A stretch of 64,000 nucleotides of DNA from Curtobacterium sp. GC_Cur_3. Its GTDB lineage: Bacteria > Actinomycetota > Actinomycetes > Actinomycetales > Microbacteriaceae. A program made the translations under genes and the position numbers. Position 1 is the first letter of the stretch. Every line of letters starts with the position of its first letter. The DNA lies in assembly GCF_026544205.1 (NCBI RefSeq), contig NZ_JALNUI010000007.1:62001-126000 (forward strand), in the 5' to 3' direction. This document shows positions 1 to 64,000 of the stretch, piece by piece. The notes beneath the pieces are model-generated. The model worked only from the letters and a program-made list of their open reading frames with translations, did no database searches and was not told the DNA's origin.

Positions 1-699
1 GGCGACGGGTCGCGCGGCCGCCGTGGTGCTGTCGGATGCGGCGACGACCAGACGCTCGTCGAACGGCAGCCCCGCAGCGTGGAGGGCGTCGAGGTACCCC
101 TGGAACCGCTGGTGTGCAGCGGGCACGTCCTCGGCGACCCCGCAGTACGCGATCCGCCGGTGACCGGCGTCGATCAGGTGCCGGACAGCGCCCTCCGCTC
201 CCCCGCGCTCGTCCGGGACGACCCAGTCGGCCCGGGACTCCGGGTCGGACGGAAGCCCGTCGAGGACGATGAGCGGGATCCGGTCCGGAACCACCGGGAG
301 GTCGACCGCGCGGTGCCAGGCGGCGGCGTACACGAGCGCGTCGACGTTGCGCTGCACGAGGCTGCGGACGGCCACGCGCTCCTGCGCCGCGTCGCCGTCG
401 GTGTCGATGAGCAGCAGCAGGAAGCTCTCCGACTGTGCGACGCGTTCCGCACCGCCCAGCATCGAGCTGGCGAACGGGGCACTCGCCACCTGGTCCGAGA
501 GCAGCCCGATCGTGTGCGTCCGTCGCGTCCGGAGGCCTCGTGCCATGAGGTCCGGGACGTACCCGAGCTCATCGGCGACCTGTCGGACGTGCGCGCTGAG
601 CGCGGGACGGATGCGCCCCTCGTCGAGCCCGTTGAGCACGAGCGAGACCGTGGAGGCGGACACTCCGGCTTTCGCAGCGACGTCGCGCAGGGTCAGCAT
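1..699 (-). CDS. LacI-family transcriptional regulator (3' end cut by window)
   Basis: The reading frame stays open from an ATG at 699 to the window edge, giving 233 residues of a protein that normally has about 340. The N-terminus holds a LacI helix-turn-helix (TLRDVAAKAGVSASTVSLVL, residues 3-22), followed by the hinge region and the start of a periplasmic-binding-protein-like sugar-sensing domain (HTIGLLSDQVA and GHRRIAYCG are family hallmarks). A strong ribosome site (GGAAGGAGG) lies 6 bases before the start. It should be a sugar-responsive repressor. Its target genes are probably beyond the left edge or the gene itself, because two palindromes lie just upstream. Confidence 0.93.
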   Translation of the reverse strand, partial: MLTLRDVAAKAGVSASTVSLVLNGLDEGRIRPALSAHVRQVADELGYVPDLMARGLRTRRTHTIGLLSDQVASAPFASSMLGGAERVAQSESFLLLLIDTDGDAAQERVAVRSLVQRNVDALVYAAAWHRAVDLPVVPDRIPLIVLDGLPSDPESRADWVVPDERGGAEGAVRHLIDAGHRRIAYCGVAEDVPAAHQRFQGYLDALHAAGLPFDERLVVAASDSTTAAARPVA

Positions 700-729
700 G
701 AGGCCTCCTTCCGGTGATCGACGCTCGGT

Positions 730-772
730 GTCAATCGGTTGACGTGGACGTTATGGCGTCAAGAACGTTGAC
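730..772. promoter_or_regulatory. Pair of candidate LacI-type operators
   Basis: Two inverted repeats lie upstream of the LacI gene: GTCAATCGGTTGAC at 730-743 and GTCAAGAACGTTGAC at 758-772. Both have GTCAA/TTGAC arms, with 4- and 5-base centres. Their place between the divergent neighbours' ends and the LacI start suggests autoregulation. Function is inferred. Confidence 0.45.
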
Positions 773-819
773 ACCACACCGTTACCCGACCGTGATGTTG
801 CGGGTCGTCCGCCGCGGGA

Positions 820-1419
820 TCAGCGCCGCGCGACGACCGCATGGCCGAGCTCGGAGTCGAGCAGCATCGCCATCGCCGCGGTCACCAGGACGTCACCCTG
901 GGCACGGGCGATCCGACCGGACGCGACGAGCGCCGCGATCCCCTGCATGGTCGCGCCGAAGAGCATCGTGAAGGTGTCACGTGACCCGTCCGCCACGGAG
1001 GGGCCCGCTGGACCCATCACGTCGTCGAGCGCCGCGAACAACCGGCCGGCTGCCTCCTGCACGGCCCCGGGTCGTGCGCTCGTCTTGGCGGCGAACATCA
1101 GCTCCATCAGCGCGGCGTCCTCGATCGCGAAGTCGACGTAGGCCTGTGCGACGCGGTCGAAGCCGACACGAGCGGACTCGGCGCCGTCGAGAGCGGAGCG
1201 CACCGCTCGCGTCAGCCGGTCGAACCCCTGCTCGGCGAGCGCGTCGAGCAGGGCCTGACGGTCGATGAAGTGGCTCCGCGGTGCGCCGTGGCTGACACCG
1301 GCCTGGCGGGCGAGCTCACGGAGCGACAGGCCCTCGGACCCGGCGGTGCGGAGCATGACCTCGGCCTGTTCGAGCAGGACGGCCCGCAGGTTCCCGTGGT
1401 GGAACGGCCGCGTCGTCAT
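820..1419 (-). CDS. TetR-family transcriptional regulator
   Basis: This is a 199-residue TetR/AcrR repressor. The DNA-binding helix-turn-helix is at about residues 26-50 (LSLRELARQAGVSHGAPRSH), and the ligand-binding helices have the look of the WHG/TetR_C_33 group. The ATG at 1419 is chosen; a GTG two codons upstream (1425) is equally possible. It is divergent from the NmrA-like reductase at 1529, with a palindrome between them, so it probably controls that gene and itself. Confidence 0.9.
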   Translation of the reverse strand: MTTRPFHHGNLRAVLLEQAEVMLRTAGSEGLSLRELARQAGVSHGAPRSHFIDRQALLDALAEQGFDRLTRAVRSALDGAESARVGFDRVAQAYVDFAIEDAALMELMFAAKTSARPGAVQEAAGRLFAALDDVMGPAGPSVADGSRDTFTMLFGATMQGIAALVASGRIARAQGDVLVTAAMAMLLDSELGHAVVARR

Positions 1420-1456
1420 GGACACAGCCTACGAGGATGTAGGCATTGACTCCTTT

Positions 1457-1471
1457 CTAGACACTGACTAG
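1457..1471. promoter_or_regulatory. Candidate TetR operator
   Basis: CTAGACACTGACTAG, an imperfect palindrome (CTAG-N7-CTAG), lies midway between the divergent TetR gene and the reductase gene. Position and symmetry fit a TetR operator controlling both genes. Confidence 0.45.
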
Positions 1472-1528
1472 TTTGAGGACGAGGGTCAACACCGGCCCTT
1501 CCCCGCACGATCGACGACAGGACGACCC

Positions 1529-2188
1529 ATGGACCAGCAGAAGACCTTCCTGGTGTTCGGGGGCACCGGACAGACCGGACAGCACTTCCTCCGGCTCGCC
1601 CTGGAACAGGGGCATCGCGTGCGCGCCCTCGCCAGGACCCCCGCGAAGCTCACCCGGACACACCCCGACCTCGAGGTCGTCGCCGGGTCGGTCACCGGCG
1701 ACCTCGACCTCGATGCGCTCCTCGACGGGACCGACGCGGTCGTGGCGATGCTCGGCGACGTCGTGGCGCAGCGCGACCGGCAGGTCAACACGGAGTTCGT
1801 CCGCCGACTCGTCCCGGCCATGCGGCGCCAGGGCGTCTCCCGCTTCCTCTACCAGGCGGGCGGGCTGAGCGCCCCTCCCGGCGAGCGCCTGCCCCCGGTG
1901 CTCCGGGCGGTCCGCGCCACGATCGCGCGCGGGTACATCGGGCAGCACGAGGACAACGAGGCGGTCATGCGGTACCTGAGCGCCGAGGCCGACGACCTGG
2001 AGTGGATGGTGCACCGCGCGGGCATCGGCTCCGACGGCCAGTCGAAGGGCACGCTCCACCGGTCTGCCAAGCGGATGAGCATCGGCACGTTCTCCGACTG
2101 CGCTGACTACACACTCCGCACCGTGCTCGACGACTCCGCCGTCCACACCTGCGACCCGAGCAGCTACCACTCGGCGAGCGCCGACTGA
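1529..2188 (+). CDS. NmrA-like NAD(P)-binding oxidoreductase
   Basis: This 219-residue atypical short-chain dehydrogenase-like protein has a Rossmann nucleotide-binding loop near the start (VFGGTGQTGQHF, residues 8-19) and an Asp/Ala-Val strand (DGTDAVVAMLGD) typical of NmrA/SDR_a5 proteins. There is no convincing YxxxK catalytic pair, as is usual for NmrA-type redox sensors or quinone reductase-like enzymes. It is divergent from the TetR gene and probably induced through it. The substrate cannot be read from the sequence. Confidence 0.88.
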   Translation: MDQQKTFLVFGGTGQTGQHFLRLALEQGHRVRALARTPAKLTRTHPDLEVVAGSVTGDLDLDALLDGTDAVVAMLGDVVAQRDRQVNTEFVRRLVPAMRRQGVSRFLYQAGGLSAPPGERLPPVLRAVRATIARGYIGQHEDNEAVMRYLSAEADDLEWMVHRAGIGSDGQSKGTLHRSAKRMSIGTFSDCADYTLRTVLDDSAVHTCDPSSYHSASAD

Positions 2189-2207
2189 CCTGCTGCGGCC
2201 GTTGCGC

Positions 2208-2223
2208 GGAACCGCACGGTTCC
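2208..2223. terminator. Small hairpin after the reductase gene
   Basis: A 7-bp perfect stem, GGAACCG/CGGTTCC with a 2-base loop, sits 20 bases after the stop at 2188. It is GC-rich with no T-tract, so it is at best a weak terminator. Confidence 0.3.
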
Positions 2224-2286
2224 GTCCAACCGGTCGTTCCGGGTGGAAGCTGGTCCGGGCACCCCGATCCGCCCGGAGGAACAGCG

Positions 2287-3279
2287 ATGCGCGTCGTGGT
2301 CTACGTCCTGATGATCGTCATGGCGACAGCACTCACCCTCGGTGCCGTGTTGCTGATCGTGTTCACCTTCGCGGACGCAGGTCGAGCGCTCCGGATCGCC
2401 TCGGTGGCCACGGCACCGTTCCTCGTCATGGGTCCGGTCGTCATCGGTGCTCTTGCCGGGTACTGGGACCACCGGGCCTCACGGGAGAGCCGGCGCCTCC
2501 TCCGGTGGTGGTTCATCGGCGTGGCGGCGATCGACGTCGTCGCAGCGGTGTTCATCGTGCTGGCGGCGCTGTCCGCCCGGGCGCCCGTCTGGGTCCCGAC
2601 GCTGCTCGTCGTCGGCGGCGCGGTCCTCCTCGGCGTGGCGCGTCCCCTCGGCGCCGTGTTCCGGCGGACAGAACCCCCGATGGTTGCCGTTCCTGACCGT
2701 GCAGCTCTGGAGACGCCGGCGATCCGGCGCGCAGTCCGCACCATCGTCGTGACGTTCGTCGTCTCCGCCGTCCTGGCATCCATCGGCGCGGCAGTGCTCA
2801 TGACGCTCGGTCGCCGCGATGCGGACCACGTCGTCCAGTCCGTGCTCCTCGCCGGACAGCTGACCTTCACCGCGACCGCGATGGCGGCGGTCATCGTCTC
2901 GCTGCCCCTCAACGGCGCGCTCCGCGACACGGGCGGACGCGACATCGGGCGGCTGCGTCGGTTCGCGAAGGTCGTGCTGCGGGGCAAGCCCGTCCCGCTC
3001 GACGACGTCGAGATGCAGGGGTCGGTCGAGTACGCGCGGGTGGTCCCGCTCGTCCTGCGGTTCCAGCTCGTCTTCATCGGGCTGCTCTACGCCGGGATCG
3101 CCTTCCAGTTCGTGTCCTCCGCACTCCGCGGGGACGCGTACGCGTCCGTCGTCCTCGTGGGCCTGGTCCTCGTCCTCGTCCTCGTGGTGCCGTTGACCCT
3201 TCGACGGATCGGCCGCGCACGCCGGTACTCGCAGCGGCACGGACACTCCGCGGACAGCCGCAGCGTCGTCTCCAGCTGA
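2287..3279 (+). CDS. Polytopic membrane protein of unknown function
   Basis: This is a 330-residue hydrophobic protein with about eight predicted membrane segments in pairs (roughly residues 4-28, 38-57, 75-97, 101-118, 155-178, 190-214, 261-283, 294-312) and an Arg-rich cytoplasmic tail. A strong ribosome site (GGAGGAA) lies 6 bases before the ATG. I recognise no family or catalytic motif. It is not obviously linked to its neighbours: the reductase ends about 100 bases upstream and the next gene is convergent. Confidence 0.8.
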   Translation: MRVVVYVLMIVMATALTLGAVLLIVFTFADAGRALRIASVATAPFLVMGPVVIGALAGYWDHRASRESRRLLRWWFIGVAAIDVVAAVFIVLAALSARAPVWVPTLLVVGGAVLLGVARPLGAVFRRTEPPMVAVPDRAALETPAIRRAVRTIVVTFVVSAVLASIGAAVLMTLGRRDADHVVQSVLLAGQLTFTATAMAAVIVSLPLNGALRDTGGRDIGRLRRFAKVVLRGKPVPLDDVEMQGSVEYARVVPLVLRFQLVFIGLLYAGIAFQFVSSALRGDAYASVVLVGLVLVLVLVVPLTLRRIGRARRYSQRHGHSADSRSVVSS

Positions 3280-3340
3280 CGACGGACGGCCGCAGAACCG
3301 GTCGACGCCAGCATCCGGACGCGAGGACCCGGACGATGGT

Positions 3341-4216
3341 TCAGAAGACCGCGAGCGGATTCACCGGGACGCCGGTCAGGCCACCGATCCGGGGCGGGGC
3401 GACCACGAGCATGAACGCCGTGCGGCCGACCTCCGCACAGACTGCGGCGAGTTCCTCGACCGCGACGCCGTCGACGAGCGCCATGCCGAGCCGTGCGAGT
3501 CCGACCATGTGGAGCGGCATCGGCACGTCCGAGTCGAGCGGCGGGAAGCTGTCACCGACGTCACCGGCCCAGACCGACACGTCGCGGTCGTGCAACCACC
3601 GGACGGCGTCGACCGTGACTCCGGGGCCCTGCTCGTCCGCGTCCCACCGGAACGTCCATCCCGTCCGGACGACGAGCGCGTCCCCCGGTTCGACCTGGAC
3701 GCCACCGCGGGCCTCCGCCGCGTCGAGGTCGTCGGCGGTGATCGGATGCGCCGACGGCAGCCTTCCGCCAGGAGCCAGGTCGAGCAGCACGCCGCGGGTG
3801 ACGATGCCCGCGGCGAAGGCCGAGGTGGAGCCGTGGGTGACGATCCCGCCCGTCACGGCCTCGCCGAGCGGGACCGTCGGGAAGACGACGCCGTCGACCG
3901 GCATGTGGACCAGGGCGTCGATGTGGGTCAGAGCCGGGTGGTGCGGCGTCACGGTGATCACCTCTGCCATGCCCATCGGCGGCGTACCGGTGTGCAGGAG
4001 TGCCTGCTGCACCGGTGGGGACGGGGGCGACGGGGGCGCGAACGGTCCGCCGAGCATCGATGCGGGATCCGTCGGCAGGGCGAGGGAGACCCACCGCCCG
4101 ACCTGGACCGCCGCGGCTGCGCCGGCTCGAGCGGCGTCGTCGACGAGGTTGAGGGCACCGAGCTCGTCGGCGTCGCCCCATCGGCCGCGGTTGTCGGGGA
4201 GCTGTGTGGAGGTCAT
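3341..4216 (-). CDS. Cyclase-family (kynurenine formamidase-like) metal hydrolase
   Basis: This 291-residue protein belongs to the cyclase/KynB family. The N-terminal region (RGRWGDADELGALNLV) is typical, and the metal-binding signature HxDxxxH appears as THIDALVH at residues 97-104. These enzymes hydrolyse amide or lactone bonds with bound Mn2+ or Zn2+. It is divergent from a MarR regulator (4354), with twin palindromes in the gap. That suggests substrate-inducible expression, for example for detoxifying an aromatic or lactone compound. The real substrate is unknown. Confidence 0.88.
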   Translation of the reverse strand: MTSTQLPDNRGRWGDADELGALNLVDDAARAGAAAAVQVGRWVSLALPTDPASMLGGPFAPPSPPSPPVQQALLHTGTPPMGMAEVITVTPHHPALTHIDALVHMPVDGVVFPTVPLGEAVTGGIVTHGSTSAFAAGIVTRGVLLDLAPGGRLPSAHPITADDLDAAEARGGVQVEPGDALVVRTGWTFRWDADEQGPGVTVDAVRWLHDRDVSVWAGDVGDSFPPLDSDVPMPLHMVGLARLGMALVDGVAVEELAAVCAEVGRTAFMLVVAPPRIGGLTGVPVNPLAVF

Positions 4217-4280
4217 GTCGATCGTCCTGTCGATTCGTGGTCCTGGTGGAGTTCGGGCATGCTCCAGAGGAGGACTCGGG

Positions 4281-4323
4281 AAGCAGGTTCCTGCAGGCTA
4301 CGCCGAGAAGCAGGTTCCTGCTT
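4281..4323. promoter_or_regulatory. Twin MarR-type operator palindromes
   Basis: Two near-identical palindromes lie between the divergent cyclase and MarR genes: AAGCAGGTTCCTGC (4281-4294) and the perfect AAGCAGGTTCCTGCTT (4308-4323). Their centres are 27 bp apart. They are best read as MarR dimer sites that repress both genes. Confidence 0.65.
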
Positions 4324-4353
4324 GTGAATGATCGACAGGACGAAGGGGCATCG

Positions 4354-4827
4354 ATGGACGCGGACACCCGTGACGGGCTCGACCTCGTGTTGGGATGGAA
4401 CGCCGTGAAGGTCGGACGGGTCATCGGCGCCCGGATCACCGCCGGCCTCGCGGACCACGGCATCGGCCTGGTGCAGTTCGGCGTGCTCTCCTGCCTGGCC
4501 CACGGCGCCGCGCTGACCTCCGCCGAGATCGCGCGGGCGGTCTTCGTCCGACCCCAGAGCATGGCGCAGGTCCTGGACGGCATGGAGGAGCAGGGGCTGA
4601 TCCGCCGCGAGAGCGCCCGTTCGAAGGGACGCAGGAACCCGGTGCAGCTCACCGTCGAGGGCGAGCAGGCCCTCGAGAAGGCCCTCTCAATCGCGCTCGC
4701 CAGCAACGACCTGACGAGCCTGGGGCTCGACCGCGCCGAGAGCGATCGACTCAACGACCTGCTGCTCACCGTCATCCGTGCCGCCGAGGAGAACCCCGAG
4801 CAGCACGCCTACCGCACCCCCAGCTGA
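4354..4827 (+). CDS. MarR-family transcriptional regulator
   Basis: This 157-residue winged-helix regulator has a recognition region around residues 51-100 (LTSAEIARAVFVRPQSMAQV, then GLIRRESARSKGRRNPVQLT). The ATG at 4354, preceded by GGACGAAGGGG, is chosen. The open frame continues upstream, but that extension would run through the palindromes. It probably represses itself and the divergent cyclase-family gene. Confidence 0.92.
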   Translation: MDADTRDGLDLVLGWNAVKVGRVIGARITAGLADHGIGLVQFGVLSCLAHGAALTSAEIARAVFVRPQSMAQVLDGMEEQGLIRRESARSKGRRNPVQLTVEGEQALEKALSIALASNDLTSLGLDRAESDRLNDLLLTVIRAAEENPEQHAYRTPS

Positions 4828-4833
4828 CCCGCG

Positions 4834-5610
4834 TCACACCCGCCGCAGGAACGGATCGACGACCGCCCACGTGGCCTCGGGCGCCTCGAGGTGCGGCAGG
4901 TGCCCAGCAGCCGGCACCTCGGCGAACTCGGCTCCCGGGACGGCGGCAGCCACGGCGCGTCCGTACGCGGGGGTGACGACACGGTCGCTCGCGCCGGCGA
5001 CCACGAGGGTCGGCACCCGGACACCACCGAGCCGGGCGAGCAGCGTCGGGTCGCTCATCCCCCGGCCGGCGACGGCAGCCATGGCGGCACCGTTCGACCG
5101 CTGCACGGCGCGCTGCTCGTCCGTGAAGCCGGCGGGGTCCCGGTACCCGCGCTGCGGGTCGTGCCAGGCGACCTCGGCGAGCCCGCGGGCGTCGAGCGCG
5201 AAGAAGTCGGCGATCGGCTCACCCTCGACGACCGCCCCGACGCCGTCGATGTCGACCACGGCGCCGACCACGCCCGCGTACCGGTCGTCAGCGGCGGCCT
5301 GCACTGCCATCTCAAGCGCGATCCAGCCGCCGATCGATGACCCGACCAGCACCGCGTCCTGCACGCCGTCGGCCAGCAGCCGGTCGAGGTAGGCCGTGGC
5401 GAGGGCGGCGACGGAGTCGATGTCCGCGGGTCGGGAGGTGCCGTTCCAGCCCGGGTGGGTCGGCGCGAGCACGTGGAACGCCGGCGCCAGGTGGCCGACG
5501 ACGGGAGCGACGGTCTGCGGGCCACCGCCACCGTGCAGCACGAGTGCGACGCGGGCGGTGGGCTCGCCGGCCTGGAGGACCTGCAGGTCGTCGGGGAGGG
5601 AGATGGTCAT
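4834..5610 (-). CDS. Alpha/beta hydrolase
   Basis: This is a 258-residue alpha/beta-fold hydrolase. It has an oxyanion-hole loop LHGGGG (residues 25-30), a nucleophile elbow GSSIGG (90-95, Ser92), an acid in GASDRVV and a catalytic His in AGHLPH near the C-terminus, so the triad is complete. The ATG at 5610 is preferred because AGGA lies 9 bases before it; an ATG at 5619 is in frame but too close to that site. The gene is divergent from a MarR regulator at 5664 and probably controlled by it. Substrate unknown. Confidence 0.9.
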   Translation of the reverse strand: MTISLPDDLQVLQAGEPTARVALVLHGGGGPQTVAPVVGHLAPAFHVLAPTHPGWNGTSRPADIDSVAALATAYLDRLLADGVQDAVLVGSSIGGWIALEMAVQAAADDRYAGVVGAVVDIDGVGAVVEGEPIADFFALDARGLAEVAWHDPQRGYRDPAGFTDEQRAVQRSNGAAMAAVAGRGMSDPTLLARLGGVRVPTLVVAGASDRVVTPAYGRAVAAAVPGAEFAEVPAAGHLPHLEAPEATWAVVDPFLRRV

Positions 5611-5625
5611 GGTGGTCATCCTGTC

Positions 5626-5651
5626 TCAACATGTTTATGTACGGGTGTTGA
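5626..5651. promoter_or_regulatory. Candidate MarR operator between hydrolase and MarR genes
   Basis: TCAACA (5626-5631) and TGTTGA (5646-5651) form an inverted repeat around an inner palindrome ACAT-GTTT-ATGT (5629-5640). It is the only AT-rich DNA between the two divergent starts. A possible -10 (around 5650-5657) lies so close to the GTG at 5664 that the MarR message may be leaderless. Confidence 0.5.
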
Positions 5652-5663
5652 TACGGTAGCACC

Positions 5664-6077
5664 GTGACGACCGATCTCGAAGCACTCGGCCAACTGGTGA
5701 AGCGGGCGCAGTACCGCAACCACCGGACGATGGACGCCGCCCTGCGAGACGTCGGGGTGTCGCTCGTGCAGTGGGACGCCCTGCGCGCCGTCGACCGGAT
5801 GCCGTCCGCGTCCGGTCACGACCTGGCCGTCGCGACCTTCCAGAGCGACCAGGCCTTCGGCACGCTCGCGAACCGCCTGGTCGACCGCGGGCTCGTCACC
5901 CGGACGGCCGGCCGTGGTCGACGGATCGAGCACACCCTCACGGACGAGGGCCGCGCGGCGCTGGCAGGTGGCCAGGCGGTGGCGGTTGAGGTGCTCGACG
6001 AGCTGTTCGCACCGCTGTCGGAAGGCGAGCGCTCCTCCCTCTCCCGCCTCCTCGAGACCCTCACCGCGAGCGCCTGA
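5664..6077 (+). CDS. MarR-family transcriptional regulator
   Basis: This is a 137-residue MarR/winged-helix protein. The helix-turn-helix lies around residues 52-75 (GHDLAVATFQSDQAFGTLAN), followed by the wing (VTRTAGRGRRIEHTLTDEG). It starts with GTG at 5664, and no Shine-Dalgarno sequence is visible. It is divergent from the alpha/beta hydrolase and probably represses it. Confidence 0.9.
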   Translation: MTTDLEALGQLVKRAQYRNHRTMDAALRDVGVSLVQWDALRAVDRMPSASGHDLAVATFQSDQAFGTLANRLVDRGLVTRTAGRGRRIEHTLTDEGRAALAGGQAVAVEVLDELFAPLSEGERSSLSRLLETLTASA

Positions 6078-6321
6078 CGCACCCGGGGCCATCCGGAGTT
6101 CAGACGCCGGTTCCCGTGATCACCCCCCGAACGGGGCACAGATGATGCATGATGTCCGGGGACGCGTCACCGAACCACCGTGCACCACCCAGCACTGCGG
6201 ACGCGTTCCACCCACCCCAACCCGCGCCGAGCCCATTCAGGGAGCCCGACATCTCCATGCCAAGCACGTGCACGCCCAAGCGGGGCACATCCCCCATGAC
6301 CCTCACTGAACGGAAGACCCG
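6078..6321. other. Intergenic upstream region of the GH16 gene
   Basis: These 244 bases hold no convincing gene. Only a modest ribosome site (GGAAGA) before 6322 is clear, and I see no strong palindrome. Confidence 0.4.
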
Positions 6322-7122
6322 ATGAACCGTCGACACCGCGGCCTCCTCGTCGCCATCACCGCTGGCGCCCTCATCCTCAGCGCCCCCACGGCCGCCTCCG
6401 CCGCCACCTGGAACGGCTGGTGGGGCGGAAAGGGTCGCTGGCAGCCGCCGGTGACCGCACCGACCCCCGCGCCGGCCCCGGTCGCCGACACCGGCTCCGA
6501 CTCCTCGGCGCCGGCCGCCTCGTTCGTCGAGGACTTCAACGACTCCGCCGCCACCGGCCTGGTCGCCCAGGCCTACAAGCAGGCCTGGCAGCCCTACCCG
6601 GACGGCACCTCGGGCATCTACGCCCCGAGCAAGACCGTCTCGGTGCACGACGGCGTCATGGACGTCCAGCTCGGCGGCGCCGGCACGGCCGGCACCTTCG
6701 GCACCTTCGCCAAGGCGTGGGGCCACGTCGGCGGTTCGTTCTCCGTCCGCGCGAAGGCGACGGGCGGCGACGGCAACGGCGCGGCGTTCATGCTGTGGCC
6801 GACCTCCGGCATCTGGTCGGACGGGGAGATCGACTTCCCCGAGGGCAACTTCGACGAGAGCCCGTCCGCCTACCACCACTCCATGACCCCGGGTCAGGAG
6901 TCGAACCGCGTGCAGCTCGGCACGGGCGTCTCATGGCGTGACTGGCACACCTACAAGATCGACTGGGTCCCCGGACAGTCCGTCACGTACAGCGTCGACG
7001 GCCGCGTCCTGGACACCATCACGCACGACGTGCCGTGGACCCCGCACCGCTTCATGTTCCAGACGGGCAACTGGGGCCAGTCCGGCAACCTGCTCATCGA
7101 CTGGGTCTCCACCACCGAGTGA
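6322..7122 (+). CDS. Secreted glycoside hydrolase family 16 protein
   Basis: This 266-residue enzyme has an N-terminal Sec signal peptide (cleavage near ASA-AT, residues 26-29), a Pro/Ala-rich linker (about 40-65) and a GH16 beta-jelly-roll domain. The catalytic signature ExDxxE is intact as EIDFPE at residues 169-174 (nucleophile Glu169, acid/base Glu174). GH16 members cleave beta-1,3 or beta-1,3-1,4 glucans, or related polysaccharides, outside the cell. It could produce oligosaccharides for the transporters further along. It is convergent with the MarR gene at 7225, with a strong hairpin between them. Confidence 0.93.
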   Translation: MNRRHRGLLVAITAGALILSAPTAASAATWNGWWGGKGRWQPPVTAPTPAPAPVADTGSDSSAPAASFVEDFNDSAATGLVAQAYKQAWQPYPDGTSGIYAPSKTVSVHDGVMDVQLGGAGTAGTFGTFAKAWGHVGGSFSVRAKATGGDGNGAAFMLWPTSGIWSDGEIDFPEGNFDESPSAYHHSMTPGQESNRVQLGTGVSWRDWHTYKIDWVPGQSVTYSVDGRVLDTITHDVPWTPHRFMFQTGNWGQSGNLLIDWVSTTE

Positions 7123-7180
7123 CCGGCTCCGGACCGGGGTGACCCGGTCCGGACCACACTCCGGCCCCACCACGGGGCAG

Positions 7181-7218
7181 ACGGGAGGCACGGTGCCAGC
7201 TGGCACCGTGCCTCCCGT
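7181..7218. terminator. Perfect 38-bp palindrome, bidirectional terminator (family F1)
   Basis: A perfect loopless palindrome with 19-nt arms starts ACGGGAGGCACGGTGCCAG and has CAGCTG at its centre. It lies between the convergent GH16 and MarR genes. It belongs to the GACGGGAGGC...CAGCTG...GCCTCCCGTC family seen at seven other intergenic sites. There is no T-tract. Confidence 0.75.
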
Positions 7219-7224
7219 TCGTCG

Positions 7225-7704
7225 TCAGTCACGTCCCGTCACCGTGGGCACGTCCCGGGGGCCCGACCGCAGCGCGCGCACCATGCTGCGCAGCAGCCGG
7301 AGGGCCTGGGCCCGGTCGTCCGCGCTCAGGCCGTCGAGCATCCGCACCTCGACGGAGCGCACCGCGGCGGTCGCGGCCGCCAGACGCGTCCGGCCGACCT
7401 CGGTGAGCCGCGTGGGCAGGGCCTTGCCGACGGGCGCCTCGGCGGCACGGGTCACGGAGCCGTCGCGCTCGAGGGCCTGCAGCAGCACGTTCATCGACTG
7501 CCGGGTCACGAAGGCGCCACGCGCCAGCTCGGAGTTCGACAGGCCGGGGCGCTGCGCGAGGAGCTCCAGGCACGAGTAGTGCGTGATCGTCATGCCGAGT
7601 GGTCGGAGCACGGCCTCCATCGCGGTGCGGAGGGCACTGGCCGCCTCCTTCAGCAGGTACCCGAGGGAGGTGTCGAGGTCGATCCCGTCGCCGTCTTGAC
7701 TCAT
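7225..7704 (-). CDS. MarR-family transcriptional regulator
   Basis: This is a 159-residue MarR regulator with a winged-helix around residues 50-105 (LSNSELARGAFVTRQSMNVL, then PTRLTEVGRTRL). The ATG at 7704 is chosen because it lies inside the first of two operators and gives a normal MarR length; the open frame continues 29 codons upstream across the promoter region. It is divergent from the VOC protein gene at 7766. The two 18-bp palindromes between them suggest tight repression of both genes. Confidence 0.92.
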   Translation of the reverse strand: MSQDGDGIDLDTSLGYLLKEAASALRTAMEAVLRPLGMTITHYSCLELLAQRPGLSNSELARGAFVTRQSMNVLLQALERDGSVTRAAEAPVGKALPTRLTEVGRTRLAAATAAVRSVEVRMLDGLSADDRAQALRLLRSMVRALRSGPRDVPTVTGRD

Positions 7705-7748
7705 GTCAGGATTCTGACATAGATTGCTCCGTGTCAGAAGACTGACAC
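7703..7748. promoter_or_regulatory. Twin perfect MarR operators
   Basis: Two perfect 18-bp palindromes share the architecture TGTCAG-N4-CTGACA: ATGTCAGGATTCTGACAT (7703-7720) and GTGTCAGAAGACTGACAC (7731-7748). Their centres are 28 bp apart. The first overlaps the regulator's own start codon. This is the clearest regulator-binding region in the window. Confidence 0.78.
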
Positions 7749-7765
7749 ACAACGAAGGAGCACCA

Positions 7766-8134
7766 ATGCCCGTCACCGGCCCCGACTTCATCTCCCTGCA
7801 GGTCCGCGACCTCGACGCCTCCCAGGCGTTCTACGAGCGCCACCTCGGCCTGGTCCGCTCACCCGCCGGGCCGCCGCACGCCGTCGTGTTCACGACGACG
7901 CCGATCGCCTTCGCCCTGCGCGACGTCGTGCCGGGCACCGACCTCGACGCCGTCCCCCAGCCGGGCATCGGAGCCGCGCTCTGGCTCCACGCGACCGACG
8001 TGCAGGCCATCCACGACGCCCTGGTGGCGGACGGCCGGACGATCGTCGCCGACCCGATCGACGGCCCTTTCGGCCGGACCTTCACCTTCGCGGACCCCGA
8101 CGGGTACCACGTGACGCTCCACGACCGCGCCTGA
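7766..8134 (+). CDS. VOC-family (glyoxalase/bleomycin-resistance-like) protein
   Basis: This 122-residue protein has the vicinal-oxygen-chelate fold: the first motif (FISLQVRDLDASQAFYERHL) and the second (GRTFTFADPDGYHVTLHD) are both present. The start at 7766 has a good ribosome site (GAAGGAG). Members are metal-dependent lyases, dioxygenases or drug-binding proteins. Divergence from a MarR gene suggests induction by a small toxic molecule. The specific ligand cannot be read. Confidence 0.9.
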   Translation: MPVTGPDFISLQVRDLDASQAFYERHLGLVRSPAGPPHAVVFTTTPIAFALRDVVPGTDLDAVPQPGIGAALWLHATDVQAIHDALVADGRTIVADPIDGPFGRTFTFADPDGYHVTLHDRA

Positions 8135-8253
8135 CCCGACGGGGCGACCGCGGGTCGTCCAGTCGGGCCGTCCGGCTCTGACCGTGTGAATGTCCGATTC
8201 CGGAAGCCGCGTGTCCGCTTGCAGGACGGCTCGGTTCCGGTGAAGATCGACCC

Positions 8254-9204
8254 GTGGCAGAACTCGTGCGTCGGACCCGGCGCGAGACCCGCACCCGGGA
8301 CCGCCGGGTCGCGGCGGCGACCGTGATGCGGGACGACGTGACCCGAGGCCTGCTGGTCGAGGGTCGTGAGTCGTCGTTCGCCTTCGAGGACCGCACCCGC
8401 GGCACGCACCTGCTGTCGCTCGGCTCGTGCAGCTGCTCCGGCGTGGTATCCGGCGAGATCGCACCGGACAACGCGATGACGCTGATCTGGCTGAAGTCCG
8501 GCCGCGGGCACCTCGACGGCGACCTGATGACGATCGGCCGTCCGACGCTGCTCCGCGCCGACTCGCAGCCGTTCCGGTGGGAGTCGTTCCAGAAGGACGT
8601 CATGCGCATCGACCGGGCCACGGTCGAGGCCGTCGCGGCCGAACGTGGCGACTGGGAACCCGGTCCGCTGGTGTTCAAGCCCCGCCACGTCCCGGAGGGC
8701 CCCGCCCTCGCCGCCTGGTGGCTGATGGTCCGGACCGTCGCCGCCGAGGTGCTGAACGGTCCGGACGAGGTCCCGCTCGAACGCGAACAGGAGCTCACCC
8801 GGTTCGCCGCGGGCGGCCTCCTGACGGCGATCCCGCACTGGCCCGTCGGACAGCACGAGCCTCCGCAGACCGCCGCCAGCGCCCGGTTCGCCCGCGCCGA
8901 GTCCTTCCTGCTCGAGAACGCCACCGAACAGATCACCGTGGCCGACGTCGCCGCGGCCGCGGGTCTGAGCGTGCGGGGACTGCAAGACACGTTCCAGCGG
9001 CACCACGGCATCGCCCCGCTGACGTACCTGCGCGGGATCCGCCTGCTCCTGGCGCGCGAGCACCTGCAGACCGAACCCACGGTGAGCGTGGCGGAGGTCG
9101 CTCGGGCCGCGGGCTTCGCGCACCTCGGTCGGTTCGCCGCGGCCTACCGCGCCGAGTTCGGGGAGCTTCCACGGCAGACCCGGCAGGCGGCGCAGGAGGC
9201 CTGA
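8254..9204 (+). CDS. AraC-family transcriptional regulator
   Basis: This is a 316-residue regulator. The N-terminal two thirds is an effector domain of the AraC-binding-like type, and the C-terminal domain (about residues 212-312) holds two helix-turn-helix motifs (ITVADVAAAAGLSVRGLQDT and VSVAEVARAAGFAHLGRFAA). It starts with GTG at 8254. It is one of three full-length paralogues here (also 28360 and 61679) sharing the GFxHxGRF...FGExP signature. No clear target is adjacent; the GNAT gene is convergent. Confidence 0.9.
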   Translation: MAELVRRTRRETRTRDRRVAAATVMRDDVTRGLLVEGRESSFAFEDRTRGTHLLSLGSCSCSGVVSGEIAPDNAMTLIWLKSGRGHLDGDLMTIGRPTLLRADSQPFRWESFQKDVMRIDRATVEAVAAERGDWEPGPLVFKPRHVPEGPALAAWWLMVRTVAAEVLNGPDEVPLEREQELTRFAAGGLLTAIPHWPVGQHEPPQTAASARFARAESFLLENATEQITVADVAAAAGLSVRGLQDTFQRHHGIAPLTYLRGIRLLLAREHLQTEPTVSVAEVARAAGFAHLGRFAAAYRAEFGELPRQTRQAAQEA

Positions 9205-9214
9205 CGGCGGACGG

Positions 9215-9784
9215 TCACACCGTGGCGCGCATCACCCACCGCCACTTGGCGATGCGCCGGTCACGGGTGAACCCGAACTGCGTGAAGAGCTCCTCCGGCC
9301 CCGTGTGGAGGTACGCGCCACGCTGCGGAGGCCGTTCGGCGGTCTGCTCCGGGTAGGCCTCGACGACCCCGCCGCCGGCGGCGCGGATCTCGGCGAGCGC
9401 CGTCGTCACCGCGGCACGCGCGACACCGTGCCCGCGGTGCCGGGACTCGACGAAGACGCAGCCGATGCGCCAGTCCGGGGCGACCACGGCCTCCCGGTCG
9501 TAGGCCTTGCGGTTCTGGATCGTGGGCAGCTCTGCGGGACGGCCGAACTGGCACCAGCCGACGGCGACACCGTCGGCGTAGACGAGGACCTGGTGGTTCG
9601 TGCCGGCGCGGACGTGCCGGTGCTTCGCCTCCTCGTTGGGGGTGTCCGGGTCCGCCCGCACCTGGGCCGCGTCCGGGTGGAAGCCGATGCACCAGCAGCC
9701 GCCCCAGATCCCGTTGCTGCGGGTCACGAGCGCCTGGAAGTCCGGCCAGGTCTCCTCCGTGAGCAACCGCGTCGTGTACGCCAT
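9215..9784 (-). CDS. GNAT-family N-acetyltransferase
   Basis: This is a 189-residue acetyltransferase. The acetyl-CoA-binding motif A is visible as ESRHRGHGVARAAV (about residues 113-126; the R-x-x-G-x-G/A pattern is intact). An N-terminal segment with GGCWCIGFHP is typical of a GNAT subgroup common in actinobacteria. Start ATG at 9784. It could acetylate a small molecule, an antibiotic or a protein; the substrate is not evident. It ends 10 bases from the convergent AraC gene. Confidence 0.88.
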   Translation of the reverse strand: MAYTTRLLTEETWPDFQALVTRSNGIWGGCWCIGFHPDAAQVRADPDTPNEEAKHRHVRAGTNHQVLVYADGVAVGWCQFGRPAELPTIQNRKAYDREAVVAPDWRIGCVFVESRHRGHGVARAAVTTALAEIRAAGGGVVEAYPEQTAERPPQRGAYLHTGPEELFTQFGFTRDRRIAKWRWVMRATV

Positions 9785-9827
9785 GCCCCGATGATGCGCC
9801 TGCCCGGTGCAGCGTGCATAGGCTGCT

Positions 9828-10541
9828 GTGGTGACTGAGACGAGTCGGGCGACGGACGACGTGACGAGCGCCAGGGCGGAGCTGGCCGCGGTCCTCGACT
9901 CCGCCGGCAGTGAGCCGCTGGTCGCCGGGCTCCCCGCAGCCGTGTCGCCGCGTCAGGCCGCGGTGCTCATCCTCTTCGGGGTGCTCGACGGTGTGCCGAG
10001 CGACCGTGCGGACGCCGCCGTGTCGCGGGACCTCGACGTCCTGCTGCTCTCCCGTGCGACCACGCTGCGCGCCCACCCCGGCGAGGTCGCGTTCCCCGGC
10101 GGCCGCGTGGACCCCGGCGACCGCGACCCCGTGGCTGCCGCCCTGCGCGAGGCCCGCGAGGAGACCGGCCTGGACCCCTCCGGCGTCGACGTGCTCGGCA
10201 CGCTGCCGGCCGTCCCGCTCGCGTTCTCACGGCACCTGGTCTCGCCGGTGCTCGGGTGGTGGCGGGACCCGTCGCCCGTGCGGGTCGTGGACGAGGCCGA
10301 GTCGGCGGCGGTCTTCCGCGCGCCCGTGGCCGACCTGCTCGACCCCGCTCACCGCGGCGTCACCGTGATCCGGCGCGACGGGCAGGAGTGGCGCGGGGCG
10401 GCCTTCACGGTGGACACCGACGCCGGGTCGCACGTGGTGTGGGGCTTCACGGCGTCGCTGCTCGACGCGCTGTTCGACCGGGCCGGGTGGACGGAGCCCT
10501 GGGACCGGGAGCGCGAGGTGCCGCTGCCCGCTGCGCGGTGA
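9828..10541 (+). CDS. Nudix hydrolase, CoA pyrophosphatase type
   Basis: This 237-residue Nudix protein has the NudL/UPF0035 signature LRAHPGEVAFPGGRVDPGD directly before the Nudix box core (REAREETGL). These enzymes split coenzyme A or its derivatives into phosphopantetheine and 3',5'-ADP. Two successive GTG codons (9828, 9831) are possible starts. A TAGGCT hexamer just upstream (9819-9824) leaves no room for a leader, so translation is probably leaderless. It is followed by a large repeat region. Confidence 0.9.
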   Translation: MVTETSRATDDVTSARAELAAVLDSAGSEPLVAGLPAAVSPRQAAVLILFGVLDGVPSDRADAAVSRDLDVLLLSRATTLRAHPGEVAFPGGRVDPGDRDPVAAALREAREETGLDPSGVDVLGTLPAVPLAFSRHLVSPVLGWWRDPSPVRVVDEAESAAVFRAPVADLLDPAHRGVTVIRRDGQEWRGAAFTVDTDAGSHVVWGFTASLLDALFDRAGWTEPWDREREVPLPAAR

Positions 10542-10551
10542 GCGCGGCGGG

Positions 10552-11232
10552 CGCGGCGCGGGGCGGGCGCGGCGCGGCCGGCGCGGCCGGCGCTGAGACT
10601 CGGCCATGTGGACACCGCGCGGCACGCGAGCGGCACGATCTGCCCGCTGAGCCGAGTCTCGGCAGCCGGTCACGGGCCGGACGGGAGGCTCGGTGCCGGA
10701 CGTGCGCCGGGCCTCCCGTCCGGCGGGTGGTTGCGTCCGCGGCCGCGGCCGCAGGGCCGCCGTGGCCGAGACTCGGCCGTGCGGACACCGCACGGCACGC
10801 GAGCGGCACGATCTGCCCGCTGAGCCGAGTCTCGGCAGCCGGCAACGGGCCGGACGGGAGGCTCGGTGCCGGACGTGCGCCGAGCCTCCCGTCCGGCGGG
10901 TGGTTGCGTCCGCGGCCCGTGGCCGCCGCGGCCGAGACTCGGCCATGCGGACATCACGCGGCATGCGCGGGGCGCGATCTGCCCGCTGAGCCAAGTCTCG
11001 GCAGCCAGCCGCGGGCCGGACGGGAGGCTCGGTGCAGGACGCGCGCCGAGCCTCCCGTCCGGCCGTGGTCGCGTCCGCGGCGACTGCGCCTCGGCCCCGC
11101 CCGACGGGCAGAAGCGACATGCTGCGGGCGGATGCGCCGCGCAGATGGCCGTACGGTGTTGCCGGATGCGGGCGCATGGACGCAGACGGCCGGACCGTGT
11201 CGCTTCCGTCGGCACGCGCACGACGGTCAGAG
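10552..11232. repeat. Intergenic repeat region: three-unit tandem array plus palindrome
   Basis: About 680 bases without a supported gene. From about 10590 to 11092 there are three tandem units of roughly 173, 166 and 163 bp, as judged from the GAGACTCGGCC starts at 10595, 10768 and 10934. Each unit holds an inverted pair (CCGAGACTCGG/CCGAGTCTCGG) followed by an F1 hairpin, GGACGGGAGGC...GCCTCCCGTCC (the first at 10677-10723). A different palindromic element follows at 11105-11215. Open frames on both strands here are artefacts of the repeats. Confidence 0.85.
11105..11215. repeat. Palindromic intergenic element (family F4)
   Basis: The left arm begins GAAGCGACATG and runs to GGATGCGCCGCGC. 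The right arm GTGTCGCTTCCGTC is its approximate reverse complement. The same GAAGCGACATG...CGGATGCGCCGCGC sequence recurs at 17655-17692. Confidence 0.55.
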
Positions 11233-11880
11233 TCAGCGAGGCTGGGCCGGGCGCAGCGCGCGGAGCACCCGCGCGAGGACCTGCAGCTTCGCCGCCGCGA
11301 TGCCCGACGGCCGGCCGAGGGCACCCCGCGGGGCGAGCACGACGTGGCCGCGGTCGATCGCGAACCACAGGCCGTAGTCCTCGTCCACGCCGCCGCGCAC
11401 CCGGTGGGTCGCGACGTCGATGCGGCGGATGCGCTCCCACGGGAGGTCGTGGACAGGCCGGTCGTCGCGGGAGGACCAGCCGTGGAGGCCCTCGGCGTCG
11501 ACGGTCCAGAGCACGGGCGCCGGGTCCGGGAGCTCGTCGGGCTCCCGGATGACCGGCGCCGTCACCGGCAGGTGGAAGGCCACCGGGGTGCCCGCACGGC
11601 GGATCCGCGCCAGGACACGACGATCACGGCGGGAGGCCCACCATGCGGCGACGCCCGCGGCGGGACCCGCGACCACGAGGGCCGGCGGGACGAGCACGAG
11701 CAGCCCGGCGCGTCTGGTCTGGTCCCAGAAGTCCGCGATCCACTCGAGGTGCAGGGCCTCGGCCCAGAGCAGCAGGGCACCGACGAGCGACAGGGCGAGG
11801 AGCCCGAGCACGAGTCCGCGAACGGGTGGGACCTCGCCGTCGCGGAGCCGGCGTACCCACGGTTCGGCGCTGTCGTCCAC
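11233..11880 (-). CDS. Two-helix membrane protein with PH-like C-terminal part, unknown function
   Basis: This is a 215-residue protein with two membrane segments (about residues 22-44 and 55-80) followed by a soluble C-terminal domain containing LPWERIRRIDVATHRVRGGV and GLWFAIDRGHVVLAPRG. That pattern resembles bacterial PH-like membrane proteins. The GTG at 11880 is chosen because any earlier start would run backwards through the GH1-type gene, which ends at 11885. It may be the last gene of sugar operon 1 or have its own role. Confidence 0.72.
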   Translation of the reverse strand: MDDSAEPWVRRLRDGEVPPVRGLVLGLLALSLVGALLLWAEALHLEWIADFWDQTRRAGLLVLVPPALVVAGPAAGVAAWWASRRDRRVLARIRRAGTPVAFHLPVTAPVIREPDELPDPAPVLWTVDAEGLHGWSSRDDRPVHDLPWERIRRIDVATHRVRGGVDEDYGLWFAIDRGHVVLAPRGALGRPSGIAAAKLQVLARVLRALRPAQPR

Positions 11881-11884
11881 CTGC

Positions 11885-13246
11885 TCAGCGTGGCACGGTC
11901 GCGAGCCCGCGGTACTCCTCGGCCGCGCTGGTGGCCACCCGGGCGAGTGTGCCGTCGGGCTGCTCCTCCAGTCGGACGAGGCCCATGCGACGCAGGTACG
12001 GGGTCTTGCTCCCGGTACCCGACCGTTCAGCCACCACATCGTCCGACACGGCGAACTCCTCGACGTTCCTCCCACCGGAGGCGTAGGACCAGTCGACGAA
12101 GTCGAACACCGGCCACCACGTCCATCCGCGGACGTCGACCCCGGCGTCCACGAGAGCGCGAACAGCGGCCATGGAGTCCCGGACCCACGCCGAACGGACG
12201 GCGTCGGAGCCCTCGATCGAGGTCTCCGTGACCACCATCGGCACCCCGTAGCGGGCACCGAAGCGGGTCACCGACTCGACGAGTCCCTCACTCCAACGGT
12301 CGTAGGCGTGCTGGACCGTGCCCGTCGCCCCGCTCACCAGGCGCCGGGGCGAGAGGTCGGGGTAGTAGTTGACGCCCAGCAGGTCGATCGTCACCGCACC
12401 GTCGACGAGGTCCGCGAGCGCAGCGGGGTCGGCACCGTGTCCGACGAGCCAGGCGTGGAAGGGGTGGCTCTCGTCGACGCGACCGAGCACCAGGTCCGTC
12501 GGCACCCAGCCGAGGTCCTCGAGCAGTGCGGCCTCGGCGGCGAGCGCAGCCCCGTCGTGCGCGACCACGTCGGCCTGGACCACCGCGTCGCCGTCGCCCG
12601 CCGTGAACAGCGACGACGCCTCGACGTGCACGACGACCACGTCCGGGTTGGCGGAACGGACCGCCGCGACCGCCTGCTGGAAGCCTGCGGCGATGCCGAG
12701 GACCACGCGCGTCCATCCTCCCCACCCGGTGAGCGCCGGCGGCCACACACCGCGCAGCCCGGCGAACGACGCCGTCGTGATCGGTTCGTTGAGGGGGGTC
12801 ACGTGGTCGACCACCCCGGCGTAGCGCGCTGCGAAGGCACCGGCGAACGACGCGATCGCCGCCGGGTACCCGGGGTCGGCGAACGACTCGGCGAGCCAGC
12901 TCGGCGTGCCGTAGTGCACCAGGTCAGCGATCACCGTGATGCCGATGGACGCCGCGTACGGCAGGCGTTCGTCGAGCACCGCCCAGTCGAAGACCCCCGG
13001 CGCGACGTGGACCCGCGGCCAGTCGACGCCGTAGCGCAGCCCGCGGGCCCCGAGTGACGCGACGATGTCGAGGTCCTCGCGCCACACGTCGTCGTGCCCG
13101 GTCAGTTCGTGCTCGTCGAGGGGCGCCATGGCGAAGTGCTGCGGCGGGTACACGCAGGTGTCCTCGATCCCGGCGACGAACGTGAACGTCCCCGGGGCGA
13201 ACACCCGCCCGTCCGTCTGGACGCCGGCGGCGCGTGGCGCGCTCAC
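11885..13246 (-). CDS. Glycoside hydrolase family 1-like protein (beta-glucosidase type)
   Basis: This is a 453-residue TIM-barrel hydrolase. TPLNEP (residues 150-155) carries the likely acid/base Glu154, and VVTETSIEG (338-346) the likely nucleophile Glu341, where classical GH1 enzymes have TENG. DLLGVNYYPD (288-297) is also GH1-like. There is no signal peptide, so it should cleave imported oligosaccharides in the cytoplasm. The GTG start overlaps the permease stop by four bases (GTGA), so the two are translationally coupled. It could belong to a divergent clan-A family rather than strict GH1. Confidence 0.82.
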   Translation of the reverse strand: MSAPRAAGVQTDGRVFAPGTFTFVAGIEDTCVYPPQHFAMAPLDEHELTGHDDVWREDLDIVASLGARGLRYGVDWPRVHVAPGVFDWAVLDERLPYAASIGITVIADLVHYGTPSWLAESFADPGYPAAIASFAGAFAARYAGVVDHVTPLNEPITTASFAGLRGVWPPALTGWGGWTRVVLGIAAGFQQAVAAVRSANPDVVVVHVEASSLFTAGDGDAVVQADVVAHDGAALAAEAALLEDLGWVPTDLVLGRVDESHPFHAWLVGHGADPAALADLVDGAVTIDLLGVNYYPDLSPRRLVSGATGTVQHAYDRWSEGLVESVTRFGARYGVPMVVTETSIEGSDAVRSAWVRDSMAAVRALVDAGVDVRGWTWWPVFDFVDWSYASGGRNVEEFAVSDDVVAERSGTGSKTPYLRRMGLVRLEEQPDGTLARVATSAAEEYRGLATVPR

Positions 13247-14149
13247 TTCAGCCCCGTCGTGGCGACGCCGGCGACGAAGAACTTCTGGGCGAAGAAGAAC
13301 CCGAGTGCGATCGGCAGCAGCGAGATCACGGCCCCGGCGAGCAGCACCGCGTGGTCGGTCACGTGCGCTCCACCGAACAGCGTCAGGCCCGCCGGCAGCG
13401 TGAGCATGTCGTTCGAGGTCGTCACGACGAGCGGCCAGAGCAGGTCGTTCCAGAGCGCCATGCCGTTGAGCACGGCGACCGTCGCGATCGCAGGCTTGGC
13501 CAGTGGCAGGACCACCTGCCAGTAGATCCGCCAGTGTCCGGCGCCGTCGATGCGTGCGGCCTCGTCGAGCTCGGCGGGGATGTCCACGAAGAACTGCCGG
13601 AACAGGAAGATGCCGAACGCGCTGGTGGCCCGCGGGATGATCAGCCCCTGGTAGGTGTTGAGCCACCCGAGGTGGAACAGCTCGACGAAGACCGGGATCA
13701 GCGTCACCTGGAACGGCACCATGAGCGTCGCGATGACGAGCACGAAGGCCACGTTCCGCCCGACGAAGCGCATCCGAGCCAGGGCGTAGGCGCACATCGA
13801 GTCGAACAGCAGCGTCAGCGCCGTCGTGACCACCGTGAACAGGAGTGAGTTGAGCAGCAGCCGGAGGAACGGGAGCTGCTGCCAGACGCCGACGTAGCCG
13901 TGCAGGGTGGCACGGGTCGGGAACAGGCTGGCGGGGTGGCCGAACAGGTCGGCCTCGGACCGGAACGACCCGCTGACCATCCAGATGAACGGCACGAGCA
14001 CGAAGACCAGCCCGATGCCGAGGTACACCCACTTCAGCACGGAGCCGCTGCGCTCGACACCGGTCCGCGGGACCGGGCGCCGGTTGCTGATGCGGCCCGG
14101 ACGGGAGGCACGGGTCGGTTCCGTCAGGGGCGGTCGCCGCGTGCGCGCC

Positions 14150-14160
<11 letters not shown>
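13243..14160 (-). CDS. Sugar ABC transporter permease, MalG type
   Basis: This 305-residue CUT1-family permease has a long charged N-terminus, six membrane segments and the EAA loop (ELDEAARIDGAGHWRIY) that contacts the ATPase. It pairs with the MalF-type permease upstream, and the two genes overlap by 11 bases. The N-terminal linker (about residues 14-21) is encoded by a sequence matching one arm of the intergenic F1 hairpin family. No ATPase gene is present in the operon. Confidence 0.94.
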
Positions 14161-15114
<954 letters not shown>

Positions 15115-15118
<4 letters not shown>

Positions 15119-16377
15119 TGACCGCAACCGGTGAGGCCGTCGATCGTCTGACCGGCGCTCTTCGTGGCGGACTCGACCGACTTCCCACGGGTGATCTCGC
15201 CGATCAGGGGGACGTAGCCGTCGGAGTCGACCTTCGTGGCGTTCGGCACGTGCGGCAGGTACAGGCGCGCGTTCGGCACCTGGCTGGCGAACACCGACAC
15301 GGTGGGGTCGGCCTTCAGCTGCGCATCGTCCGACAGGTCGGTCCTGAGCGGCGGGAAGCCCGTCTGCAGCGAGAACTTCTGCTGCGCGGACTTCGACGTC
15401 CAGTACGCCAGGAACTCCTGCGCCTGCTTCGGGTACTTCGTCTTCGCCGAGATCGACAGCGGGGCGATCGCGCCGAGCGTGCTCGACTTCCCGTCGACTC
15501 CGACCGGGATCGTGGCGATGCCGAGGTCGATCCCGGCGTCCTTGTACCCGGAGGCGGCCCACGGACCGTTGATCTCCATCGCGGCCTTGCCTGCCGAGAA
15601 CAGCGAGTCGGCCTCGGCGCCGGTCAGACCGACCGGGCTGACCTTGTCCTTCGCGACCAGGTCCGCCCAGGTGGACAGTGACTTCTGCCCGTCGGAGGAC
15701 TGCACGACGCTGCAGTTCTTGCCGTTGACGATGTCGCCGCCCTCGAGCCACTGCAGGACGGGCCACATCTGGATCGTCTGGTTGTCGGCGAGCGCGATGC
15801 CGTACTTGCCCCCGGACGTGAGCTGCTTCGCGTCCGCTGCCATCTCGGCGACGCTCGACGGCGGGTCCGTGATGCCGGCCGCTGCGAAGAGCTCCTTGTT
15901 GTAGTACAGGCTCAGCGTGGCGAAGTTCGCGGGGACGCCGTAGAGCTTGCCGTCGTACGTGAACTCGTCGACGGTCCCGGGTGCGAAGGCGTCCGTGTTG
16001 ATCTTGCCGTCGCCGCTGCCGGTGGCCGTGATCGGCATCACCGACCGCGTCTTGACGTACTGGGCGACGGCGTTCGGGTCGGAGGACACCGCCGCGACGT
16101 CGGGACCCTGCCCGGTCAGCCAGGCCGACGGGAGCTTCTGCTGGATGGTGTCCCACGGCTGCACGGTCATGTCGACCTTGACGTCCGGGTGGGCCTTCTC
16201 GAAGTCCTTGACGATCGTCGCGTAGCCGGGGCGGTCGCCGCCGGTGAAACCGGTCCAGACCTTGAGGGTGACGGGGCCGTCCGTGCTGGCGTTGCCGTCG
16301 GCGGAACAACCGGTGAGGGTGAGGGCCGCCACGGTGGCGACGGCGCCGATCGCGAGGGTCGTACGTGCGTGCTTCAT
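15115..16377 (-). CDS. Sugar ABC transporter substrate-binding lipoprotein
   Basis: This is a 420-residue extracellular solute-binding protein of the sugar cluster. A lipoprotein signal peptide ends in LTGC with Cys24 as the lipidated residue. The body shows family hallmarks (LKVWTGFTGGDRPGYATI near the start and AAMEINGPWAASGY in the second lobe). The ATG at 16377 has a clear ribosome site (AAAGGAG). It is the first structural gene after the LacI regulator and delivers sugar to the two permeases. Confidence 0.95.
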
Positions 16378-16424
16378 CGGGAACGCTCCTTTGCGTTGCT
16401 GTGCTCGCAGGATGGGTGGGTACT

Positions 16425-16448
16425 GCTGGTGCTGGTGCTGGTGCTGGT
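16425..16448. repeat. Four tandem GCTGGT hexamers
   Basis: Four perfect copies of GCTGGT lie in the 100-base gap between the LacI gene and the binding-protein gene, with two degenerate copies further on. On the minus strand this is an ACCAGC repeat in the binding-protein leader and might vary in copy number. Confidence 0.6.
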
Positions 16449-16477
16449 GCGTCGGGTGGTGCTGGTGCGGCGTCCGC

Positions 16478-17527
16478 TCAGGTGCGGACGCGTTCCGCGT
16501 CGGGGTCGCACCCGCAGGACCGGCGGGTGACGAGGTCGACGGGGAGCTCGGTGCGGGCGGGGTGTCCGCCACGGTGGTCGACGAGGTCGAAGAGCCGCTC
16601 GGTCGCGATGCGGCCCATCTCCTCGGCGGGGACACGGATGGTCGTGATGCCCGGGGTGGTGACGCGGGCGAGCCCGAAGTCGTCGAAGCCGACGACGGAC
16701 ACGTCCTCCGGCACGTCGACCCCGGCACGACGGAGCGTGTGGAGCCCGCCCACCGCCATGTCGTCGTTCGCGAAGACGACGCCGTCGGGGCGGGTCGCGG
16801 CACCCTCGTGCAGGAAGTGCTCCATGGCCGCGGCGCCGGAGGTCTCGGACAGGTCGCCCTCCACGACGGACACGTCGGTGAGGCCGTGTCGCTCGGCGGC
16901 CCGGAGGAACCCGGTGCGTCGGTCGAGTCCGGTCTGGTGGTCGAGCGTGCCCGTCACGTGCAGGAGGCGGCGGCGTCCGTGCACCTCGACGAGGTGGTCG
17001 ACGAGCCGCTCGGTCGCGGCCACGTCGTCGATGCCGACGGTGACGGCGTCGGCCAGGTGCGGGTAGTTGCCGATGAGGACGGCGGGCAGCCCGCTCGCGA
17101 CGAGCCCCTGGACGTGGTCGTCGTCGACTGCCGCACTCGTGACGATCGCACCGTCGGCGGTGCGGGAGCGCATGACCCGCTCGTACGCCACGCCGCCGTT
17201 GGACGTGTCCGCGTTCGTCGAGACGATCACCTGGGCGTCGTGCGCGTTGGCCGCCGTCGACATGCCCGTGAGCACGTGCATGAAGTACAGGTGCCCGAAG
17301 ACGTGTGCGGACGAGTTCGGGACGATGAGCGCCACGGCGTCGGCCCGCTGGCTGCGGAGCGCACGACCCGCCGAGCTCGGGACGTAGCCCAGCTCGTCGG
17401 CGGCCTGCTTGACCGCTGCTCGCGTGCGCTCGCTGATCCGCTCGTGTCCGGCGAGCGCCATGCTCGCCGCGGCAGACGTCACGCCGACCTTCGCGGCGAC
17501 GTCCTTCAGGGTGACGGACTTCGGCAT
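16478..17527 (-). CDS. LacI-family repressor of sugar operon 1
   Basis: This 349-residue LacI regulator has an N-terminal helix-turn-helix (VTLKDVAAKVGVTSAAASMA, residues 5-24), a hinge (ALRSQRADAVALIVPN) and a full sugar-binding domain (VVFANDDMAVGG and SVVGFDDFGLARVTTPGITT are typical). It heads the operon binding protein-MalF-MalG-GH1 on the same strand, and two operator-like sites lie just upstream, so it should autoregulate and control the whole operon. Confidence 0.94.
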   Translation of the reverse strand: MPKSVTLKDVAAKVGVTSAAASMALAGHERISERTRAAVKQAADELGYVPSSAGRALRSQRADAVALIVPNSSAHVFGHLYFMHVLTGMSTAANAHDAQVIVSTNADTSNGGVAYERVMRSRTADGAIVTSAAVDDDHVQGLVASGLPAVLIGNYPHLADAVTVGIDDVAATERLVDHLVEVHGRRRLLHVTGTLDHQTGLDRRTGFLRAAERHGLTDVSVVEGDLSETSGAAAMEHFLHEGAATRPDGVVFANDDMAVGGLHTLRRAGVDVPEDVSVVGFDDFGLARVTTPGITTIRVPAEEMGRIATERLFDLVDHRGGHPARTELPVDLVTRRSCGCDPDAERVRT

Positions 17528-17550
17528 GGTCGCCTCCTCGGTTCGAGTGC

Positions 17551-17595
17551 TTTATCGATTAACTGGGATCATCATGCACGTGCTTAATCGATGAA
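17551..17595. promoter_or_regulatory. Pair of LacI operators upstream of operon 1
   Basis: TTTATCGATTAA (17551-17562) and TTAATCGATGAA (17584-17595) are variants of TTAATCGATTAA with the central CG typical of LacI sites. The CG centres are 33 bp apart, about three helical turns. They lie upstream of the LacI start at 17527. Confidence 0.65.
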
Positions 17596-17864
17596 GCAAG
17601 CCCCGGCTCGGAAAAAACGTGGCGCGCCCCGCCCCGCGCCGTCCCGCCAGACCGGCGGAAGCGACATGGTCCGGCCGGATGCGCCGCGCCTCCGCACGCC
17701 GGGTGTCGCCCGATGGCCGTGCATCGACCGAGGAGCGACACCAGCCCGGCGTTCGCGACACGAACGGCAGCGCGGCGCCGGACCCACCCGCGGCCGGACG
17801 GGAGGCTCGGTGCCAGCTGGCACCGAGCCTCCCGCCCGGCGGTTCCGGACTGATGGCAGGTGAC
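17596..17864. repeat. Intergenic element with F4 and F1 palindromes
   Basis: No gene is visible. The stretch holds an F4 copy at 17655-17692 and a GGAGCGACACC echo near 17732. It ends in an F1 hairpin at 17794-17839, with 23-nt arms and one mismatch, centred on CAGCTG. Confidence 0.7.
17794..17839. terminator. F1 hairpin
   Basis: The arms are CCGGACGGGAGGCTCGG-TGCCAG and its complement, with one A/C mismatch and no loop. It lies directly after the 3' end of the lectin fragment on the minus strand. Probably a bidirectional terminator. Confidence 0.65.
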
Positions 17865-17987
17865 TCAGTTGAACGAGAAGACCTGCGGGGCCTGTCCGTT
17901 GCAGTCGTGGAGCTGGAGCGCCGTGCCGTTCGCGGTGTTGCCCGACGGCACGTCGAGGCAGCGCCCGGATGGTGCCGTCAGCGGTGC
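17865..17987 (-). pseudogene. Remnant of a ricin-type beta-trefoil lectin domain
   Basis: The last 40 codons before a TGA at 17865 read as the end of a ricin-B-type carbohydrate-binding repeat: GRCLDVPSG, then NGTALQLHDCNGQAPQVF and SFN. The Cys pair and the QxF/W end motif are recognisable. Upstream the frame loses all domain-like sequence and runs into intergenic repeats, with no start, signal peptide or catalytic domain. It is probably the 3' tail of a deleted secreted hydrolase or lectin gene. Confidence 0.65.
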
Positions 17988-18027
17988 TGCACTTGCCGCC
18001 AGCGCGTGCACGGCCGGGGCAGCGGCG

Positions 18028-18155
18028 CGAGTCTCGGCCGGGCGGACGCTGCACGGGCCGGATGCGGCGCGGCTTGTCCGCGGGGCCGAGACTCGGGCGC
18101 GTGCCGGGGCGCAGACGGACTGGAGGCCCGGTGCCAGCGGGCACCGGGCCTCCAG
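18028..18155. repeat. Inverted GAGTCTCGGCC element plus terminator hairpin
   Basis: GAGTCTCGGCCGGGCGGAC (from about 18028) pairs with GTCCGCGGGGCCGAGACTC (to about 18096), the same motif as in the tandem array at 10.6-11.1 kb. It is followed by a 16-bp stem (CTGGAGGCCCGGTGCC, loop AGCG, 18120-18155) that probably terminates the lipoprotein gene ending at 18166. Confidence 0.65.
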
Positions 18156-18165
18156 ACCGTCAGGG

Positions 18166-18636
18166 CTACTTGCCGGGGCCGTCCGTGACGCAGTTCTCGA
18201 CGCGGCTGGCGGCGGCGGAGTCAGCGGCGAAGGTCTCCGGCGCCGGGGACGCCGTGGCGGTCGGGGCGTTGACCTCGTCGGTGGCGGTGCTGTTGAGCGG
18301 GAAGACCGTGCCGTCGAAGTCGTCCGTGGTGGGGTCGACCGTCGTGGCCCAGAGTGCGACGTCGTCGCCCGACACAGCAGCCGTGCCGAGGTACCAGCCA
18401 CCGTCGGCGGCCTCGATGTTCGCTGCCTTGACGTCGTCGCTGCCGGTCAGGGCGTTGATCGCGTCGACCGTCGCGCTCGAGGCCGTGTCGCACGTCGATG
18501 CCTTCGTGGTGTTCTCGGCGAGGGGTCCGGTGTTCACCGGGTTCGGCTCCTGGGCTCCGCCGTTGCAGGACGCGAGCAGCAGGGCGAGGGTGACGGAGCC
18601 GACGAGGGCGGAGGCGGTCTTCGCAGTGGTTCGCAT
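18166..18636 (-). CDS. Small secreted lipoprotein, unknown function
   Basis: This is a 156-residue protein with a lipoprotein signal peptide ending LLLASC (Cys24), followed by an acidic, Thr/Ala-rich mature part with four further Asn/Asp-rich segments. It has no domain I recognise. The ATG at 18636 gives a normal signal length; a longer frame extends upstream without support. It follows the Mn-catalase gene on the same strand after about 110 bases. Confidence 0.75.
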   Translation of the reverse strand: MRTTAKTASALVGSVTLALLLASCNGGAQEPNPVNTGPLAENTTKASTCDTASSATVDAINALTGSDDVKAANIEAADGGWYLGTAAVSGDDVALWATTVDPTTDDFDGTVFPLNSTATDEVNAPTATASPAPETFAADSAAASRVENCVTDGPGK

Positions 18637-18743
18637 GACCGGGACGCTAACCGCGGCCTGGTGAGCCACGTCCCAGGTGCGGCGGCCGCCGGACAGGCGC
18701 AGCGGTACCAGTCGCTGCGCTCCTGTCCGACGGCCGTCCACGG

Positions 18744-19625
18744 TCACTCCTTGTTGAGCTTGTCCTGCACCGTGCCCGCGATCTTCTCGACCGTGTTCGG
18801 GACGTCGGTCGTGCCGTAGAACCGGGCGTCCGGGCGGGTGGGCGGCGGCATCGGCACCGAGGTGGTGGGGCCGTCGTGGTACGTGTACTCGCCCTTGCCG
18901 TCGAACGACGGACCGCTCGCCCACGACCCTTCCTTCGCCTGCGCACCGTCGGAGAAGTTGAGGTACTGGTAGTTGACCTCCTGGTTCTCCTTCTTCTGCG
19001 GGAAGTTGCTCGGGACCGGCATGGTCTCGAGGCCCTGCTCGCGGAGCTCGGCGGCGGCGGTCGCCCACATGTTCTGGTGCATCGTGTCGCGGGCGATGAG
19101 GAAGCTCAGCAGGTCCCGCACGCCGTGGTCGTCGGTCATGTGGTAGAGCCGCGCGGCCTGCACACGGCCCTGCATCTCGGCGTTCTCGTTCGCCGTGAAG
19201 TCGGCGAGCAGGTTGCCGCTGGCGGTGATGTACGAGCCCTGCCAGGGGTTCCCCATGCTGTCGACGGGTCGCGCGCCTGCGCCGGCGACGATGGCGTGCT
19301 GGATGTCGGTCCCACCGATGACCGCCGCGACGGTCGGGTCGTCCTGCAGGGCGTCACCGGTGATGCCGAGGGGGGCCTTCTCCAGCAGCTGCGCGATCAT
19401 CGTCGCGAGCATCTCGACGTGGCCCATCTCCTCCGCGCCGATGCCGAACACCATGTCGCGGTACTTGCCGGGGATGTGCATGTTCCACGCCTGGAACTGG
19501 TACTGCATGGCCACGGAGATCTCGCCGTACTGACCGCCGAGCACCTCCTGCAGCTTCCTGGCGTAGACGGCGTCCGGCTTGTCAGGAGTGGCCTTGAACT
19601 GCAGTTCTTGCTTGTGGAAGTACAC
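18744..19625 (-). CDS. Manganese catalase
   Basis: This 293-residue dimanganese catalase converts hydrogen peroxide to water and oxygen in the cytoplasm. The metal ligands are visible: Glu35 (QYGEISVAMQYQ), Glu65 and His68 (AEEMGHVEM), Glu149 region (NENAEMQGR) and His182 (DTMHQNMW). The Pro-rich C-terminal tail (TSVPMPPPTRPDARFYG) is typical. The GTG start at 19625 has a good ribosome site (AGAAGGAG). Length matches the family. Confidence 0.95.
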   Translation of the reverse strand: MYFHKQELQFKATPDKPDAVYARKLQEVLGGQYGEISVAMQYQFQAWNMHIPGKYRDMVFGIGAEEMGHVEMLATMIAQLLEKAPLGITGDALQDDPTVAAVIGGTDIQHAIVAGAGARPVDSMGNPWQGSYITASGNLLADFTANENAEMQGRVQAARLYHMTDDHGVRDLLSFLIARDTMHQNMWATAAAELREQGLETMPVPSNFPQKKENQEVNYQYLNFSDGAQAKEGSWASGPSFDGKGEYTYHDGPTTSVPMPPPTRPDARFYGTTDVPNTVEKIAGTVQDKLNKE

Positions 19626-19768
19626 GATCGCTCCTTCTGTTCGCGGTCCGGTCCGGGCTGGTCCCTGGATGGTCCGCCGCGATGGCCGGGACGGTAGGCG
19701 GACGCTCCCGGACGGCGACGGAGATTGTCCACCGCACGAAAGCGGGGGCCAGCTTCGGCCTCGACGAC

Positions 19769-19800
19769 ACACAAGGTGACGAGGTCCGTTACCCTTGTGT
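19769..19800. promoter_or_regulatory. Inverted repeat directly before the HTH gene
   Basis: ACACAAGG (19769-19776) and CCTTGTGT (19793-19800) form a perfect 8-bp inverted repeat with 16 bases between. The inner flanks GGTGAC/GTTACC extend it. It ends two bases before the ATG at 19803, a position well suited to autorepression by the encoded DNA-binding protein. Confidence 0.55.
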
Positions 19801-19802
19801 TC

Positions 19803-20462
19803 ATGGCTGACGTGACGGTGGCTGAGTACGCGCAGCACCACGGGCTCTCGGAGCAGGTGATCCGGAAGCAGGTGCGGTCCGGGAAGCTCGCTGCGCGGAA
19901 GTCCGGGAGCATCTGGTTGATCGACGACGCGCTCCGGCTCCGTCCTGCTGCGAGACGACCCTTGGCTGATCGCGCTGCGAACGCGCTCCTCGCTGCCATC
20001 GATGGTCGCGACGCGCTCGCGCACCTCGAGCCGACGGAACGCACGCGACTGCGTCAGCGGCTCGTGTTGCTCCGCGAGCAGGCGGACGTCGTGGTCGCCG
20101 ACGTCTTCCGCGATTGGCTGTGGAAGCGTATCCCTCGCGTCGAGGAGTTCTTCGTCCAGCCCGACGACCTCCCTGGACTCCGGACCGACGAGCGGCTCGT
20201 CGCCGGGGGTGTGAGCGATCCCCGGTCGGAGATCAGCGCTCCTGACGTCCTGGAAGCACACGTCGCACGGGCGGACGTCGACCCCCTGCGCCGTGAGTAC
20301 CTGCTCCGGTCGTCCTCGACGCCCAACGTCGCGTTGCACGTCCACGACAACGCTCCGGAACGCCCGCTGGCCCTGTCACAACTCGTCCTCGACCTGATCG
20401 CCGACGACGGCCCGCGCGAACGCCGTCGTGCCGTCGAGCTCCTGCGGACGGCGACCGCGTGA
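19803..20462 (+). CDS. Helix-turn-helix protein, putative antitoxin-like partner
   Basis: This is a 219-residue protein. The N-terminus is a MerR/excisionase-like winged helix (VAEYAQHHGLSEQVIRKQVR, then SGKLAARKSGSIWLID; residues 6-41). The rest is a helical Arg/Leu-rich domain that I do not recognise. The ATG at 19803 follows an inverted repeat with almost no leader. The stop overlaps the next gene's GTG by four bases, so the two are made together. The layout (DNA-binding protein, then nucleotidyltransferase) resembles type IV AbiEi/AbiEii-like toxin-antitoxin pairs. I do not claim homology to AbiEi. Confidence 0.75.
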   Translation: MADVTVAEYAQHHGLSEQVIRKQVRSGKLAARKSGSIWLIDDALRLRPAARRPLADRAANALLAAIDGRDALAHLEPTERTRLRQRLVLLREQADVVVADVFRDWLWKRIPRVEEFFVQPDDLPGLRTDERLVAGGVSDPRSEISAPDVLEAHVARADVDPLRREYLLRSSSTPNVALHVHDNAPERPLALSQLVLDLIADDGPRERRRAVELLRTATA

Positions 20463-21187
20463 TCGAGGCACCGACACTTCCTCCCGAGCAGGCCACGGCG
20501 TGGCACGCACTGTTCGACGTCTACGAACGCCCCCCGCGCGACTGGTCGCTCGTCGGCGGGCAGATGGTCCAGTCGCACTGCTGGGAACGCGGCGTCCGGA
20601 GCGCTCGCCCGACTCAGGACGTCGACGCTGCGCTGGACGTGCGCCTGCACCCGAACATGCTCTGGGACTTCACGAGCGTGCTCGCCTCGCTCGGCTTCGA
20701 ACCGGACGGGACGTCCTTCGAAGGGCACCAACACCGCTGGTTGCGCGACGGCGCCCAGGTCGATGTCGTGCAACCTCGGTTCCTCGGACCTCGGGCGGAC
20801 GGCCGACGGGGTCGTGGCGGAGGAACGACAGTCGCGGCCCCTGGGACGCAAGGAGCACTCGACCGCAGCGTCGTCATCGACGTCTCGGTCAACGGCCGTG
20901 TCGGGCGGCTCCTCCGCCCCACCCGGCAGGGCGCCCTCTTCAGCAAGGCCGCCGCTGTCGACCAACTGGCGGGCCAGGACAACACCCGCCACCTCGTCGA
21001 CATCGCCACGCTCGCCTCGCTCGTCCGGCGATCCGATCGCATCGGCGACGGCGTGACCCAGGACGAACGACGGCGGCTGCTCGGTGCGACCGCCCTCATC
21101 CGGCGCGATCCCGCACTCGCGCGACGAGCTGGGGTCGAGGTGGCCGTGGTCGACGCAGTTCGGCTCGCACTCGGCGCCGAGACCTGA
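20459..21187 (+). CDS. Nucleotidyltransferase-fold protein, putative AbiEii-like toxin
   Basis: This 242-residue protein has signs of a minimal nucleotidyltransferase: a Gly-Gly strand (WSLVGGQMVQSH, Gly33-Gly34) followed about 20 residues later by an acidic pair in RPTQDVDAALDVR (Asp54, Asp56), the GG...DxD arrangement that binds Mg-NTP. A third acidic strand (AQVDVVQPRF, residues 98-107) fits. The GTG start is coupled to the HTH gene. It could be a toxin that modifies tRNA or nucleotides, or an aminoglycoside-nucleotidyltransferase-like enzyme. Confidence 0.75.
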   Translation: MIEAPTLPPEQATAWHALFDVYERPPRDWSLVGGQMVQSHCWERGVRSARPTQDVDAALDVRLHPNMLWDFTSVLASLGFEPDGTSFEGHQHRWLRDGAQVDVVQPRFLGPRADGRRGRGGGTTVAAPGTQGALDRSVVIDVSVNGRVGRLLRPTRQGALFSKAAAVDQLAGQDNTRHLVDIATLASLVRRSDRIGDGVTQDERRRLLGATALIRRDPALARRAGVEVAVVDAVRLALGAET

Positions 21188-21284
21188 CCCCGCAGATCAC
21201 GAGAGGCGCGGTCGGCACGCCACCGCCGTGAGACGCCCCTGAACCCGGCGTCCCACGGCGGCGCGGCCTACCAGTCGACCGACT

Positions 21285-21341
21285 GGCCGATCAGCCGATC
21301 GGACGACCAGCCGATCTGACGACCAGCCGATCGGACGACCC
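21285..21341. repeat. Short tandem repeat of GACGACCAGCCGATC
   Basis: Three copies of a roughly 15-17-base unit (GACGACCAGCCGATCg/t) lie in the gap between the nucleotidyltransferase gene and the convergent GH3 gene. The rest of this 150-base gap shows nothing clear. Confidence 0.55.
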
Positions 21342-23834
21342 TCAGACCAGCGACCACCCCACGACGCGCGGCTCACGGAGCGCGACCTCGTGCACGGCCC
21401 CCGTCACGACGACCGTCGCACGGTCCGTGGCGGAGCCGGGCACCGGTGCTGCCGCGACCCCGTCGCCGACCGCGACGATCCCACCGGAGTCGAGCGGGCC
21501 TCCAGGCCGGGACGCCGCCGCGTGGGACGCGACCCACACCTCGACGTCACCCGGCTCGACCACCTTCCGGAGGTGCCGGTCGGTGAAGGCGAACCGCTGC
21601 ACCGGGACGCTGAAGCGCACCCGCGCGGACTCCCCCGGGCCGAGCGCGACGCGGGCGTACCCGAGGAGCTGCACGACCGGGCGGGTGACGGTGGCGGCGA
21701 CGTCGTGGCCGTAGAGCTGGACGACGTCCTCCCCCGGGCGGGCGCCGGTGTTGCGGACGGTGACCTCCGCGGTGAAGGTGCCGTCGGTGGTGACGGACGG
21801 GTCGACCACCAGGTCCTCGTGGGCGAAGGACGTGTACGTCAGGCCGAAGCCGAACGGGCGCACCGGTGTCGAGTCCGTGGCCGTGACGTCCGACGGACCG
21901 CCGAGCCGCGGGTGCAGGTACGTGTACGGCTGCGCGCCGGCGGACCGCGGGAGCGAGACCGGCAGCCGGCCGGACGGTTCGGCGGCACCGGTGAGCAGGT
22001 CGGCGATCGCGAGACCGCCGCCCTCCCCCGGGAAGAACGCCTGCACGACGGCGGCCGGGCGCGCGCCCGGGCCGTCGAGCGCCCAGCCGATCGCGTACGG
22101 CCGGCCGGTCAGGAGCACGAGGACCGTCGGGGTGCCCGTCGCGACGACGGCCTCGACGAGGTCGCGCTGCACGCCGGGCAGTTCGAGCGACTCGGAGTCG
22201 TTGCCCTCGCCGACGGTGCCGCGGCCGAACAGGCCCGCCTGGTCGCCGACGACCAGGACGGCGACCTCGGACGCGGTGGCGAGCGCCACGGCCTCGTCGA
22301 AGCCGGAGCGGTCGGTGCCGGTGACGTCGCAGCCGGGCGCGAAGCGCACGTCAGGGGCAGCGGGCGCAGCAGCACCAGCAGCACGGACGTCCGCGCCGCT
22401 CGCGTCACGCCCCGCCAACGCCGGAGGCAGCGCCTCGAGCACCGTCGGGATCGAGAAGCCCAGCGGCAGGTCGGGGTGCGTCGCGAGCACGTGGTTCGCG
22501 AACGAGTAGCAGCCCTGCAGTGCCTCGGCGCGATGGGCGTTCGGACCGATCACCGCGATCCGGTCGGCCGGGGCCTGCAGCGGCAGCACCCCGTCGTTGG
22601 CCAGCAGCACCAGCGAGCGGGCGGCGAGCCGTCGCGCGAGGTCCTGGTGCTCGACGGTGTCCAGGTCGACGCCGGTGGGGGCGTCGTCCTCGAACACGTC
22701 GGGGTCGAGCAGCCCGAGCCGCTCCTTCTGCCGGAGCACGCGCAGGACGGCCCGGTCGACCAGTGCCTCGTCGACCGCACCGCTGCGGACGCGCTCGACG
22801 AGCGGCGCGAGGTACGCGTCGCCGGTGGGCAGCTCGACGTCGATGCCGGCCTCGAGCGCCATGGCCGCGGCGTCACCGCGGTCGGTGGCGATGCCGTGCA
22901 TGACCTCGAGGAACGCGACCGAGAAGTAGTCGGCGACGACGGTGCCCTCGAAGCCCAGGCGGTCGCGGAGCAGGTCGGTGAGCAGGGCGCCGTTGGCCGC
23001 GACGGGGACGCCGTCGACCTCGGCGTAGGAGTTCATCACCGAGCGGGCGCCGCCGTCGAGCAGCGCCATCTCGAACGGCGGCAGGTAGACGTCGGCGACC
23101 TCGCGGGGTCCGGCGTGGACCGGCGCGTGGTTCCGGCCGGCCTGCGAGGCCGAGTACCCGAGGAAGTGCTTCAGCGTCGCGTCGACGCCGGCGCTCTGCA
23201 GGCCCTTCACGTACGCGGTCCCGACGGTGCCGACCAGGTAGGGGTCCTCGCCGATGCACTCGTCGACCCGGCCCCAGCGGGGGTCGCGGATGACGTCGAG
23301 CACGGGCGCGAGGCCCTGGTGCACCCCGAGTTGCCGCATGGACCGGCCGATCACGGCGCCGACCTGCTCGACGAGCTCCGGGTCGAACGCGGCACCCCAC
23401 GCGAGCGGGGTGGGGAACGTGGCGGCCTTCCACGCGGCGAGCCCGGTGAGGCACTCCTCGTGGACGAGCGCGGGGATCCCGAGTCGGGTCTCGCGCTTCA
23501 GGCGGCGCTGTTCGTCCCACAGCCACGCGGCCCGCTCGTCGGGTTCGACGGGGCGGGTGCCGTAGACGCGGGTGAACTGGCCGAGACCGTCCCGCGTGAC
23601 CTCGGCGAGCGTCGCCGTCGGGCCCTCGGGCGTGCCGCTGGTCATCTCGCCCTGCATCGGGGCGACGAGCCCGTTCTGGTCGAGCCAGTAGCCGACGAGC
23701 TGCGCCGTCTTCTCCTCGAGCGTCATGGCGGCGAGCAGGTCCTCGGCCCGGCGGGCGGGCGCGGTGGTCCCGGTGCCGCCGGCCTGGAGGCTCGTGGCTG
23801 CGTCCGTCAGGTTGGTCGCGTCCGTCGCGGTCAT
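21342..23834 (-). CDS. Glycoside hydrolase family 3 protein (beta-glucosidase/xylosidase type)
   Basis: This is an 830-residue GH3 enzyme: TIM-barrel domain with the family stretch DPRWGRVDECIGEDPYLVG (residues 184-202), Lys-His pair (222-223) and nucleophile Asp302 in VVADYFSV, then the alpha/beta sandwich domain (about 400-640) and a C-terminal fibronectin-III-like domain (TAEVTVRNTGARPGEDVVQL). No signal peptide is present, so it acts on imported oligosaccharides. Its ATG overlaps the permease stop (ATGA). It is the last gene of sugar operon 2. Confidence 0.95.
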   Translation of the reverse strand: MTATDATNLTDAATSLQAGGTGTTAPARRAEDLLAAMTLEEKTAQLVGYWLDQNGLVAPMQGEMTSGTPEGPTATLAEVTRDGLGQFTRVYGTRPVEPDERAAWLWDEQRRLKRETRLGIPALVHEECLTGLAAWKAATFPTPLAWGAAFDPELVEQVGAVIGRSMRQLGVHQGLAPVLDVIRDPRWGRVDECIGEDPYLVGTVGTAYVKGLQSAGVDATLKHFLGYSASQAGRNHAPVHAGPREVADVYLPPFEMALLDGGARSVMNSYAEVDGVPVAANGALLTDLLRDRLGFEGTVVADYFSVAFLEVMHGIATDRGDAAAMALEAGIDVELPTGDAYLAPLVERVRSGAVDEALVDRAVLRVLRQKERLGLLDPDVFEDDAPTGVDLDTVEHQDLARRLAARSLVLLANDGVLPLQAPADRIAVIGPNAHRAEALQGCYSFANHVLATHPDLPLGFSIPTVLEALPPALAGRDASGADVRAAGAAAPAAPDVRFAPGCDVTGTDRSGFDEAVALATASEVAVLVVGDQAGLFGRGTVGEGNDSESLELPGVQRDLVEAVVATGTPTVLVLLTGRPYAIGWALDGPGARPAAVVQAFFPGEGGGLAIADLLTGAAEPSGRLPVSLPRSAGAQPYTYLHPRLGGPSDVTATDSTPVRPFGFGLTYTSFAHEDLVVDPSVTTDGTFTAEVTVRNTGARPGEDVVQLYGHDVAATVTRPVVQLLGYARVALGPGESARVRFSVPVQRFAFTDRHLRKVVEPGDVEVWVASHAAASRPGGPLDSGGIVAVGDGVAAAPVPGSATDRATVVVTGAVHEVALREPRVVGWSLV

Positions 23835-24718
23835 CCCTTCACCGCACCCGTCAGGCCACCGACGATGCGGCGCTGGAACACCGCGAAGAACGCCAGCGCC
23901 GGGATCATCGACAGCGAGGTGAACGCGAGGACCCTGGCGGTGTCCACGGAGTACTGCGACGAGAACGCCTGCACCCCGAGCGGCAGCGTGTACGCCGACG
24001 CGTCGTTGAGGATGAACAGCGGCAGGATGTAGCTGTTCCAGCTGCCGATGAACGCCAGGATGCCGGTCGTCACGACGCCGGGCAGCGACAGCGGCACGAC
24101 CATGCGGAAGAAGAACCCGAGCCGGCTCGCCCCGTCGATCGACGCGGCCTCCTCGAGCTCGTCCGGGATCGCGCGGAGGAACGGCACCAGGATGATGACC
24201 GTCGTCGGCAGGCCGAAGGCGATCTGGGGCAGGATCACGCCGGCCAGGCTGTTCGTGAGCCCGAGGTCCTTGACGAGCAGGTAGAGCGGCGTGATCGCGA
24301 CGGTGATCGGGAACATCAGGCCGGCGGCGAACAGCGAGTAGAGCGCCCCACGGCCACGGAAGTGGTAGCGGGCCAGCACGAAGCTCACCATCAGGCCGAG
24401 CACGACGACACCGATGGTGGTCGTGACGCCCGCGATCAGCGAGTTGCCGAGCTCCTGCCAGAACACGCCGCTGGAGAGCACGGCGCTGTAGTTGCCGAAG
24501 TTCCACGGCGCGGGCAGACCGGCCGGGCTCGACGTGATCTGCGCGTTGGTGCGGAAGCCGCCGAGCACGATGTACGCGACGGGACCGACGCACACCGCGA
24601 TGAACAGCAGCGCGATGAAGTACGTGCCGAGGTTCCGTTCACGGCGGACCGGACCGGAGTCACCGCGGCCGCGGTCACGGCGACCCTTCGGCGCGGTGAT
24701 GGATGCGGTGGCGGTCAT
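23831..24718 (-). CDS. Sugar ABC transporter permease, MalG type
   Basis: This 295-residue CUT1 permease has six membrane segments and an EAA loop ELEEAASIDGASRLGFFF. The first nine residues (MTATASITA) are encoded by a 26-bp sequence duplicated 65 bp upstream as the start of a 22-residue reading frame. It overlaps GH3 downstream and that small frame upstream by ATGA. Confidence 0.94.
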   Translation of the reverse strand: MTATASITAPKGRRDRGRGDSGPVRRERNLGTYFIALLFIAVCVGPVAYIVLGGFRTNAQITSSPAGLPAPWNFGNYSAVLSSGVFWQELGNSLIAGVTTTIGVVVLGLMVSFVLARYHFRGRGALYSLFAAGLMFPITVAITPLYLLVKDLGLTNSLAGVILPQIAFGLPTTVIILVPFLRAIPDELEEAASIDGASRLGFFFRMVVPLSLPGVVTTGILAFIGSWNSYILPLFILNDASAYTLPLGVQAFSSQYSVDTARVLAFTSLSMIPALAFFAVFQRRIVGGLTGAVKG

Positions 24719-24783
24719 CGGATTGCCCTCTCGGCCAGTGCGATGACACCGGCGCCGGCGGTGATGGATGCGGTGGCGGTCAT
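24715..24783 (-). CDS. Tiny duplicated reading frame between permease genes
   Basis: This is a 22-codon frame: MTATASITA followed by GAGVIALAERAIR. Its first nine codons are identical in DNA to the start of the next permease. Its ATG overlaps the stop of the upstream permease (ATGA), and its TGA overlaps the ATG of the downstream one. It looks like the product of a partial duplication of the permease start, retained in a form that keeps translational coupling. Whether the peptide matters is unknown. Confidence 0.45.
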   Translation of the reverse strand: MTATASITAGAGVIALAERAIR

Positions 24784-25808
24784 CGGGTGGCCTTCTCCGT
24801 GAGGGCGCCGGCGGTGTCGCGACGCAGGACGAACCGCTGGTAGACGAGTGCGATCACCAGCGAGATGAGGAAGATCACCACGGCCACGGCGTTGCCGTAC
24901 CCGTAGTTGCCGGAGTTGCGGCCGTTGGCGACCATGTACGTCGCCATCGTCGAGGTCCCCGCGGTCGAGGCGATGTACTGGCCCCAGATGATGTAGACGA
25001 GGTCGAACAGCTGCAGCGACCCGATGATCGACAGGAACGCCCAGATGCGCAGCGTCGGGCCGAGGAGCGGCAGCGTGATGCGCCGCTGGATCTGCCAGTA
25101 GCCGGCGCCGTCGAGCTGTGCGGCCTCGAACAGCTCCTCGGGGATGCTCTGCAGGCCGGCCAGGAACAGGATGACCGCGAAGCCGATGTACTTCCACGAG
25201 ATGATCGCCAGGAGCGTCCAGATCGCGATGTCCGGGTTCGAGAGCCAGTCGTTGCGCAGCCCGCCGAGCCCGAGTGTCTGCAGGAGGTCGTTCGCTGCCC
25301 CGCTGCTCGAGAGCATCAGGCTCCACCCGGTGCCGACGATCACCTCGGAGATGACGTACGGCACGAAGATGAGCACGCGGATGAGTCCACGGCCGCGGAT
25401 GCGCTGGTTCAGCAGCAGCGCGAGGATGATCGCGATCGGTCCCTGCACGAGCAGCGACCCGATGACGATGAACAGGTTGTGCCACAGCACGCCCCGGAAG
25501 TCGGGGTCGGTGAAGATGATCTTGTAGTTGTCGAACCCGACGAAGTCCGTCGGGGTGCCGTACCCCTGCCACTTGTAGAAGCCGTAGTAGGCGGCCAGGG
25601 CGACCGGCAGGATGACGAAGCCGACGAACATGATCGTCGCCGGCCCGGCGAGCAGGGCGATCTCGACCCGCTTGCGGACGTCGGCGACCGGACGCTTCCG
25701 GGGCCGGCCGGCCGGGGCCGACGGCTGTGCGCCGTCGGCCCCGGTGGTGCGTCCCGCGTCTGACCGCTCACCCGAGCGGGGCGGACGTGGTGCGACAGAG
25801 GTGGCCAT
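24780..25808 (-). CDS. Sugar ABC transporter permease, MalF type
   Basis: This 342-residue CUT1 permease has a Pro/Arg-rich N-terminal tail of about 45 residues, six membrane segments and an EAA loop ELFEAAQLDGAGYWQIQ. The ATG at 25808 lies 8 bases after the binding protein's stop. Operon 2, like the others, lacks an ATPase gene. Confidence 0.94.
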   Translation of the reverse strand: MATSVAPRPPRSGERSDAGRTTGADGAQPSAPAGRPRKRPVADVRKRVEIALLAGPATIMFVGFVILPVALAAYYGFYKWQGYGTPTDFVGFDNYKIIFTDPDFRGVLWHNLFIVIGSLLVQGPIAIILALLLNQRIRGRGLIRVLIFVPYVISEVIVGTGWSLMLSSSGAANDLLQTLGLGGLRNDWLSNPDIAIWTLLAIISWKYIGFAVILFLAGLQSIPEELFEAAQLDGAGYWQIQRRITLPLLGPTLRIWAFLSIIGSLQLFDLVYIIWGQYIASTAGTSTMATYMVANGRNSGNYGYGNAVAVVIFLISLVIALVYQRFVLRRDTAGALTEKATR

Positions 25809-25816
25809 GGGTCGGG

Positions 25817-27112
25817 TCAGCCCTTCGCCGCGGCCTGGTTGACCGTCTTCACGATGTCGTTGACCGAGCCCTTGCCGGCGAGCAGGTCGACGACGCTGGT
25901 GTTCAGGGCGTTGCCGACGTTCTGGCCGTACAGGGTGTCCAGGTAGTTCGAGACGAACGGCGCCTTGTTGTACGCCGCCAGGACGGACTTCAGGTACGGC
26001 TCGGTGACGACGGACTGTGCCGACTGGTTCGCCGGGATCGCGTTGAAGGCCTTGTAGTACTCCTGCTGCACGGTCTTCTGCGTCATGTAGTTGAGGAACT
26101 GTGTGCACGGGCCCTTCGGCGCCTTGGCGGAGCAGGAGTAGCCGTCGACGGCACCCATCATCGAACCGGGCTCACCCTTGCCGCCGGACATCTCCGGGAA
26201 CGGGAAGAACCCGAGGTCGGCGAGGGGCTTGGCGTCCGGGGTGAGCGAGGAGATCACGCCCGGGTCCCACGCACCCATGAGCTCCATGGCGGCCTTGTGG
26301 TTCGCGACGAGGCCGGCCGAGCTGCCAGCGCCCTGCTGGGCCGCGGTGGTGAGGTAGCCGTCGTTGAAGGGCTTGGTGTCGAAGAACGTCTTGGTGTCCT
26401 GACCGGCCTGCTTCCAGCAGCTGTTCGTGAACTTGAGGTCCTTCGCGGCACCGTTCAGCGTCTGCGCGCTGCAGGCACGGAGCGCGAAGTTGTAGTACCA
26501 GTGCGCTGCGGGCCAGGCGTCCTTCGCGCCCACGGCCACCGGCTGGATGTCGGCGTCCTTGAGCTTCTGGATGTCGGCGTTCAGCTCGTCCATCGTCGTG
26601 GGCGTGCCCTCGATGCCGGCCTGCTTGAAGAGGTCCTGGCTGTACCAGATGCCCTCGGGGTTCACGTCGACCGGCATCGCGTAGGTCTTGCCGTCGAGCT
26701 CGTAGCCCTTGAAGGCACCGGCGCTGACCTCGGTCTTGGCGTTCTTGCCGATGGAGCTGGTGATGTCCATGAGCTGGCCGGCCTTGGCCATGGCGTTCAT
26801 CTTGCCGCCGCCGCGCTGCAGGAACACGTCGGGAGCGGAACCGGAGTTCAGCGCCGTCTGGAGCTTGCCGTCCAGGTCCTCGTTCTGGATCGCCTGGATC
26901 TTGATCGTGACCTTCGGGTGGGACTGCTCGAAGTCCTTGACGGTCTTCTCCCAGAAGGCCTTGCCCGGACCGGTGGTCGAGTTGTGCCAGAAGGTCATCG
27001 AGACCTTGCCGTCACCACTCGATGCGTCACTGCCCGCGGAACAGCCTGCGGCCGTCAGTGCGGTGGCCCCGATCAGCGCGATGGCTGCCGCGGCTCGGAT
27101 CTTCCTCGTCAT
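25817..27112 (-). CDS. Sugar ABC transporter substrate-binding lipoprotein
   Basis: This is a 431-residue extracellular solute-binding protein. The lipoprotein signal ends TAAGC (Cys24); the mature part begins VSMTFWHNSTTGPG, typical of family 1 sugar-binding proteins, and contains four Cys residues that could pair (for example RACSAQ and NSCWKQ, YSCSAK and GPCTQF). The ATG at 27112 is preceded by GAGGAG. It is the first gene of operon 2, divergent from its LacI regulator. Confidence 0.95.
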   Translation of the reverse strand: MTRKIRAAAAIALIGATALTAAGCSAGSDASSGDGKVSMTFWHNSTTGPGKAFWEKTVKDFEQSHPKVTIKIQAIQNEDLDGKLQTALNSGSAPDVFLQRGGGKMNAMAKAGQLMDITSSIGKNAKTEVSAGAFKGYELDGKTYAMPVDVNPEGIWYSQDLFKQAGIEGTPTTMDELNADIQKLKDADIQPVAVGAKDAWPAAHWYYNFALRACSAQTLNGAAKDLKFTNSCWKQAGQDTKTFFDTKPFNDGYLTTAAQQGAGSSAGLVANHKAAMELMGAWDPGVISSLTPDAKPLADLGFFPFPEMSGGKGEPGSMMGAVDGYSCSAKAPKGPCTQFLNYMTQKTVQQEYYKAFNAIPANQSAQSVVTEPYLKSVLAAYNKAPFVSNYLDTLYGQNVGNALNTSVVDLLAGKGSVNDIVKTVNQAAAKG

Positions 27113-27197
27113 CGTGGAACTCCTCGGTGTCGTCGTTGACATGCGCGACATCGACTGCCGCTGCGGAGAGCGTGCCAGGCACTTCACCGGCTTGTCA

Positions 27198-27218
27198 ATC
27201 GATATCGATAACGTTTTC
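27198..27218. promoter_or_regulatory. LacI operator region of operon 2
   Basis: ATCGATATCGAT (27198-27209) is a perfect palindrome and GATAACGTTTTC (27207-27218) a near-perfect one, overlapping by three bases. The second has the central ACGT of many LacI-family operators. They lie between the divergent LacI and binding-protein genes. Confidence 0.6.
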
Positions 27219-27270
27219 TTTACCAACCGCATCTCCCCCGCCAGGCCCCGCACACCGGTACGGTGAGCAC

Positions 27271-28323
27271 ATGGAGACCGCTGTCGGTGCGCAGCGCGGC
27301 CATGACCGCGTGACGATCGGCGACGTCGCGCGCGCCGCCGGGGTGTCCATCCCGACGGTGTCGAAGGTGATCAACAACCGCGACGGCGTGGCCTCGGCGA
27401 CGATGCTCCGCGTGCAGGAGGTCGTCGAGCGACTCGGCTACGAGACCTCCCTCGTCGCCAGGAGCCTCCGCAGCTCCCGCACCGGGGTCATCGGCATCCT
27501 GGTCCCCGAGTTCGAGCCGTTCTCCACCGAGCTGCTCCGCGGCGTCTCGAGCGCGGCGATCGGCACCGGGTACGAGCTGCTCGCGTACGCCGGCCTCGTG
27601 ACCGGGTCGAGCCAGCCCGGGTGGGAACGGCGCTCGCTCTCCCGGCTCTCCGGCACGCTGATCGACGGCGCGATCGTCGTGACGCCGAGCACCGCGCTGT
27701 CGAGCTCGTCCATCCCCGTCGTCGCCATCGACCCCCACACCGGTCCCGAGGGCCACGCCACGGTCGACACCGACAACGCCGGCGGCGCCAGGAGCGCGGT
27801 CGAACACCTCCTCGCCCTCGGCCACACCCGGATCGCCCACATCCACGGGCGTGCGGACCTGGCGTCGGCCCAGCTCCGCGAGACCGGGTACCGCGAGGCG
27901 CTCACCGCCGCCGGGATCCCGGTCGACGAGGACCTGGTGCGCGCCGGTGACTACCAGGAGGACCAGGCAACGGCCGTCGCCTGCGAGCTGCTCACCGCCC
28001 CCGACCGACCCACCGCCGTGTTCGCCGCGAACGACTCCTCCGCGATGGGTGTCCTGCGCGCCGCCGCGGACCTCGGGCTCCGTGTGCCGGAGGAGCTCTC
28101 CGTGATCGGGTTCGACGACGTGCCCCAGGCCTCGATGACCACGCCGCCGCTCACCACCGTCGCGCAGCCCCTGGCCGAGCTCGGCGCGGCGGCCGTCGAC
28201 ATGCTGCTCGCGATGCTCCGCGGCGAACCCGGCCCCGACCACGTGCGGATGACGACGAGCCTCCGCGTGCGCCGGAGCACGGGCCCCGTGCCGACCGAGG
28301 TGCGGCGGGTCGACGCGGCCTGA
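27271..28323 (+). CDS. LacI-family repressor of sugar operon 2
   Basis: This 350-residue regulator has an N-terminal helix-turn-helix (VTIGDVARAAGVSIPTVSKV, residues 14-33) and a full sugar-binding domain (VFAANDSSAMGVLRAA and LSVIGFDDVPQASMTTPPLT). The ATG at 27271 is chosen; the open frame continues upstream through the operators. It is divergent from operon 2 and should repress it until the imported sugar binds. Confidence 0.94.
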   Translation: METAVGAQRGHDRVTIGDVARAAGVSIPTVSKVINNRDGVASATMLRVQEVVERLGYETSLVARSLRSSRTGVIGILVPEFEPFSTELLRGVSSAAIGTGYELLAYAGLVTGSSQPGWERRSLSRLSGTLIDGAIVVTPSTALSSSSIPVVAIDPHTGPEGHATVDTDNAGGARSAVEHLLALGHTRIAHIHGRADLASAQLRETGYREALTAAGIPVDEDLVRAGDYQEDQATAVACELLTAPDRPTAVFAANDSSAMGVLRAAADLGLRVPEELSVIGFDDVPQASMTTPPLTTVAQPLAELGAAAVDMLLAMLRGEPGPDHVRMTTSLRVRRSTGPVPTEVRRVDAA

Positions 28324-28359
28324 CACAGACGACACCGCACGCCGCGCCGACCGGGCGGA

Positions 28360-29328
28360 TCAGCGGCGCAGCGTCTGCTTCGGGTACTCGCCGAACCGCT
28401 CGTAGTACGCGGCCGAGAAGCGGCCGAGGTGCGCGAAGCCCCAGCGCCGAGCGACGTCGCCGACGGTCACGGACTGCGGGTCCTGCTGGAGCAGGTCGTC
28501 GCGGACGCGCTCGAGCCGGACCTCGCGCAGGTAGGTCAGGGGCGAGACGCCGAGCACCCGCGCGAAGGACTCCTGCACGCTCCGCACGCTCAGCTCCCCG
28601 ACGGTGGCCAGGTCACCGACCGTGACGGGCTCGCGGACGTGGGCGTGCACGTGCTCGACCATCGCGCGCAGTCGTGCGTTCCTCGGCAGCGACAGCTCAG
28701 CGGGCAGGGCCTCCGAACGCGGCGGGTACAGCCCGAGGAAGGCCTCGGCCGCCGCACGCTTGGCGTCGCCCCAGGCCCGGGACTCGACGCCGTCACGGAG
28801 CGCTCGCGACAGGCTGACGAGCGCGTCGCCCCACCGGCCGAGCGCGCTGGCGTCGGGCGCGCGGTGGTGGTCGAAGCGCAGGGGCGACTCACCGACGTCG
28901 TAGTGGTCGACGGCGACGTCGTGGACCATCGCGCGGGACAGGTGGACCAGGCGCTGGTCGGAGTCGCTGCCGATCACCACGAAGGGCTGCTCGGTCGGGT
29001 AGAGCGTCGGGACGTCACGGCGGGACTCCACGCGTTCCCCGTCGAGGTCGACGACCACGGACCCGGCCGTCACCCACTGCACGACGTAGTCGTCACCCGG
29101 GTCGACGACGCCACGGACGAACCCCTGCACCCGCGAGCGGCGGATCGTCACCTCGCCGTCGCCGATGGCCGTGTACCGGTAGGAGTAGTCGGCACCGGTG
29201 CGGCGCGAGGTCCACTGACGACCCGCGCCGACGGCGGTGAGGTCACGGACGGCCGACTCGGGGTCACGCCCGGTGACCTCGATCCGGACCGACGCCACGG
29301 GTGCGTCGTCGTTCTGGAGACCGGGCAT
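28360..29328 (-). CDS. AraC-family transcriptional regulator
   Basis: This 322-residue regulator has an N-terminal sensing domain and a C-terminal pair of helix-turn-helix motifs (VTVGDLATVGELSVRSVQES and VTVGDVARRWGFAHLGRFSA). The end YYERFGEYPKQTLRR matches the paralogues at 8254 and 61679. The ATG at 29328 is chosen; a GTG at 29346 is possible. It is divergent from the MarR gene at 29451 and convergent with the LacI gene. Target unknown. Confidence 0.88.
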   Translation of the reverse strand: MPGLQNDDAPVASVRIEVTGRDPESAVRDLTAVGAGRQWTSRRTGADYSYRYTAIGDGEVTIRRSRVQGFVRGVVDPGDDYVVQWVTAGSVVVDLDGERVESRRDVPTLYPTEQPFVVIGSDSDQRLVHLSRAMVHDVAVDHYDVGESPLRFDHHRAPDASALGRWGDALVSLSRALRDGVESRAWGDAKRAAAEAFLGLYPPRSEALPAELSLPRNARLRAMVEHVHAHVREPVTVGDLATVGELSVRSVQESFARVLGVSPLTYLREVRLERVRDDLLQQDPQSVTVGDVARRWGFAHLGRFSAAYYERFGEYPKQTLRR

Positions 29329-29450
29329 CAGCGCACCGCCCGCCACGCCGGGGTGGTGCCTGTGACGTTCTCCTCGCTATCTGGATACGCTGTTGCCCGG
29401 ACCTGGGCGTAACGTGACGCGCAGCCGAGACGCACGGAGGAGGCGACCGG

Positions 29451-29909
29451 GTGACGGCCAGCGACCTGGAGCTCGACCTCGACGCCGCGCTCACGCGCCT
29501 CGACGCCTCGATGGCGGCCCTGCGCACCCGCCTGCGCGAGCACCTGGGCATCGCGGGGGTCGACCTGACCGTCGTGCAGTTCGTGTCGCGCGCCGAGTCC
29601 GGGGGACGCCCCGTGCGCGTGAAGGACCTGTCCGCGCACCTCGGCATCACCGGGCCGGCGGTCACGAGTGCCGTCGACCGACTGGAGCGGTCGGGTCACC
29701 TGCTGCGACGGCCCAACCCCGACGACGGCCGCAGCCGCCTGATCGCGCTCACGGACACCAGCCGCAGGCAGTACCACGCCGCGATGGACAGCACGAACGA
29801 GCACCTGCACGAGCTGATGTCCTCCTTCTCCGATCGCGACAAGGCTCGTTTCGTCCGCATCATCGACCGTGTGGTCACAGCTCTGGACGGCGGCGCCCCG
29901 AGCCCCTGA
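29451..29909 (+). CDS. MarR-family transcriptional regulator
   Basis: This is a 152-residue MarR protein. The recognition helix region is RVKDLSAHLGITGPAVTSAV (about residues 56-75), with the wing RPNPDDGRSRLIALTD just after (87-102), a textbook MarR DxR wing. The GTG at 29451 has a good ribosome site (GGAGGAGG). It may control the divergent AraC gene or act elsewhere. Confidence 0.92.
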   Translation: MTASDLELDLDAALTRLDASMAALRTRLREHLGIAGVDLTVVQFVSRAESGGRPVRVKDLSAHLGITGPAVTSAVDRLERSGHLLRRPNPDDGRSRLIALTDTSRRQYHAAMDSTNEHLHELMSSFSDRDKARFVRIIDRVVTALDGGAPSP

Positions 29910-30067
29910 ACGGCAGATTAGAGGCGGTCGGACCACCCGCCGGGTTCATTGTCCGCGGAGCGCAGTTGGGTAAGTGTTCTACCTAATTGGCGAACCCGCA
30001 CCGCCCGTCCGTCGTACGTTCGGACCGGTTGGGGAACTTCGAGGACAGATTGAGAACGGAGGGCGTC

Positions 30068-30217
30068 ATGAGCAACTACGACACCGAGCCGGGCATCGAC
30101 CCGATCCGCATCACCACCTTCCGGAGGATGCGACGCAAGTGGAAGTTCGGCGAGCAGCCGACCGAGGACCAGACGGTCTTCGACGACCTGTTCACCGACA
30201 CGGCGCGCCAGCGCTGA
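30068..30217 (+). CDS. Small conserved-looking protein, 49 residues
   Basis: This is a short basic-then-acidic protein (MSNYDTEPGIDPIRITTFRR, then a KWKFGE segment and an acidic end). The ATG at 30068 has a good ribosome site (GGAGGG, 5 bases away). A 27-bp stem-loop follows at once, so this is a complete small transcription unit and not a leftover frame. No membrane segment or known domain. Function unknown. Confidence 0.6.
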   Translation: MSNYDTEPGIDPIRITTFRRMRRKWKFGEQPTEDQTVFDDLFTDTARQR

Positions 30218-30219
30218 CG

Positions 30220-30280
30220 CACCACACACGAGAGCGGCGCGACGTCCCCCGAAGACGTCGCGCCGCTCTCGTGCGTGGTG
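30220..30280. terminator. Very long stem-loop after the 49-residue gene
   Basis: Left arm 30220-30246 (core GAGAGCGGCGCGACGTC) pairs with 30254-30280 over 27 bp with one mismatch around a 7-base loop (CCCCGAA). No T-tract follows. Probably a strong intrinsic terminator or RNA-stabilising end. Confidence 0.75.
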
Positions 30281-30492
30281 GGTCGATCCCCGCGGAGGAG
30301 GTCGAATCGCCAGCGCGACCCGCGCCCGCGCAACCCCGCGTTGCAAGTCGGATCGCGCGTCGGAGGTCAGACGTGCGGGCCACCTACGCGCGATCCCACT
30401 TCCCATCGCGGGTGTGATGGGAACGAACGCGCGTTGGCGGTCGGAACGCGTGTCGAGTGGGACCACGCGTCGCGGGTGGGATCGTGCGCGCG
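30281..30492. repeat. Intergenic F2-type repeat cluster
   Basis: No gene is visible. The stretch holds degenerate copies, about 20 bases each, of a motif that reads GCAAGTCGGATCGCGCGT here, including an inverted copy (CCTACGCGCGATCC). The same motif occurs as long palindromes at 47996-48038 and 51248-51288. Confidence 0.6.
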
Positions 30493-31515
30493 TCAGGCGG
30501 AGCGCGGCGCCGCGGCGGTGGACTCCGCGGGACGGAGGACGCACGGCAGCAGGAAGTGCGGGAGCTCCGCCGAGGTGCCGTCGAGCTGCTCGATGAGCGC
30601 GTCGGCGGCCCGGGTGCCGAGCTCCCGGCCGGGCGCGACCATCGTGGAGAGCCGCGGGTAGTGCTGGTCCCCCGCGGCACCGGACGACGCGATGCTCAGC
30701 ACGGAGACGTCCTCGGGGATGCGTCGTCCGGCGGCGTACAGCCCGACCAGCAGCCCGGCGGAGGAGTCGTCCTTCATGATGAGCACCGCGGTGACGTCGG
30801 GTGCGGCCTCGAGGAGTTCGCGGGCGGCCTCGCGTCCTCCCTCGCTTCCGCTCTCCGAGTACACGACGGTCCCGGTGAGGCCGCGGTCGGCGACCGAGCG
30901 CTCGAAGGTGGCCTCGACGCGGAGGTGCGGCGCGTAGCCCTCCATCGGGGTGCCGGTGAGGTCCTCGAGCACGAGCCCGAAGTGCCGGTGTCCGAGCGCC
31001 TCGAGGTGGTCGAGGCTGTCCTCGATCGTCGTCTCGAAGTCGATGTCGACGTACGGCAGCCCGCTGCTGTCGCGGGTCCGGCCGATCAGCGTGAACGGCA
31101 CGTCGAGCTCGGAGAGCTTGACGACCCGGGGGTCGTCCATGCGGACCTCCATGAGCACCACGCCGTCGACGAGCCCGCCCGAGACGAGGTCGTCGAGGTC
31201 GTCACCGGCGGGGTCGACGGGCCAGAGCACCAGGTGGTAACCGCGCTCGGACGCCCGCTCGGCCGCGGCCATGAAGAACTCCGACGTGGTGGGGCTGAAC
31301 CGGTTGCCGGTCGTCGGGAACAGCAGCGCGATGATCCGGGTGCGGCGCGACGCGAGCGCCCGGGCGACGACGTTGTTCCGGAACTTCAGGTCGCGCATCG
31401 CCGCCTTGACCCGCGCGGTGGTGGCGGGCGTGACGTACTTCGTGCCGTTGACCACGAAGGAGACGGTGGCGATGGAGACGCCGGCGCGGTCGGCGACCTG
31501 CTGCATCGTGGCCAA
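30493..31515 (-). CDS. LacI-family repressor of sugar operon 3
   Basis: This 340-residue LacI regulator starts directly with the helix-turn-helix (MATMQQVADRAGVSIATVSF) and has the hinge and a full effector domain (VDGVVLMEVRMDDPRVV; LLVGLYAAGRRIPEDVSVLS). The effector domain is less canonical than in the others: VLIMKDDSSAGLL replaces the usual FxxND motif. It is divergent from the binding-protein gene at 31737, with paired AAGCGCTT sites between. Confidence 0.93.
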   Translation of the reverse strand: MATMQQVADRAGVSIATVSFVVNGTKYVTPATTARVKAAMRDLKFRNNVVARALASRRTRIIALLFPTTGNRFSPTTSEFFMAAAERASERGYHLVLWPVDPAGDDLDDLVSGGLVDGVVLMEVRMDDPRVVKLSELDVPFTLIGRTRDSSGLPYVDIDFETTIEDSLDHLEALGHRHFGLVLEDLTGTPMEGYAPHLRVEATFERSVADRGLTGTVVYSESGSEGGREAARELLEAAPDVTAVLIMKDDSSAGLLVGLYAAGRRIPEDVSVLSIASSGAAGDQHYPRLSTMVAPGRELGTRAADALIEQLDGTSAELPHFLLPCVLRPAESTAAAPRSA

Positions 31516-31610
31516 GGCGGATCCTGCTCTCGGGTCGTGGTCTGGTCCAGGCCGAGGTCGTACCGACGTCGAACTGAGACGTTCCCAGCTTAGCGGGACG
31601 ATTTCCGGTG

Positions 31611-31634
31611 AAGCGCTTTACAGGCAAAGCGCTT
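31611..31634. promoter_or_regulatory. Two AAGCGCTT LacI half-operators
   Basis: AAGCGCTT occurs at 31611-31618 and 31627-31634, in contexts TGAAGCGCTTTACA and AAAGCGCTTA, with centres 16 bp apart. The perfect palindromes around a central GC fit LacI-family operators. They sit between the divergent LacI and binding-protein genes of operon 3. Confidence 0.6.
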
Positions 31635-31736
31635 ATCTGTTAGCTTCTCGCCTCAAGAAGACCCGCGACGACGACGTCCCGAGCGTCGGCGACGCGTGCC
31701 TGACCCCAAGCACCCGTCAACGAGAAGAGCTATGCA

Positions 31737-32966
31737 ATGAAGCCCAGCCTCCCCTCCACGTCACGCAGGATCCGTGCCCTCGTCGGCGCCGTCGCGGTGG
31801 TCGCCGCGATCCCCCTCGTCCTCACCGGATGCTCCGGCAGCGGTGCCGCGTCCTCCGGTGGCAAGACCCTCACGATCGAGGACTACTACGCCGCCAACTA
31901 CAACCCGATCTACAAGCAGTGCGCCAAGACGGTGGACGCGAAGCTCACCATCAACCACGTCGCCGGCGCCGGCCTGATCGCGAAGGTGCTGCAGCAGGCA
32001 TCGTCCCGGTCGCTGCCCGACGTGCTCATGCTCGACAACCCCGACGTCCAGCAGATCGCCGCCTCCGGTGCCCTGTCCGACCTCGGCGACTACGGCCTCG
32101 ACGCCAGCGGCGACGTGCCCGGCGTCAAGGCGGCGAACACCTACAAGGGCAAGCTCTACGGGCTGCAGCCGGCGACGAACTCGATCGCGCTGTACTACAA
32201 CAAGAAGCTCCTCGCCGATGCCGGCGTCCAGCCGCCCAAGACGTGGGACGAGCTGCAGGCGGCCGCGAAGAAGCTCACGAAGGGGTCGACCTACGGCTTC
32301 GCGATGAGCAACATCAACACCTACGAGGGCACCTGGCAGTTCCTGCCGATGTTCTGGTCCAACGGCGGGGACGAGAAGGACATCGCCACCCCGGAGGCCG
32401 CGCAGGCCCTGCAGTTCGTCGAGGGCCTGCAGAACGACGGCTCGATGTCGAAGAGCTCGATCAACTGGGCGCAGGCCGACGTGAACAGCCAGTTCATCGC
32501 CGGCAAGGCCGCCATGATGATCAACGGCCCGTGGCAGCTCCCCACGCTGAACGCCGCGAAGAACCTCCAGTTCGACAGCGTCCCGATCCCGACCCGCACC
32601 GGGGAAGCGACCGTCGCACCGCTCGGTGGCGAGGCCTTCACCGTCCCGCAGACGGGCAACAAGGACACCATGACGCTCGCCGGCAAGTTCGTCGGCTGCC
32701 TCAACTCCGTGAAGATGCAGAAGGTCATCGCCGGCGCGACCGGCAACGTCCCGACCAACATCGAGGCCGGCACCGCCTGGGCCACGGACCACCCCCAGGT
32801 CGCCTCCTTCGTCACCACGGTGAAGACCGCTCGTGCCCGCACGGGTGAGCTCGGACCCGACTGGCCCAAGGCCGCGACGAAGATCTACACCGCCGTCCAG
32901 CTCGCCCTCACCGGCAAGGCCGACCCCGAGGCAGCGCTCAAGCAGGCGCAGTCGCAGAGCCAGTAG
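31737..32966 (+). CDS. Sugar ABC transporter substrate-binding lipoprotein
   Basis: This is a 409-residue extracellular solute-binding protein with a lipoprotein signal ending LTGC (Cys32). The mature part shows the family pattern (NSIALYYNKKLLADAGVQPP; AAMMINGPWQLP). The ATG at 31737 follows GAGAAGAG. A mature-region Cys pair (YKQCAKT and VGCLNS) could form a disulfide. It is the first gene of operon 3. Confidence 0.95.
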   Translation: MKPSLPSTSRRIRALVGAVAVVAAIPLVLTGCSGSGAASSGGKTLTIEDYYAANYNPIYKQCAKTVDAKLTINHVAGAGLIAKVLQQASSRSLPDVLMLDNPDVQQIAASGALSDLGDYGLDASGDVPGVKAANTYKGKLYGLQPATNSIALYYNKKLLADAGVQPPKTWDELQAAAKKLTKGSTYGFAMSNINTYEGTWQFLPMFWSNGGDEKDIATPEAAQALQFVEGLQNDGSMSKSSINWAQADVNSQFIAGKAAMMINGPWQLPTLNAAKNLQFDSVPIPTRTGEATVAPLGGEAFTVPQTGNKDTMTLAGKFVGCLNSVKMQKVIAGATGNVPTNIEAGTAWATDHPQVASFVTTVKTARARTGELGPDWPKAATKIYTAVQLALTGKADPEAALKQAQSQSQ

Positions 32967-32974
32967 CGCGGACG

Positions 32975-33074
32975 GGGGTCGGCCGTCCGGTCGACCCCCG
33001 CCGCGGGGAGCCGGTCGTCCGGCCGGCTCCCCGCCCGGTGGTGAACGCGGGAGCCGGTCGTCCGGTCGACTCCC
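32975..33074. promoter_or_regulatory. Three consecutive stem-loops between binding-protein and permease genes
   Basis: Stem-loops lie at 32975-33000, 33005-33032 and 33049-33074, each with a GC stem and a TCGTCCGG- or CCGTCCGG-like loop. They fill the only large gap inside operon 3. They probably act as 3' stabilisers or partial terminators that keep the binding protein more abundant than the permeases. Confidence 0.6.
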
Positions 33075-33099
33075 CCGATGGTGAACGAGAGGAACCGGC

Positions 33100-34050
33100 G
33101 TGAGCGCCTCAACACAGACCCGACCACGGACCCAGGTGCCCGTGGTCCCCCAACGACCCGGCCAGCGCCGAGCGCGCATGCGGGCCGGCATGACCCGGTG
33201 GCTCTTCGTGGTCCCGGCAGCCGTGTTCGTCGCGGTGTTCTTCGGCTACCCCGTGGCCAAGAACATCGTGATGTCCTTCCAGGACTACACGACGAAGACC
33301 TTCTTCACGGGCGAGGCCCCCTGGGTCGGCCTGAGCAACTACATCGCGGTCTTCCAGAGCTCGGTGTTCGCGACGAGTGTCGTGAACACCGCCCTCTTCA
33401 CGGCCGGCTCGATCATCCTGCAGTTCGTCATCGGGCTGAGCCTGGCGCTGTTCTTCCGTCGCCACTTCCCGCTGTCGGGCTTCCTCCGTGGCCTGCTGCT
33501 GCTGCCGTGGCTGCTCCCCCTCATCGCCTCGAGCGCGGTGTGGAAGTGGCTCCTCGACCAGGACAGCGGTGCGCTGAACCAGCTCCTCGGCATGGTCGGG
33601 ATCGCCCCGGTGCCGTGGCTCGTCAGCCCGAGCCTGGCGCTCCTCGCCGTGATCGGCGTGAACGTGTGGCTCGGCATCCCGTTCAACACGACCATCCTCT
33701 ACAGCGGGCTGCAGTCCGTCCCGCCGGAGCTCTACGAGGCCGCGTCGCTCGACGGCGCCACGGGCATCAAGGCGTTCCGGTACATCACCTGGCCGAGCAT
33801 CCGTTCGGTGGTGAGCGTCGTGATCGTCCTCGGGGTGGTCTACACGTTGAAGGTCGTGGACATCATCCTCGGCCTCACCGGGGGCGGGCCAGCGAACTCG
33901 ACCCAGACGCTGGCGACCAACGCCTACCACCAGTCCTTCATCAACTTCCAGTTCGGCATCGGAGCCGCGGTCAGCAACGTGTTGATCGTCGTCTCGTTCG
34001 TCTTCGCGATGGTCTACATCGCGATCTCCCGGAAGGCGGTCGACGAATGA
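33100..34050 (+). CDS. Sugar ABC transporter permease, MalF type
   Basis: This 316-residue CUT1 permease has a basic N-terminus, six membrane segments and an EAA loop ELYEAASLDGATGIKAFR. The GTG at 33100 has a ribosome site (GAGAGGAA). It overlaps the next permease by ATGA. Confidence 0.94.
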   Translation: MSASTQTRPRTQVPVVPQRPGQRRARMRAGMTRWLFVVPAAVFVAVFFGYPVAKNIVMSFQDYTTKTFFTGEAPWVGLSNYIAVFQSSVFATSVVNTALFTAGSIILQFVIGLSLALFFRRHFPLSGFLRGLLLLPWLLPLIASSAVWKWLLDQDSGALNQLLGMVGIAPVPWLVSPSLALLAVIGVNVWLGIPFNTTILYSGLQSVPPELYEAASLDGATGIKAFRYITWPSIRSVVSVVIVLGVVYTLKVVDIILGLTGGGPANSTQTLATNAYHQSFINFQFGIGAAVSNVLIVVSFVFAMVYIAISRKAVDE

Positions 34051-34934
34051 GCGTCGGACTCGTGAACCAGACCGTCACCGCGACCCGCGCGATCACCACC
34101 AGGCGGAGCGCCAAGGCCCCGCGTCCGCGTGGCAAGCGGGGGATCCCGCTGACGATCCTCGGCATCGTGTTCCTCGCGATCATGGTGTTCCCCGTCTACT
34201 GGATGGTGAACACCAGCTTCCAGGCGACCTCGGGTGCGGCCACGGCGACGTGGTTCCCCCTGGCGCCGACGCTCGCCGGGTACCGCGCGGCACTCGAGCA
34301 GCAGGGCCAGAACTTCGTGTCGAGCATGGTGATCAGCCTCGGGACCGTCGTCCTGACGCTGGTCGTCGCCACCCCGGCGGCGTACGGCCTCGCCCGGTTC
34401 CGGATGCGCGGCACACGGGTGTTCCTGCTCGTGCTGCTCATCACGCAGATGATCCCGGCGATCGTCATCGCCAACGCCCTGTACACGCTGTTCAACAACG
34501 TGGGGCTCCTGAACAGCTACATCGGCCTGATCCTCGCCGACAGCGCCGTGCAGGTGCCGTTCGCCATCCTGCTGATGCGCGCCTTCATGGAGTCGATCCC
34601 GCCGAGCCTGGTCGAGGCCGCGCTGGTCGACGGGGCGAGCGACTTCCGGGCGTTCGTGTCGATCGTCGTCCCGATCAGCCGGAACGCCATCGTCACCGCG
34701 GCGCTGTTCACGTTCCTCGGGGCCTGGGGCGACTTCCTCATCGCCCTCACGCTGACCTCGACGACCGCCGTCCGCCCGATCACGCTCGGCATCTACAACT
34801 ACATCGGGTCCAACGTCACCGACTGGGGGCCCGTGATGGCGACGAGCGTGCTGGCGTCCCTGCCGGCCGCCGTGCTGCTGATCTTCGCGCAGCGGTACAT
34901 CTCCGCCGGCGCCCTCGGCGGAGCCGTCAAGTGA
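34047..34934 (+). CDS. Sugar ABC transporter permease, MalG type
   Basis: This 295-residue CUT1 permease has six membrane segments and an EAA loop SLVEAALVDGASDFRAFV, in which the usual acidic residue before the EAA is replaced by Ser-Leu-Val. It partners the preceding permease. The ThuA-like gene follows after 50 bases. Confidence 0.94.
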   Translation: MSVGLVNQTVTATRAITTRRSAKAPRPRGKRGIPLTILGIVFLAIMVFPVYWMVNTSFQATSGAATATWFPLAPTLAGYRAALEQQGQNFVSSMVISLGTVVLTLVVATPAAYGLARFRMRGTRVFLLVLLITQMIPAIVIANALYTLFNNVGLLNSYIGLILADSAVQVPFAILLMRAFMESIPPSLVEAALVDGASDFRAFVSIVVPISRNAIVTAALFTFLGAWGDFLIALTLTSTTAVRPITLGIYNYIGSNVTDWGPVMATSVLASLPAAVLLIFAQRYISAGALGGAVK

Positions 34935-34984
34935 CCCACACATCCGAACGACACCACCCCGATCAGGGAAGAAGAACCAACGAC

Positions 34985-35788
34985 ATGAGCGACACGACCA
35001 CCACCCCGCTCCGCATCACCGTCTGGGGCGAGAACGTCCACGAGCAGGTCGAACAGCACGTCGCCGAGCGGTACCCCGAGGGCATGCACGGCGCGATCGC
35101 CGACGGCATCCGCGAGAACCTGCCCGACGCCGTCGTCCGCACCGCGACCATGCAGGAGCCCGAGCACGGCCTGACCGACGAGGTCCTCGCCCAGACCGAC
35201 GTCCTCACCTGGTGGGGCCACGCCGCGCACCAGGACGTCGACGACGCCGTGGTCGACCGCGTGCACAAGCACGTGCTGTCCGGCATGGGCCTGATCGTCC
35301 TGCACTCGGGCCACTGGTCGAAGATCTTCGGCAAGCTGATGGGCACCACCTGCACGCTCCGGTGGCGCAGCGAGCACGACCAGGAACTCGTCTGGACCGT
35401 GAACCCGCAGCACCCCATCACGCGCGGCGTCCCGAACCCGATCGTCATCCCCGAGCAGGAGATGTACGGCGAGTACTTCGACGTGCCGACCCCCGACGAG
35501 CTCGTGTTCATCTCGGGCTTCACCGGCGGCGAGGTGTTCCGGAGCGGCATGACGTACCGCCGCGGTCTGGGGAAGATCTTCTACTTCTCCCCCGGTGACC
35601 AGGACTTCCCCGTGTACCACCACCCCGACGTCCGCCGCGTGATCGCGAACGCCACCGAGTGGGCACGGCCCGAGCGTGAGCGGGAGATCCCGACGCTCCG
35701 CCGCTACGACCTCGGCGAGTACTTCGACGGCCAGCACTACCGCGGCCCGTTCGACGACGCCCCCGTCGAGGAAGAGGTCCGGGCGTGA
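34985..35788 (+). CDS. ThuA-like domain protein (trehalose-utilisation type)
   Basis: This 267-residue protein has a class-I glutamine amidotransferase-like (flavodoxin-type) fold of the ThuA family: RITVWGENVHEQ (residues 10-21), TDVLTWWGHAAHQDV and LIVLHSGHWSKIF are typical. In rhizobia ThuA works with the dehydrogenase ThuB on trehalose and similar sugars through 3-keto intermediates. Here the next gene is a Gfo/Idh/MocA dehydrogenase, coupled by a GTGA overlap. That supports the same kind of keto-sugar pathway for the sugar imported by operon 3. Confidence 0.9.
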   Translation: MSDTTTTPLRITVWGENVHEQVEQHVAERYPEGMHGAIADGIRENLPDAVVRTATMQEPEHGLTDEVLAQTDVLTWWGHAAHQDVDDAVVDRVHKHVLSGMGLIVLHSGHWSKIFGKLMGTTCTLRWRSEHDQELVWTVNPQHPITRGVPNPIVIPEQEMYGEYFDVPTPDELVFISGFTGGEVFRSGMTYRRGLGKIFYFSPGDQDFPVYHHPDVRRVIANATEWARPEREREIPTLRRYDLGEYFDGQHYRGPFDDAPVEEEVRA

Positions 35789-36888
35789 CCGCGCTCCGCG
35801 TCGTGCAGGTCGGCGCCGGCGGGATGGGCCGCGCCTGGCTCAGCACCGTCGCCGCTGACCCGGACGTCGAACTCGTCGGCATCGTCGACCTGGACCTCGA
35901 CGTCGCCCGCGCCGGTGCCGAACTGGCCGGCGACCCCGGGATCCCGGTCGGCACGAGCCTGACCGCCCTGGCCGCCGAGACCGGAGCGGAGGCCGTGCTC
36001 GACATCACGGTGCCCGTCGCCCACCACCCGATCACGCTCGAGGCCCTGCACGCCGGCCTCCCCGTGCTCGGCGAGAAGCCCGCGGCGCAGACCGTCGCCG
36101 AGGCGCTCTCCCTGGCCGCGGCGGCCGAGGCCACCGGCGAGCTGTTCATGGTGTCGCAGTCGCGGCGCTACAACGACCAGCTCGTCGCCTTCCGGCAGCA
36201 CGTCCGCGACCTCGGCGACCTCGGCACGCTGAGCACCCGGTTCGCGAAGGCCCCGCACTTCGGCGGCTTCCGCGAGGAGATGGACGACGTCCTGCTCCTC
36301 GACATGGCCATCCACCCGTTCGACTCGGCCCGCTACGTGCTCGAACGCGACCCGGTGTCGGTCTACTGCGAGTCGTACAACCCCTCGTGGTCCTGGTACC
36401 GCGGCGACGCGGCGGCCGTGGCGGTCTTCACGTTCGAGGGCGACGTCCGCTACGTCTACGACGGCTCCTGGTGCGCACCCGGAGCCGAGACGTCCTGGAA
36501 CGGCGACTGGCGGGCCTCTGGCGCGGATGGCACCGCGCTGTGGGACGGCGACCACGACCCGTCGAGCGACCGCGACGGCACGCCCGGCTCCCCCGAGGCC
36601 GCACCCGGCGTCGGCACCGAGATCGGCGGTGCGCTGACGTCCTTCGTCCGCGCACTCCGCACCGGGGTCACCCCGGACGGCGAGGTGCACACGAACATCA
36701 TGAGCCTCGCGATGGTCGAGGCCGCGATCCGCTCCACCCGGACCGGCACCCGCGTCGTCATCGACGAGGTGCTCGAGCAGGCGCACGCCGACGCGCTGGC
36801 GGCGGAGCGGCACGACGCGGTGCGCGAGCGCCTCGCGGCGTGGGGGTCCGTCCGGAGCGCGCTGACGAGCGCGGTGGCCGCCGGCTGA
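35785..36888 (+). CDS. Gfo/Idh/MocA-family oxidoreductase
   Basis: This 367-residue NAD(P)-dependent sugar dehydrogenase has a Rossmann loop VQVGAGGMGRAW (residues 7-18), the family Glu-Lys-Pro (97-99) and the catalytic region LLDMAIHPFDSARY (171-184, His177). By position it fills the ThuB role: oxidising or reducing the sugar while ThuA handles the keto product. Both genes end the operon, closed by a 48-bp palindrome. Confidence 0.92.
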   Translation: MTALRVVQVGAGGMGRAWLSTVAADPDVELVGIVDLDLDVARAGAELAGDPGIPVGTSLTALAAETGAEAVLDITVPVAHHPITLEALHAGLPVLGEKPAAQTVAEALSLAAAAEATGELFMVSQSRRYNDQLVAFRQHVRDLGDLGTLSTRFAKAPHFGGFREEMDDVLLLDMAIHPFDSARYVLERDPVSVYCESYNPSWSWYRGDAAAVAVFTFEGDVRYVYDGSWCAPGAETSWNGDWRASGADGTALWDGDHDPSSDRDGTPGSPEAAPGVGTEIGGALTSFVRALRTGVTPDGEVHTNIMSLAMVEAAIRSTRTGTRVVIDEVLEQAHADALAAERHDAVRERLAAWGSVRSALTSAVAAG

Positions 36889-36916
36889 TCCGGCACCGCT
36901 TGCTCGGTCAGCACAG

Positions 36917-36964
36917 GACGGACGGGAGGCTCCCCACCAGCTGGTGGGGAGCCTCCCGTCCGTC
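36917..36964. terminator. Perfect 48-bp palindrome terminator (family F1)
   Basis: A perfect loopless palindrome with 24-nt arms contains GACGGACGGGAGGC, then TCCCCACCAG, centred on CAGCTG. It lies between the end of operon 3 (36888) and the SDR gene (37028). It is the longest perfect member of the F1 family in the window. Confidence 0.8.
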
Positions 36965-37027
36965 ACGGGTGCGGCAGGGCGGACGACGCGGGACGATGGA
37001 GGTCCACCCACGAATCAAGGAGCTCCC

Positions 37028-37822
37028 GTGCAGATCGACCTCGGCGGTCAGACCGCCCTCGTGACCGGATCCGCCCAGGGCATCGGCCTGGCGATCGCCA
37101 CCGGACTCGCGGCGGCTGGTGCCTCCGTCGTGGTGAACGGCCGGTCGGAGGAGAGCACCGCGCGGGGCGTCGACGCCGTCCGCGAGGCCGTGCCGGACGC
37201 GTCGGTGCGCGGGGTTGCGGCTGACCTGGCGACGGACGAGGGTGCGGCGACGCTGTTCGCGGCGCTGCCCCAGGTCGACGTGCTCGTCAACAACCTCGGG
37301 GTGTTCGGCAGCGCCGACGCGCTGAGCATCGAGGACGACGAGTGGCGACGGTACTTCGAGGTGAACGTCATGGTCGGCGTGCGGCTGACGCGGCAGTACC
37401 TGCCCGGGATGACCTCGGCCGGCTGGGGTCGCGTGCTGTTCATCGGCAGCGACTCGGCCGTCGTCACCCCGGCGGAGATGATCCACTACGGCATGACGAA
37501 GACGGCGCTGCTCGGGGTGTCCCGCGGGTTCGCGAAGGCGGCGGCCGGCACCGGGGTCACGGTGAACAACGTCCTCGCGGGGCCGACGCACACGGGTGGC
37601 GTCGAGACCTTCGTGCGGGAGCTCGTCGGGGACGACCTGCCGTGGGACGAGGCGCAGCGGGAGTTCATGAAGAAGCACCGGCCGCAGTCGCTGCTGCAGC
37701 GGTTGATCGAGCCGTCGGAGATCGCGAACATGGTGGTGTACCTGGCGTCGCCGCTGGCCTCGGCCACGACAGGGGCTGCGGTGCGGGTGGACGGCGGGTA
37801 CATCGACGCGATCCTGCCGTAG
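37028..37822 (+). CDS. Short-chain dehydrogenase/reductase
   Basis: This 264-residue classical SDR has a cofactor loop TGSAQGIG (13-20), the structural NNLG (88-91), Ser141/Ser143 and the catalytic pair Tyr154-x3-Lys158 (HYGMTKT). The C-terminal VRVDGGYIDAILP is typical. NAD(H) or NADP(H) preference is not certain. The GTG at 37028 has a good ribosome site (AAGGAGC). It is separated from operon 3 by a terminator, so it is probably a single gene. Confidence 0.93.
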   Translation: MQIDLGGQTALVTGSAQGIGLAIATGLAAAGASVVVNGRSEESTARGVDAVREAVPDASVRGVAADLATDEGAATLFAALPQVDVLVNNLGVFGSADALSIEDDEWRRYFEVNVMVGVRLTRQYLPGMTSAGWGRVLFIGSDSAVVTPAEMIHYGMTKTALLGVSRGFAKAAAGTGVTVNNVLAGPTHTGGVETFVRELVGDDLPWDEAQREFMKKHRPQSLLQRLIEPSEIANMVVYLASPLASATTGAAVRVDGGYIDAILP

Positions 37823-37859
37823 GGGGGCGCGTGGGCGCGGGCCTGGCTGGTTCGGGCCT

Positions 37860-38240
37860 GGCTGGTTCGGGCTTGGGCGTCCGCGAGACACCGGCGTCTC
37901 GGGGTCGGCGTGCGCGAGACACCGGCGTCTCGACGAGACACCGCGAAGTCGTCGAGACGCCGCGGAAAACCGCGGCGTCTCGGCAGGTCGGAGGCGTCTC
38001 GCGCAGACAGGGGTGTCTCACGCCGCGAGAACACCTCGAGACGCCGGCGTCTCGCGCCGACAGGGGTGTCTCGCGCTGGTGCCCGCATGCGAGTTCGGCG
38101 CCGAGCTTCGGCGTCCGCGAGACACCGGCGTCTCGATGAGACGCCGCCAAGTCGTCGAGACGCCGCGGAAAACGGCGGCGTCTCGGCAGGTCGGAGGTGT
38201 CTGACGCAGACAGGGGTGTCCCGCGCAGACAGGGAGGGAC
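37860..38240. repeat. GAGAC/GTCTC-rich palindromic repeat array
   Basis: About 380 bases without a gene. The segment from 37877 is partly repeated from 38111: both begin GCGTCCGCGAGACACCGG and share the hairpin, then GGCAGGTCGGAGG and GCAGACAGGGGTGTC. It contains many CGTCTC/GAGACG sites, short palindromes of the form CGAGACACCGGCGTCTCG, and a hairpin with 13-bp stem and AAAA loop (37953-37982, degenerate copy 38156-38185). Confidence 0.8.
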
Positions 38241-38244
38241 GGCG

Positions 38245-38724
38245 TCAGCGCGAGCGGACCGCGGCGCCGAGGACCTTGTCAGCGCGGTCGTTCAAGCGCC
38301 CGAGCAGCACCGACAGCGCCCGCAGGTCGTCGTCCGGGAACACCTCGATGACCTCGTCGAAGACCTCGTCCCCGTGCGCATCGAGCACGTCGAGCAGGCG
38401 CTGCCCGGCGGGAGCGACCTCGAGCAGGCTCGCGCGACCGTCCTCAGGGTCGGTCGTGCTGCGCAGATGACCGGCCGCGATGAGTGAGCTCACGCGACGA
38501 CTCACCACGGGTCGCGACAGCCCGGTCAGCTCGGCGACGACGGTCGAGCGCACCGGCCCGAGGCGTTCGACCGCGCGCAGGATCACCCGCGCCGTCGCGT
38601 CGAGCCCACCCCGGTCCTCGATGAGCACCGAGCGCAGCGCCTGCCGCACCCACAGCCGGTCGAGCTGCTGACGGAGCGCGCGCTCGGAGTCGCCTCGTGT
38701 GGCGGCTGCCTGGTCATCGGTCAC
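38245..38724 (-). CDS. MarR-family transcriptional regulator
   Basis: This 159-residue MarR protein has a helix-turn-helix around residues 58-80 (RSTVVAELTGLSRPVVSRRV) and a wing TTDPEDGRASLLEVAPAG. It starts with GTG at 38724. It is divergent from an MFS drug-type exporter at 38889 with a palindromic operator between, the classic MarR/efflux arrangement. Confidence 0.92.
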   Translation of the reverse strand: MTDDQAAATRGDSERALRQQLDRLWVRQALRSVLIEDRGGLDATARVILRAVERLGPVRSTVVAELTGLSRPVVSRRVSSLIAAGHLRSTTDPEDGRASLLEVAPAGQRLLDVLDAHGDEVFDEVIEVFPDDDLRALSVLLGRLNDRADKVLGAAVRSR

Positions 38725-38747
38725 GTGCCCAGCCTACGGCGCACATT

Positions 38748-38770
38748 TAGTTGCTTGCTGGAAGCATCTA
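38748..38770. promoter_or_regulatory. MarR operator and promoter region for the MFS pump
   Basis: TAGTTGCTT and AAGCATCTA form an inverted repeat with a 5-base centre (one mismatch per arm). A possible promoter (TTGCTT, 17 bases, TAAGTT at 38774-38779) overlaps it, so binding would block transcription of the pump gene. Confidence 0.55.
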
Positions 38771-38888
38771 GTGTAAGTTTGCACTCGCTGCAAGGTCGAG
38801 AACGGTGCCGGCGCCCACCCAACGGGTCCGCGCGACGGTGCGTCCGGTCTCCCGAGCAGCCGCCCCAACGATCGAACCGAAGGAACCC

Positions 38889-41042
38889 ATGTCAACCGCC
38901 ACCGCACCCGTCCAGGTGCAACGCGGACGTCGCGACGCCTCCGCAGCCGGCACCCCCGGCTCCGGTCAGCCGCTCATGACGCACCGCCAGATCCTGCTCG
39001 TCATCTACGGCCTGATGGCCGGCATGTTCCTGTCCTCGCTCGGCCAGACCGTGTTCGGCACCGCCATCCGCACCATCGGCGACGACCTGCACGGACTCGA
39101 TCAGCAGGCCTGGGTCACGACGGCGTACCTGATCACGTCGACCATCGCGACGCCGATCTACGGCAAGCTCTCCGACATCTTCGGCCGCCGTCCGCTCTAC
39201 ATCTTCGGCATCGTGGTCTTCATCCTCGGCGCCGTGCTGTCCTCGATGTCCACGTCGATGCTCATGCTCGCCGGCTTCCGCGCCGTGCAGGGCATCGGTG
39301 CCGGTGCGCTGATGTCGCTGCCGCTCGCGATCATGGGCGACATCCTCGCCCCGCGTGAGCGCGCCAAGTACCAGGGCTACTTCCTCGCCGTGTTCGGCAT
39401 CTCGAGCGTCATCGGCCCGCTCATCGGCGGACTGCTCGCCGGCACGAGCGAGATCCTGTTCATCACCGGCTGGCGCTGGGTGCTCCTGATCAACGTGCCG
39501 ATCGGCATCGCCGCGCTCCTCATGGTCATCGTCTTCCTGCACCTGCCGAAGGTGCACGACGCGAGCGCCAAGCCGCGCGTCGACTGGTGGGGTGCCACCG
39601 CGGTCATCGTCACGCTCGTGCCGCTGCTGCTCGTCGCCGAGCAGGGCCGCATCTGGGGCTGGGGTTCCGCTGCCGCCATCGCCTGCTACGTGATCGGCGT
39701 CGTCGGTCTTGTCGCCCTGCTCGTCATCGAGTCGAAGATGGGCGACGCGGCGATCATCCCGCTGAAGCTCTTCCGCTCCGGCACGTTCTCGATGGCCACG
39801 GTCATCGGGTTCCTGGTCGGGTTCGCGATGTTCGGCGCGATGCTCACCATCCCGCTGTACCTGCAGATCGTCGTCGGGCTCAGCCCCACCGAGTCCGGCT
39901 TCGCCACGCTGCCCCTGGTGGGTGGCCTGATGATCGCGTCCATCACGTCCGGGCAGATCGTCGCCCGGGTGGGTCGCTACCGCATCTTCCCGGTCATCGG
40001 CACGGCCCTCGTGTCGATGGGCTACGTCGTCCTGACCTTCATGTCCATCGACAAGCCGCTCTGGTTCCTGATGATCGGCATGTTCCTCATCGGGCTCGGC
40101 CTCGGTTCCGTGATGCAGTCGCTGACCCTGGCCTCGCAGGGCTCCGTCGAGGCGAAGGACATGGGCGTCGCGACCAGCTCGGCGACCTTCTTCCGCCAGA
40201 TCGGTGGCACGCTCGGCACCGCCGTGCTGCTCTCGATCCTGTTCTCGGTGATGCCGGCGAACATCCTCAGCGCCACCGCGGACAAGGGCAACCTGACGGG
40301 TGGTCTCGACGCCGCACTCAACCCGGCCGTCGCCTCCGCCCCGCGGAACGCCGGCGTGATGGACGAGATCTGGAACCCGATCGTCACTCCGCTGCGCCAG
40401 CAGGTCGAGTCCGGCCTCGCCGACGGCACCGCCGCGGCGAAGCAGGCAGCCGACCAGGCCGTCACCCAGCAGGTGACCACCGCCGTGCAGCAGCAGGTCA
40501 CCGCCGGTGCCGTCCCCGCAGCCGCCGCCGCGGAGGTCATCGACCAGCAGGTCGCCGCCGCACGACCCGCAGCCGAGGCCGCTGCGCTCGAGCAGGCCGC
40601 CGACCAGGCGCACGCCACCGTGGAGAACGGTGCCCTGGCCGTCGACTGGTCGGACCCCGACCAGCGCGCGTACTACGTCGAGCAGGCCGTGCCGTCGATC
40701 GTCAAGGAGCTCAACGGCTCCGCGAAGGGCGACTCGGGTGCGTCGAGCACGAACGACACCTCGTTCCTGACCGGTGCCGACAAGGCGCTGACTCGGCCCT
40801 TCATGGCCGGGTTCAACGCCTCGTCCGTGGCGATCTACTGGGTCGGCCTCGGGGTCATCCTGCTGGCGTTCGTCCTGACCTGGTTCTTCAAGGTCCCGCC
40901 GCTGCGCCAGCGCTCGGCCCTGCAGGAACGTGCCGACATCTCCGCCGAGGCCCAACTCGAGGCCGACGCCGGTCTCGCCGCGGCCGAGGCCGGGTCCTTC
41001 ACCGGTCCGATGACCGGCTCCACCCCGACCACCCGTCGGTGA
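38889..41042 (+). CDS. MFS transporter, DHA2-type multidrug exporter
   Basis: This 717-residue proton-driven exporter has an N-terminal block of about 13 membrane segments with family motifs (YGKLSDIFGRRPLY between helices 2 and 3; LFINVPIG-like LLINVPIGIAALL). There is then an unusually long extracytoplasmic insert (about residues 454-637), rich in Ala and Gln, before the last membrane segment. The ATG at 38889 follows GAAGGAAC. Upstream is its divergent MarR regulator, and a TetR gene follows, so it may be under double control. Confidence 0.93.
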   Translation: MSTATAPVQVQRGRRDASAAGTPGSGQPLMTHRQILLVIYGLMAGMFLSSLGQTVFGTAIRTIGDDLHGLDQQAWVTTAYLITSTIATPIYGKLSDIFGRRPLYIFGIVVFILGAVLSSMSTSMLMLAGFRAVQGIGAGALMSLPLAIMGDILAPRERAKYQGYFLAVFGISSVIGPLIGGLLAGTSEILFITGWRWVLLINVPIGIAALLMVIVFLHLPKVHDASAKPRVDWWGATAVIVTLVPLLLVAEQGRIWGWGSAAAIACYVIGVVGLVALLVIESKMGDAAIIPLKLFRSGTFSMATVIGFLVGFAMFGAMLTIPLYLQIVVGLSPTESGFATLPLVGGLMIASITSGQIVARVGRYRIFPVIGTALVSMGYVVLTFMSIDKPLWFLMIGMFLIGLGLGSVMQSLTLASQGSVEAKDMGVATSSATFFRQIGGTLGTAVLLSILFSVMPANILSATADKGNLTGGLDAALNPAVASAPRNAGVMDEIWNPIVTPLRQQVESGLADGTAAAKQAADQAVTQQVTTAVQQQVTAGAVPAAAAAEVIDQQVAAARPAAEAAALEQAADQAHATVENGALAVDWSDPDQRAYYVEQAVPSIVKELNGSAKGDSGASSTNDTSFLTGADKALTRPFMAGFNASSVAIYWVGLGVILLAFVLTWFFKVPPLRQRSALQERADISAEAQLEADAGLAAAEAGSFTGPMTGSTPTTRR

Positions 41043-41104
41043 CCGACCGGGTCCTGCGCCGTGCCCCTTTCCCGGCGCAGGACCCTTCCACCAGGGACGA
41101 GAAC

Positions 41105-41695
41105 GTGACCCCCACCGCACTGCCCACCGGCACGGAGCCCTGCGCCTCCCTCCGCGAGCGGAAGAAGCAGCAGACCCGCCAGGCCATCCACGACGCCGCA
41201 CTCCGGCTCGTCGGTGAGCAGGGCCTCGGTGGCGTCACCGTCGAGCAGATCTGCGCCGAGGCGGACGTCTCCCCGCGGACCTTCTTCAACTACTTCCCGT
41301 CCAAGGCCGACGCGGCGCTCGGCTTCCCGCCGAACTCCGTGCCGCCGGCCGTCCGAGCGCGGTTCCTCGCCTCGGACGGCCCCCTGGTGCCCGACCTCTG
41401 CGACCTCGTCGGGCACACCGTGGCACTCCCCCAGGACCGGCACCGCGCCCGTGACCTCGTCGAGCGGCACCCCGAGGTCATGCCGACGATGCTCGACTGG
41501 ATGGCCACCGTCCGCACCGCCGTCATCGAGGTCGCTGCCGAACGCACCGACCGGCAGACCGCCAGGACCGCCGTCACCCTCGTGATGGCGGCCCTCATCG
41601 AGCTGGCACAGCGCACCACCGTCGCGGACAGCGACGAGCTCGCCGCCACGCTGCGCCTCGTCGTGATCGAGATGGGCGCGCTGACGCGCACCTGA
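41105..41695 (+). CDS. TetR-family transcriptional regulator
   Basis: This 196-residue TetR has the DNA-binding domain at about residues 19-64 (RQAIHDAALRLVGEQGLGGV and VEQICAEADVSPRTFFNYFP), the FFNYF form common in actinobacterial efflux regulators. It starts with GTG at 41105, 62 bases after the exporter, so it is probably cotranscribed and gives feedback on export. Confidence 0.92.
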   Translation: MTPTALPTGTEPCASLRERKKQQTRQAIHDAALRLVGEQGLGGVTVEQICAEADVSPRTFFNYFPSKADAALGFPPNSVPPAVRARFLASDGPLVPDLCDLVGHTVALPQDRHRARDLVERHPEVMPTMLDWMATVRTAVIEVAAERTDRQTARTAVTLVMAALIELAQRTTVADSDELAATLRLVVIEMGALTRT

Positions 41696-41746
41696 CCTCG
41701 GCCCGCGCTCCGTCGAGTCACGCGCAGCGAACGGTTCAGCGTGAGG

Positions 41747-43513
41747 TCAGTCCTCGACGAGACGCGTCAGCCGGATCGCCATGTACTGGCGACCGGGCAG
41801 GTCGACCACGAAGCGACCGGAGACGGTGCGCGGCAGCTTCTCGATGGTCATGCCCCACGTGTCGAGGACCTCGACCTCCCACTCGATCGTCGGGTCGTGG
41901 AAGAAGCGGCGGAAGCGTGGTCGGTTGAACCCGTAGTAGTAGACGAGCTGTTGACCGGGCACACCGGCGACGGTCGCGTCCCAGTCGGAGGGCACCGGTT
42001 CGAGGACTCCGTGCGGGGAGCCCTCGACGACGTCGGTCAGGAAGCGGATCCGGTCCGGACTCGTGCCGCGCAGCGCCCCGCCCTTGGCCCACCACAGGAC
42101 CTCGTCCGCGGCGAAGTAGGTCTCACCGTGACCGACGTAGCCGCCGCGGAGCGTGCCTTCCCAGAAGCGCCGGGTGAGCTCCTCCCCGGTGATGTTCCCC
42201 CAGCCCTGGTCGATGTCGCCCTCGTACGCGATCTCGTCGATCACGACGGGCTTGCCCCAGGCGCTGCGCCACTCCCCCGTCTGCTCGGCCGTCCGCACGG
42301 GATCGATGCGCTGCATGCTGACGTGGGTGATCCAGGGCCGTGACTGGTCGTACACCTGCCGGCAGTTGTGGATGGACCGGAGGTGGTCGGCGGCGTCCCA
42401 GTGCTGGATGATCGCTGCCCACCGCTCCCAGTCGGCCTCGGTCTTGTCGAACAGCAGGTCGAACTCGTTCGCGAGCGCCCACCAGACGTTCCGGAACGCA
42501 CCGAGTCGGGCGACGACGTACCGGACGTACCGGTCGTCGGAGGCCGCATCCATCGTGGAGAAGCCCCAGCGGTCGTACGCGTGGAACAGGATGAGGTCCG
42601 CCTCGATGCCGAGCGCTCCGAGGTCGTCGATGCGGCGCTCGAGGCGGTCCCAGTACTCCGGGTCGAACCGCTCGAGGTCGAAGGTGCCGTCGTCGTTCCG
42701 GGCGAAGGGGTAGCGCTCCGGGTCGTTGCTGTTGAACGTGTAGGACTTCGGGAAGACGCACATCCGGATCTTCGTGAAGGGCGACCCTGCCAGAGTGTCG
42801 AGCGTCTCCTGCTGGAGCGCCTCCGGCTGGTGCGTCCAGGCGTAGCTCGTCGTCCCGATCGGCAGGTAGCGCGTGCCGTCGGCGTAGCGGAAGTGGAACC
42901 CGTCGGCGACGCGGACCGGGCCGTGGGACGGTCCGGCCGTGATGTCCATGGTCCCGGTCATCCCGTCGAGGGACCGCGCGTTGCTCGTCGTCTCCCACCG
43001 CCATTCGCCGACCGTCGGCGGCAGGAACCGGATCCGGTACTCGCCGCCCCCGGCGGCGAACCCAAGCACGTCGGCGCTCGCGCCGTCCGGTCCGAAGAAC
43101 CGGGCGGTCAGTTCGACGTCGGTGAAGGGGTTGCCGTGGGACGGACCGTCGAGACGGATCTCGAGTCGTTCCCAGAGCCTCCCGTCGGTCGGGGCGGAGA
43201 CCCCTGCAGACGCCTGTGGGACGTCCTGGGACTCGTGGTCGCGCGACGGCGCCGGAGGCGGACGGTGTCCCGTCGTCGGGGTACCGGGGCGTCCGATCGC
43301 CTCGAGCTCGGCGAGCACGGCCCGGCGGTCCTCGTCGGTGAGGGCCTCCTCGGTGTCCAGCACGAGGCCGAGGGGTTGTCCGTGGTACGTGTGCAGGAGT
43401 GTCGACTCCACGACGGAGGGCGCGTGCCGTCGGAGCACAGCGGCGGCGGCGTGGTCCCGGAGGACGTCGAACAGTGGGGACGTCGCGTCGAACGCGGCGG
43501 TGCCGTCGGTCAT
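41747..43513 (-). CDS. DUF5060-type glycoside hydrolase (clan-A-like barrel)
   Basis: This 588-residue protein has an N-terminal helical segment (residues 5-75), a Pro-rich linker, a DUF5060-type beta domain (about 112-195: LWERLEIRLDGPSHGNPF, RFLPPTVGEWRWE) and a TIM-barrel hydrolase with likely acid/base Glu350 (WWALANEFD) and nucleophile Glu427 (VVIDEIAYEG). A C-terminal DUF5605-like beta domain follows. No signal peptide, so cytoplasmic. It ends sugar operon 4 and should cleave the imported oligosaccharide. Specificity unknown. Confidence 0.85.
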   Translation of the reverse strand: MTDGTAAFDATSPLFDVLRDHAAAAVLRRHAPSVVESTLLHTYHGQPLGLVLDTEEALTDEDRRAVLAELEAIGRPGTPTTGHRPPPAPSRDHESQDVPQASAGVSAPTDGRLWERLEIRLDGPSHGNPFTDVELTARFFGPDGASADVLGFAAGGGEYRIRFLPPTVGEWRWETTSNARSLDGMTGTMDITAGPSHGPVRVADGFHFRYADGTRYLPIGTTSYAWTHQPEALQQETLDTLAGSPFTKIRMCVFPKSYTFNSNDPERYPFARNDDGTFDLERFDPEYWDRLERRIDDLGALGIEADLILFHAYDRWGFSTMDAASDDRYVRYVVARLGAFRNVWWALANEFDLLFDKTEADWERWAAIIQHWDAADHLRSIHNCRQVYDQSRPWITHVSMQRIDPVRTAEQTGEWRSAWGKPVVIDEIAYEGDIDQGWGNITGEELTRRFWEGTLRGGYVGHGETYFAADEVLWWAKGGALRGTSPDRIRFLTDVVEGSPHGVLEPVPSDWDATVAGVPGQQLVYYYGFNRPRFRRFFHDPTIEWEVEVLDTWGMTIEKLPRTVSGRFVVDLPGRQYMAIRLTRLVED

Positions 43514-43515
43514 GG

Positions 43516-44433
43516 TCAACCCTTCACGGCACCGGCGAGGGCGCCCTGGACGAAGTAGCGCTGGAACATCAGGTAGACGATCAGGACCGGCAGGATCGAC
43601 ATGATGATGTAGGCGTTCAGCTGGGGGTAGTTGGACCCGTACTGGGTCTGGAAGTTCGTGATGCCGAGCGGGATCGTGAACTGGTCGGTGGTCTGCAGCA
43701 GCGTCAGTGCCATCGGGTACTCGTTCCACGTCGACACGAAGTCGAGGATGAACAACGCCGCGAGGGCCGGCTTCGCCAGCGGCAGGATGACCTGGAAGAA
43801 CAGCCGCCAGTTCGACGCACCGTCGATGCGTGCGGCCTCGTCGAGGTCCTCAGGGATCGCCTTGAAGAAGCCGTAGAGGATGAACACCTGGTACGAGACA
43901 CCGAACGCCAGGTACGGCAGCAGGATGCCGAGCTTGGTGTTGAGCAGGTTGAGGCTGAGCATCGTGGAGAACAGCGGTCCGAGGGCGACCTGCACGGGGA
44001 TGAGCGTGCCGAGGGCGATGACGCCGAGCAGCAGTTGCTGCCACCGGAAGCGGAGGCGTGAGAGCGCGAAGGCGGCCATCGCGGACAGGAACAGCCCGAG
44101 TGGCACCTTGATCACGGCGATCACGAGGCTGTTCGCTCCGGACTGCCAGATGTTGCCGACCTGTGCTGCGTCGGTGTAGTTGCCCCAGTCCCAGGTCGTC
44201 GGGAGTGCCCACGGTGCGAGGTTCGCGACGTCGGCCTGGCTCTTCACCGAGGTGATGAACATGAAGACGAACGGGACGATCCAGATCACGGCGGCGATGA
44301 CCAGCGCGATCCAGAGGCCGACGAGCCCCCAGTCGCGGTGCCGTCCGGTGGTGACGGCCGAGCTGGTCTGCGTGCGGCTGTGACCCCGGGTGGCTGTGTC
44401 GATGGCGGCCACGGGTTCGATTGCGGTGCTCAT
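43516..44433 (-). CDS. Sugar ABC transporter permease, MalG type
   Basis: This 305-residue CUT1 permease has a Thr/Ser-rich N-terminus, six membrane segments and an EAA loop DLDEAARIDGASNWRLFF. The ATG at 44433 overlaps the MalF stop (ATGA). It ends 3 bases before the hydrolase gene starts, so the two are tightly coupled. Confidence 0.94.
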   Translation of the reverse strand: MSTAIEPVAAIDTATRGHSRTQTSSAVTTGRHRDWGLVGLWIALVIAAVIWIVPFVFMFITSVKSQADVANLAPWALPTTWDWGNYTDAAQVGNIWQSGANSLVIAVIKVPLGLFLSAMAAFALSRLRFRWQQLLLGVIALGTLIPVQVALGPLFSTMLSLNLLNTKLGILLPYLAFGVSYQVFILYGFFKAIPEDLDEAARIDGASNWRLFFQVILPLAKPALAALFILDFVSTWNEYPMALTLLQTTDQFTIPLGITNFQTQYGSNYPQLNAYIIMSILPVLIVYLMFQRYFVQGALAGAVKG

Positions 44434-45371
44434 GCTTCCCTGCTCCCTCGGAAGGTCCAGACCATGTACGGGATGACGAGGATCATGCTGACGACGAACA
44501 GGACGGTGGCGATCGCGTTGCCGAGCCCGAACACGTGGTTCGAGAAGGACTGCTGGTAGGACCAGAGCGCGAGCACCTGCGTCGACTGCGCAGGTCCTCC
44601 GCCGGTGGTGCCGACGATGAGGTCGAAGACCTTCAGCGAGCTGATCATCGTCAGGACGACGACGATGATGGTCGTCGGCCGGAGTGCCGGCCAGGTCACG
44701 GCGCGGAAGATCTGGACGCGACCGGCGCCGTCCAGCTTCGCCGCCTCGACCAGTTCCTCCGGCACGTTCTGCAGGCCCGCCAGGTACAGCACCATGTTGA
44801 AGCCCGCGGTCTGCCAGACGAAGGCCACGAACACCGCGTAGAGCGCGATGTGGGAGTTGCCGAGCCAGTCCTGCGACAGCGCGTGCAGTCCGACCGCGTC
44901 GAGGACGCCGTTGACCAAGCCGGACTGGGGGTTGTAGAGCCACACCCACATGGTCGCGACGGCGATCGACGCCAGGACCGCGGGGATGTAGAACGCCGAT
45001 CGGAGCAGGTTGCGTCCGAACAGCTTCCGGTTCAGACCGAGCGCGATGCCCAGCCCCAGTGCCGTCGGGACGACCAGGGACAGGACGACCCAGACGACCG
45101 TGTTCCGGAACGCCGGCCAGAAGACCGGGTCCTGCGTGAAGATGCGGACGTAGTTGTCGAACCCGACGAACGTCTTCGGGGACGTCGCGAAGCCGTCCCA
45201 CGCGAAGAAGCTCATGACGACCGTCGAGGCCATCGGGTACACGAGGAAGACGACGAAGAGCGCGATCGCGGGGAGCAGGAAGGGCAGCGCAGCTCGCCAC
45301 CCTGAGGGACGGCGCCCCGCACGCCGACGGGTCTCCCGTTGGCGTGCGGGGGTGACACGGACCGATGTCAT
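44430..45371 (-). CDS. Sugar ABC transporter permease, MalF type
   Basis: This 313-residue CUT1 permease has a very basic N-terminus (about 25 residues), six membrane segments and an EAA loop ELVEAAKLDGAGRVQIFR. It starts one base after the binding-protein stop. Confidence 0.94.
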   Translation of the reverse strand: MTSVRVTPARQRETRRRAGRRPSGWRAALPFLLPAIALFVVFLVYPMASTVVMSFFAWDGFATSPKTFVGFDNYVRIFTQDPVFWPAFRNTVVWVVLSLVVPTALGLGIALGLNRKLFGRNLLRSAFYIPAVLASIAVATMWVWLYNPQSGLVNGVLDAVGLHALSQDWLGNSHIALYAVFVAFVWQTAGFNMVLYLAGLQNVPEELVEAAKLDGAGRVQIFRAVTWPALRPTTIIVVVLTMISSLKVFDLIVGTTGGGPAQSTQVLALWSYQQSFSNHVFGLGNAIATVLFVVSMILVIPYMVWTFRGSREA

Positions 45372-45372
45372 G

Positions 45373-46653
45373 TCAGTTCCCGGAGCGGTTCTCGATGAAG
45401 GTCTGCATCTCCGAGCCGGCGGCGGCGGGCTTGATGGACCCGGTCGCGACGCCGTTCATGATGCGCCAGTACTCCGTCGTCACGTCCAGCGGGAGGGTCT
45501 GGTCGTTGTTCTGGAACTGGCCCTTGGCCTCGCTGGCCAGCGCGTTGAACGGCTCGCTGAGGCCGACCCCGTTGTCCTTCACCGGGACGCCCTCGACGAC
45601 GGGGACCTGCGACCAGGCGCCGGCGTACTTCGTCTGTTCGGCCTTGCTCATCCAGAAGTCCAGGAACTTCGCGGCGGCATCGGGGTTCTTCGAGGTCTTC
45701 GAGATGTAGTTGGCCTGCTGGAGGCCGTAGATGCGGTCGGTCCCGGTCGGGAACGCGAACACTCCGAGGTCCGACGTCGGGGAGAACTTCGCCTCACCCA
45801 GGAAGCCGGCGAACCAGTCGCCCTCGAGCGCCATGGCAGCCTTCTTCTGGTAGAAGACCTGCTGGCCCTGGGCGTCACTCATGCTGACCCAGCCCGTGTT
45901 GAAGTACTTCGTCGCCCAGGTCTTCAGATCGGAGAAGGACTTCGTGACGCACTCCTCCTTGCCCCAGTCGGCTTTCAGCGCGGTCAGCTCGTCGTTGGTC
46001 TTCGCCCCGCAGTTCGTCTCGAGCAGGTTGTCGAGTAGCCGCATCACGTACCAGTTGACGTTCCCGCCGAACTCGATGGGGGTGATGCCCGCGTCGGTGA
46101 GTTTCTGCGCGGCGTCGACGAGTTCGTCGTACGTGGTGGGCGTCGACGTGATCCCCGCCTTCGCGAACAGTGCCTTGTTGTAGACGATCGCTTCGACGTT
46201 CGCGGTGTACGGCACCCCGTGGTGTCCGCCGTACTGTGTGACCGACTGCAGTGCGCTCTTCGTGAAGCGCTTGTCCCACCCGTACTTCTCGTAGTACTTC
46301 GTCAGGTCGAGGTCGACGCCCTGCTTGACGTAGGTGCCACCGAGGCCGAGGCCGGACCACTGGAAGTACACGTCCGGCATCGCCGGCGTGCCAGCCGCCT
46401 GCCGCAGTGCGGTCTTCAGCGAGTCGGTGCTCTTCTGTGTCACGTTGACCGTGATGTCCGGGTTGGCCTTCTCGAAGTCCGCGACCATCGACTTCAGTGC
46501 CTTCGCGGCCGGCCCCTGCTGCGTGGTGATCCAGTAGTTGACTGTGGTCTTGCCGCCACTGTCGGCGCTGCCTCCGGCCGAGCAGCCCGTGAGGCCGAGT
46601 GCGATCGCCGCACCGGCAGCCACCAGCGCGATCCCGAAACGTCGTTGTCTCAT
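45373..46653 (-). CDS. Sugar ABC transporter substrate-binding lipoprotein
   Basis: This 426-residue extracellular solute-binding protein has a lipoprotein signal ending LTGC (Cys24). Features: VNYWITTQQGPAAKALK near the start, ALEGDWFAGFLG in the second lobe, and a Cys pair (ETNCGAK and KEECVTK). The ATG at 46653 has a good site (AAGGAG) and gives a normal signal length; the frame extends 14 codons upstream without a signal-like sequence. It is the first gene of operon 4. Confidence 0.95.
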   Translation of the reverse strand: MRQRRFGIALVAAGAAIALGLTGCSAGGSADSGGKTTVNYWITTQQGPAAKALKSMVADFEKANPDITVNVTQKSTDSLKTALRQAAGTPAMPDVYFQWSGLGLGGTYVKQGVDLDLTKYYEKYGWDKRFTKSALQSVTQYGGHHGVPYTANVEAIVYNKALFAKAGITSTPTTYDELVDAAQKLTDAGITPIEFGGNVNWYVMRLLDNLLETNCGAKTNDELTALKADWGKEECVTKSFSDLKTWATKYFNTGWVSMSDAQGQQVFYQKKAAMALEGDWFAGFLGEAKFSPTSDLGVFAFPTGTDRIYGLQQANYISKTSKNPDAAAKFLDFWMSKAEQTKYAGAWSQVPVVEGVPVKDNGVGLSEPFNALASEAKGQFQNNDQTLPLDVTTEYWRIMNGVATGSIKPAAAGSEMQTFIENRSGN

Positions 46654-46695
46654 GTCATCTCCTTCGATGCGCGAGGAAGCCCTCGCTCGCCGCAC

Positions 46696-46730
46696 TGTGT
46701 TATGGGTAACACATGAGCGTTACGGATAAC
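46696..46730. promoter_or_regulatory. Pair of LacI operators for operon 4
   Basis: TGTGTTATGGGTAACACA (46696-46713) is an 18-bp palindrome with a 4-base centre, and GTTACGGATAAC (46719-46730) is a second one. Both match GTTA-N4-TAAC, with centres 20 bp apart. They lie between the divergent LacI and binding-protein genes. Confidence 0.65.
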
Positions 46731-46814
46731 ATAGGCACGAGGTGTCGCCCCCCGCAAGGGGCTGGCGGGAATTGGTCCACCGGTTGATGGGTGGCGATCG
46801 AGAGCGGGAGCCGC

Positions 46815-47900
46815 ATGGAACGCGGAGCGGGGTCGACCGAACCGGCACGGCGGCCGAGCATGGCGGACGTCGGACGCGCTGCGCAGGTCTCCGCGCAGAC
46901 CGTCTCGCGGTTCTACACCGGCGGCTACGTCTCAGCAGAGACGAAGGGGCGGATCGAGCGAGCGGTCCGCGAACTCGGCTACCGGCACAGTCGGTTGCCC
47001 CAGATCCTCCGGGCGCAGCACACGGACACGATCGGGTTCCTCGCGATGGGCCCGCTGAACTTCGGCAACACCGGGATCCTGACCGGCATCAGCAGAGCTG
47101 CGCGCGCGGAGGGGCAGTCCCTCCTCACCGCGCAGCTCGACCTCGACCCGGACGCGCCGAGCACCCGGGGCGAGGTGCGGCGCGCACTCGGGAACTTCAC
47201 CTCGATGCGCGTCGACGGCATCGTCGTCGGGACCCCGTACCTCGGTGTCGAGACGGTCCTGGAGGACATCGGCGCCTCGGTCCCGGTCGTGTCGCTGTCC
47301 GAACGCGCGACGGGCGGTGTCACGTCCGTCCACGCGGACTCCTACGGTGCCGCCCGCCTCGGGACACGCCACCTGCTCGACCTCGGGCACCGGAGGATCC
47401 TCCACCTCGCCGGTCCGGGCAACCGGAACGAGGCATCCGAGCGGGTCCGCGGCTACCGGGACGAACTCGCCGCGCACGACGTCGACGAGCTGCCGCTGCT
47501 CCACTGCGCCGAATGGGACGCGCAGTCGGGAGCCGCGGCAGCGGAAGCAGCCGATCCGGCCACGTTCACCGGTGTCCTCTCGGCGAACGACGAGATCGCG
47601 CTCGGCTTCGTCAGTGTGCTCCGGGAGCGTGGGTTCAGCGCCCCCGCCGACTTCTCCATCGTCGGGATCGACGACATGCCCGAGGCGACCTTCTTCAGCC
47701 CGCCCCTGACCACGTCCCGTCTCGACTTCGAAGCGCTCGGCGAGACCGCCTTCCGGCTCCTCCTGGACCAGATCCGAGGCACCTCAGCAGCGAGTCGGGT
47801 CCTGCCGAGCACGCTCACGGTGCGCTCGTCCACGCGCGCGCTCGACGGGCGCCCGTCAGACTCCGGGGTCGCTCCAGCGGCGGACCTCCCCGCCGGTTGA
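46815..47900 (+). CDS. LacI-family repressor of sugar operon 4
   Basis: This 361-residue LacI regulator has a helix-turn-helix at about residues 16-37 (SMADVGRAAQVSAQTVSRFY) and a full effector domain (GVLSANDEIALGFVSVLRER; FSIVGIDDMPEATFFSPPLT). The ATG at 46815 has GGGAG four bases upstream; a GTG at 46791 is in frame but has less support. It is divergent from operon 4 and should repress it. Confidence 0.93.
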   Translation: MERGAGSTEPARRPSMADVGRAAQVSAQTVSRFYTGGYVSAETKGRIERAVRELGYRHSRLPQILRAQHTDTIGFLAMGPLNFGNTGILTGISRAARAEGQSLLTAQLDLDPDAPSTRGEVRRALGNFTSMRVDGIVVGTPYLGVETVLEDIGASVPVVSLSERATGGVTSVHADSYGAARLGTRHLLDLGHRRILHLAGPGNRNEASERVRGYRDELAAHDVDELPLLHCAEWDAQSGAAAAEAADPATFTGVLSANDEIALGFVSVLRERGFSAPADFSIVGIDDMPEATFFSPPLTTSRLDFEALGETAFRLLLDQIRGTSAASRVLPSTLTVRSSTRALDGRPSDSGVAPAADLPAG

Positions 47901-47932
47901 GCGCGTCGCGCCGGGGGTGGGGCTCACGGCAT

Positions 47933-47964
47933 GGAGGCTCGGTGCCAGCTGGTGGGGAGCCTCC
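47933..47964. terminator. Imperfect, apparently recombinant F1 hairpin
   Basis: Outer arms GGAGGCTC/GAGCCTCC pair and the centre is CCAGCTGG. The inner arms do not match: the left reads CGGTGCCAG as in the 17794 copy, and the right reads CTGGTGGGGAGCC as in the 36917 copy. It follows the LacI gene of operon 4. Confidence 0.65.
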
Positions 47965-47995
47965 CGTCCGCCGTCGGTGCCGGCTGGCAAGCGGG

Positions 47996-48085
47996 ATCGC
48001 GCGTCGATGGTCGGAAGTTCCGACCCCCAACGCGCGATTCGACCTGCCACGCGCGGATCGACCCGCAACGCGCTGATCGACCGCC
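47996..48085. repeat. Long F2 palindrome and trailing 20-base repeats
   Basis: The arms at 47996-48016 and 48018-48038 (ATCGCGCGT...GGTCGGAA / TTCCGACC...ACGCGCGAT) pair with a few mismatches around a single-base loop. They are followed by degenerate repeats of ACGCGCGATTCGACCTGC. Related elements are at 30281-30492 and 51248-51375. Confidence 0.65.
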
Positions 48086-48107
48086 CTCCCGCGGCTACGG
48101 TGACCGT

Positions 48108-49514
48108 GTGCACCGAGCAGCGTCGACGACCGACTCCAGCGCGTCCGACGACCGCAGCCTGCTCGTGGTCGCGCCCGACGCCCGCCGCCGCCCGGCGCGG
48201 ACGACCCCGTGGGGCCGCGTCCTCGTGGGGGTCGTCCTCGTCGCCCTGCTCGGTGGCGCCGCGGTGGCCACGGTCGGGACCCTCGTGTCGCAGCGCACGG
48301 CGGAGCGCTTCGCGGTCGAGGACGCCACCGACGACACCGCCGCCGTCGCCCGTTCGGTCGTCGAACCCGCGCTCCTCGACGATCTCGCGGACCGCGACGC
48401 ACCAGCCGCCCGCCGAGCAGCCGCCGCGGACGAGCTCGCCCGTGCCGTCCGGGGTGTCACCGCGGCGAGCGCCGCCGTCCGCGTGAAGCTCTGGGCGCCG
48501 GACGGCACCGTGCTGTGGTCGGACGAACCCCGGCTGGTCGGGCAGCGGTTCGCCCTGTCGGAGGACGACCTCGAGGCGCTCGAGACCGACCGGTCCGACG
48601 CCGAGGTGTCGGACCTGACCGAGCCGGAGAACCGCTACGAACGCGGTCAGGGGCGGCTGCTCGAGGCGTACCAGGCGGTGCACACCCCGTCGGGCGCACC
48701 GCTGCTGCTCGAGGTCTACTACCCGTACGACGCCGTGTTGGCCAGTGCCGCGTCGCTCCGGTCGGCGTTCGCGACGCTCGCGTTCGGGACGGTCGCGGTC
48801 GCCGTGGCGCTGCTCCTGCCCGTCGTGCTGTGGCTGCTGCTCCGGCTGCGGGCGGGCCAACGGGAGCGGGAGCGTCTGCTCGTGCGGGCGCTCGACGCGG
48901 AGACCGCCGAGCGTCGTCGTCTGGCGGCGGACCTGCACGACGGGCCCGTCCAGGACATCGCCGGGCTCGCCCTGTCGCTCGGCGCCGCGGCCCGCACCAC
49001 GACCGGCTCCGGGGCGGCGGTGCTCGACGAGTCCGCGACGACGCTCCGGGCGGCGGTGTCGACGCTGCGGTCCTCGATGTCGGCGATCCAGCCGCCGGTG
49101 CCCGACCGGCAGGGACTCGTGGCGGCGCTCGACGACGCGACGGCTCGGGGTCGGGCGGCCGGTGTGCGGACGGCCGTGTCGGTGCCGTCGACGATCGACG
49201 CCTCCCCCGCCGCACTGCTCGCGACGGTGCGGTTCGTCCGCGAGTCGGTCGCGAACACGGTCCGGCACGCGGGGGCCTCGGCGGTCGAGGTCGTCGTCCG
49301 TCGGAGCGGCGAGGACCTCGTCGTGGTGGTCACCGACGACGGCGTCGGGTTCGACCCGGACGGCGTCCTGTCCACGCGGCGGAGCGGGCACCTCGGCACG
49401 ACGCTGCTGCGCCAGATCGCGGAGGACGCCGGTGGTGCCCTCCGCCTGCGCACCGCGCCGGGCTCCGGTACGCGTTGGGAGCTCTCGATCCCCGCAGGAG
49501 GACGCGGATGGTGA
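48108..49514 (+). CDS. Sensor histidine kinase, NarL/HPK7 type
   Basis: This 468-residue membrane kinase has a cytoplasmic N-terminus, a first membrane helix (about 37-60), an extracellular sensor (about 61-220, with two VRVKLWAPDG/GAPLLLEVYY strands suggesting a PAS/Cache-like fold) and a second helix (222-247). A HisKA_3 dimer domain follows with phosphoacceptor His277 (ADLHDGPVQDIAGLA) and an ATPase domain with Asn383 (ESVANTVRH) and DDGVGFD. It starts with GTG at 48108; TACGGT a few bases upstream may be a -10, making the message leaderless. It overlaps its response regulator by 7 bases. Confidence 0.92.
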   Translation: MHRAASTTDSSASDDRSLLVVAPDARRRPARTTPWGRVLVGVVLVALLGGAAVATVGTLVSQRTAERFAVEDATDDTAAVARSVVEPALLDDLADRDAPAARRAAAADELARAVRGVTAASAAVRVKLWAPDGTVLWSDEPRLVGQRFALSEDDLEALETDRSDAEVSDLTEPENRYERGQGRLLEAYQAVHTPSGAPLLLEVYYPYDAVLASAASLRSAFATLAFGTVAVAVALLLPVVLWLLLRLRAGQRERERLLVRALDAETAERRRLAADLHDGPVQDIAGLALSLGAAARTTTGSGAAVLDESATTLRAAVSTLRSSMSAIQPPVPDRQGLVAALDDATARGRAAGVRTAVSVPSTIDASPAALLATVRFVRESVANTVRHAGASAVEVVVRRSGEDLVVVVTDDGVGFDPDGVLSTRRSGHLGTTLLRQIAEDAGGALRLRTAPGSGTRWELSIPAGGRGW

Positions 49515-50137
49515 GGGTGCTGCTCGTCGACGACCACGCCCTGGTGCGGAACGGGCTGCGTGCCGTGCTCGACACGACCGACGACTGCGAGGTCGTCGGC
49601 GAAGCAGCCACCGGTGAGGAAGCCGTCGACCTCGCCGCCGTGCTGCTGCCGGACGTCGTCGTGATGGACCTGTCGATGCCCGGCGGGGGTGGGGTGGCGG
49701 CGACGCGGACCCTGCGTGCGCGGGTGCCCGCTGCCCGGGTGCTCGTGCTGACGACGTTCGCCGACGACGAGCGGGTCCGCGCCGCCCTGGTCGCCGGTGC
49801 CACCGGGTACCTGCTCAAGGACGCGGACCCGGACGACGTCGTGCGCGGGGTCCGGGCCACGGCACGGGACGAGGCACCGATCGACCCCCGCGTCGCCCAC
49901 GGCCTGCTGCCCGCCGACCCGGCACGTGCCACCGCGCCCGACCCGGCACCCGCGATGCCGCCGCGGGAGCGCGACGTGCTCGTCCGCCTGGCGCGTGGGC
50001 TGTCGAACCGGCAGATCGCGAGCGAGCTCGGCATCGCCGAACGCACCGTGAAGGTCCACGTCGGCAGTGTCTTCCGGCGCATCGGCGTCGCGGACCGCAC
50101 CAGTGCGGCGCTCTGGGCGCGGGACCACGGCTGGTGA
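49508..50137 (+). CDS. Response regulator, NarL/LuxR type
   Basis: This 209-residue regulator has a receiver domain with acidic pocket (LLVDDH, residues 6-10), phosphoacceptor Asp54 (VVMDLSMPG), the Thr in VLTTFADD and Lys in LLKDAD. A short linker leads to a LuxR helix-turn-helix (RERDVLVRLARGLSNRQIAS, then ELGIAERTVKVHV). The ATG at 49508 has AGGAGG upstream. It is phosphorylated by the preceding kinase. A possible target is the secreted-protein gene 96 bases downstream. Confidence 0.94.
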   Translation: MVRVLLVDDHALVRNGLRAVLDTTDDCEVVGEAATGEEAVDLAAVLLPDVVVMDLSMPGGGGVAATRTLRARVPAARVLVLTTFADDERVRAALVAGATGYLLKDADPDDVVRGVRATARDEAPIDPRVAHGLLPADPARATAPDPAPAMPPRERDVLVRLARGLSNRQIASELGIAERTVKVHVGSVFRRIGVADRTSAALWARDHGW

Positions 50138-50233
50138 CGGGGTACTAGTACCAAGGTCCGATGGTGGTGGCGTGGTGGACCGGCGACGATCGTGCCGAGG
50201 GGTCGAACCGCCCCGCAGACCAGGAGGCACACC

Positions 50234-51166
50234 ATGGACCACACCCTCGAACCCCGCCGCACCGCGCACGGTCGCACGGCTCGCGGTCGCACGGCCCGCA
50301 GTAGCACGGCCCGCGGTCGCACCGTCGGCGTGGCCGCCGCGATCGCCGCGGTCACCGTCGCCGCCGTCGCCCTCGTCGGGGTCGCCCCCGCGCAGGCGTC
50401 CGGCAAGACCTCGACCGGCGGGGACTACGCCGTCACCGTGAACGGCACCACCACGAACCCCACCGTCGGCAAGGACTTCAAGCTCCGGGACACCGCCGTC
50501 TCCGGCACGATCGCGGTGCGCGGCCGGCACAACGGCTTCGACATCCGGGTCGCCGACCTCGGCGTGTCCGACTACACGCTGACCGGAGCCGCCGACACGC
50601 AGCGGATGGTCACCACGCCGACCGTGGTCTTCGCGTCCAAGGTGCCGTCGTTGACCGCAGCCCAGCTCGCCGGCACACGCCTGTCGTCGCTCGAGGTCCG
50701 GGACGACACCCTCGTCGCGATCTTCAGCACCGGTGCGGGCAAGTTCAAGATCCAGGCGAAGGACGGCGCCCAGGGCGGTGTCTTCCAGATGGAGACCGAG
50801 TTCGCCGCTCCCGTGACGTTCACCCACACGCTCGGCGCCGGGCTGTTCTACTTCACGAACCCGTACACGGGGAAGATCAACTTCGGGAACGGCACCCCGG
50901 CGGTCACCTCGGGCAGCGGTGCGCACCAGATGCTCCTCGGCAAGGACAGCCCGCAGGTCGCCACGAAGACGTCGCAGACCGCCACCACGACGACGTGGAC
51001 CGTCCAGCCCGGTGGTCGCCTCGGCGGCGTGCTCGGCGAGGACGCGATCGAGCTGAGCGCCGGAGCGACCAACTGCACGAGCGACTGCCAGGCACAGAAC
51101 CAGATCCGCGGGTCGCTCCCGGTGCCGCCGGACCCGGTGGACCCGACGCCGCTCGCGACGCGCTGA
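50234..51166 (+). CDS. Secreted beta-rich protein with repeat-encoded N-terminus
   Basis: This 310-residue protein begins with an Arg-rich n-region of about 32 residues, encoded by four 15-bp repeats (50271-50330), then a hydrophobic signal core and a cleavage site near APAQAS. The mature part is Thr/Gly-rich with beta-strand character (STGGDYAVTVNGTTTNPTVG; FDIRVADLGVSDY). A Cys pair near the end (ATNCTSDCQ) could form a disulfide. It resembles cell-wall or heme-binding HtaA-like proteins only loosely. The ATG at 50234 has CAGGAGG upstream. Confidence 0.78.
   Translation: MDHTLEPRRTAHGRTARGRTARSSTARGRTVGVAAAIAAVTVAAVALVGVAPAQASGKTSTGGDYAVTVNGTTTNPTVGKDFKLRDTAVSGTIAVRGRHNGFDIRVADLGVSDYTLTGAADTQRMVTTPTVVFASKVPSLTAAQLAGTRLSSLEVRDDTLVAIFSTGAGKFKIQAKDGAQGGVFQMETEFAAPVTFTHTLGAGLFYFTNPYTGKINFGNGTPAVTSGSGAHQMLLGKDSPQVATKTSQTATTTTWTVQPGGRLGGVLGEDAIELSAGATNCTSDCQAQNQIRGSLPVPPDPVDPTPLATR
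50271..50330 (+). repeat. Four 15-bp in-frame tandem repeats
   Basis: Units of GTCGCACGGCCCGCG or close variants lie at 50271, 50286, 50301 and 50316. They encode GRTAR, GRTAR, SSTAR and GRTVG in the n-region of the signal peptide. Each unit is five codons, so copy-number change would keep the frame. Confidence 0.75.
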
Positions 51167-51177
51167 CGCGCACCTGT

Positions 51178-51221
51178 CGGACGGGAGGCTCCGTGCCAGC
51201 TGGCACCGAGCCTCCCGTCCG
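51178..51221. terminator. F1 hairpin after the secreted-protein gene
   Basis: The 22-nt arms start CGGACGGGAGGCTC and are centred on CAGCTG, with one C/C mismatch. It lies 12 bases after the stop at 51166. Confidence 0.72.
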
Positions 51222-51247
51222 TCGCGGTGCCAGCTGGGCGAGTGGAA

Positions 51248-51375
51248 TCGCGCGTAGGGGGTCGGAAGTTCCGACCCCCTACGCGCGAATTGACTGCGTA
51301 CGCGCGAAACGACCTGCAACGCGGGGAACGACCCGCGCGAAAGGACCTGCGGCGCGGGGAAAGACCCGCGGGGAC
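51248..51375. repeat. Perfect F2 palindrome and trailing repeats
   Basis: A perfect 20-bp stem (TCGCGCGTAGGGGGTCGGAA and complement, 51248-51288) has a single G as loop. It is followed by degenerate units of about 19 bases around ACGCGCGAAACGACCTGCA up to the end of the OpgC gene at 51385. Confidence 0.75.
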
Positions 51376-51384
51376 GTGCCCGCG

Positions 51385-53913
51385 TCAGCGGGGGATGACC
51401 GAGAACAGGAACTTCCGGCGGACCATGTACCAGGCGAGCAGGATCAGCGCCGAGTGCACCGCGAAGCCGATCCACACGTTGCCCCAGTCGACGCCCGGGA
51501 TCGACGCGATCGCCAGCGCGAAGAACACCTGCCAGACGAACACGTAGAGGCTCGCCTGCCCGATCGGGATCCACAGCCAGCCGATGGCCGCGTTGATCGG
51601 CTTCCAGAACACCGTGAGCAGCGCGTAGGACACGATCGCGAAGAACGCGATGTCGACCAGCCGTCCCCACTGCAGGTCGACGCGCTGGTACGCGGTGTTG
51701 TAGAGCTGGTCGTACATCGACGCCGGGAACGGCACGGGCGTGAACCCGAACTGCGCGGCCGCCCAGACGTACACCAGGAACGCCGCGTAGCCGACGACCC
51801 CGACGCCGATGAGCACCTTGCCGAGGCGGCCGGTCAGCGCGCCGACGATCTGGCGCCGGTAGTACCCGAGCACCAGGCCGTGCGTGAAGACGATCTGCCA
51901 GGTGAGGAGCGGGAACACCGCCTCGAACTGGGAGTGCAGCGGCTGGAAGGCCGGGTTCAGCGCCTGGAACACGTACAGCGCCCAGCTGCCGGCGAGCACC
52001 GCCCACCAGAAGCCCCGGCGGATGACCCAGAGCAGCGGCGGGATGAACAGGCTCAGCACCACGAACAGGCCCATGATGTTGAACGGCCACGGGCCCATCT
52101 CGAGCAGCAGGAACTGCCGGATCGCGTACCAGGGCGGCGGGTACGCCAGGAGCTGCATGGCGTTCGGGTAGAGGTCGTAGACGCGCCCCTCGGCCCCGAC
52201 GCCGCCGGTGCCGGTCCCCCGGTCCGTGAAGGTCGTGATCGCGTCCGTGTCGAGGAACGGCACGAAGCTCAGGACGAAGACCACCGCGATCACCACGAGC
52301 GTGACGAGGTACTGCTTCCGCGCGCGCTTCCACGCACCGACGGCCGCCGCCCACTCGCCGAACCGCTTGATCGCCAGCGGGTACGTCATGCCGAGGACCA
52401 TGCCGGAGAGGAACACGAACATCTCCGCGCCCGTGATCGCCCCGACCGCGTGCAGCGTGATGAACGAGTACGGGCCGCCGATCTCGATGTGGGTGATCAC
52501 CACCGCGAGGATGATGAACCCGCGGAACAGGTCGAGGCGGAGGTCACGCCCGGGCTTGCCGTCGTCCGGGTAGCGCCAGCTCGGCACGAGTCGGCCGACG
52601 ACGCCGCTCAGCAGGAACGCCAGTGCCAGGCCGACCGCGACCCAGACGATCCAGGCCATCTGGTCGCCGCCGGTGTCGAGCTGCTGGTTCGTCGCGACGG
52701 CGCCGTCCCGGTGCGTCACCTCCTCGGTGACGGGGCCGGTCACGAACCGGTCCGTGGCCAGGAGGTCCCGGCGGAAGGACGCCGCCACACCGCTGTCAGC
52801 CGTGTCGCGCCAGTCGGCCAGGCGGTTGCCGGCCTCGGGCTCGCGCCGGTTCGTCTCGACGAAGGTCACGGCGCGGACGTAGGGACGGTCCTGGACCGCC
52901 GCGAACACCTGGTTCCACCAGCCCTGCTTCACGGGGAGCTCGTCGGCGCCGCGCAGCGCGTGGTCGTACAGGGCGCCGGTGTCGAGCAGCATCGGGCGGT
53001 CGTGGCCGACGGCGAAGCGGTCGGAGAACGTCTGCGGCTGCTGCCGGTCGTAGCCCCAGCGCTCGTCGAAGCGGGCCTCGACCTCGCCGGCGGTGGGGAC
53101 CTCGTTCGTCATCAGCGGGACGTCGCGCCCGGCGGCCTGGGTCGCCGCGCCCTTGCCGAAGGAGAACATCGACAGCCCGACCCAGTCGACGGCGGCGTCA
53201 CCCGGCCAGTACGGGCCGTAGGGGTCGTCCGCGGCGGTGAGCGCCCCGTCGCCGTTCGTGTCGAGACGTTCGACGTCGGTGGCCGACAGGTCGCGGAGCC
53301 GTCCGGCCGACTCCCCGAACGGGTAGCCCGCGCCGTACGACGGCGACCAGACCATGGCCGCGTCGGACGACCCGGCGTGTACCGCCTCGGCCAAGCCCTG
53401 GAACGCCCGGACGTACTGCGTCGGCTGCTGCCCCCACTGCACCCACGTGCCGTTCATCTGCGGGGCGAACCGGACGAGCAGCTGCGTGCCGTACTGCCGG
53501 TGGATCTGCTCGAACAGCGTGTTCGTACGACGGGCGTCGGCGGTGGTGAGGGACCCGAGGGCGACGCCGGGCTCGAGCCCCACGACGAGGGTCGCGCCCT
53601 GCGCCGCAGCAGCACGGGTCGAGCGGAGCAGCAGCCGTTCGGCGGCGCGGTCGAGCGGGTACTGGATCTCCACGCCGTAGGTGGACGGGGTCGCCCCGAG
53701 TCGTCCCTCGTACCCGTCGGGCGCGTCCGCGCCCCAGTCGAGGTCCGGGCCGAACCACGCCTTCCCGCTGGGCGGGGCGATCGGTCCCGTCGCCGCCGCC
53801 GACGGCTTCGCAGTGGCCGTCGCCGTCGCCGCCTGCGCGGGCGCGACGCCACCGAGCAGCAGCGTGCCGGCGGTGACGATGAGGGCGATCAGGCGGACGA
53901 GGTGCCCCCTCAC
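51385..53913 (-). CDS. GH26-like domain fused to OpgC-type membrane acyltransferase
   Basis: This 842-residue fusion has a signal peptide (cleavage near AQA-A, residue 29) and a GH26-like barrel (about 52-390). At the usual acid/base site it reads RFAPQMNGTWVQW with Gln152 instead of Glu, and at the likely nucleophile site RPMLLDTGA with Asp311. A calcium-loop-like DTNGDGALTAAD (218-229) precedes YWPGDAAVDWVG. After a membrane helix (about 419-441) comes an OpgC domain (RDLRLDLFRGFIILAVVITH, about 457-842) with about ten helices, expected to transfer acyl or succinyl groups to a glucan. It starts with GTG, overlapping the ATPase gene. Confidence 0.85.
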   Translation of the reverse strand: MRGHLVRLIALIVTAGTLLLGGVAPAQAATATATAKPSAAATGPIAPPSGKAWFGPDLDWGADAPDGYEGRLGATPSTYGVEIQYPLDRAAERLLLRSTRAAAAQGATLVVGLEPGVALGSLTTADARRTNTLFEQIHRQYGTQLLVRFAPQMNGTWVQWGQQPTQYVRAFQGLAEAVHAGSSDAAMVWSPSYGAGYPFGESAGRLRDLSATDVERLDTNGDGALTAADDPYGPYWPGDAAVDWVGLSMFSFGKGAATQAAGRDVPLMTNEVPTAGEVEARFDERWGYDRQQPQTFSDRFAVGHDRPMLLDTGALYDHALRGADELPVKQGWWNQVFAAVQDRPYVRAVTFVETNRREPEAGNRLADWRDTADSGVAASFRRDLLATDRFVTGPVTEEVTHRDGAVATNQQLDTGGDQMAWIVWVAVGLALAFLLSGVVGRLVPSWRYPDDGKPGRDLRLDLFRGFIILAVVITHIEIGGPYSFITLHAVGAITGAEMFVFLSGMVLGMTYPLAIKRFGEWAAAVGAWKRARKQYLVTLVVIAVVFVLSFVPFLDTDAITTFTDRGTGTGGVGAEGRVYDLYPNAMQLLAYPPPWYAIRQFLLLEMGPWPFNIMGLFVVLSLFIPPLLWVIRRGFWWAVLAGSWALYVFQALNPAFQPLHSQFEAVFPLLTWQIVFTHGLVLGYYRRQIVGALTGRLGKVLIGVGVVGYAAFLVYVWAAAQFGFTPVPFPASMYDQLYNTAYQRVDLQWGRLVDIAFFAIVSYALLTVFWKPINAAIGWLWIPIGQASLYVFVWQVFFALAIASIPGVDWGNVWIGFAVHSALILLAWYMVRRKFLFSVIPR

Positions 53914-54311
53914 CGCTCGCACACCAGGGTCCAGACGTTGTGGCCGTGCTCGTGCCGGTGCTCCAGCCGGTCGAGCGCCGCCAGGGCCAGCGCCAGTCCG
54001 CGGCCGCTCTCGGCCTCGACGTCCGCCATGGTCACCGCGGCGAGGTCGATGTCGACGGGCAGCCCGTTGTCGCGGAGGACGGCCGTGAAGGCCTGGTCCG
54101 TGGCCTCGAGCTGCACCGTGTAGCGGCGCCCCTCCTGCTGGTCGCGGCGCCCGGTGTGCTCGACGATGTTCGCCGCGATCTCGGCCAGGGCGGTCTCGAG
54201 GGCGAACCGGTGGGCGACGTCGTCGACGCCGAGGCCGTCCCACCAGGTGGCGAAGCGGTCCTGCACCGTGTCGAGGCTGGTCGGGACGGCGGGGACGTCG
54301 AACGTGGTCAC
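53910..54311 (-). CDS. RsbW-like ATP-binding (anti-sigma-type) regulatory protein
   Basis: This 133-residue single-domain HATPase_c_2 protein has an N-box AEIAANIVEH, a DxG-like LRDNGLP and a glycine loop ESGRGLALALAAL. Such proteins are usually serine kinases or anti-sigma factors that act through an STAS antagonist, but no RsbV-like or sigma gene is near. It is coupled by GTGA overlaps to the glycosyltransferase before it and the OpgC fusion after it, so it probably regulates this polysaccharide pathway. Confidence 0.88.
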   Translation of the reverse strand: MTTFDVPAVPTSLDTVQDRFATWWDGLGVDDVAHRFALETALAEIAANIVEHTGRRDQQEGRRYTVQLEATDQAFTAVLRDNGLPVDIDLAAVTMADVEAESGRGLALALAALDRLEHRHEHGHNVWTLVCER

Positions 54312-56332
54312 AGGGGTCCTCCGGCGGTGCTCGACGTGTGGCCGGACTGCCCGCTGGGGGCCGGTCCGCGGTACAGCACCGCTCGGATGACGATGCTGAA
54401 GATGACGAGGTCGAAGACGACCCAGGCGGTGTTGACGAGCGGCGCGACACCGGACGCCTGCCCCGTGAGGTACCGGACACCGATCAGGAGCAGCGCGGCG
54501 ACGAGCGACCCCATCGCGAACAACTGCGGTCGGACCAGGTCCCACCGGGGCTTCATGGCGGTTTCGTCGCGGACCTTCGGCGTCACGCGGAACCCGAGGG
54601 GCTTGCCGCGGAACACGTTCTCGAACGCGCTGGTCACGCTCTCGATCCACACCGGGAACAGCGCGAGCGAGTACTGCTGGCCGCGCCAGGTCGGCCTGCC
54701 CGCGGCGACGACCCAGAACAGCAGCTGGTTGAGCACCAGGAACGGGATGAGCCGGGCGAAGAAGTCGACGCTGTAGGCCTGCACGGGGACCACGCCGAAC
54801 GACAGACACAGCACCGGCGCGGCGATGTACACGATCGCCGCGAAGCCGGACAGGTAGCTCCACATGGTCGAGAAGTACATGAGCCGCTGCCCGAACGACA
54901 GACCCTTCTGCACCAGGGGGTTCTCGCGGAAGAACACCTGCATCGTGCCCTGCGCCCACCGGAGCCGCTGGACGAGCATCGTCGGCAGGTCCTCGGGTGC
55001 CAGGCCCTTCGCCAGGATCTCGTCGTGGTACGCCGACCGCCAACCGAGCCCGTGCAGGCGCATCGCGGTCGCCATGTCCTCGGTCACCGAGATGGTGGCC
55101 AGCGGCATGATCGGCTGGGCCTCGTCCCCGCGGTTGACGTCGACGGCCCTGGCCAGCACGGCGATCGCCTCGATGGCGGCGACGGGCGAGGCGTTCCGCT
55201 GCCCGAGGACGTCGAGCGCCGCGTCGTCGAGCCCCGCGAAGGTGTCCGCGTCGGTCGACATCGCCGCGAGTTCCTGCAGGTCGTTCCGCACGGACTCGAG
55301 GTCGGCCGCGGCGAAGCGGAACGCGATGGCGTCGATGCCACGCTGGAAGTCGTACGTGACGTCGCCGAGGGGCTCGTCGGCGGCCATCTGGTCGCGGGCG
55401 CGGTCCACCACGGCCTCGGCGTCGTCGAGCGCGCCGAGCACACGCGGATCGGTCTCGTCCTCGCGGGCGCGGGAGAGCAGGCGGCGGGACGTCACCAGCG
55501 TGCGCCGCACCGAGGTCTCGACCTCGCGCACGTAGCGGGAGATCCCGAGCTGCATCAGCGCCTCGCGACGGAGGATCGCGTTCGACCCGCAGAAGAACGC
55601 GGCGTTCCAGCCGTCCTTCGACTGCTGGATGGGGCCGTAGAACAGCGGGGCCTGGCTGCCGAGCAGGTCGGCGTCCGGCACGTTCTCGAACCACTGCGGG
55701 GTCTGCACGAGCGCCATCCGCGGGTCCTTGAAGTACCCGAGCGTGCGGTCGAGGATCGCCGGGTCCGGCACCTGGTCGGCGTCGAGGATGAGCAGGAACT
55801 CCCCCTGCGTCGACAGCAGCGCGTTGTTGAGGTTCCCGGCCTTCGCGTGCCGGGGGCGGTCGACCCAGTCCTGCCCGCGCGTGATCACGCCGAGCCCGGC
55901 CTCTGCAGCCGCCGCACGCATGTCGGCGCGGTTGCCGTCGTCGAGGATCCACGTGCTGTGCGGGTACCGGATGGCCTGCGCCGCGAGCGCGGTGCGCATC
56001 ACCAGGTCGACCGGTTCGTCGTAGGTGGTGATGAAGACGTCCACGGTGACGTCGGTCGTCGGCGGGGTCGGCGGTTCGCCCCGCTCGCGGAGCTTCCAGG
56101 CGCCGAACGCGAAGAGCAGCGAGTCGATCACGCTGTACGTCTCGGCGAGGACCAGCGGCACGGCGATCCACCACGAGTGCCAGTTCACCGACGCCGACCA
56201 GCGCCAGCCGACGTAGTTGATCCCCGCCAGGGAGGCCAGCAGCGCGACGGTCCGCACGGTGACCAGCCGTCGTCGCCCCGTGCTCCCGCCGAGACGTCGA
56301 CGGTCCTGCCTGCTGACGTCGAGCGCGGTCAC
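54308..56332 (-). CDS. Processive family 2 glycosyltransferase, BcsA-like
   Basis: This 674-residue membrane synthase has two N-terminal helices (about 30-78) and a GT2 domain with DVFITTYDEP (98-107), the metal-binding DAD (184-186), acceptor motif GSNAILRR (249-256), TED (417-419) and QRLRW (455-459). It then has about five C-terminal helices. It should polymerise an NDP-sugar and export the chain. The TED is 231 residues from the DAD, against roughly 100 in cellulose synthases, because of an inserted helical segment at about 272-410. There is no PilZ domain. The GTG at 56332 is the best start. Confidence 0.88.
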   Translation of the reverse strand: MTALDVSRQDRRRLGGSTGRRRLVTVRTVALLASLAGINYVGWRWSASVNWHSWWIAVPLVLAETYSVIDSLLFAFGAWKLRERGEPPTPPTTDVTVDVFITTYDEPVDLVMRTALAAQAIRYPHSTWILDDGNRADMRAAAAEAGLGVITRGQDWVDRPRHAKAGNLNNALLSTQGEFLLILDADQVPDPAILDRTLGYFKDPRMALVQTPQWFENVPDADLLGSQAPLFYGPIQQSKDGWNAAFFCGSNAILRREALMQLGISRYVREVETSVRRTLVTSRRLLSRAREDETDPRVLGALDDAEAVVDRARDQMAADEPLGDVTYDFQRGIDAIAFRFAAADLESVRNDLQELAAMSTDADTFAGLDDAALDVLGQRNASPVAAIEAIAVLARAVDVNRGDEAQPIMPLATISVTEDMATAMRLHGLGWRSAYHDEILAKGLAPEDLPTMLVQRLRWAQGTMQVFFRENPLVQKGLSFGQRLMYFSTMWSYLSGFAAIVYIAAPVLCLSFGVVPVQAYSVDFFARLIPFLVLNQLLFWVVAAGRPTWRGQQYSLALFPVWIESVTSAFENVFRGKPLGFRVTPKVRDETAMKPRWDLVRPQLFAMGSLVAALLLIGVRYLTGQASGVAPLVNTAWVVFDLVIFSIVIRAVLYRGPAPSGQSGHTSSTAGGPL

Positions 56333-56445
56333 CCTCTGGCTCCCGGTCCGACGACGTACGTCCTGCTCCGCTGCACCGTTGCTCCTGATCGCGCGGGGTG
56401 GTTGGTTCCTCGCCGTCGGGTCTCGGCTCGGGTGTCCGGACCTGT

Positions 56446-57186
56446 CTACCTCAGGGGAGGCGTCGTTGTCACGCCCCCGATCGCGGAGAACCCGATGTCG
56501 GCGGCCAGCCGTTCGACGAGCCGGTCGAAGTACTCGGCGTGGTCCGCGACCACGCCGACGGTGTGGCCGAACAGCTCGAAGGACACCGCGCCGAACAGGG
56601 TCGTCCACGCCATGATCGTCCGCATCACGGCCTCTGCCGGGGCATCGTCGGTGATCCCGCGCGACCGGACGTAGGCGAGCGCCGGTGCGACCACGCCGCC
56701 GACCGCAGCCGGCGCCGGCGACACCGAGGGCGTCGGGACCGCACGGTCGGCCATGGCGTCCACCGCGATCCGGACCAGCACCTGTGTGACCCGGGTGGCC
56801 GGCTCGATCGTCTCCTGCGGGGCCGCGTACCCGGGCACCGGACTGCCGTAGAGCAGTGCGAAGTCCCCCGGGTGTTCGAGGGACCAGGTCCGCACGGCCC
56901 GGCACGCGGCCATCCACCGCCCGCCGACGTCCGTGCGCTCGTGCCCGGCGTCCGCCCGTTCGACGGCCTCGCCGAGCTCGTCGTAGTCCTGCACGAGCAG
57001 CGCGGTGAGCAGGTCGTCGCGGCTCGGGAAGTACCGGTACACCGCGGAGGAGACCATCCCCACGTCACGCGCCACCGCACGGAGGCTCAGCTGCGCGGGC
57101 CCCTCCCCCGTCAGCCGCACGCGCGCCGCTTCGAGGATCCGGGAGCGGAGTGCCTGTCTGGCCAGTGCACGCGCCGTCTCGACCAT
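56446..57186 (-). CDS. TetR-family transcriptional regulator
   Basis: This 246-residue TetR has a DNA-binding domain at about residues 13-60 (LSLRAVARDVGMVSSAVYRY) and a TetR_C_33/WHG-type ligand domain. The ATG at 57186 is chosen; the frame extends 15 codons upstream into the operators. It is divergent from the epimerase-like gene at 57313. It also lies 113 bases upstream of the glycosyltransferase on the same strand and might be cotranscribed with it. Confidence 0.92.
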   Translation of the reverse strand: MVETARALARQALRSRILEAARVRLTGEGPAQLSLRAVARDVGMVSSAVYRYFPSRDDLLTALLVQDYDELGEAVERADAGHERTDVGGRWMAACRAVRTWSLEHPGDFALLYGSPVPGYAAPQETIEPATRVTQVLVRIAVDAMADRAVPTPSVSPAPAAVGGVVAPALAYVRSRGITDDAPAEAVMRTIMAWTTLFGAVSFELFGHTVGVVADHAEYFDRLVERLAADIGFSAIGGVTTTPPLR

Positions 57187-57223
57187 CGCACAACCCTCGC
57201 ACGCGAGAGCGGTGCCCACAAAC

Positions 57224-57289
57224 GAGAGCACTGCTCTTGCGCAGGCATGCCAGGGGTGCGATGCTCAGCGAAGCGAGAGCAGTGCTCTC
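57224..57289. promoter_or_regulatory. TetR operator pair
   Basis: GAGAGCACTGCTCTT (57224-57238) and the perfect GAGAGCAGTGCTCTC (57275-57289) share the pattern GAGAGCA-N-TGCTCTC, with centres 51 bp apart. A degenerate half-site, GAGAGCGGTGCC, lies at 57205. They fill the gap between TetR and the epimerase-like gene. Confidence 0.7.
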
Positions 57290-57312
57290 GGAATCCCGAG
57301 GAGAGGAACCCC

Positions 57313-58239
57313 ATGCCGGAGCACCACCTGGTCGTCGGCGCCGGCCCCGTCGGCCGCCACGTCGCCGCACTGCTCGTCGAACGCGGCGACCGCGTCACCG
57401 TCGCCAGTCGCTCGGGTCGCGACACCGGGGTCGGAGGCGCGGCGCACGTCGCCCTCGACGCCGCCGACGCCGACGCGCTCACCCGGGCAGCCGAGGGCGC
57501 TGCGGTCCTGTACAACTGCGCCAACCCCGGCGACTACTCGCAGTGGGCGGCCGCCTGGCCGCCGCTCGCCGCCGCGCTGCTGACCGCGGCCGAGCGGACG
57601 GGCGCCGTGTACGCCGTCACCGGGAACCTGTACCCGTACGGCCCGGTCCAGGGCGCGATGCACGAGGACCTGCCGGACGCAGCGACGGACGCGAAGGGCG
57701 TCCTGCGGGCCCGGATGTGGCAGGACGCCCTCGACGCCCACCGCGCGGGACGCATCCGGGCCGTGGAGGTGCGCGCATCCGACTACGTGGGCACCGGCAC
57801 CGGGGTGAACGCGCACGTCACCCGCGTGCTGCCCGGGGCGCTCCGCGGGAAGGGCGCGTGGATGATCGGCCGGACCGACCTGCCGCACACCTTCACGGAC
57901 GTGCTCGACGTCGCACGGACGCTCGTCGCGGCGGCGGACGACCCCTCTGCGCACGGTCGGACGTGGAACGTGCCCTCGAACCCGCCGACCTCGCAGGCGC
58001 AGGCCCTGTCCGACGTGCTGGCCGCCGCGGGCAGGCCACCGGTGCAGGTCCGTGGCCTCTCCGGGCCCGCGGTCCGTGCGCTCGGCATCGTCGCACCGGT
58101 GCTGCGGGAGATGGTGCCGCTGCTGTACCAGTGGACCACCCCCTACGTCCTCGACGACGCCGCGGCGCGCGCCCACTTCGGGATGGAACCGACGCCGTGG
58201 GACGAGGTCTGCCGCCGGACCCTGGTGGGCGTCGCCTGA
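57313..58239 (+). CDS. NAD-dependent epimerase/dehydratase-like protein
   Basis: This 308-residue extended-SDR-like protein has a Rossmann loop VVGAGPVGRHVA (residues 7-18), AAVLYNCANPGDYSQW and an atypical active site: GNLYPYGPVQG in place of the usual YxxxK. The acidic/aromatic EVRASDYVGTG segment is typical of this actinobacterial subgroup. The ATG at 57313 follows GAGAGGAA. It is probably induced through the divergent TetR. The substrate is unknown. Confidence 0.87.
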   Translation: MPEHHLVVGAGPVGRHVAALLVERGDRVTVASRSGRDTGVGGAAHVALDAADADALTRAAEGAAVLYNCANPGDYSQWAAAWPPLAAALLTAAERTGAVYAVTGNLYPYGPVQGAMHEDLPDAATDAKGVLRARMWQDALDAHRAGRIRAVEVRASDYVGTGTGVNAHVTRVLPGALRGKGAWMIGRTDLPHTFTDVLDVARTLVAAADDPSAHGRTWNVPSNPPTSQAQALSDVLAAAGRPPVQVRGLSGPAVRALGIVAPVLREMVPLLYQWTTPYVLDDAAARAHFGMEPTPWDEVCRRTLVGVA

Positions 58240-58297
58240 CCATCGAGTCGCAGGCACCACACGAGCCGCCGGCACCACATGAGTCGCAGGCACCACG

Positions 58298-58335
58298 CGA
58301 GAAGGGCCCAGCACCGCGGTGCTGGGCCCTTCTCG
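58298..58335. terminator. Perfect 38-bp palindrome terminator
   Basis: Perfect 19-nt arms (CGAGAAGGGCCCAGCACCG and complement) lie between the convergent epimerase-like gene and the FN3 protein gene. It differs in sequence from family F1. Probably bidirectional. Confidence 0.78.
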
Positions 58336-58353
58336 CTGCGCTGGTGTCGTCGG

Positions 58354-59688
58354 TCAGATGACGAGCAGGCGGCTGAACTGCGCGCCGGCGAGCTGCTGCG
58401 CAGCACCACCGGCTGCCGGCAGACGCCAGAGCCCGGGCGTCGCACCGCTGTCGACGTCGATGAAGACGTCGCCGGCCTCGTCCGCAGCACCGACGTTGGC
58501 GCCGCGGTTGCCAGCGGTGACGCCGCTCACCGGGACGGTCGTCGTGGTGCCGTCAGCGGCGCGGACGACCGTCGTCGTGATCGAACGGTCCACGCCACAG
58601 CCGGTCGGCGTGTACTCGGACGGCGTCGGGCACCAGGCGGCCGACTGCGCCAGGCGGAAGCCGGCGGAGTTGGTGGCGCCGTACTCGAACGCGAGCTTCG
58701 GCTCGGCCGAGGTCCACGTGGTCGCACCGGCCGGCAGTGCCTGCCAGATGTAGGCACCGGCAGCGCCCGGCGACAGCCAGTTCACGTAGAGACCTCCGCG
58801 GCCGTCGGCGATCATCGTGCGGACGTAGCCGAAGGTGCCGGTCGTGCCGTAGCTGAGCGTGCGGGTGGTGGTCGTCCCCGCCGGGGTCCGGCTGGTGACG
58901 GATGCCTTCGAGGTGTCACCGGTCCACTCCGACACGGTGCCGTCGCGGCCGACCGCCCACGTGATGCCGGTGCTCGGCAGGACCGTCACCGGGGTGCCAC
59001 CGGTGACCGGCAGCTCCTTGACGGCGCCGGAGACCGAGTCCTTCCAGTACAGGTTGCCCGCGACGTCCGAACGGAGGTCGGCGGTCAGGTGCAGCCCCGT
59101 CGCGATCGTCTGGGGTGCGCGGCCACCGGCCGGGTACATCACGATCGAGGTCAGGTCAGCCGAGGGCACGAACACGTCACCGCGGTCGTCGGCCGTGTAG
59201 CCGGCCCCGTTCGCGGCGATGGTCGTCGCAGCGGTGGAGCCGTCCGTGCCGAAGCGCACGACGGCGCCGGACGCGTCGAGTGCGAAGAGCGACTGCGTCT
59301 CGGTCTCCGCGGGAGCCCCGGTCGCCGTGTACCGGACCTTCACGGCCGGCCCCGTCGTCGACTTCGCGCCGACCGCGCTGACGGCGAACGTGTAGGTCGT
59401 CCCCGCGTGCAGGGCGCCGAAGCGGTCCCAGCGCGCCGTTGCGCCGAGCCGGTCGACACCGTTGTCGGGCTGCTCCTCGGCGGGCGTGACGGCCACGGTC
59501 CACCCGACGACCTTCGCGCCGCTCCGCGGCAGCGACCACTGGACGGTGGCCTGGTCGGCGGTGCCGACGACCCGCACCGAGGTCGGCGCACCCGGCTTCG
59601 CTGCCGGTGCGGCCGTCGCCGGGAGCGCCCCGGTGACGACGAGCGCGGCTGCTGCCGCGACGGTGAGCACTGTCTTGAACACGATCAT
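58354..59688 (-). CDS. Secreted protein with FN3 domain and beta-propeller-like repeats
   Basis: This 444-residue protein has a signal peptide (cleavage near ATA-AP, residue 27) and a fibronectin-III domain (about 34-120: PTSVRVVGTADQATVQWSLP, HAGTTYTFAVSAVG). The C-terminal domain of short beta-repeats (SLFALDASGAVVRFGTDGS, YTADDRGDVFVPSAD, AVGRDGTVSEWTGDT, ADEAGDVFIDVDSG) looks like an NHL-type propeller. A Cys pair (WCPTP and GCGVD) is present. The ATG at 59688 is chosen. Likely a cell-surface binding protein; the ligand is unknown. Confidence 0.82.
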   Translation of the reverse strand: MIVFKTVLTVAAAAALVVTGALPATAAPAAKPGAPTSVRVVGTADQATVQWSLPRSGAKVVGWTVAVTPAEEQPDNGVDRLGATARWDRFGALHAGTTYTFAVSAVGAKSTTGPAVKVRYTATGAPAETETQSLFALDASGAVVRFGTDGSTAATTIAANGAGYTADDRGDVFVPSADLTSIVMYPAGGRAPQTIATGLHLTADLRSDVAGNLYWKDSVSGAVKELPVTGGTPVTVLPSTGITWAVGRDGTVSEWTGDTSKASVTSRTPAGTTTTRTLSYGTTGTFGYVRTMIADGRGGLYVNWLSPGAAGAYIWQALPAGATTWTSAEPKLAFEYGATNSAGFRLAQSAAWCPTPSEYTPTGCGVDRSITTTVVRAADGTTTTVPVSGVTAGNRGANVGAADEAGDVFIDVDSGATPGLWRLPAAGGAAQQLAGAQFSRLLVI

Positions 59689-59824
59689 TCCCCTGTCCAC
59701 GCGACTTCCCGTCGCGTCCCGGGGACATGCAAGCACCGGCCGGGTGCCGGCGGAACGGGTGGCGGCCGAAGTGCGGCCACCGTGCGGAGTCCCGCAACGG
59801 ACCGGGCCGGACACGACCCACGAA

Positions 59825-59868
59825 CTGACGGGAGGCCCGGTTCCAGCTGGAACCGGGCCTCCCGTCAG
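59825..59868. terminator. Perfect 44-bp palindrome (family F1)
   Basis: Perfect loopless 22-nt arms (CTGACGGGAGGCCCGGTTCC, AG) are centred on CAGCTG. It lies 13 bases past the stop of the helicase gene, between it and the next gene on the same strand. Confidence 0.78.
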
Positions 59869-59880
59869 AGCGATCTCGCG

Positions 59881-61638
59881 TCAGTAGCGCGACGTGCGCG
59901 CCGGACGGTCGTCGTCGTCGCGAGGACGGCGCGAACCGCCGCCGCGGCGGTCGGGCTGGATCTCGATGAGCCGGCCGCTGATGCGGGTGTCGCGGAGGCG
60001 CTCGATCACGTCGCCGGGCATGTCCGACGGCAGTTCGACGATGGAGAAGTCCGGCTGGATGCGGATCGCGCCGAAGTCGTCGCGGCGCAGGCCACCCTCG
60101 TTCGCGAGGGCACCGACGATCTGGCGCGGCTCGACGCGGTGCCGACGACCGACCTCGATGCGGTACGGCGTCATCGGGACCGAGCGACGACGACGGTCGC
60201 CGCCGTCCTCTTCGCGGCCCTTGCGCTCGTCGCGGCTCTTGCGCTGGTCGCGCTCGACCTGGCGGCGGAGGGCGTCCTCGGCCGGGTCGAGCAGCAGCGG
60301 CGTCTCGCCCTGGGCGACCACCGCGAGCGCGGCGGCCACGTCGGCCTCCGGGACGTCGTGGTGCTCGACGTAGTGGGCGATGATGTCGCGGAAGGCCTCG
60401 ACCCGGCCGCGCTGCTCGAGTGCCGCGGTGATCGCGTCGTCGAAGCGAGTCAGGCGGGTGACGTTGACGTCCTCGACGGAGGGCAACGTCATCTCGGTGA
60501 GCGGCTGGCGGGTGGCCTTCTCGATCGCGGTGAGCAGGCGGCGCTCGCGCGGGGTGACGAAGCTGATCGCGGCACCGCTGCGGCCGGCACGACCCGTGCG
60601 GCCGATGCGGTGGACGTAGGACTCGGTGTCGACGGGGATGTCGAAGTTCACCACGTGGGTGATGCGGTCGACGTCGAGGCCGCGGGCGGCGACGTCCGTG
60701 GCGACCAGGATGTCGAGCTTGCCCGACTTCAGCTGGTTCACGGTGCGCTCGCGCTGCGCCTGGGCGACGTCACCGCTGATGGCGGCGGCGGCGTACCCGC
60801 GGGCGCGGAGCTTCTCGGCCAGGGTCTCGGTCTCGCTCTTGGTGCGGACGAAGATGATCAGGCCCTCGAAGTCCTCGACCTCGAGGATGCGGGTGAGTGC
60901 GTCGACCTTCTGCGCGTACGACACGATGAGGTAGCGCTGCGAGGTGTTCGCCGACGTGGTCGTCTTGGCCTTGACGGTGATCTCGGCCGGGTCGTTGAGG
61001 TACTGCTTCGAGATGCGGCGGATCTGCGCGGGCATCGTCGCGGAGAACAGCGCGACCTGCTTGGTGTCCGGCGTCTCGGCGAGGATCGTCTCGACGTCCT
61101 CGGCGAAGCCCATCTTGAGCATCTCGTCGGCCTCGTCGAGCACCAGGTACTTCAGCTCGGACAGGTCGAGCGTGCCCTTGGCGATGTGGTCCATGATGCG
61201 ACCGGGGGTGCCGACGACGACGTCCACGCCACGACGCAGTGCCGACAGCTGCACGCCGTAGGCCTGGCCGCCGTAGACGGGCAGCACGTGGACGCCCTTC
61301 ATGTGGGACGCGTACTGCTCGAAGGCCTCGCAGACCTGGAGCGCGAGCTCACGGGTCGGCGAGAGCACGAGCGCCTGGGGCAGCTTGCTGCCGGCGTCCA
61401 TGCGGGACAGGACGGGCAGCGCGAACGCCGCCGTCTTGCCGGTGCCGGTCTGGGCGAGACCGACGACGTCACGCCCGGCGAGCAGGGTCGGGATGGTGGC
61501 GGCCTGGATCGCGGACGGGGTCTCGTACCCGATGTCCTTGACGGCCTTGAGGACGGGCTCGCTGAGCCCCAGGTCGGCGAACGTCACCACGGGCCCCTCG
61601 TCGATGGGTTCGGTGGTGCTGTTCGTGTCGGAGCTCAT
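59881..61638 (-). CDS. DEAD-box ATP-dependent RNA helicase, DeaD/CsdA type
   Basis: This 585-residue helicase has Q-motif (FADLGLSEPVLKAVKDIGY), Walker A AQTGTGKT (62-69), DEAD (168-171), SAT (199-201) and motif VI HRIGRTGRAGR. A charged linker rich in Arg/Glu/Asp leads to a DbpA-type RNA-binding domain (about 490-560: RIEVGRRHRVEPRQIVGALA) and a basic Arg-rich tail. It unwinds structured RNA in ribosome assembly, mRNA decay or cold adaptation. Length and order match the family. Confidence 0.96.
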   Translation of the reverse strand: MSSDTNSTTEPIDEGPVVTFADLGLSEPVLKAVKDIGYETPSAIQAATIPTLLAGRDVVGLAQTGTGKTAAFALPVLSRMDAGSKLPQALVLSPTRELALQVCEAFEQYASHMKGVHVLPVYGGQAYGVQLSALRRGVDVVVGTPGRIMDHIAKGTLDLSELKYLVLDEADEMLKMGFAEDVETILAETPDTKQVALFSATMPAQIRRISKQYLNDPAEITVKAKTTTSANTSQRYLIVSYAQKVDALTRILEVEDFEGLIIFVRTKSETETLAEKLRARGYAAAAISGDVAQAQRERTVNQLKSGKLDILVATDVAARGLDVDRITHVVNFDIPVDTESYVHRIGRTGRAGRSGAAISFVTPRERRLLTAIEKATRQPLTEMTLPSVEDVNVTRLTRFDDAITAALEQRGRVEAFRDIIAHYVEHHDVPEADVAAALAVVAQGETPLLLDPAEDALRRQVERDQRKSRDERKGREEDGGDRRRRSVPMTPYRIEVGRRHRVEPRQIVGALANEGGLRRDDFGAIRIQPDFSIVELPSDMPGDVIERLRDTRISGRLIEIQPDRRGGGSRRPRDDDDRPARTSRY

Positions 61639-61678
61639 CCTGGTACGGTACCCGGCCAGACCCGGGTATGCCGAACCG

Positions 61679-62761
61679 TCACGCCGATCTGGGCAGGGCG
61701 CGGCTGCGGAGACGACGTGTCGGCAGCCCGCGGAGCGTCTCGCCCGGGTACTCCCCGAACCGCTGCAGGTACGTGCCGGCGAAGCGTCCCATGTGCCGGA
61801 AGCCCCACTCGCGGGCGACGGTCGCGACCGTGACGGACCCCGGGTCGGCGAGCTGCAGCGCGATCCGGACCCGGTCCAGGCGCATGTGCTGCAGGTACGT
61901 CATCGGGGTGCTGTCGGTGTAGCGCAGGAACGCGCTCTGCAGTGTCCTGGCGCTGACCCCGGTCGCGCGGCACAGGTCGGCGAGCGTGACCTGGTCGCCG
62001 CAGTGCTCCGCCAGGTACGCCTGCGCCAGCTCGACCGTCGTCCTGCCGGCGCCGAGCTCCCGCCGATCCGAGCGGCCGCCGTAGGCGCGGACGACCCACT
62101 CCGCGAGCTGGACCTGCAGGGACAGCCGCGCCTGGTGCGGGTCGACGTCACCGAAGGCAGCCGTGGCGACCGCTCCGAGGGCGGTGCGGAGCCCGGGCAG
62201 CGCCTCGGGCGACGGCTGCATCCGGAAGGTCGCCGAGCCGCTCCTGGTTCCGCCGTTCAGGACGGCCCCGACGGTCTCCATGAACCCGAGGTCGATGCGC
62301 ACCAGGTGGTGCACGCCCGCGGGGACCACGACCGAGTACGGCCGGTCGACGGGGAACACGACGGGGATGCCGGGTTCCGTGACGACCCGGTCGGCCCCGG
62401 TGTCGACGCCGACACCGCCGCACGCCGTCCACCCGAGCGTCAGCCATCCACTGCCGTCGAGGTCGCCACGGCGGTCGGTGGTCACGGCGGAGTTGACGAG
62501 TTCGACGTTGAGGTCGCGGAGGGTCCGGAGCCGCCAGCGGAACGGTTCGCCACGGCCGAAGACGACGTCCTCGGCGCCGTACACGTCCTCGAGCAGGCGG
62601 ACCCCGTCACGGCGGTCGGTGCCAGCGTGGTCGGACAGCCGTCTGGCGTCCAGGCGCTGCCCGAGCCGCGGCAGGTCGGACCGGAGGGACTCGGCCGGCG
62701 TGGTCGTGACGGTGGAGGTCGGCCCGGTCGCGGTCGCGGTCGTGTCAGTCGCGGTCAGCAC
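61679..62761 (-). CDS. AraC-family transcriptional regulator
   Basis: This 360-residue regulator has a Thr-rich N-terminal tail (TATDTTATATGPTSTVTTTP), an effector domain and a C-terminal double helix-turn-helix (VTLADLCRATGVSARTLQSA; VTVATVAREWGFRHMGRFAG). It matches the paralogues at 8254 and 28360. The GTG at 62761 overlaps the end of the 125-residue gene upstream by 7 bases, so the two are cotranscribed. Target unknown. Confidence 0.88.
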   Translation of the reverse strand: MLTATDTTATATGPTSTVTTTPAESLRSDLPRLGQRLDARRLSDHAGTDRRDGVRLLEDVYGAEDVVFGRGEPFRWRLRTLRDLNVELVNSAVTTDRRGDLDGSGWLTLGWTACGGVGVDTGADRVVTEPGIPVVFPVDRPYSVVVPAGVHHLVRIDLGFMETVGAVLNGGTRSGSATFRMQPSPEALPGLRTALGAVATAAFGDVDPHQARLSLQVQLAEWVVRAYGGRSDRRELGAGRTTVELAQAYLAEHCGDQVTLADLCRATGVSARTLQSAFLRYTDSTPMTYLQHMRLDRVRIALQLADPGSVTVATVAREWGFRHMGRFAGTYLQRFGEYPGETLRGLPTRRLRSRALPRSA

Positions 62762-63132
62762 GTCGGCTCCGTCCCCTGCTCGCCGCACACGTGCTCGAAG
62801 TACGCGTGCGCCGCCTCGAGCGACCCGACGCACCGGTGCTCGTCGAGCGTCGCCATCAGCGTGCACCGGTACCCGCCGTCACGCTGCTCGACGAAGCCCA
62901 GCAGCATCGCCGGGTCGTCCTGTCCCGCCGCGCCGTCGACCACCCGCCAGCACGTGGCGTCGACCGGCTGGACGCGGACGTCCAGCGGGTCGGTCTGCAC
63001 GAGTGCCCGGATCCGGTCCGCGTGCACCCGGTGGCGCCACGTGGCCGTGTTCCCCGTGACCGTGTCCCCTGTGACCGTGTTCCCTGTGACCGTGTTCCCT
63101 GTCAGGGCCCCTGCCCCGTCGTTCCCCGTCAT
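62755..63132 (-). CDS. Small protein with repeat-encoded N-terminus, unknown function
   Basis: This is a 125-residue protein. The first 25 residues contain TVTGN-type repeats encoded by 15-bp tandem repeats (63041-63100). The rest (DPLDVRVQPVDATCWRVVDG; DDPAMLLGFVEQRDGGYRCT) looks like a compact alpha/beta domain without a motif I recognise. The ATG at 63132 has GGAG upstream, but the true start could lie after the repeats. It is coupled to the AraC gene downstream. Confidence 0.6.
   Translation of the reverse strand: MTGNDGAGALTGNTVTGNTVTGDTVTGNTATWRHRVHADRIRALVQTDPLDVRVQPVDATCWRVVDGAAGQDDPAMLLGFVEQRDGGYRCTLMATLDEHRCVGSLEAAHAYFEHVCGEQGTEPTC
63041..63100 (-). repeat. Four 15-bp in-frame tandem repeats
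   Basis: On the plus strand the unit is GTGACCGTGTTCCCT or a one- to two-base variant, at 63041, 63056, 63071 and 63086. It encodes five-residue units such as NTVTG in the 125-residue protein. Copy number could vary without a frameshift. Confidence 0.8.
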
Positions 63133-63337
63133 GTCTGCTCCAGGTCCCCGGTGGAGTCACCCGCTCCACCTGAGACACTTCGAGTATCGGCTGGACAGTA
63201 TCCGCACCGACAGGGGTTGACTTCGAGGCCCGCAACGGTCAGCATCGCGGTTCGCGATGTGGACAAGGCGACCGTGTGACGTCCCGGCTCCCTGACACCT
63301 GCACTGCGAGCCGACCCGACGCCCGTACGCTGACGAC

Positions 63338-64000
63338 ATGCGTGACGACGTCGCTCCAGCGGAGACCACGGGCACGACGCCCCGGCTCTCCCGGACCGTC
63401 CGCGACGCGCTGCACTGGCTCCACGACCACGCGCAGGAACGCATCGCCGTTCCGGACGTCGCCGCGGCGGTGAACATCTCCCCACGCGGGCTGCAGAAGG
63501 CCTTCCACCGCGAGGTCGGCGTGAGCCCCGGGCAGTACCTCCGGGCGCTGCGACTGGAGGGCGTCCGACGCGACCTGCAGGCCGCCGACCCGACCGAGCG
63601 TCCGACGGTCGCCGAGGTCGCGCGGCGCTGGCACTTCAGCAACGCCGGGCGCATGGCCGCCGACTACCGCGCGGCGTTCGGCAACGCTCCCTCCGCCGCC
63701 CTCCGGTACTTCGAGCCGGACGACGAACCGGGGAACCGGATCCCGGCGCTGGCCGACCCGGGCAGTGAGCGGCGCCGCTTCCGACTGGTGCTCGACGTCG
63801 AGATCGACGTGGAGGACCCCGACGCGACCCTGGCCAGCGCCCTGCGGCGAGCCGAGCACGAGATCGTCGCCTGGCAGGGCTACCGACCCGACGGCGGGAC
63901 CGAGGACCTGGTGGCGTTCGTCCTGAACGACGCCGTCCGCCGGGCCCTGCACGACACCGACGGGGTGCGGCTCGCCTCGGTCAACCCACTGCTGCGCCTG
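63338..64000 (+). CDS. AraC-type regulator with N-terminal DNA-binding domain (3' end cut)
   Basis: The frame is open from the ATG at 63338 to the window edge (221 residues). Unlike usual AraC proteins, the double helix-turn-helix is at the N-terminus (about residues 18-122: IAVPDVAAAVNISPRGLQKA; PTVAEVARRWHFSNAGRMAA; AAFGNAPSAALR). It is followed by an acidic domain (RRRFRLVLDVEIDVEDPDAT onward) that I do not recognise. No strong ribosome site is visible. Divergent from the 125-residue gene. Confidence 0.85.
   Translation, partial: MRDDVAPAETTGTTPRLSRTVRDALHWLHDHAQERIAVPDVAAAVNISPRGLQKAFHREVGVSPGQYLRALRLEGVRRDLQAADPTERPTVAEVARRWHFSNAGRMAADYRAAFGNAPSAALRYFEPDDEPGNRIPALADPGSERRRFRLVLDVEIDVEDPDATLASALRRAEHEIVAWQGYRPDGGTEDLVAFVLNDAVRRALHDTDGVRLASVNPLLRL

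Follow-up and report, generated by a model that had tools for sequence, protein, structure and literature searches.

How might a BcsA-like polysaccharide synthase that lacks a PilZ domain be controlled, and what is the role of an RsbW-like ATPase encoded directly behind it with neither a STAS protein nor a sigma factor beside it? Both questions are raised by a locus in the window, the 64,000-nucleotide stretch of Curtobacterium sp. GC_Cur_3 that was analysed.

The operon and its synthase

The sequence-only reading had proposed a compact three-gene polysaccharide operon. This proved correct, and exact coordinates on the minus strand are given in Table 1; both joints are GTGA overlaps, with the start of the ATPase gene overlapping the stop of the synthase gene. 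The same reading had seen no PilZ, BcsB-like or BcsC-like partner, which holds among the nine proteins scanned with Pfam (the three operon proteins and six neighbours). No STAS or sigma match was found among these nine proteins either. The synthase gene is followed directly by the ATPase gene in 59 of the 66 congeneric genomes and the GH26-like/OpgC gene comes next in 58 of these 59, the last leaving its contig; since this order recurs across so many genomes, it is not due to chance. A role in anti-phage defence was considered and rejected, none of the three operon proteins having a PADLOC match.

Table 1. Positions in the window of the operon, its upstream regulator and the sites discussed in the text.
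Feature	Position	Strand	Details
BcsA-like processive GT2 synthase (P0001), without PilZ	54308..56332	-	674 aa; Pfam PF03552/PF00535
RsbW-like GHKL ATPase (P0002), predicted serine kinase	53910..54311	-	133 aa; HATPase_c_2
GH26-like/OpgC fusion (P0003), signal-peptide-like start (by eye)	51385..53913	-	842 aa; OpgC_C and GH26 fold
Junction CTGTGA, site of the STAS gene (~110 codons) in relatives	54308..54313	-	STAS in G190/G191 and outgroups
Synthase codons 264-410, helical insert between FCGSNA and TED	55103..55543	-	147 aa
Codon Q152, predicted GH26 acid/base position	53458..53460	-	Alignments; Glu in stand-alone relatives
Codon D311 (counted from alignment), predicted GH26 nucleophile position	52981..52983	-	Glu in stand-alone relatives
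TetR-family regulator (TetR_C_33), directly upstream of the operon	56446..57186	-	Pfam
Perfect AGAGCANTGCTCT palindromes, two copies, upstream of the TetR gene	57225..57288	.	Pattern count versus expectation

The synthase shares its fold and catalytic motifs with BcsA (4hg6, 7lby, 9b8v). DDG, DAD, TED and QRLRW are all present, in agreement with the D, DxD, TED and QxxRW of BcsA, and the best match of the AlphaFold2 model (mean pLDDT 75) is E. coli BcsA (9b8v) with a TMq of 0.64. It differs from BcsA in that the Pfam scan located no PilZ domain, which BcsA has at its C-terminus, and no BcsB among the scanned neighbours, in its low NCBIfam CelA score (333.7 bits, under the 699.1-bit equivalog cut-off), and in the possession of a 147-residue insert before the TED motif. 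Its nearest named relatives among the best 80 of 575 loci are 86-95% identical to it and come from Curtobacterium.

The insert, which lies between FCGSNA and TED, has no counterpart in BcsA or in the insert-less paralogues of the family, and no Pfam family scored above its cut-off against it. Its length is 144-166 residues in 24 of 26 sequences (the window included) and 110-111 residues in the other two; in the named loci (best 80 of 575) it ranges from 147 to 161 residues. The AlphaFold2 model places helices at 256-291, 296-317 and 322-358, with moderate confidence. We take its place to resemble that of the class-specific region of plant cellulose synthases, a positional likeness only. In 25 family genomes a STAS gene was found within 1 kb of 21 of the 24 long-insert synthases and of both short-insert synthases, versus none of the 12 insert-less synthases among the matches listed (21/24 versus 0/12, Fisher p 3.6e-7). 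The three long-insert synthases without an adjoining STAS gene are those of the Curtobacterium genomes. Four Arthrobacter loci also keep the insert with no switch adjoining.

Gene order in relatives and loss of the STAS gene in Curtobacterium

The named loci are the best 80 of 575 and are therefore biased towards close kin; 12 are of the Curtobacterium type (one filed only as Microbacteriaceae) and 68 are not. In the relatives a STAS gene of about 110 codons lies between the synthase and ATPase genes, and a SpoIIE/RsbU-type PP2C gene is close by. Among these best 80 of 575, synthase, STAS and ATPase genes form a direct row in 64 of the 68 loci that are not of the Curtobacterium type, an RsbU-like PP2C gene lies within 3 kb in 60, and within 4 kb a GH26-like gene is present in 19 and OpgC in 16. 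The hosts of the same 80 loci include Nocardioides, Arthrobacter, Rhodococcus, Gordonia, Mycolicibacterium, Cellulomonas, Kocuria, Clavibacter and Frigoribacterium. A D-S-S/T-G phosphosite motif occurs in 82 of 86 STAS hits; it is absent from two (L062 and L063), and two are not settled by the pattern. In one genome (G026) synthase and STAS genes are linked, and the ATPase gene was not found in the 19 kb around them.

An ATPase match was found anywhere in the genome for 23/23 long-insert-synthase genomes versus 8/127 others (150 family genomes), and in the five Curtobacterium genomes where the orthologous synthase is missing, the orthologous ATPase is missing too. The sequence-only reading had asked whether the two occur together, and they do so closely. 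Its description of the ATPase as "lone" stands in part. An adjacent STAS gene is indeed absent from the window; STAS and PP2C genes adjoin the synthase gene in most relatives examined, and the operon in the window has lost them secondarily. The STAS genes beside the synthase in relatives also rule out an ATPase family that is without a STAS partner by nature. The operon is best explained as a rearranged member of an actinobacterial PP2C/synthase/STAS/ATPase module, which in some lineages is followed by GH26-OpgC.

In Curtobacterium the orthologous ATPase gene lies beside the synthase gene in 61 of 66 genomes; the GH26-like/OpgC gene is next in 60 of these 61 operons (the contig of G184 stops before it), and the STAS gene is missing from 59. 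At the junction, 58 of these STAS-less operons have CCNCTGTGA; in the remaining one, that of G159, the synthase frame is broken near its end. The STAS gene has been cut cleanly out of the operon. It is kept in only two members of the genus (G190 and G191), with PP2C upstream, and their synthases are the most diverged among the compared orthologues (80% identity). The pattern rests on one or two evolutionary events, not 59. Among the five genomes that lack the operon, no long-insert synthase was found in G158 (65% complete), G162, G165 and G172, and G151 has a different one with a STAS and an ATPase of its own. Draft assemblies limit claims of absence.

A STAS-ATPase pair that is unlinked to the operon was located in 57 of the 59 STAS-less genomes and in neither of the two STAS-keepers (G190 and G191). 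The two STAS-less genomes from which it is missing are both poor assemblies (G170, 790 contigs; G212, 73% complete). In the five loci that were read (G000, G031, G105, G162 and the genome of L123) the orphan pair has an MFS gene on one side and an AraC gene on the other, and the orphan STAS of G105 has DSSG. The same chromosomal place in G151 (PPC..AraC..NIF3, between PPC and NIF3) is occupied by a synthase-STAS-ATPase row with a PP2C gene adjoining on the opposite strand. The five orphan STAS proteins and the glycosyltransferase-linked STAS of G151 form one clade (support 98/95), and the window ATPase clusters with the ATPases that are linked to a synthase in G190, G191 and Frigoribacterium (support 98/94); the ATPase tree gave no clear placement for the ATPase of G151. 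The window's genome also has unlinked PP2C genes, the product of one being 49.5% identical to the PP2C of G151. The history is likely one of two modules, of which one lost its STAS gene and the other its synthase gene. Because G162 holds the orphan pair and no long-insert synthase was found there, the pair may have another job; orphan pairs occur also in genomes with intact modules. Two Arthrobacter genomes (G214 and G215) contain a switch-less synthase-GH26-OpgC operon and, elsewhere, a synthase-less PP2C-STAS-ATPase operon that is kin to the synthase-linked ones, which appears to be a split similar to that in Curtobacterium.

Upstream of the operon, the TetR gene was present in seven of the 14 loci tested, being absent from the STAS-keeping loci, from Frigoribacterium and from three STAS-less loci. 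Two AGAGCANTGCTCT palindromes were found versus 0.03 expected, and all seven loci with the TetR gene have a shorter pattern, GAGCANTGCTC, upstream of it. The palindromes are likely to be operators of the TetR regulator.

The ATPase, the GH26-like domain and the target of the switch

The ATPase matches HATPase_c_2 with 48.1 bits (cut-off 27.4) and scores 14.5 bits against the RsbW equivalog PRK04069, below the cut-off of 145. A search with its sequence for solved relatives returned nothing useful. Residues E44/N48/H52, which we take to be the N-box in the naming of the GHKL boxes, D81/G83 and the GRG at 103-105 are identical in all 58 STAS-less copies compared. For dN/dS, whole frames of 58 STAS-less and 65 STAS-linked copies were used; L097 was left out for its broken synthase frame, L201 for its short frame and L222 as a duplicate of L106, and so were those named loci that are of the Curtobacterium type (L122-L132 and L137). 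Mean dN/dS of the ATPase was 0.18-0.44 depending on the divergence bin, with 0.75 for the largest single pair. At matched synthase divergence, the ratio of ATPase to synthase dN in STAS-less versus STAS-linked pairs was 3.80 (99 pairs) versus 1.65 (7 pairs) in the first bin, 3.34 (546) versus 1.72 (23) in the second and 3.16 (915) versus 2.61 (3) in the third; in the fourth bin (0.12-0.16) it was not higher, at 2.89 (88 pairs) versus 3.15 (n=5). In the three closest bins only, the ATPase has changed faster relative to the synthase in STAS-less than in STAS-linked pairs, by a factor of 1.2 to 2.3, the pairs being non-independent and the STAS-linked ones few. The ATPase is still under selection, and we read its faster change as relaxed or altered partner contacts of a protein that has kept its function; it also fits partial decay.

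The third protein of the operon contains an OpgC_C domain (PF10129; 183.8 bits, cut-off 21.4). The window copy has no Pfam GH26 match, and the label is based on homology to a relative which Pfam calls GH26 and on the structural model (pLDDT 89), whose fold matches GH26 enzymes best (2bv9, 7xjr and 2ddx). The fold is that of GH26 mannanases, lichenases and beta-1,3-xylanases, but the window protein differs from these enzymes in having Gln in place of the predicted acid/base Glu and Asp in place of the predicted nucleophile Glu. The stand-alone relatives have Glu at both predicted positions in the alignment, and these residues presumably fill the acid/base and nucleophile catalytic roles of GH26. 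Both changes are common to the compared STAS-less Curtobacterium copies, and G190 and G191 keep the first Glu. Other fused copies have both Glu residues (Clavibacter and several Nocardioides) or the first only (Frigoribacterium and Arthrobacter), and a few have the second only or neither; since the fused copies are mixed in this way, losing the active site goes with the lineage and does not mark the fusion. The fusion of a GH26-like domain with OpgC that had been read from the sequence is upheld in its OpgC_C domain and its GH26 fold, but with both predicted catalytic Glu residues lost the domain is probably not an active hydrolase in Curtobacterium. The loss suggests a part in glycan binding or positioning beside the acyltransferase in this genus.

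One pointer to the target of the switch is a natural fusion. In G133 a STAS domain is fused to the C-terminus of the synthase (Pfam 26.4 bits versus 22.6). The STAS domains of G133 and G118 lack the phosphoserine motif, the inserts are shorter (110-111 residues), and no match to the window-type ATPase was found in either genome. SigB/F-like sigma factors scoring at least 197 bits were found in nine of 28 genomes, and in none of the 28 at the curated cut-off of 234.35. They are missing at this threshold (at least 197 bits) from 14 of the 23 long-insert-synthase genomes, Curtobacterium included, and a general stress anti-sigma role was rejected on this ground as the main reading. The best SigB/F-like score in G000 was 132.9 bits. 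A 97-bit sigma hit of the same genome adjoins a frame that by eye resembles flagellin. The linkage of STAS to the insert, the G133 fusion and the absence of the sigma factor from 14 of 23 genomes point to the synthase as the target, and the best reading is that the switch would act on the synthase itself.

A proposed partner switch and its known counterparts

As to protein contacts and direction of control, we infer that in the full module the kinase would phosphorylate the STAS serine and so turn the system off, and the PP2C would remove the phosphate and turn it on. Unphosphorylated STAS would engage the synthase at or near the insert, in the role that c-di-GMP and PilZ have in BcsA. The operon of Curtobacterium has lost its STAS and PP2C genes and has kept the ATPase gene joined to that of the synthase; the antagonist would probably be supplied in trans by the STAS-ATPase pair from the second module, the one that lost its synthase. 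The synthase would export the polymer, perhaps of the beta-glucan or mannan type, and OpgC would acylate it, with the GH26-like domain probably binding or positioning the glycan without cutting it. We consider this explanation as a whole, a partner switch on the synthase that is free of both c-di-GMP and sigma factors and that is dispersed in Curtobacterium with its antagonist in trans, to be reasonably probable. A stricter version is offered tentatively, as somewhat more open to doubt than to belief: STAS may be a direct allosteric subunit of a family of BcsA-like synthases, one that docks on the pre-TED insert in place of c-di-GMP/PilZ control, so that phosphorylation of its serine turns polymer synthesis on and off without a transcription factor; Curtobacterium and an Arthrobacter lineage may each have split the system into a STAS-less synthase operon and a switch locus with no synthase, the two working in trans.

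The ATPase might instead bind and inhibit the synthase itself, as RsbW does sigma, with no STAS protein involved in Curtobacterium and with the ATP state or TetR setting the output. Such an arrangement would suit the fact that all 59 STAS-less operons have kept the ATPase next to the synthase, mostly by a 4-base overlap, as well as the invariant ATP motifs and the presence, in part of the genus, of the TetR gene and the palindromes upstream. We nevertheless regard it as unlikely, given that in the G133 fusion it is STAS and not the ATPase that is attached to the synthase, and that 57 of 59 genomes have retained an orphan STAS, with DSSG in the G105 copy. Nor do we give much credence to the ATPase as a relic that has drifted since the loss of STAS and is merely carried by the operon; this is very improbable. 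The raised ATPase/synthase dN ratio of STAS-less pairs in the three closest bins speaks for drift, but the STAS-linked ratio is not lower in the 0.12-0.16 bin (3.15 versus 2.89, n=5), mean dN/dS stays at 0.18-0.44 and reaches 0.75 in the largest pair, the motif residues are identical in 58 of 58 copies, and the ATPase is present in all 61 operons of the genus that have the orthologous synthase.

It is equally hard to credit that the switch is an ordinary anti-sigma system which happens to neighbour the synthase, even though its domains are RsbV/RsbW-like and nine of 28 genomes possess a SigB/F-like sigma factor. No such sigma factor is present in 14 of the 23 long-insert-synthase genomes, STAS and ATPase track the insert-bearing synthase, a synthase-STAS fusion exists, and the 97-bit hit of G000 has the flagellin-like frame (by eye) beside it.

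Action on the synthase remains the preferred reading, and its parts have familiar counterparts. RsbU/RsbV/RsbW and SpoIIE/SpoIIAA/SpoIIAB share with the actinobacterial module a PP2C, a DSSG-bearing STAS and a GHKL ATPase, and STAS precedes the ATPase as in the classical RsbV/RsbW and SpoIIAA/SpoIIAB operons. Unlike RsbU/V/W, the module has no sigma gene seen adjoining, its constant neighbour is a polysaccharide synthase, and the parts of the switch are dispersed in Curtobacterium.

Partner switches linked to polysaccharides are already known, and the module would work like RsbU/V/W. According to the excerpts available of PMC4517449 and PMC8256260, SypA/SypE of Vibrio fischeri exerts STAS/kinase-phosphatase control over polysaccharide-dependent biofilm and is active when unphosphorylated, the target of SypA being given there as unknown. 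SypE combines several domains in one protein and belongs to a locus of 18 genes (same excerpts), whereas the actinobacterial switch consists of separate proteins encoded around a single BcsA-like synthase. The excerpt of PMC8256260 also describes HmpU/V/W of Nostoc punctiforme, a partner switch encoded in a locus for motility and polysaccharide, and All4160 of Anabaena, a STAS-bearing glycosyltransferase and hence a precedent for STAS on such an enzyme; these are other enzymes in other arrangements, and that excerpt mentions no insert-bearing BcsA-like synthase. Sigma outputs are discussed in the part of PMC11418112 that was available. We found no account of the actinobacterial synthase-STAS-ATPase-PP2C gene order in the open-access literature searched, and do not claim its absence from print.

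With a widespread synthase-STAS-kinase-phosphatase module and one natural fusion, the synthase offers a concrete candidate for the target of a STAS protein. This would suggest how BcsA-like synthases without PilZ are controlled in actinobacteria, and Curtobacterium would be a rare case in which one can follow, at the species level, how a signalling operon was taken apart.

Genes flanking the operon

The stretch beyond the polysaccharide operon probably specifies a cluster for sugar uptake and breakdown, with frames judged by eye to be transporter-like lying between its DUF5060/apiosidase-like/DUF5605 protein and its LacI regulator. A histidine kinase gene is also found there.

Features of the window and of a relative locus
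Feature	Location	Strand	Remarks
Probable sugar uptake and breakdown cluster	window 41747–47900		DUF5060/apiosidase-like/DUF5605 protein and LacI regulator
Histidine kinase, HisKA_3 type	window 47931–49514	plus	about 2 kb past operon end
Palindrome AGAGCANTGCTCT, copy 1	window 57225–57237		perfect; upstream of TetR gene
Palindrome AGAGCANTGCTCT, copy 2	window 57276–57288		perfect; upstream of TetR gene
Synthase with C-terminal STAS domain	L062 (genome G133) 7546–9933		natural fusion

Variants of the module in relatives

The STAS domain fused to the G133 synthase lacks the phosphoserine motif. In the G159 assembly (locus L097) the synthase frame is interrupted close to its end and the ATPase is intact. 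Two STAS-ATPase pairs are present on the Arthrobacter contig L181, one 3' of the matched synthase and the other adjoining a PP2C gene and a short synthase-like remnant upstream. At loci L056 and L061 the synthase is preceded upstream by an additional STAS-ATPase pair; at L056 the ATPase frame runs on into a PP2C-like protein, giving a kinase-phosphatase fusion.

Predicted TetR operators

Two perfect AGAGCANTGCTCT palindromes were observed upstream of the TetR gene vs 0.03 expected, and sites resembling AGAGCANTGCTCT were located upstream of the TetR genes of seven other Curtobacterium loci. These palindromes are probably TetR operators, and the whole operon may be under their control.
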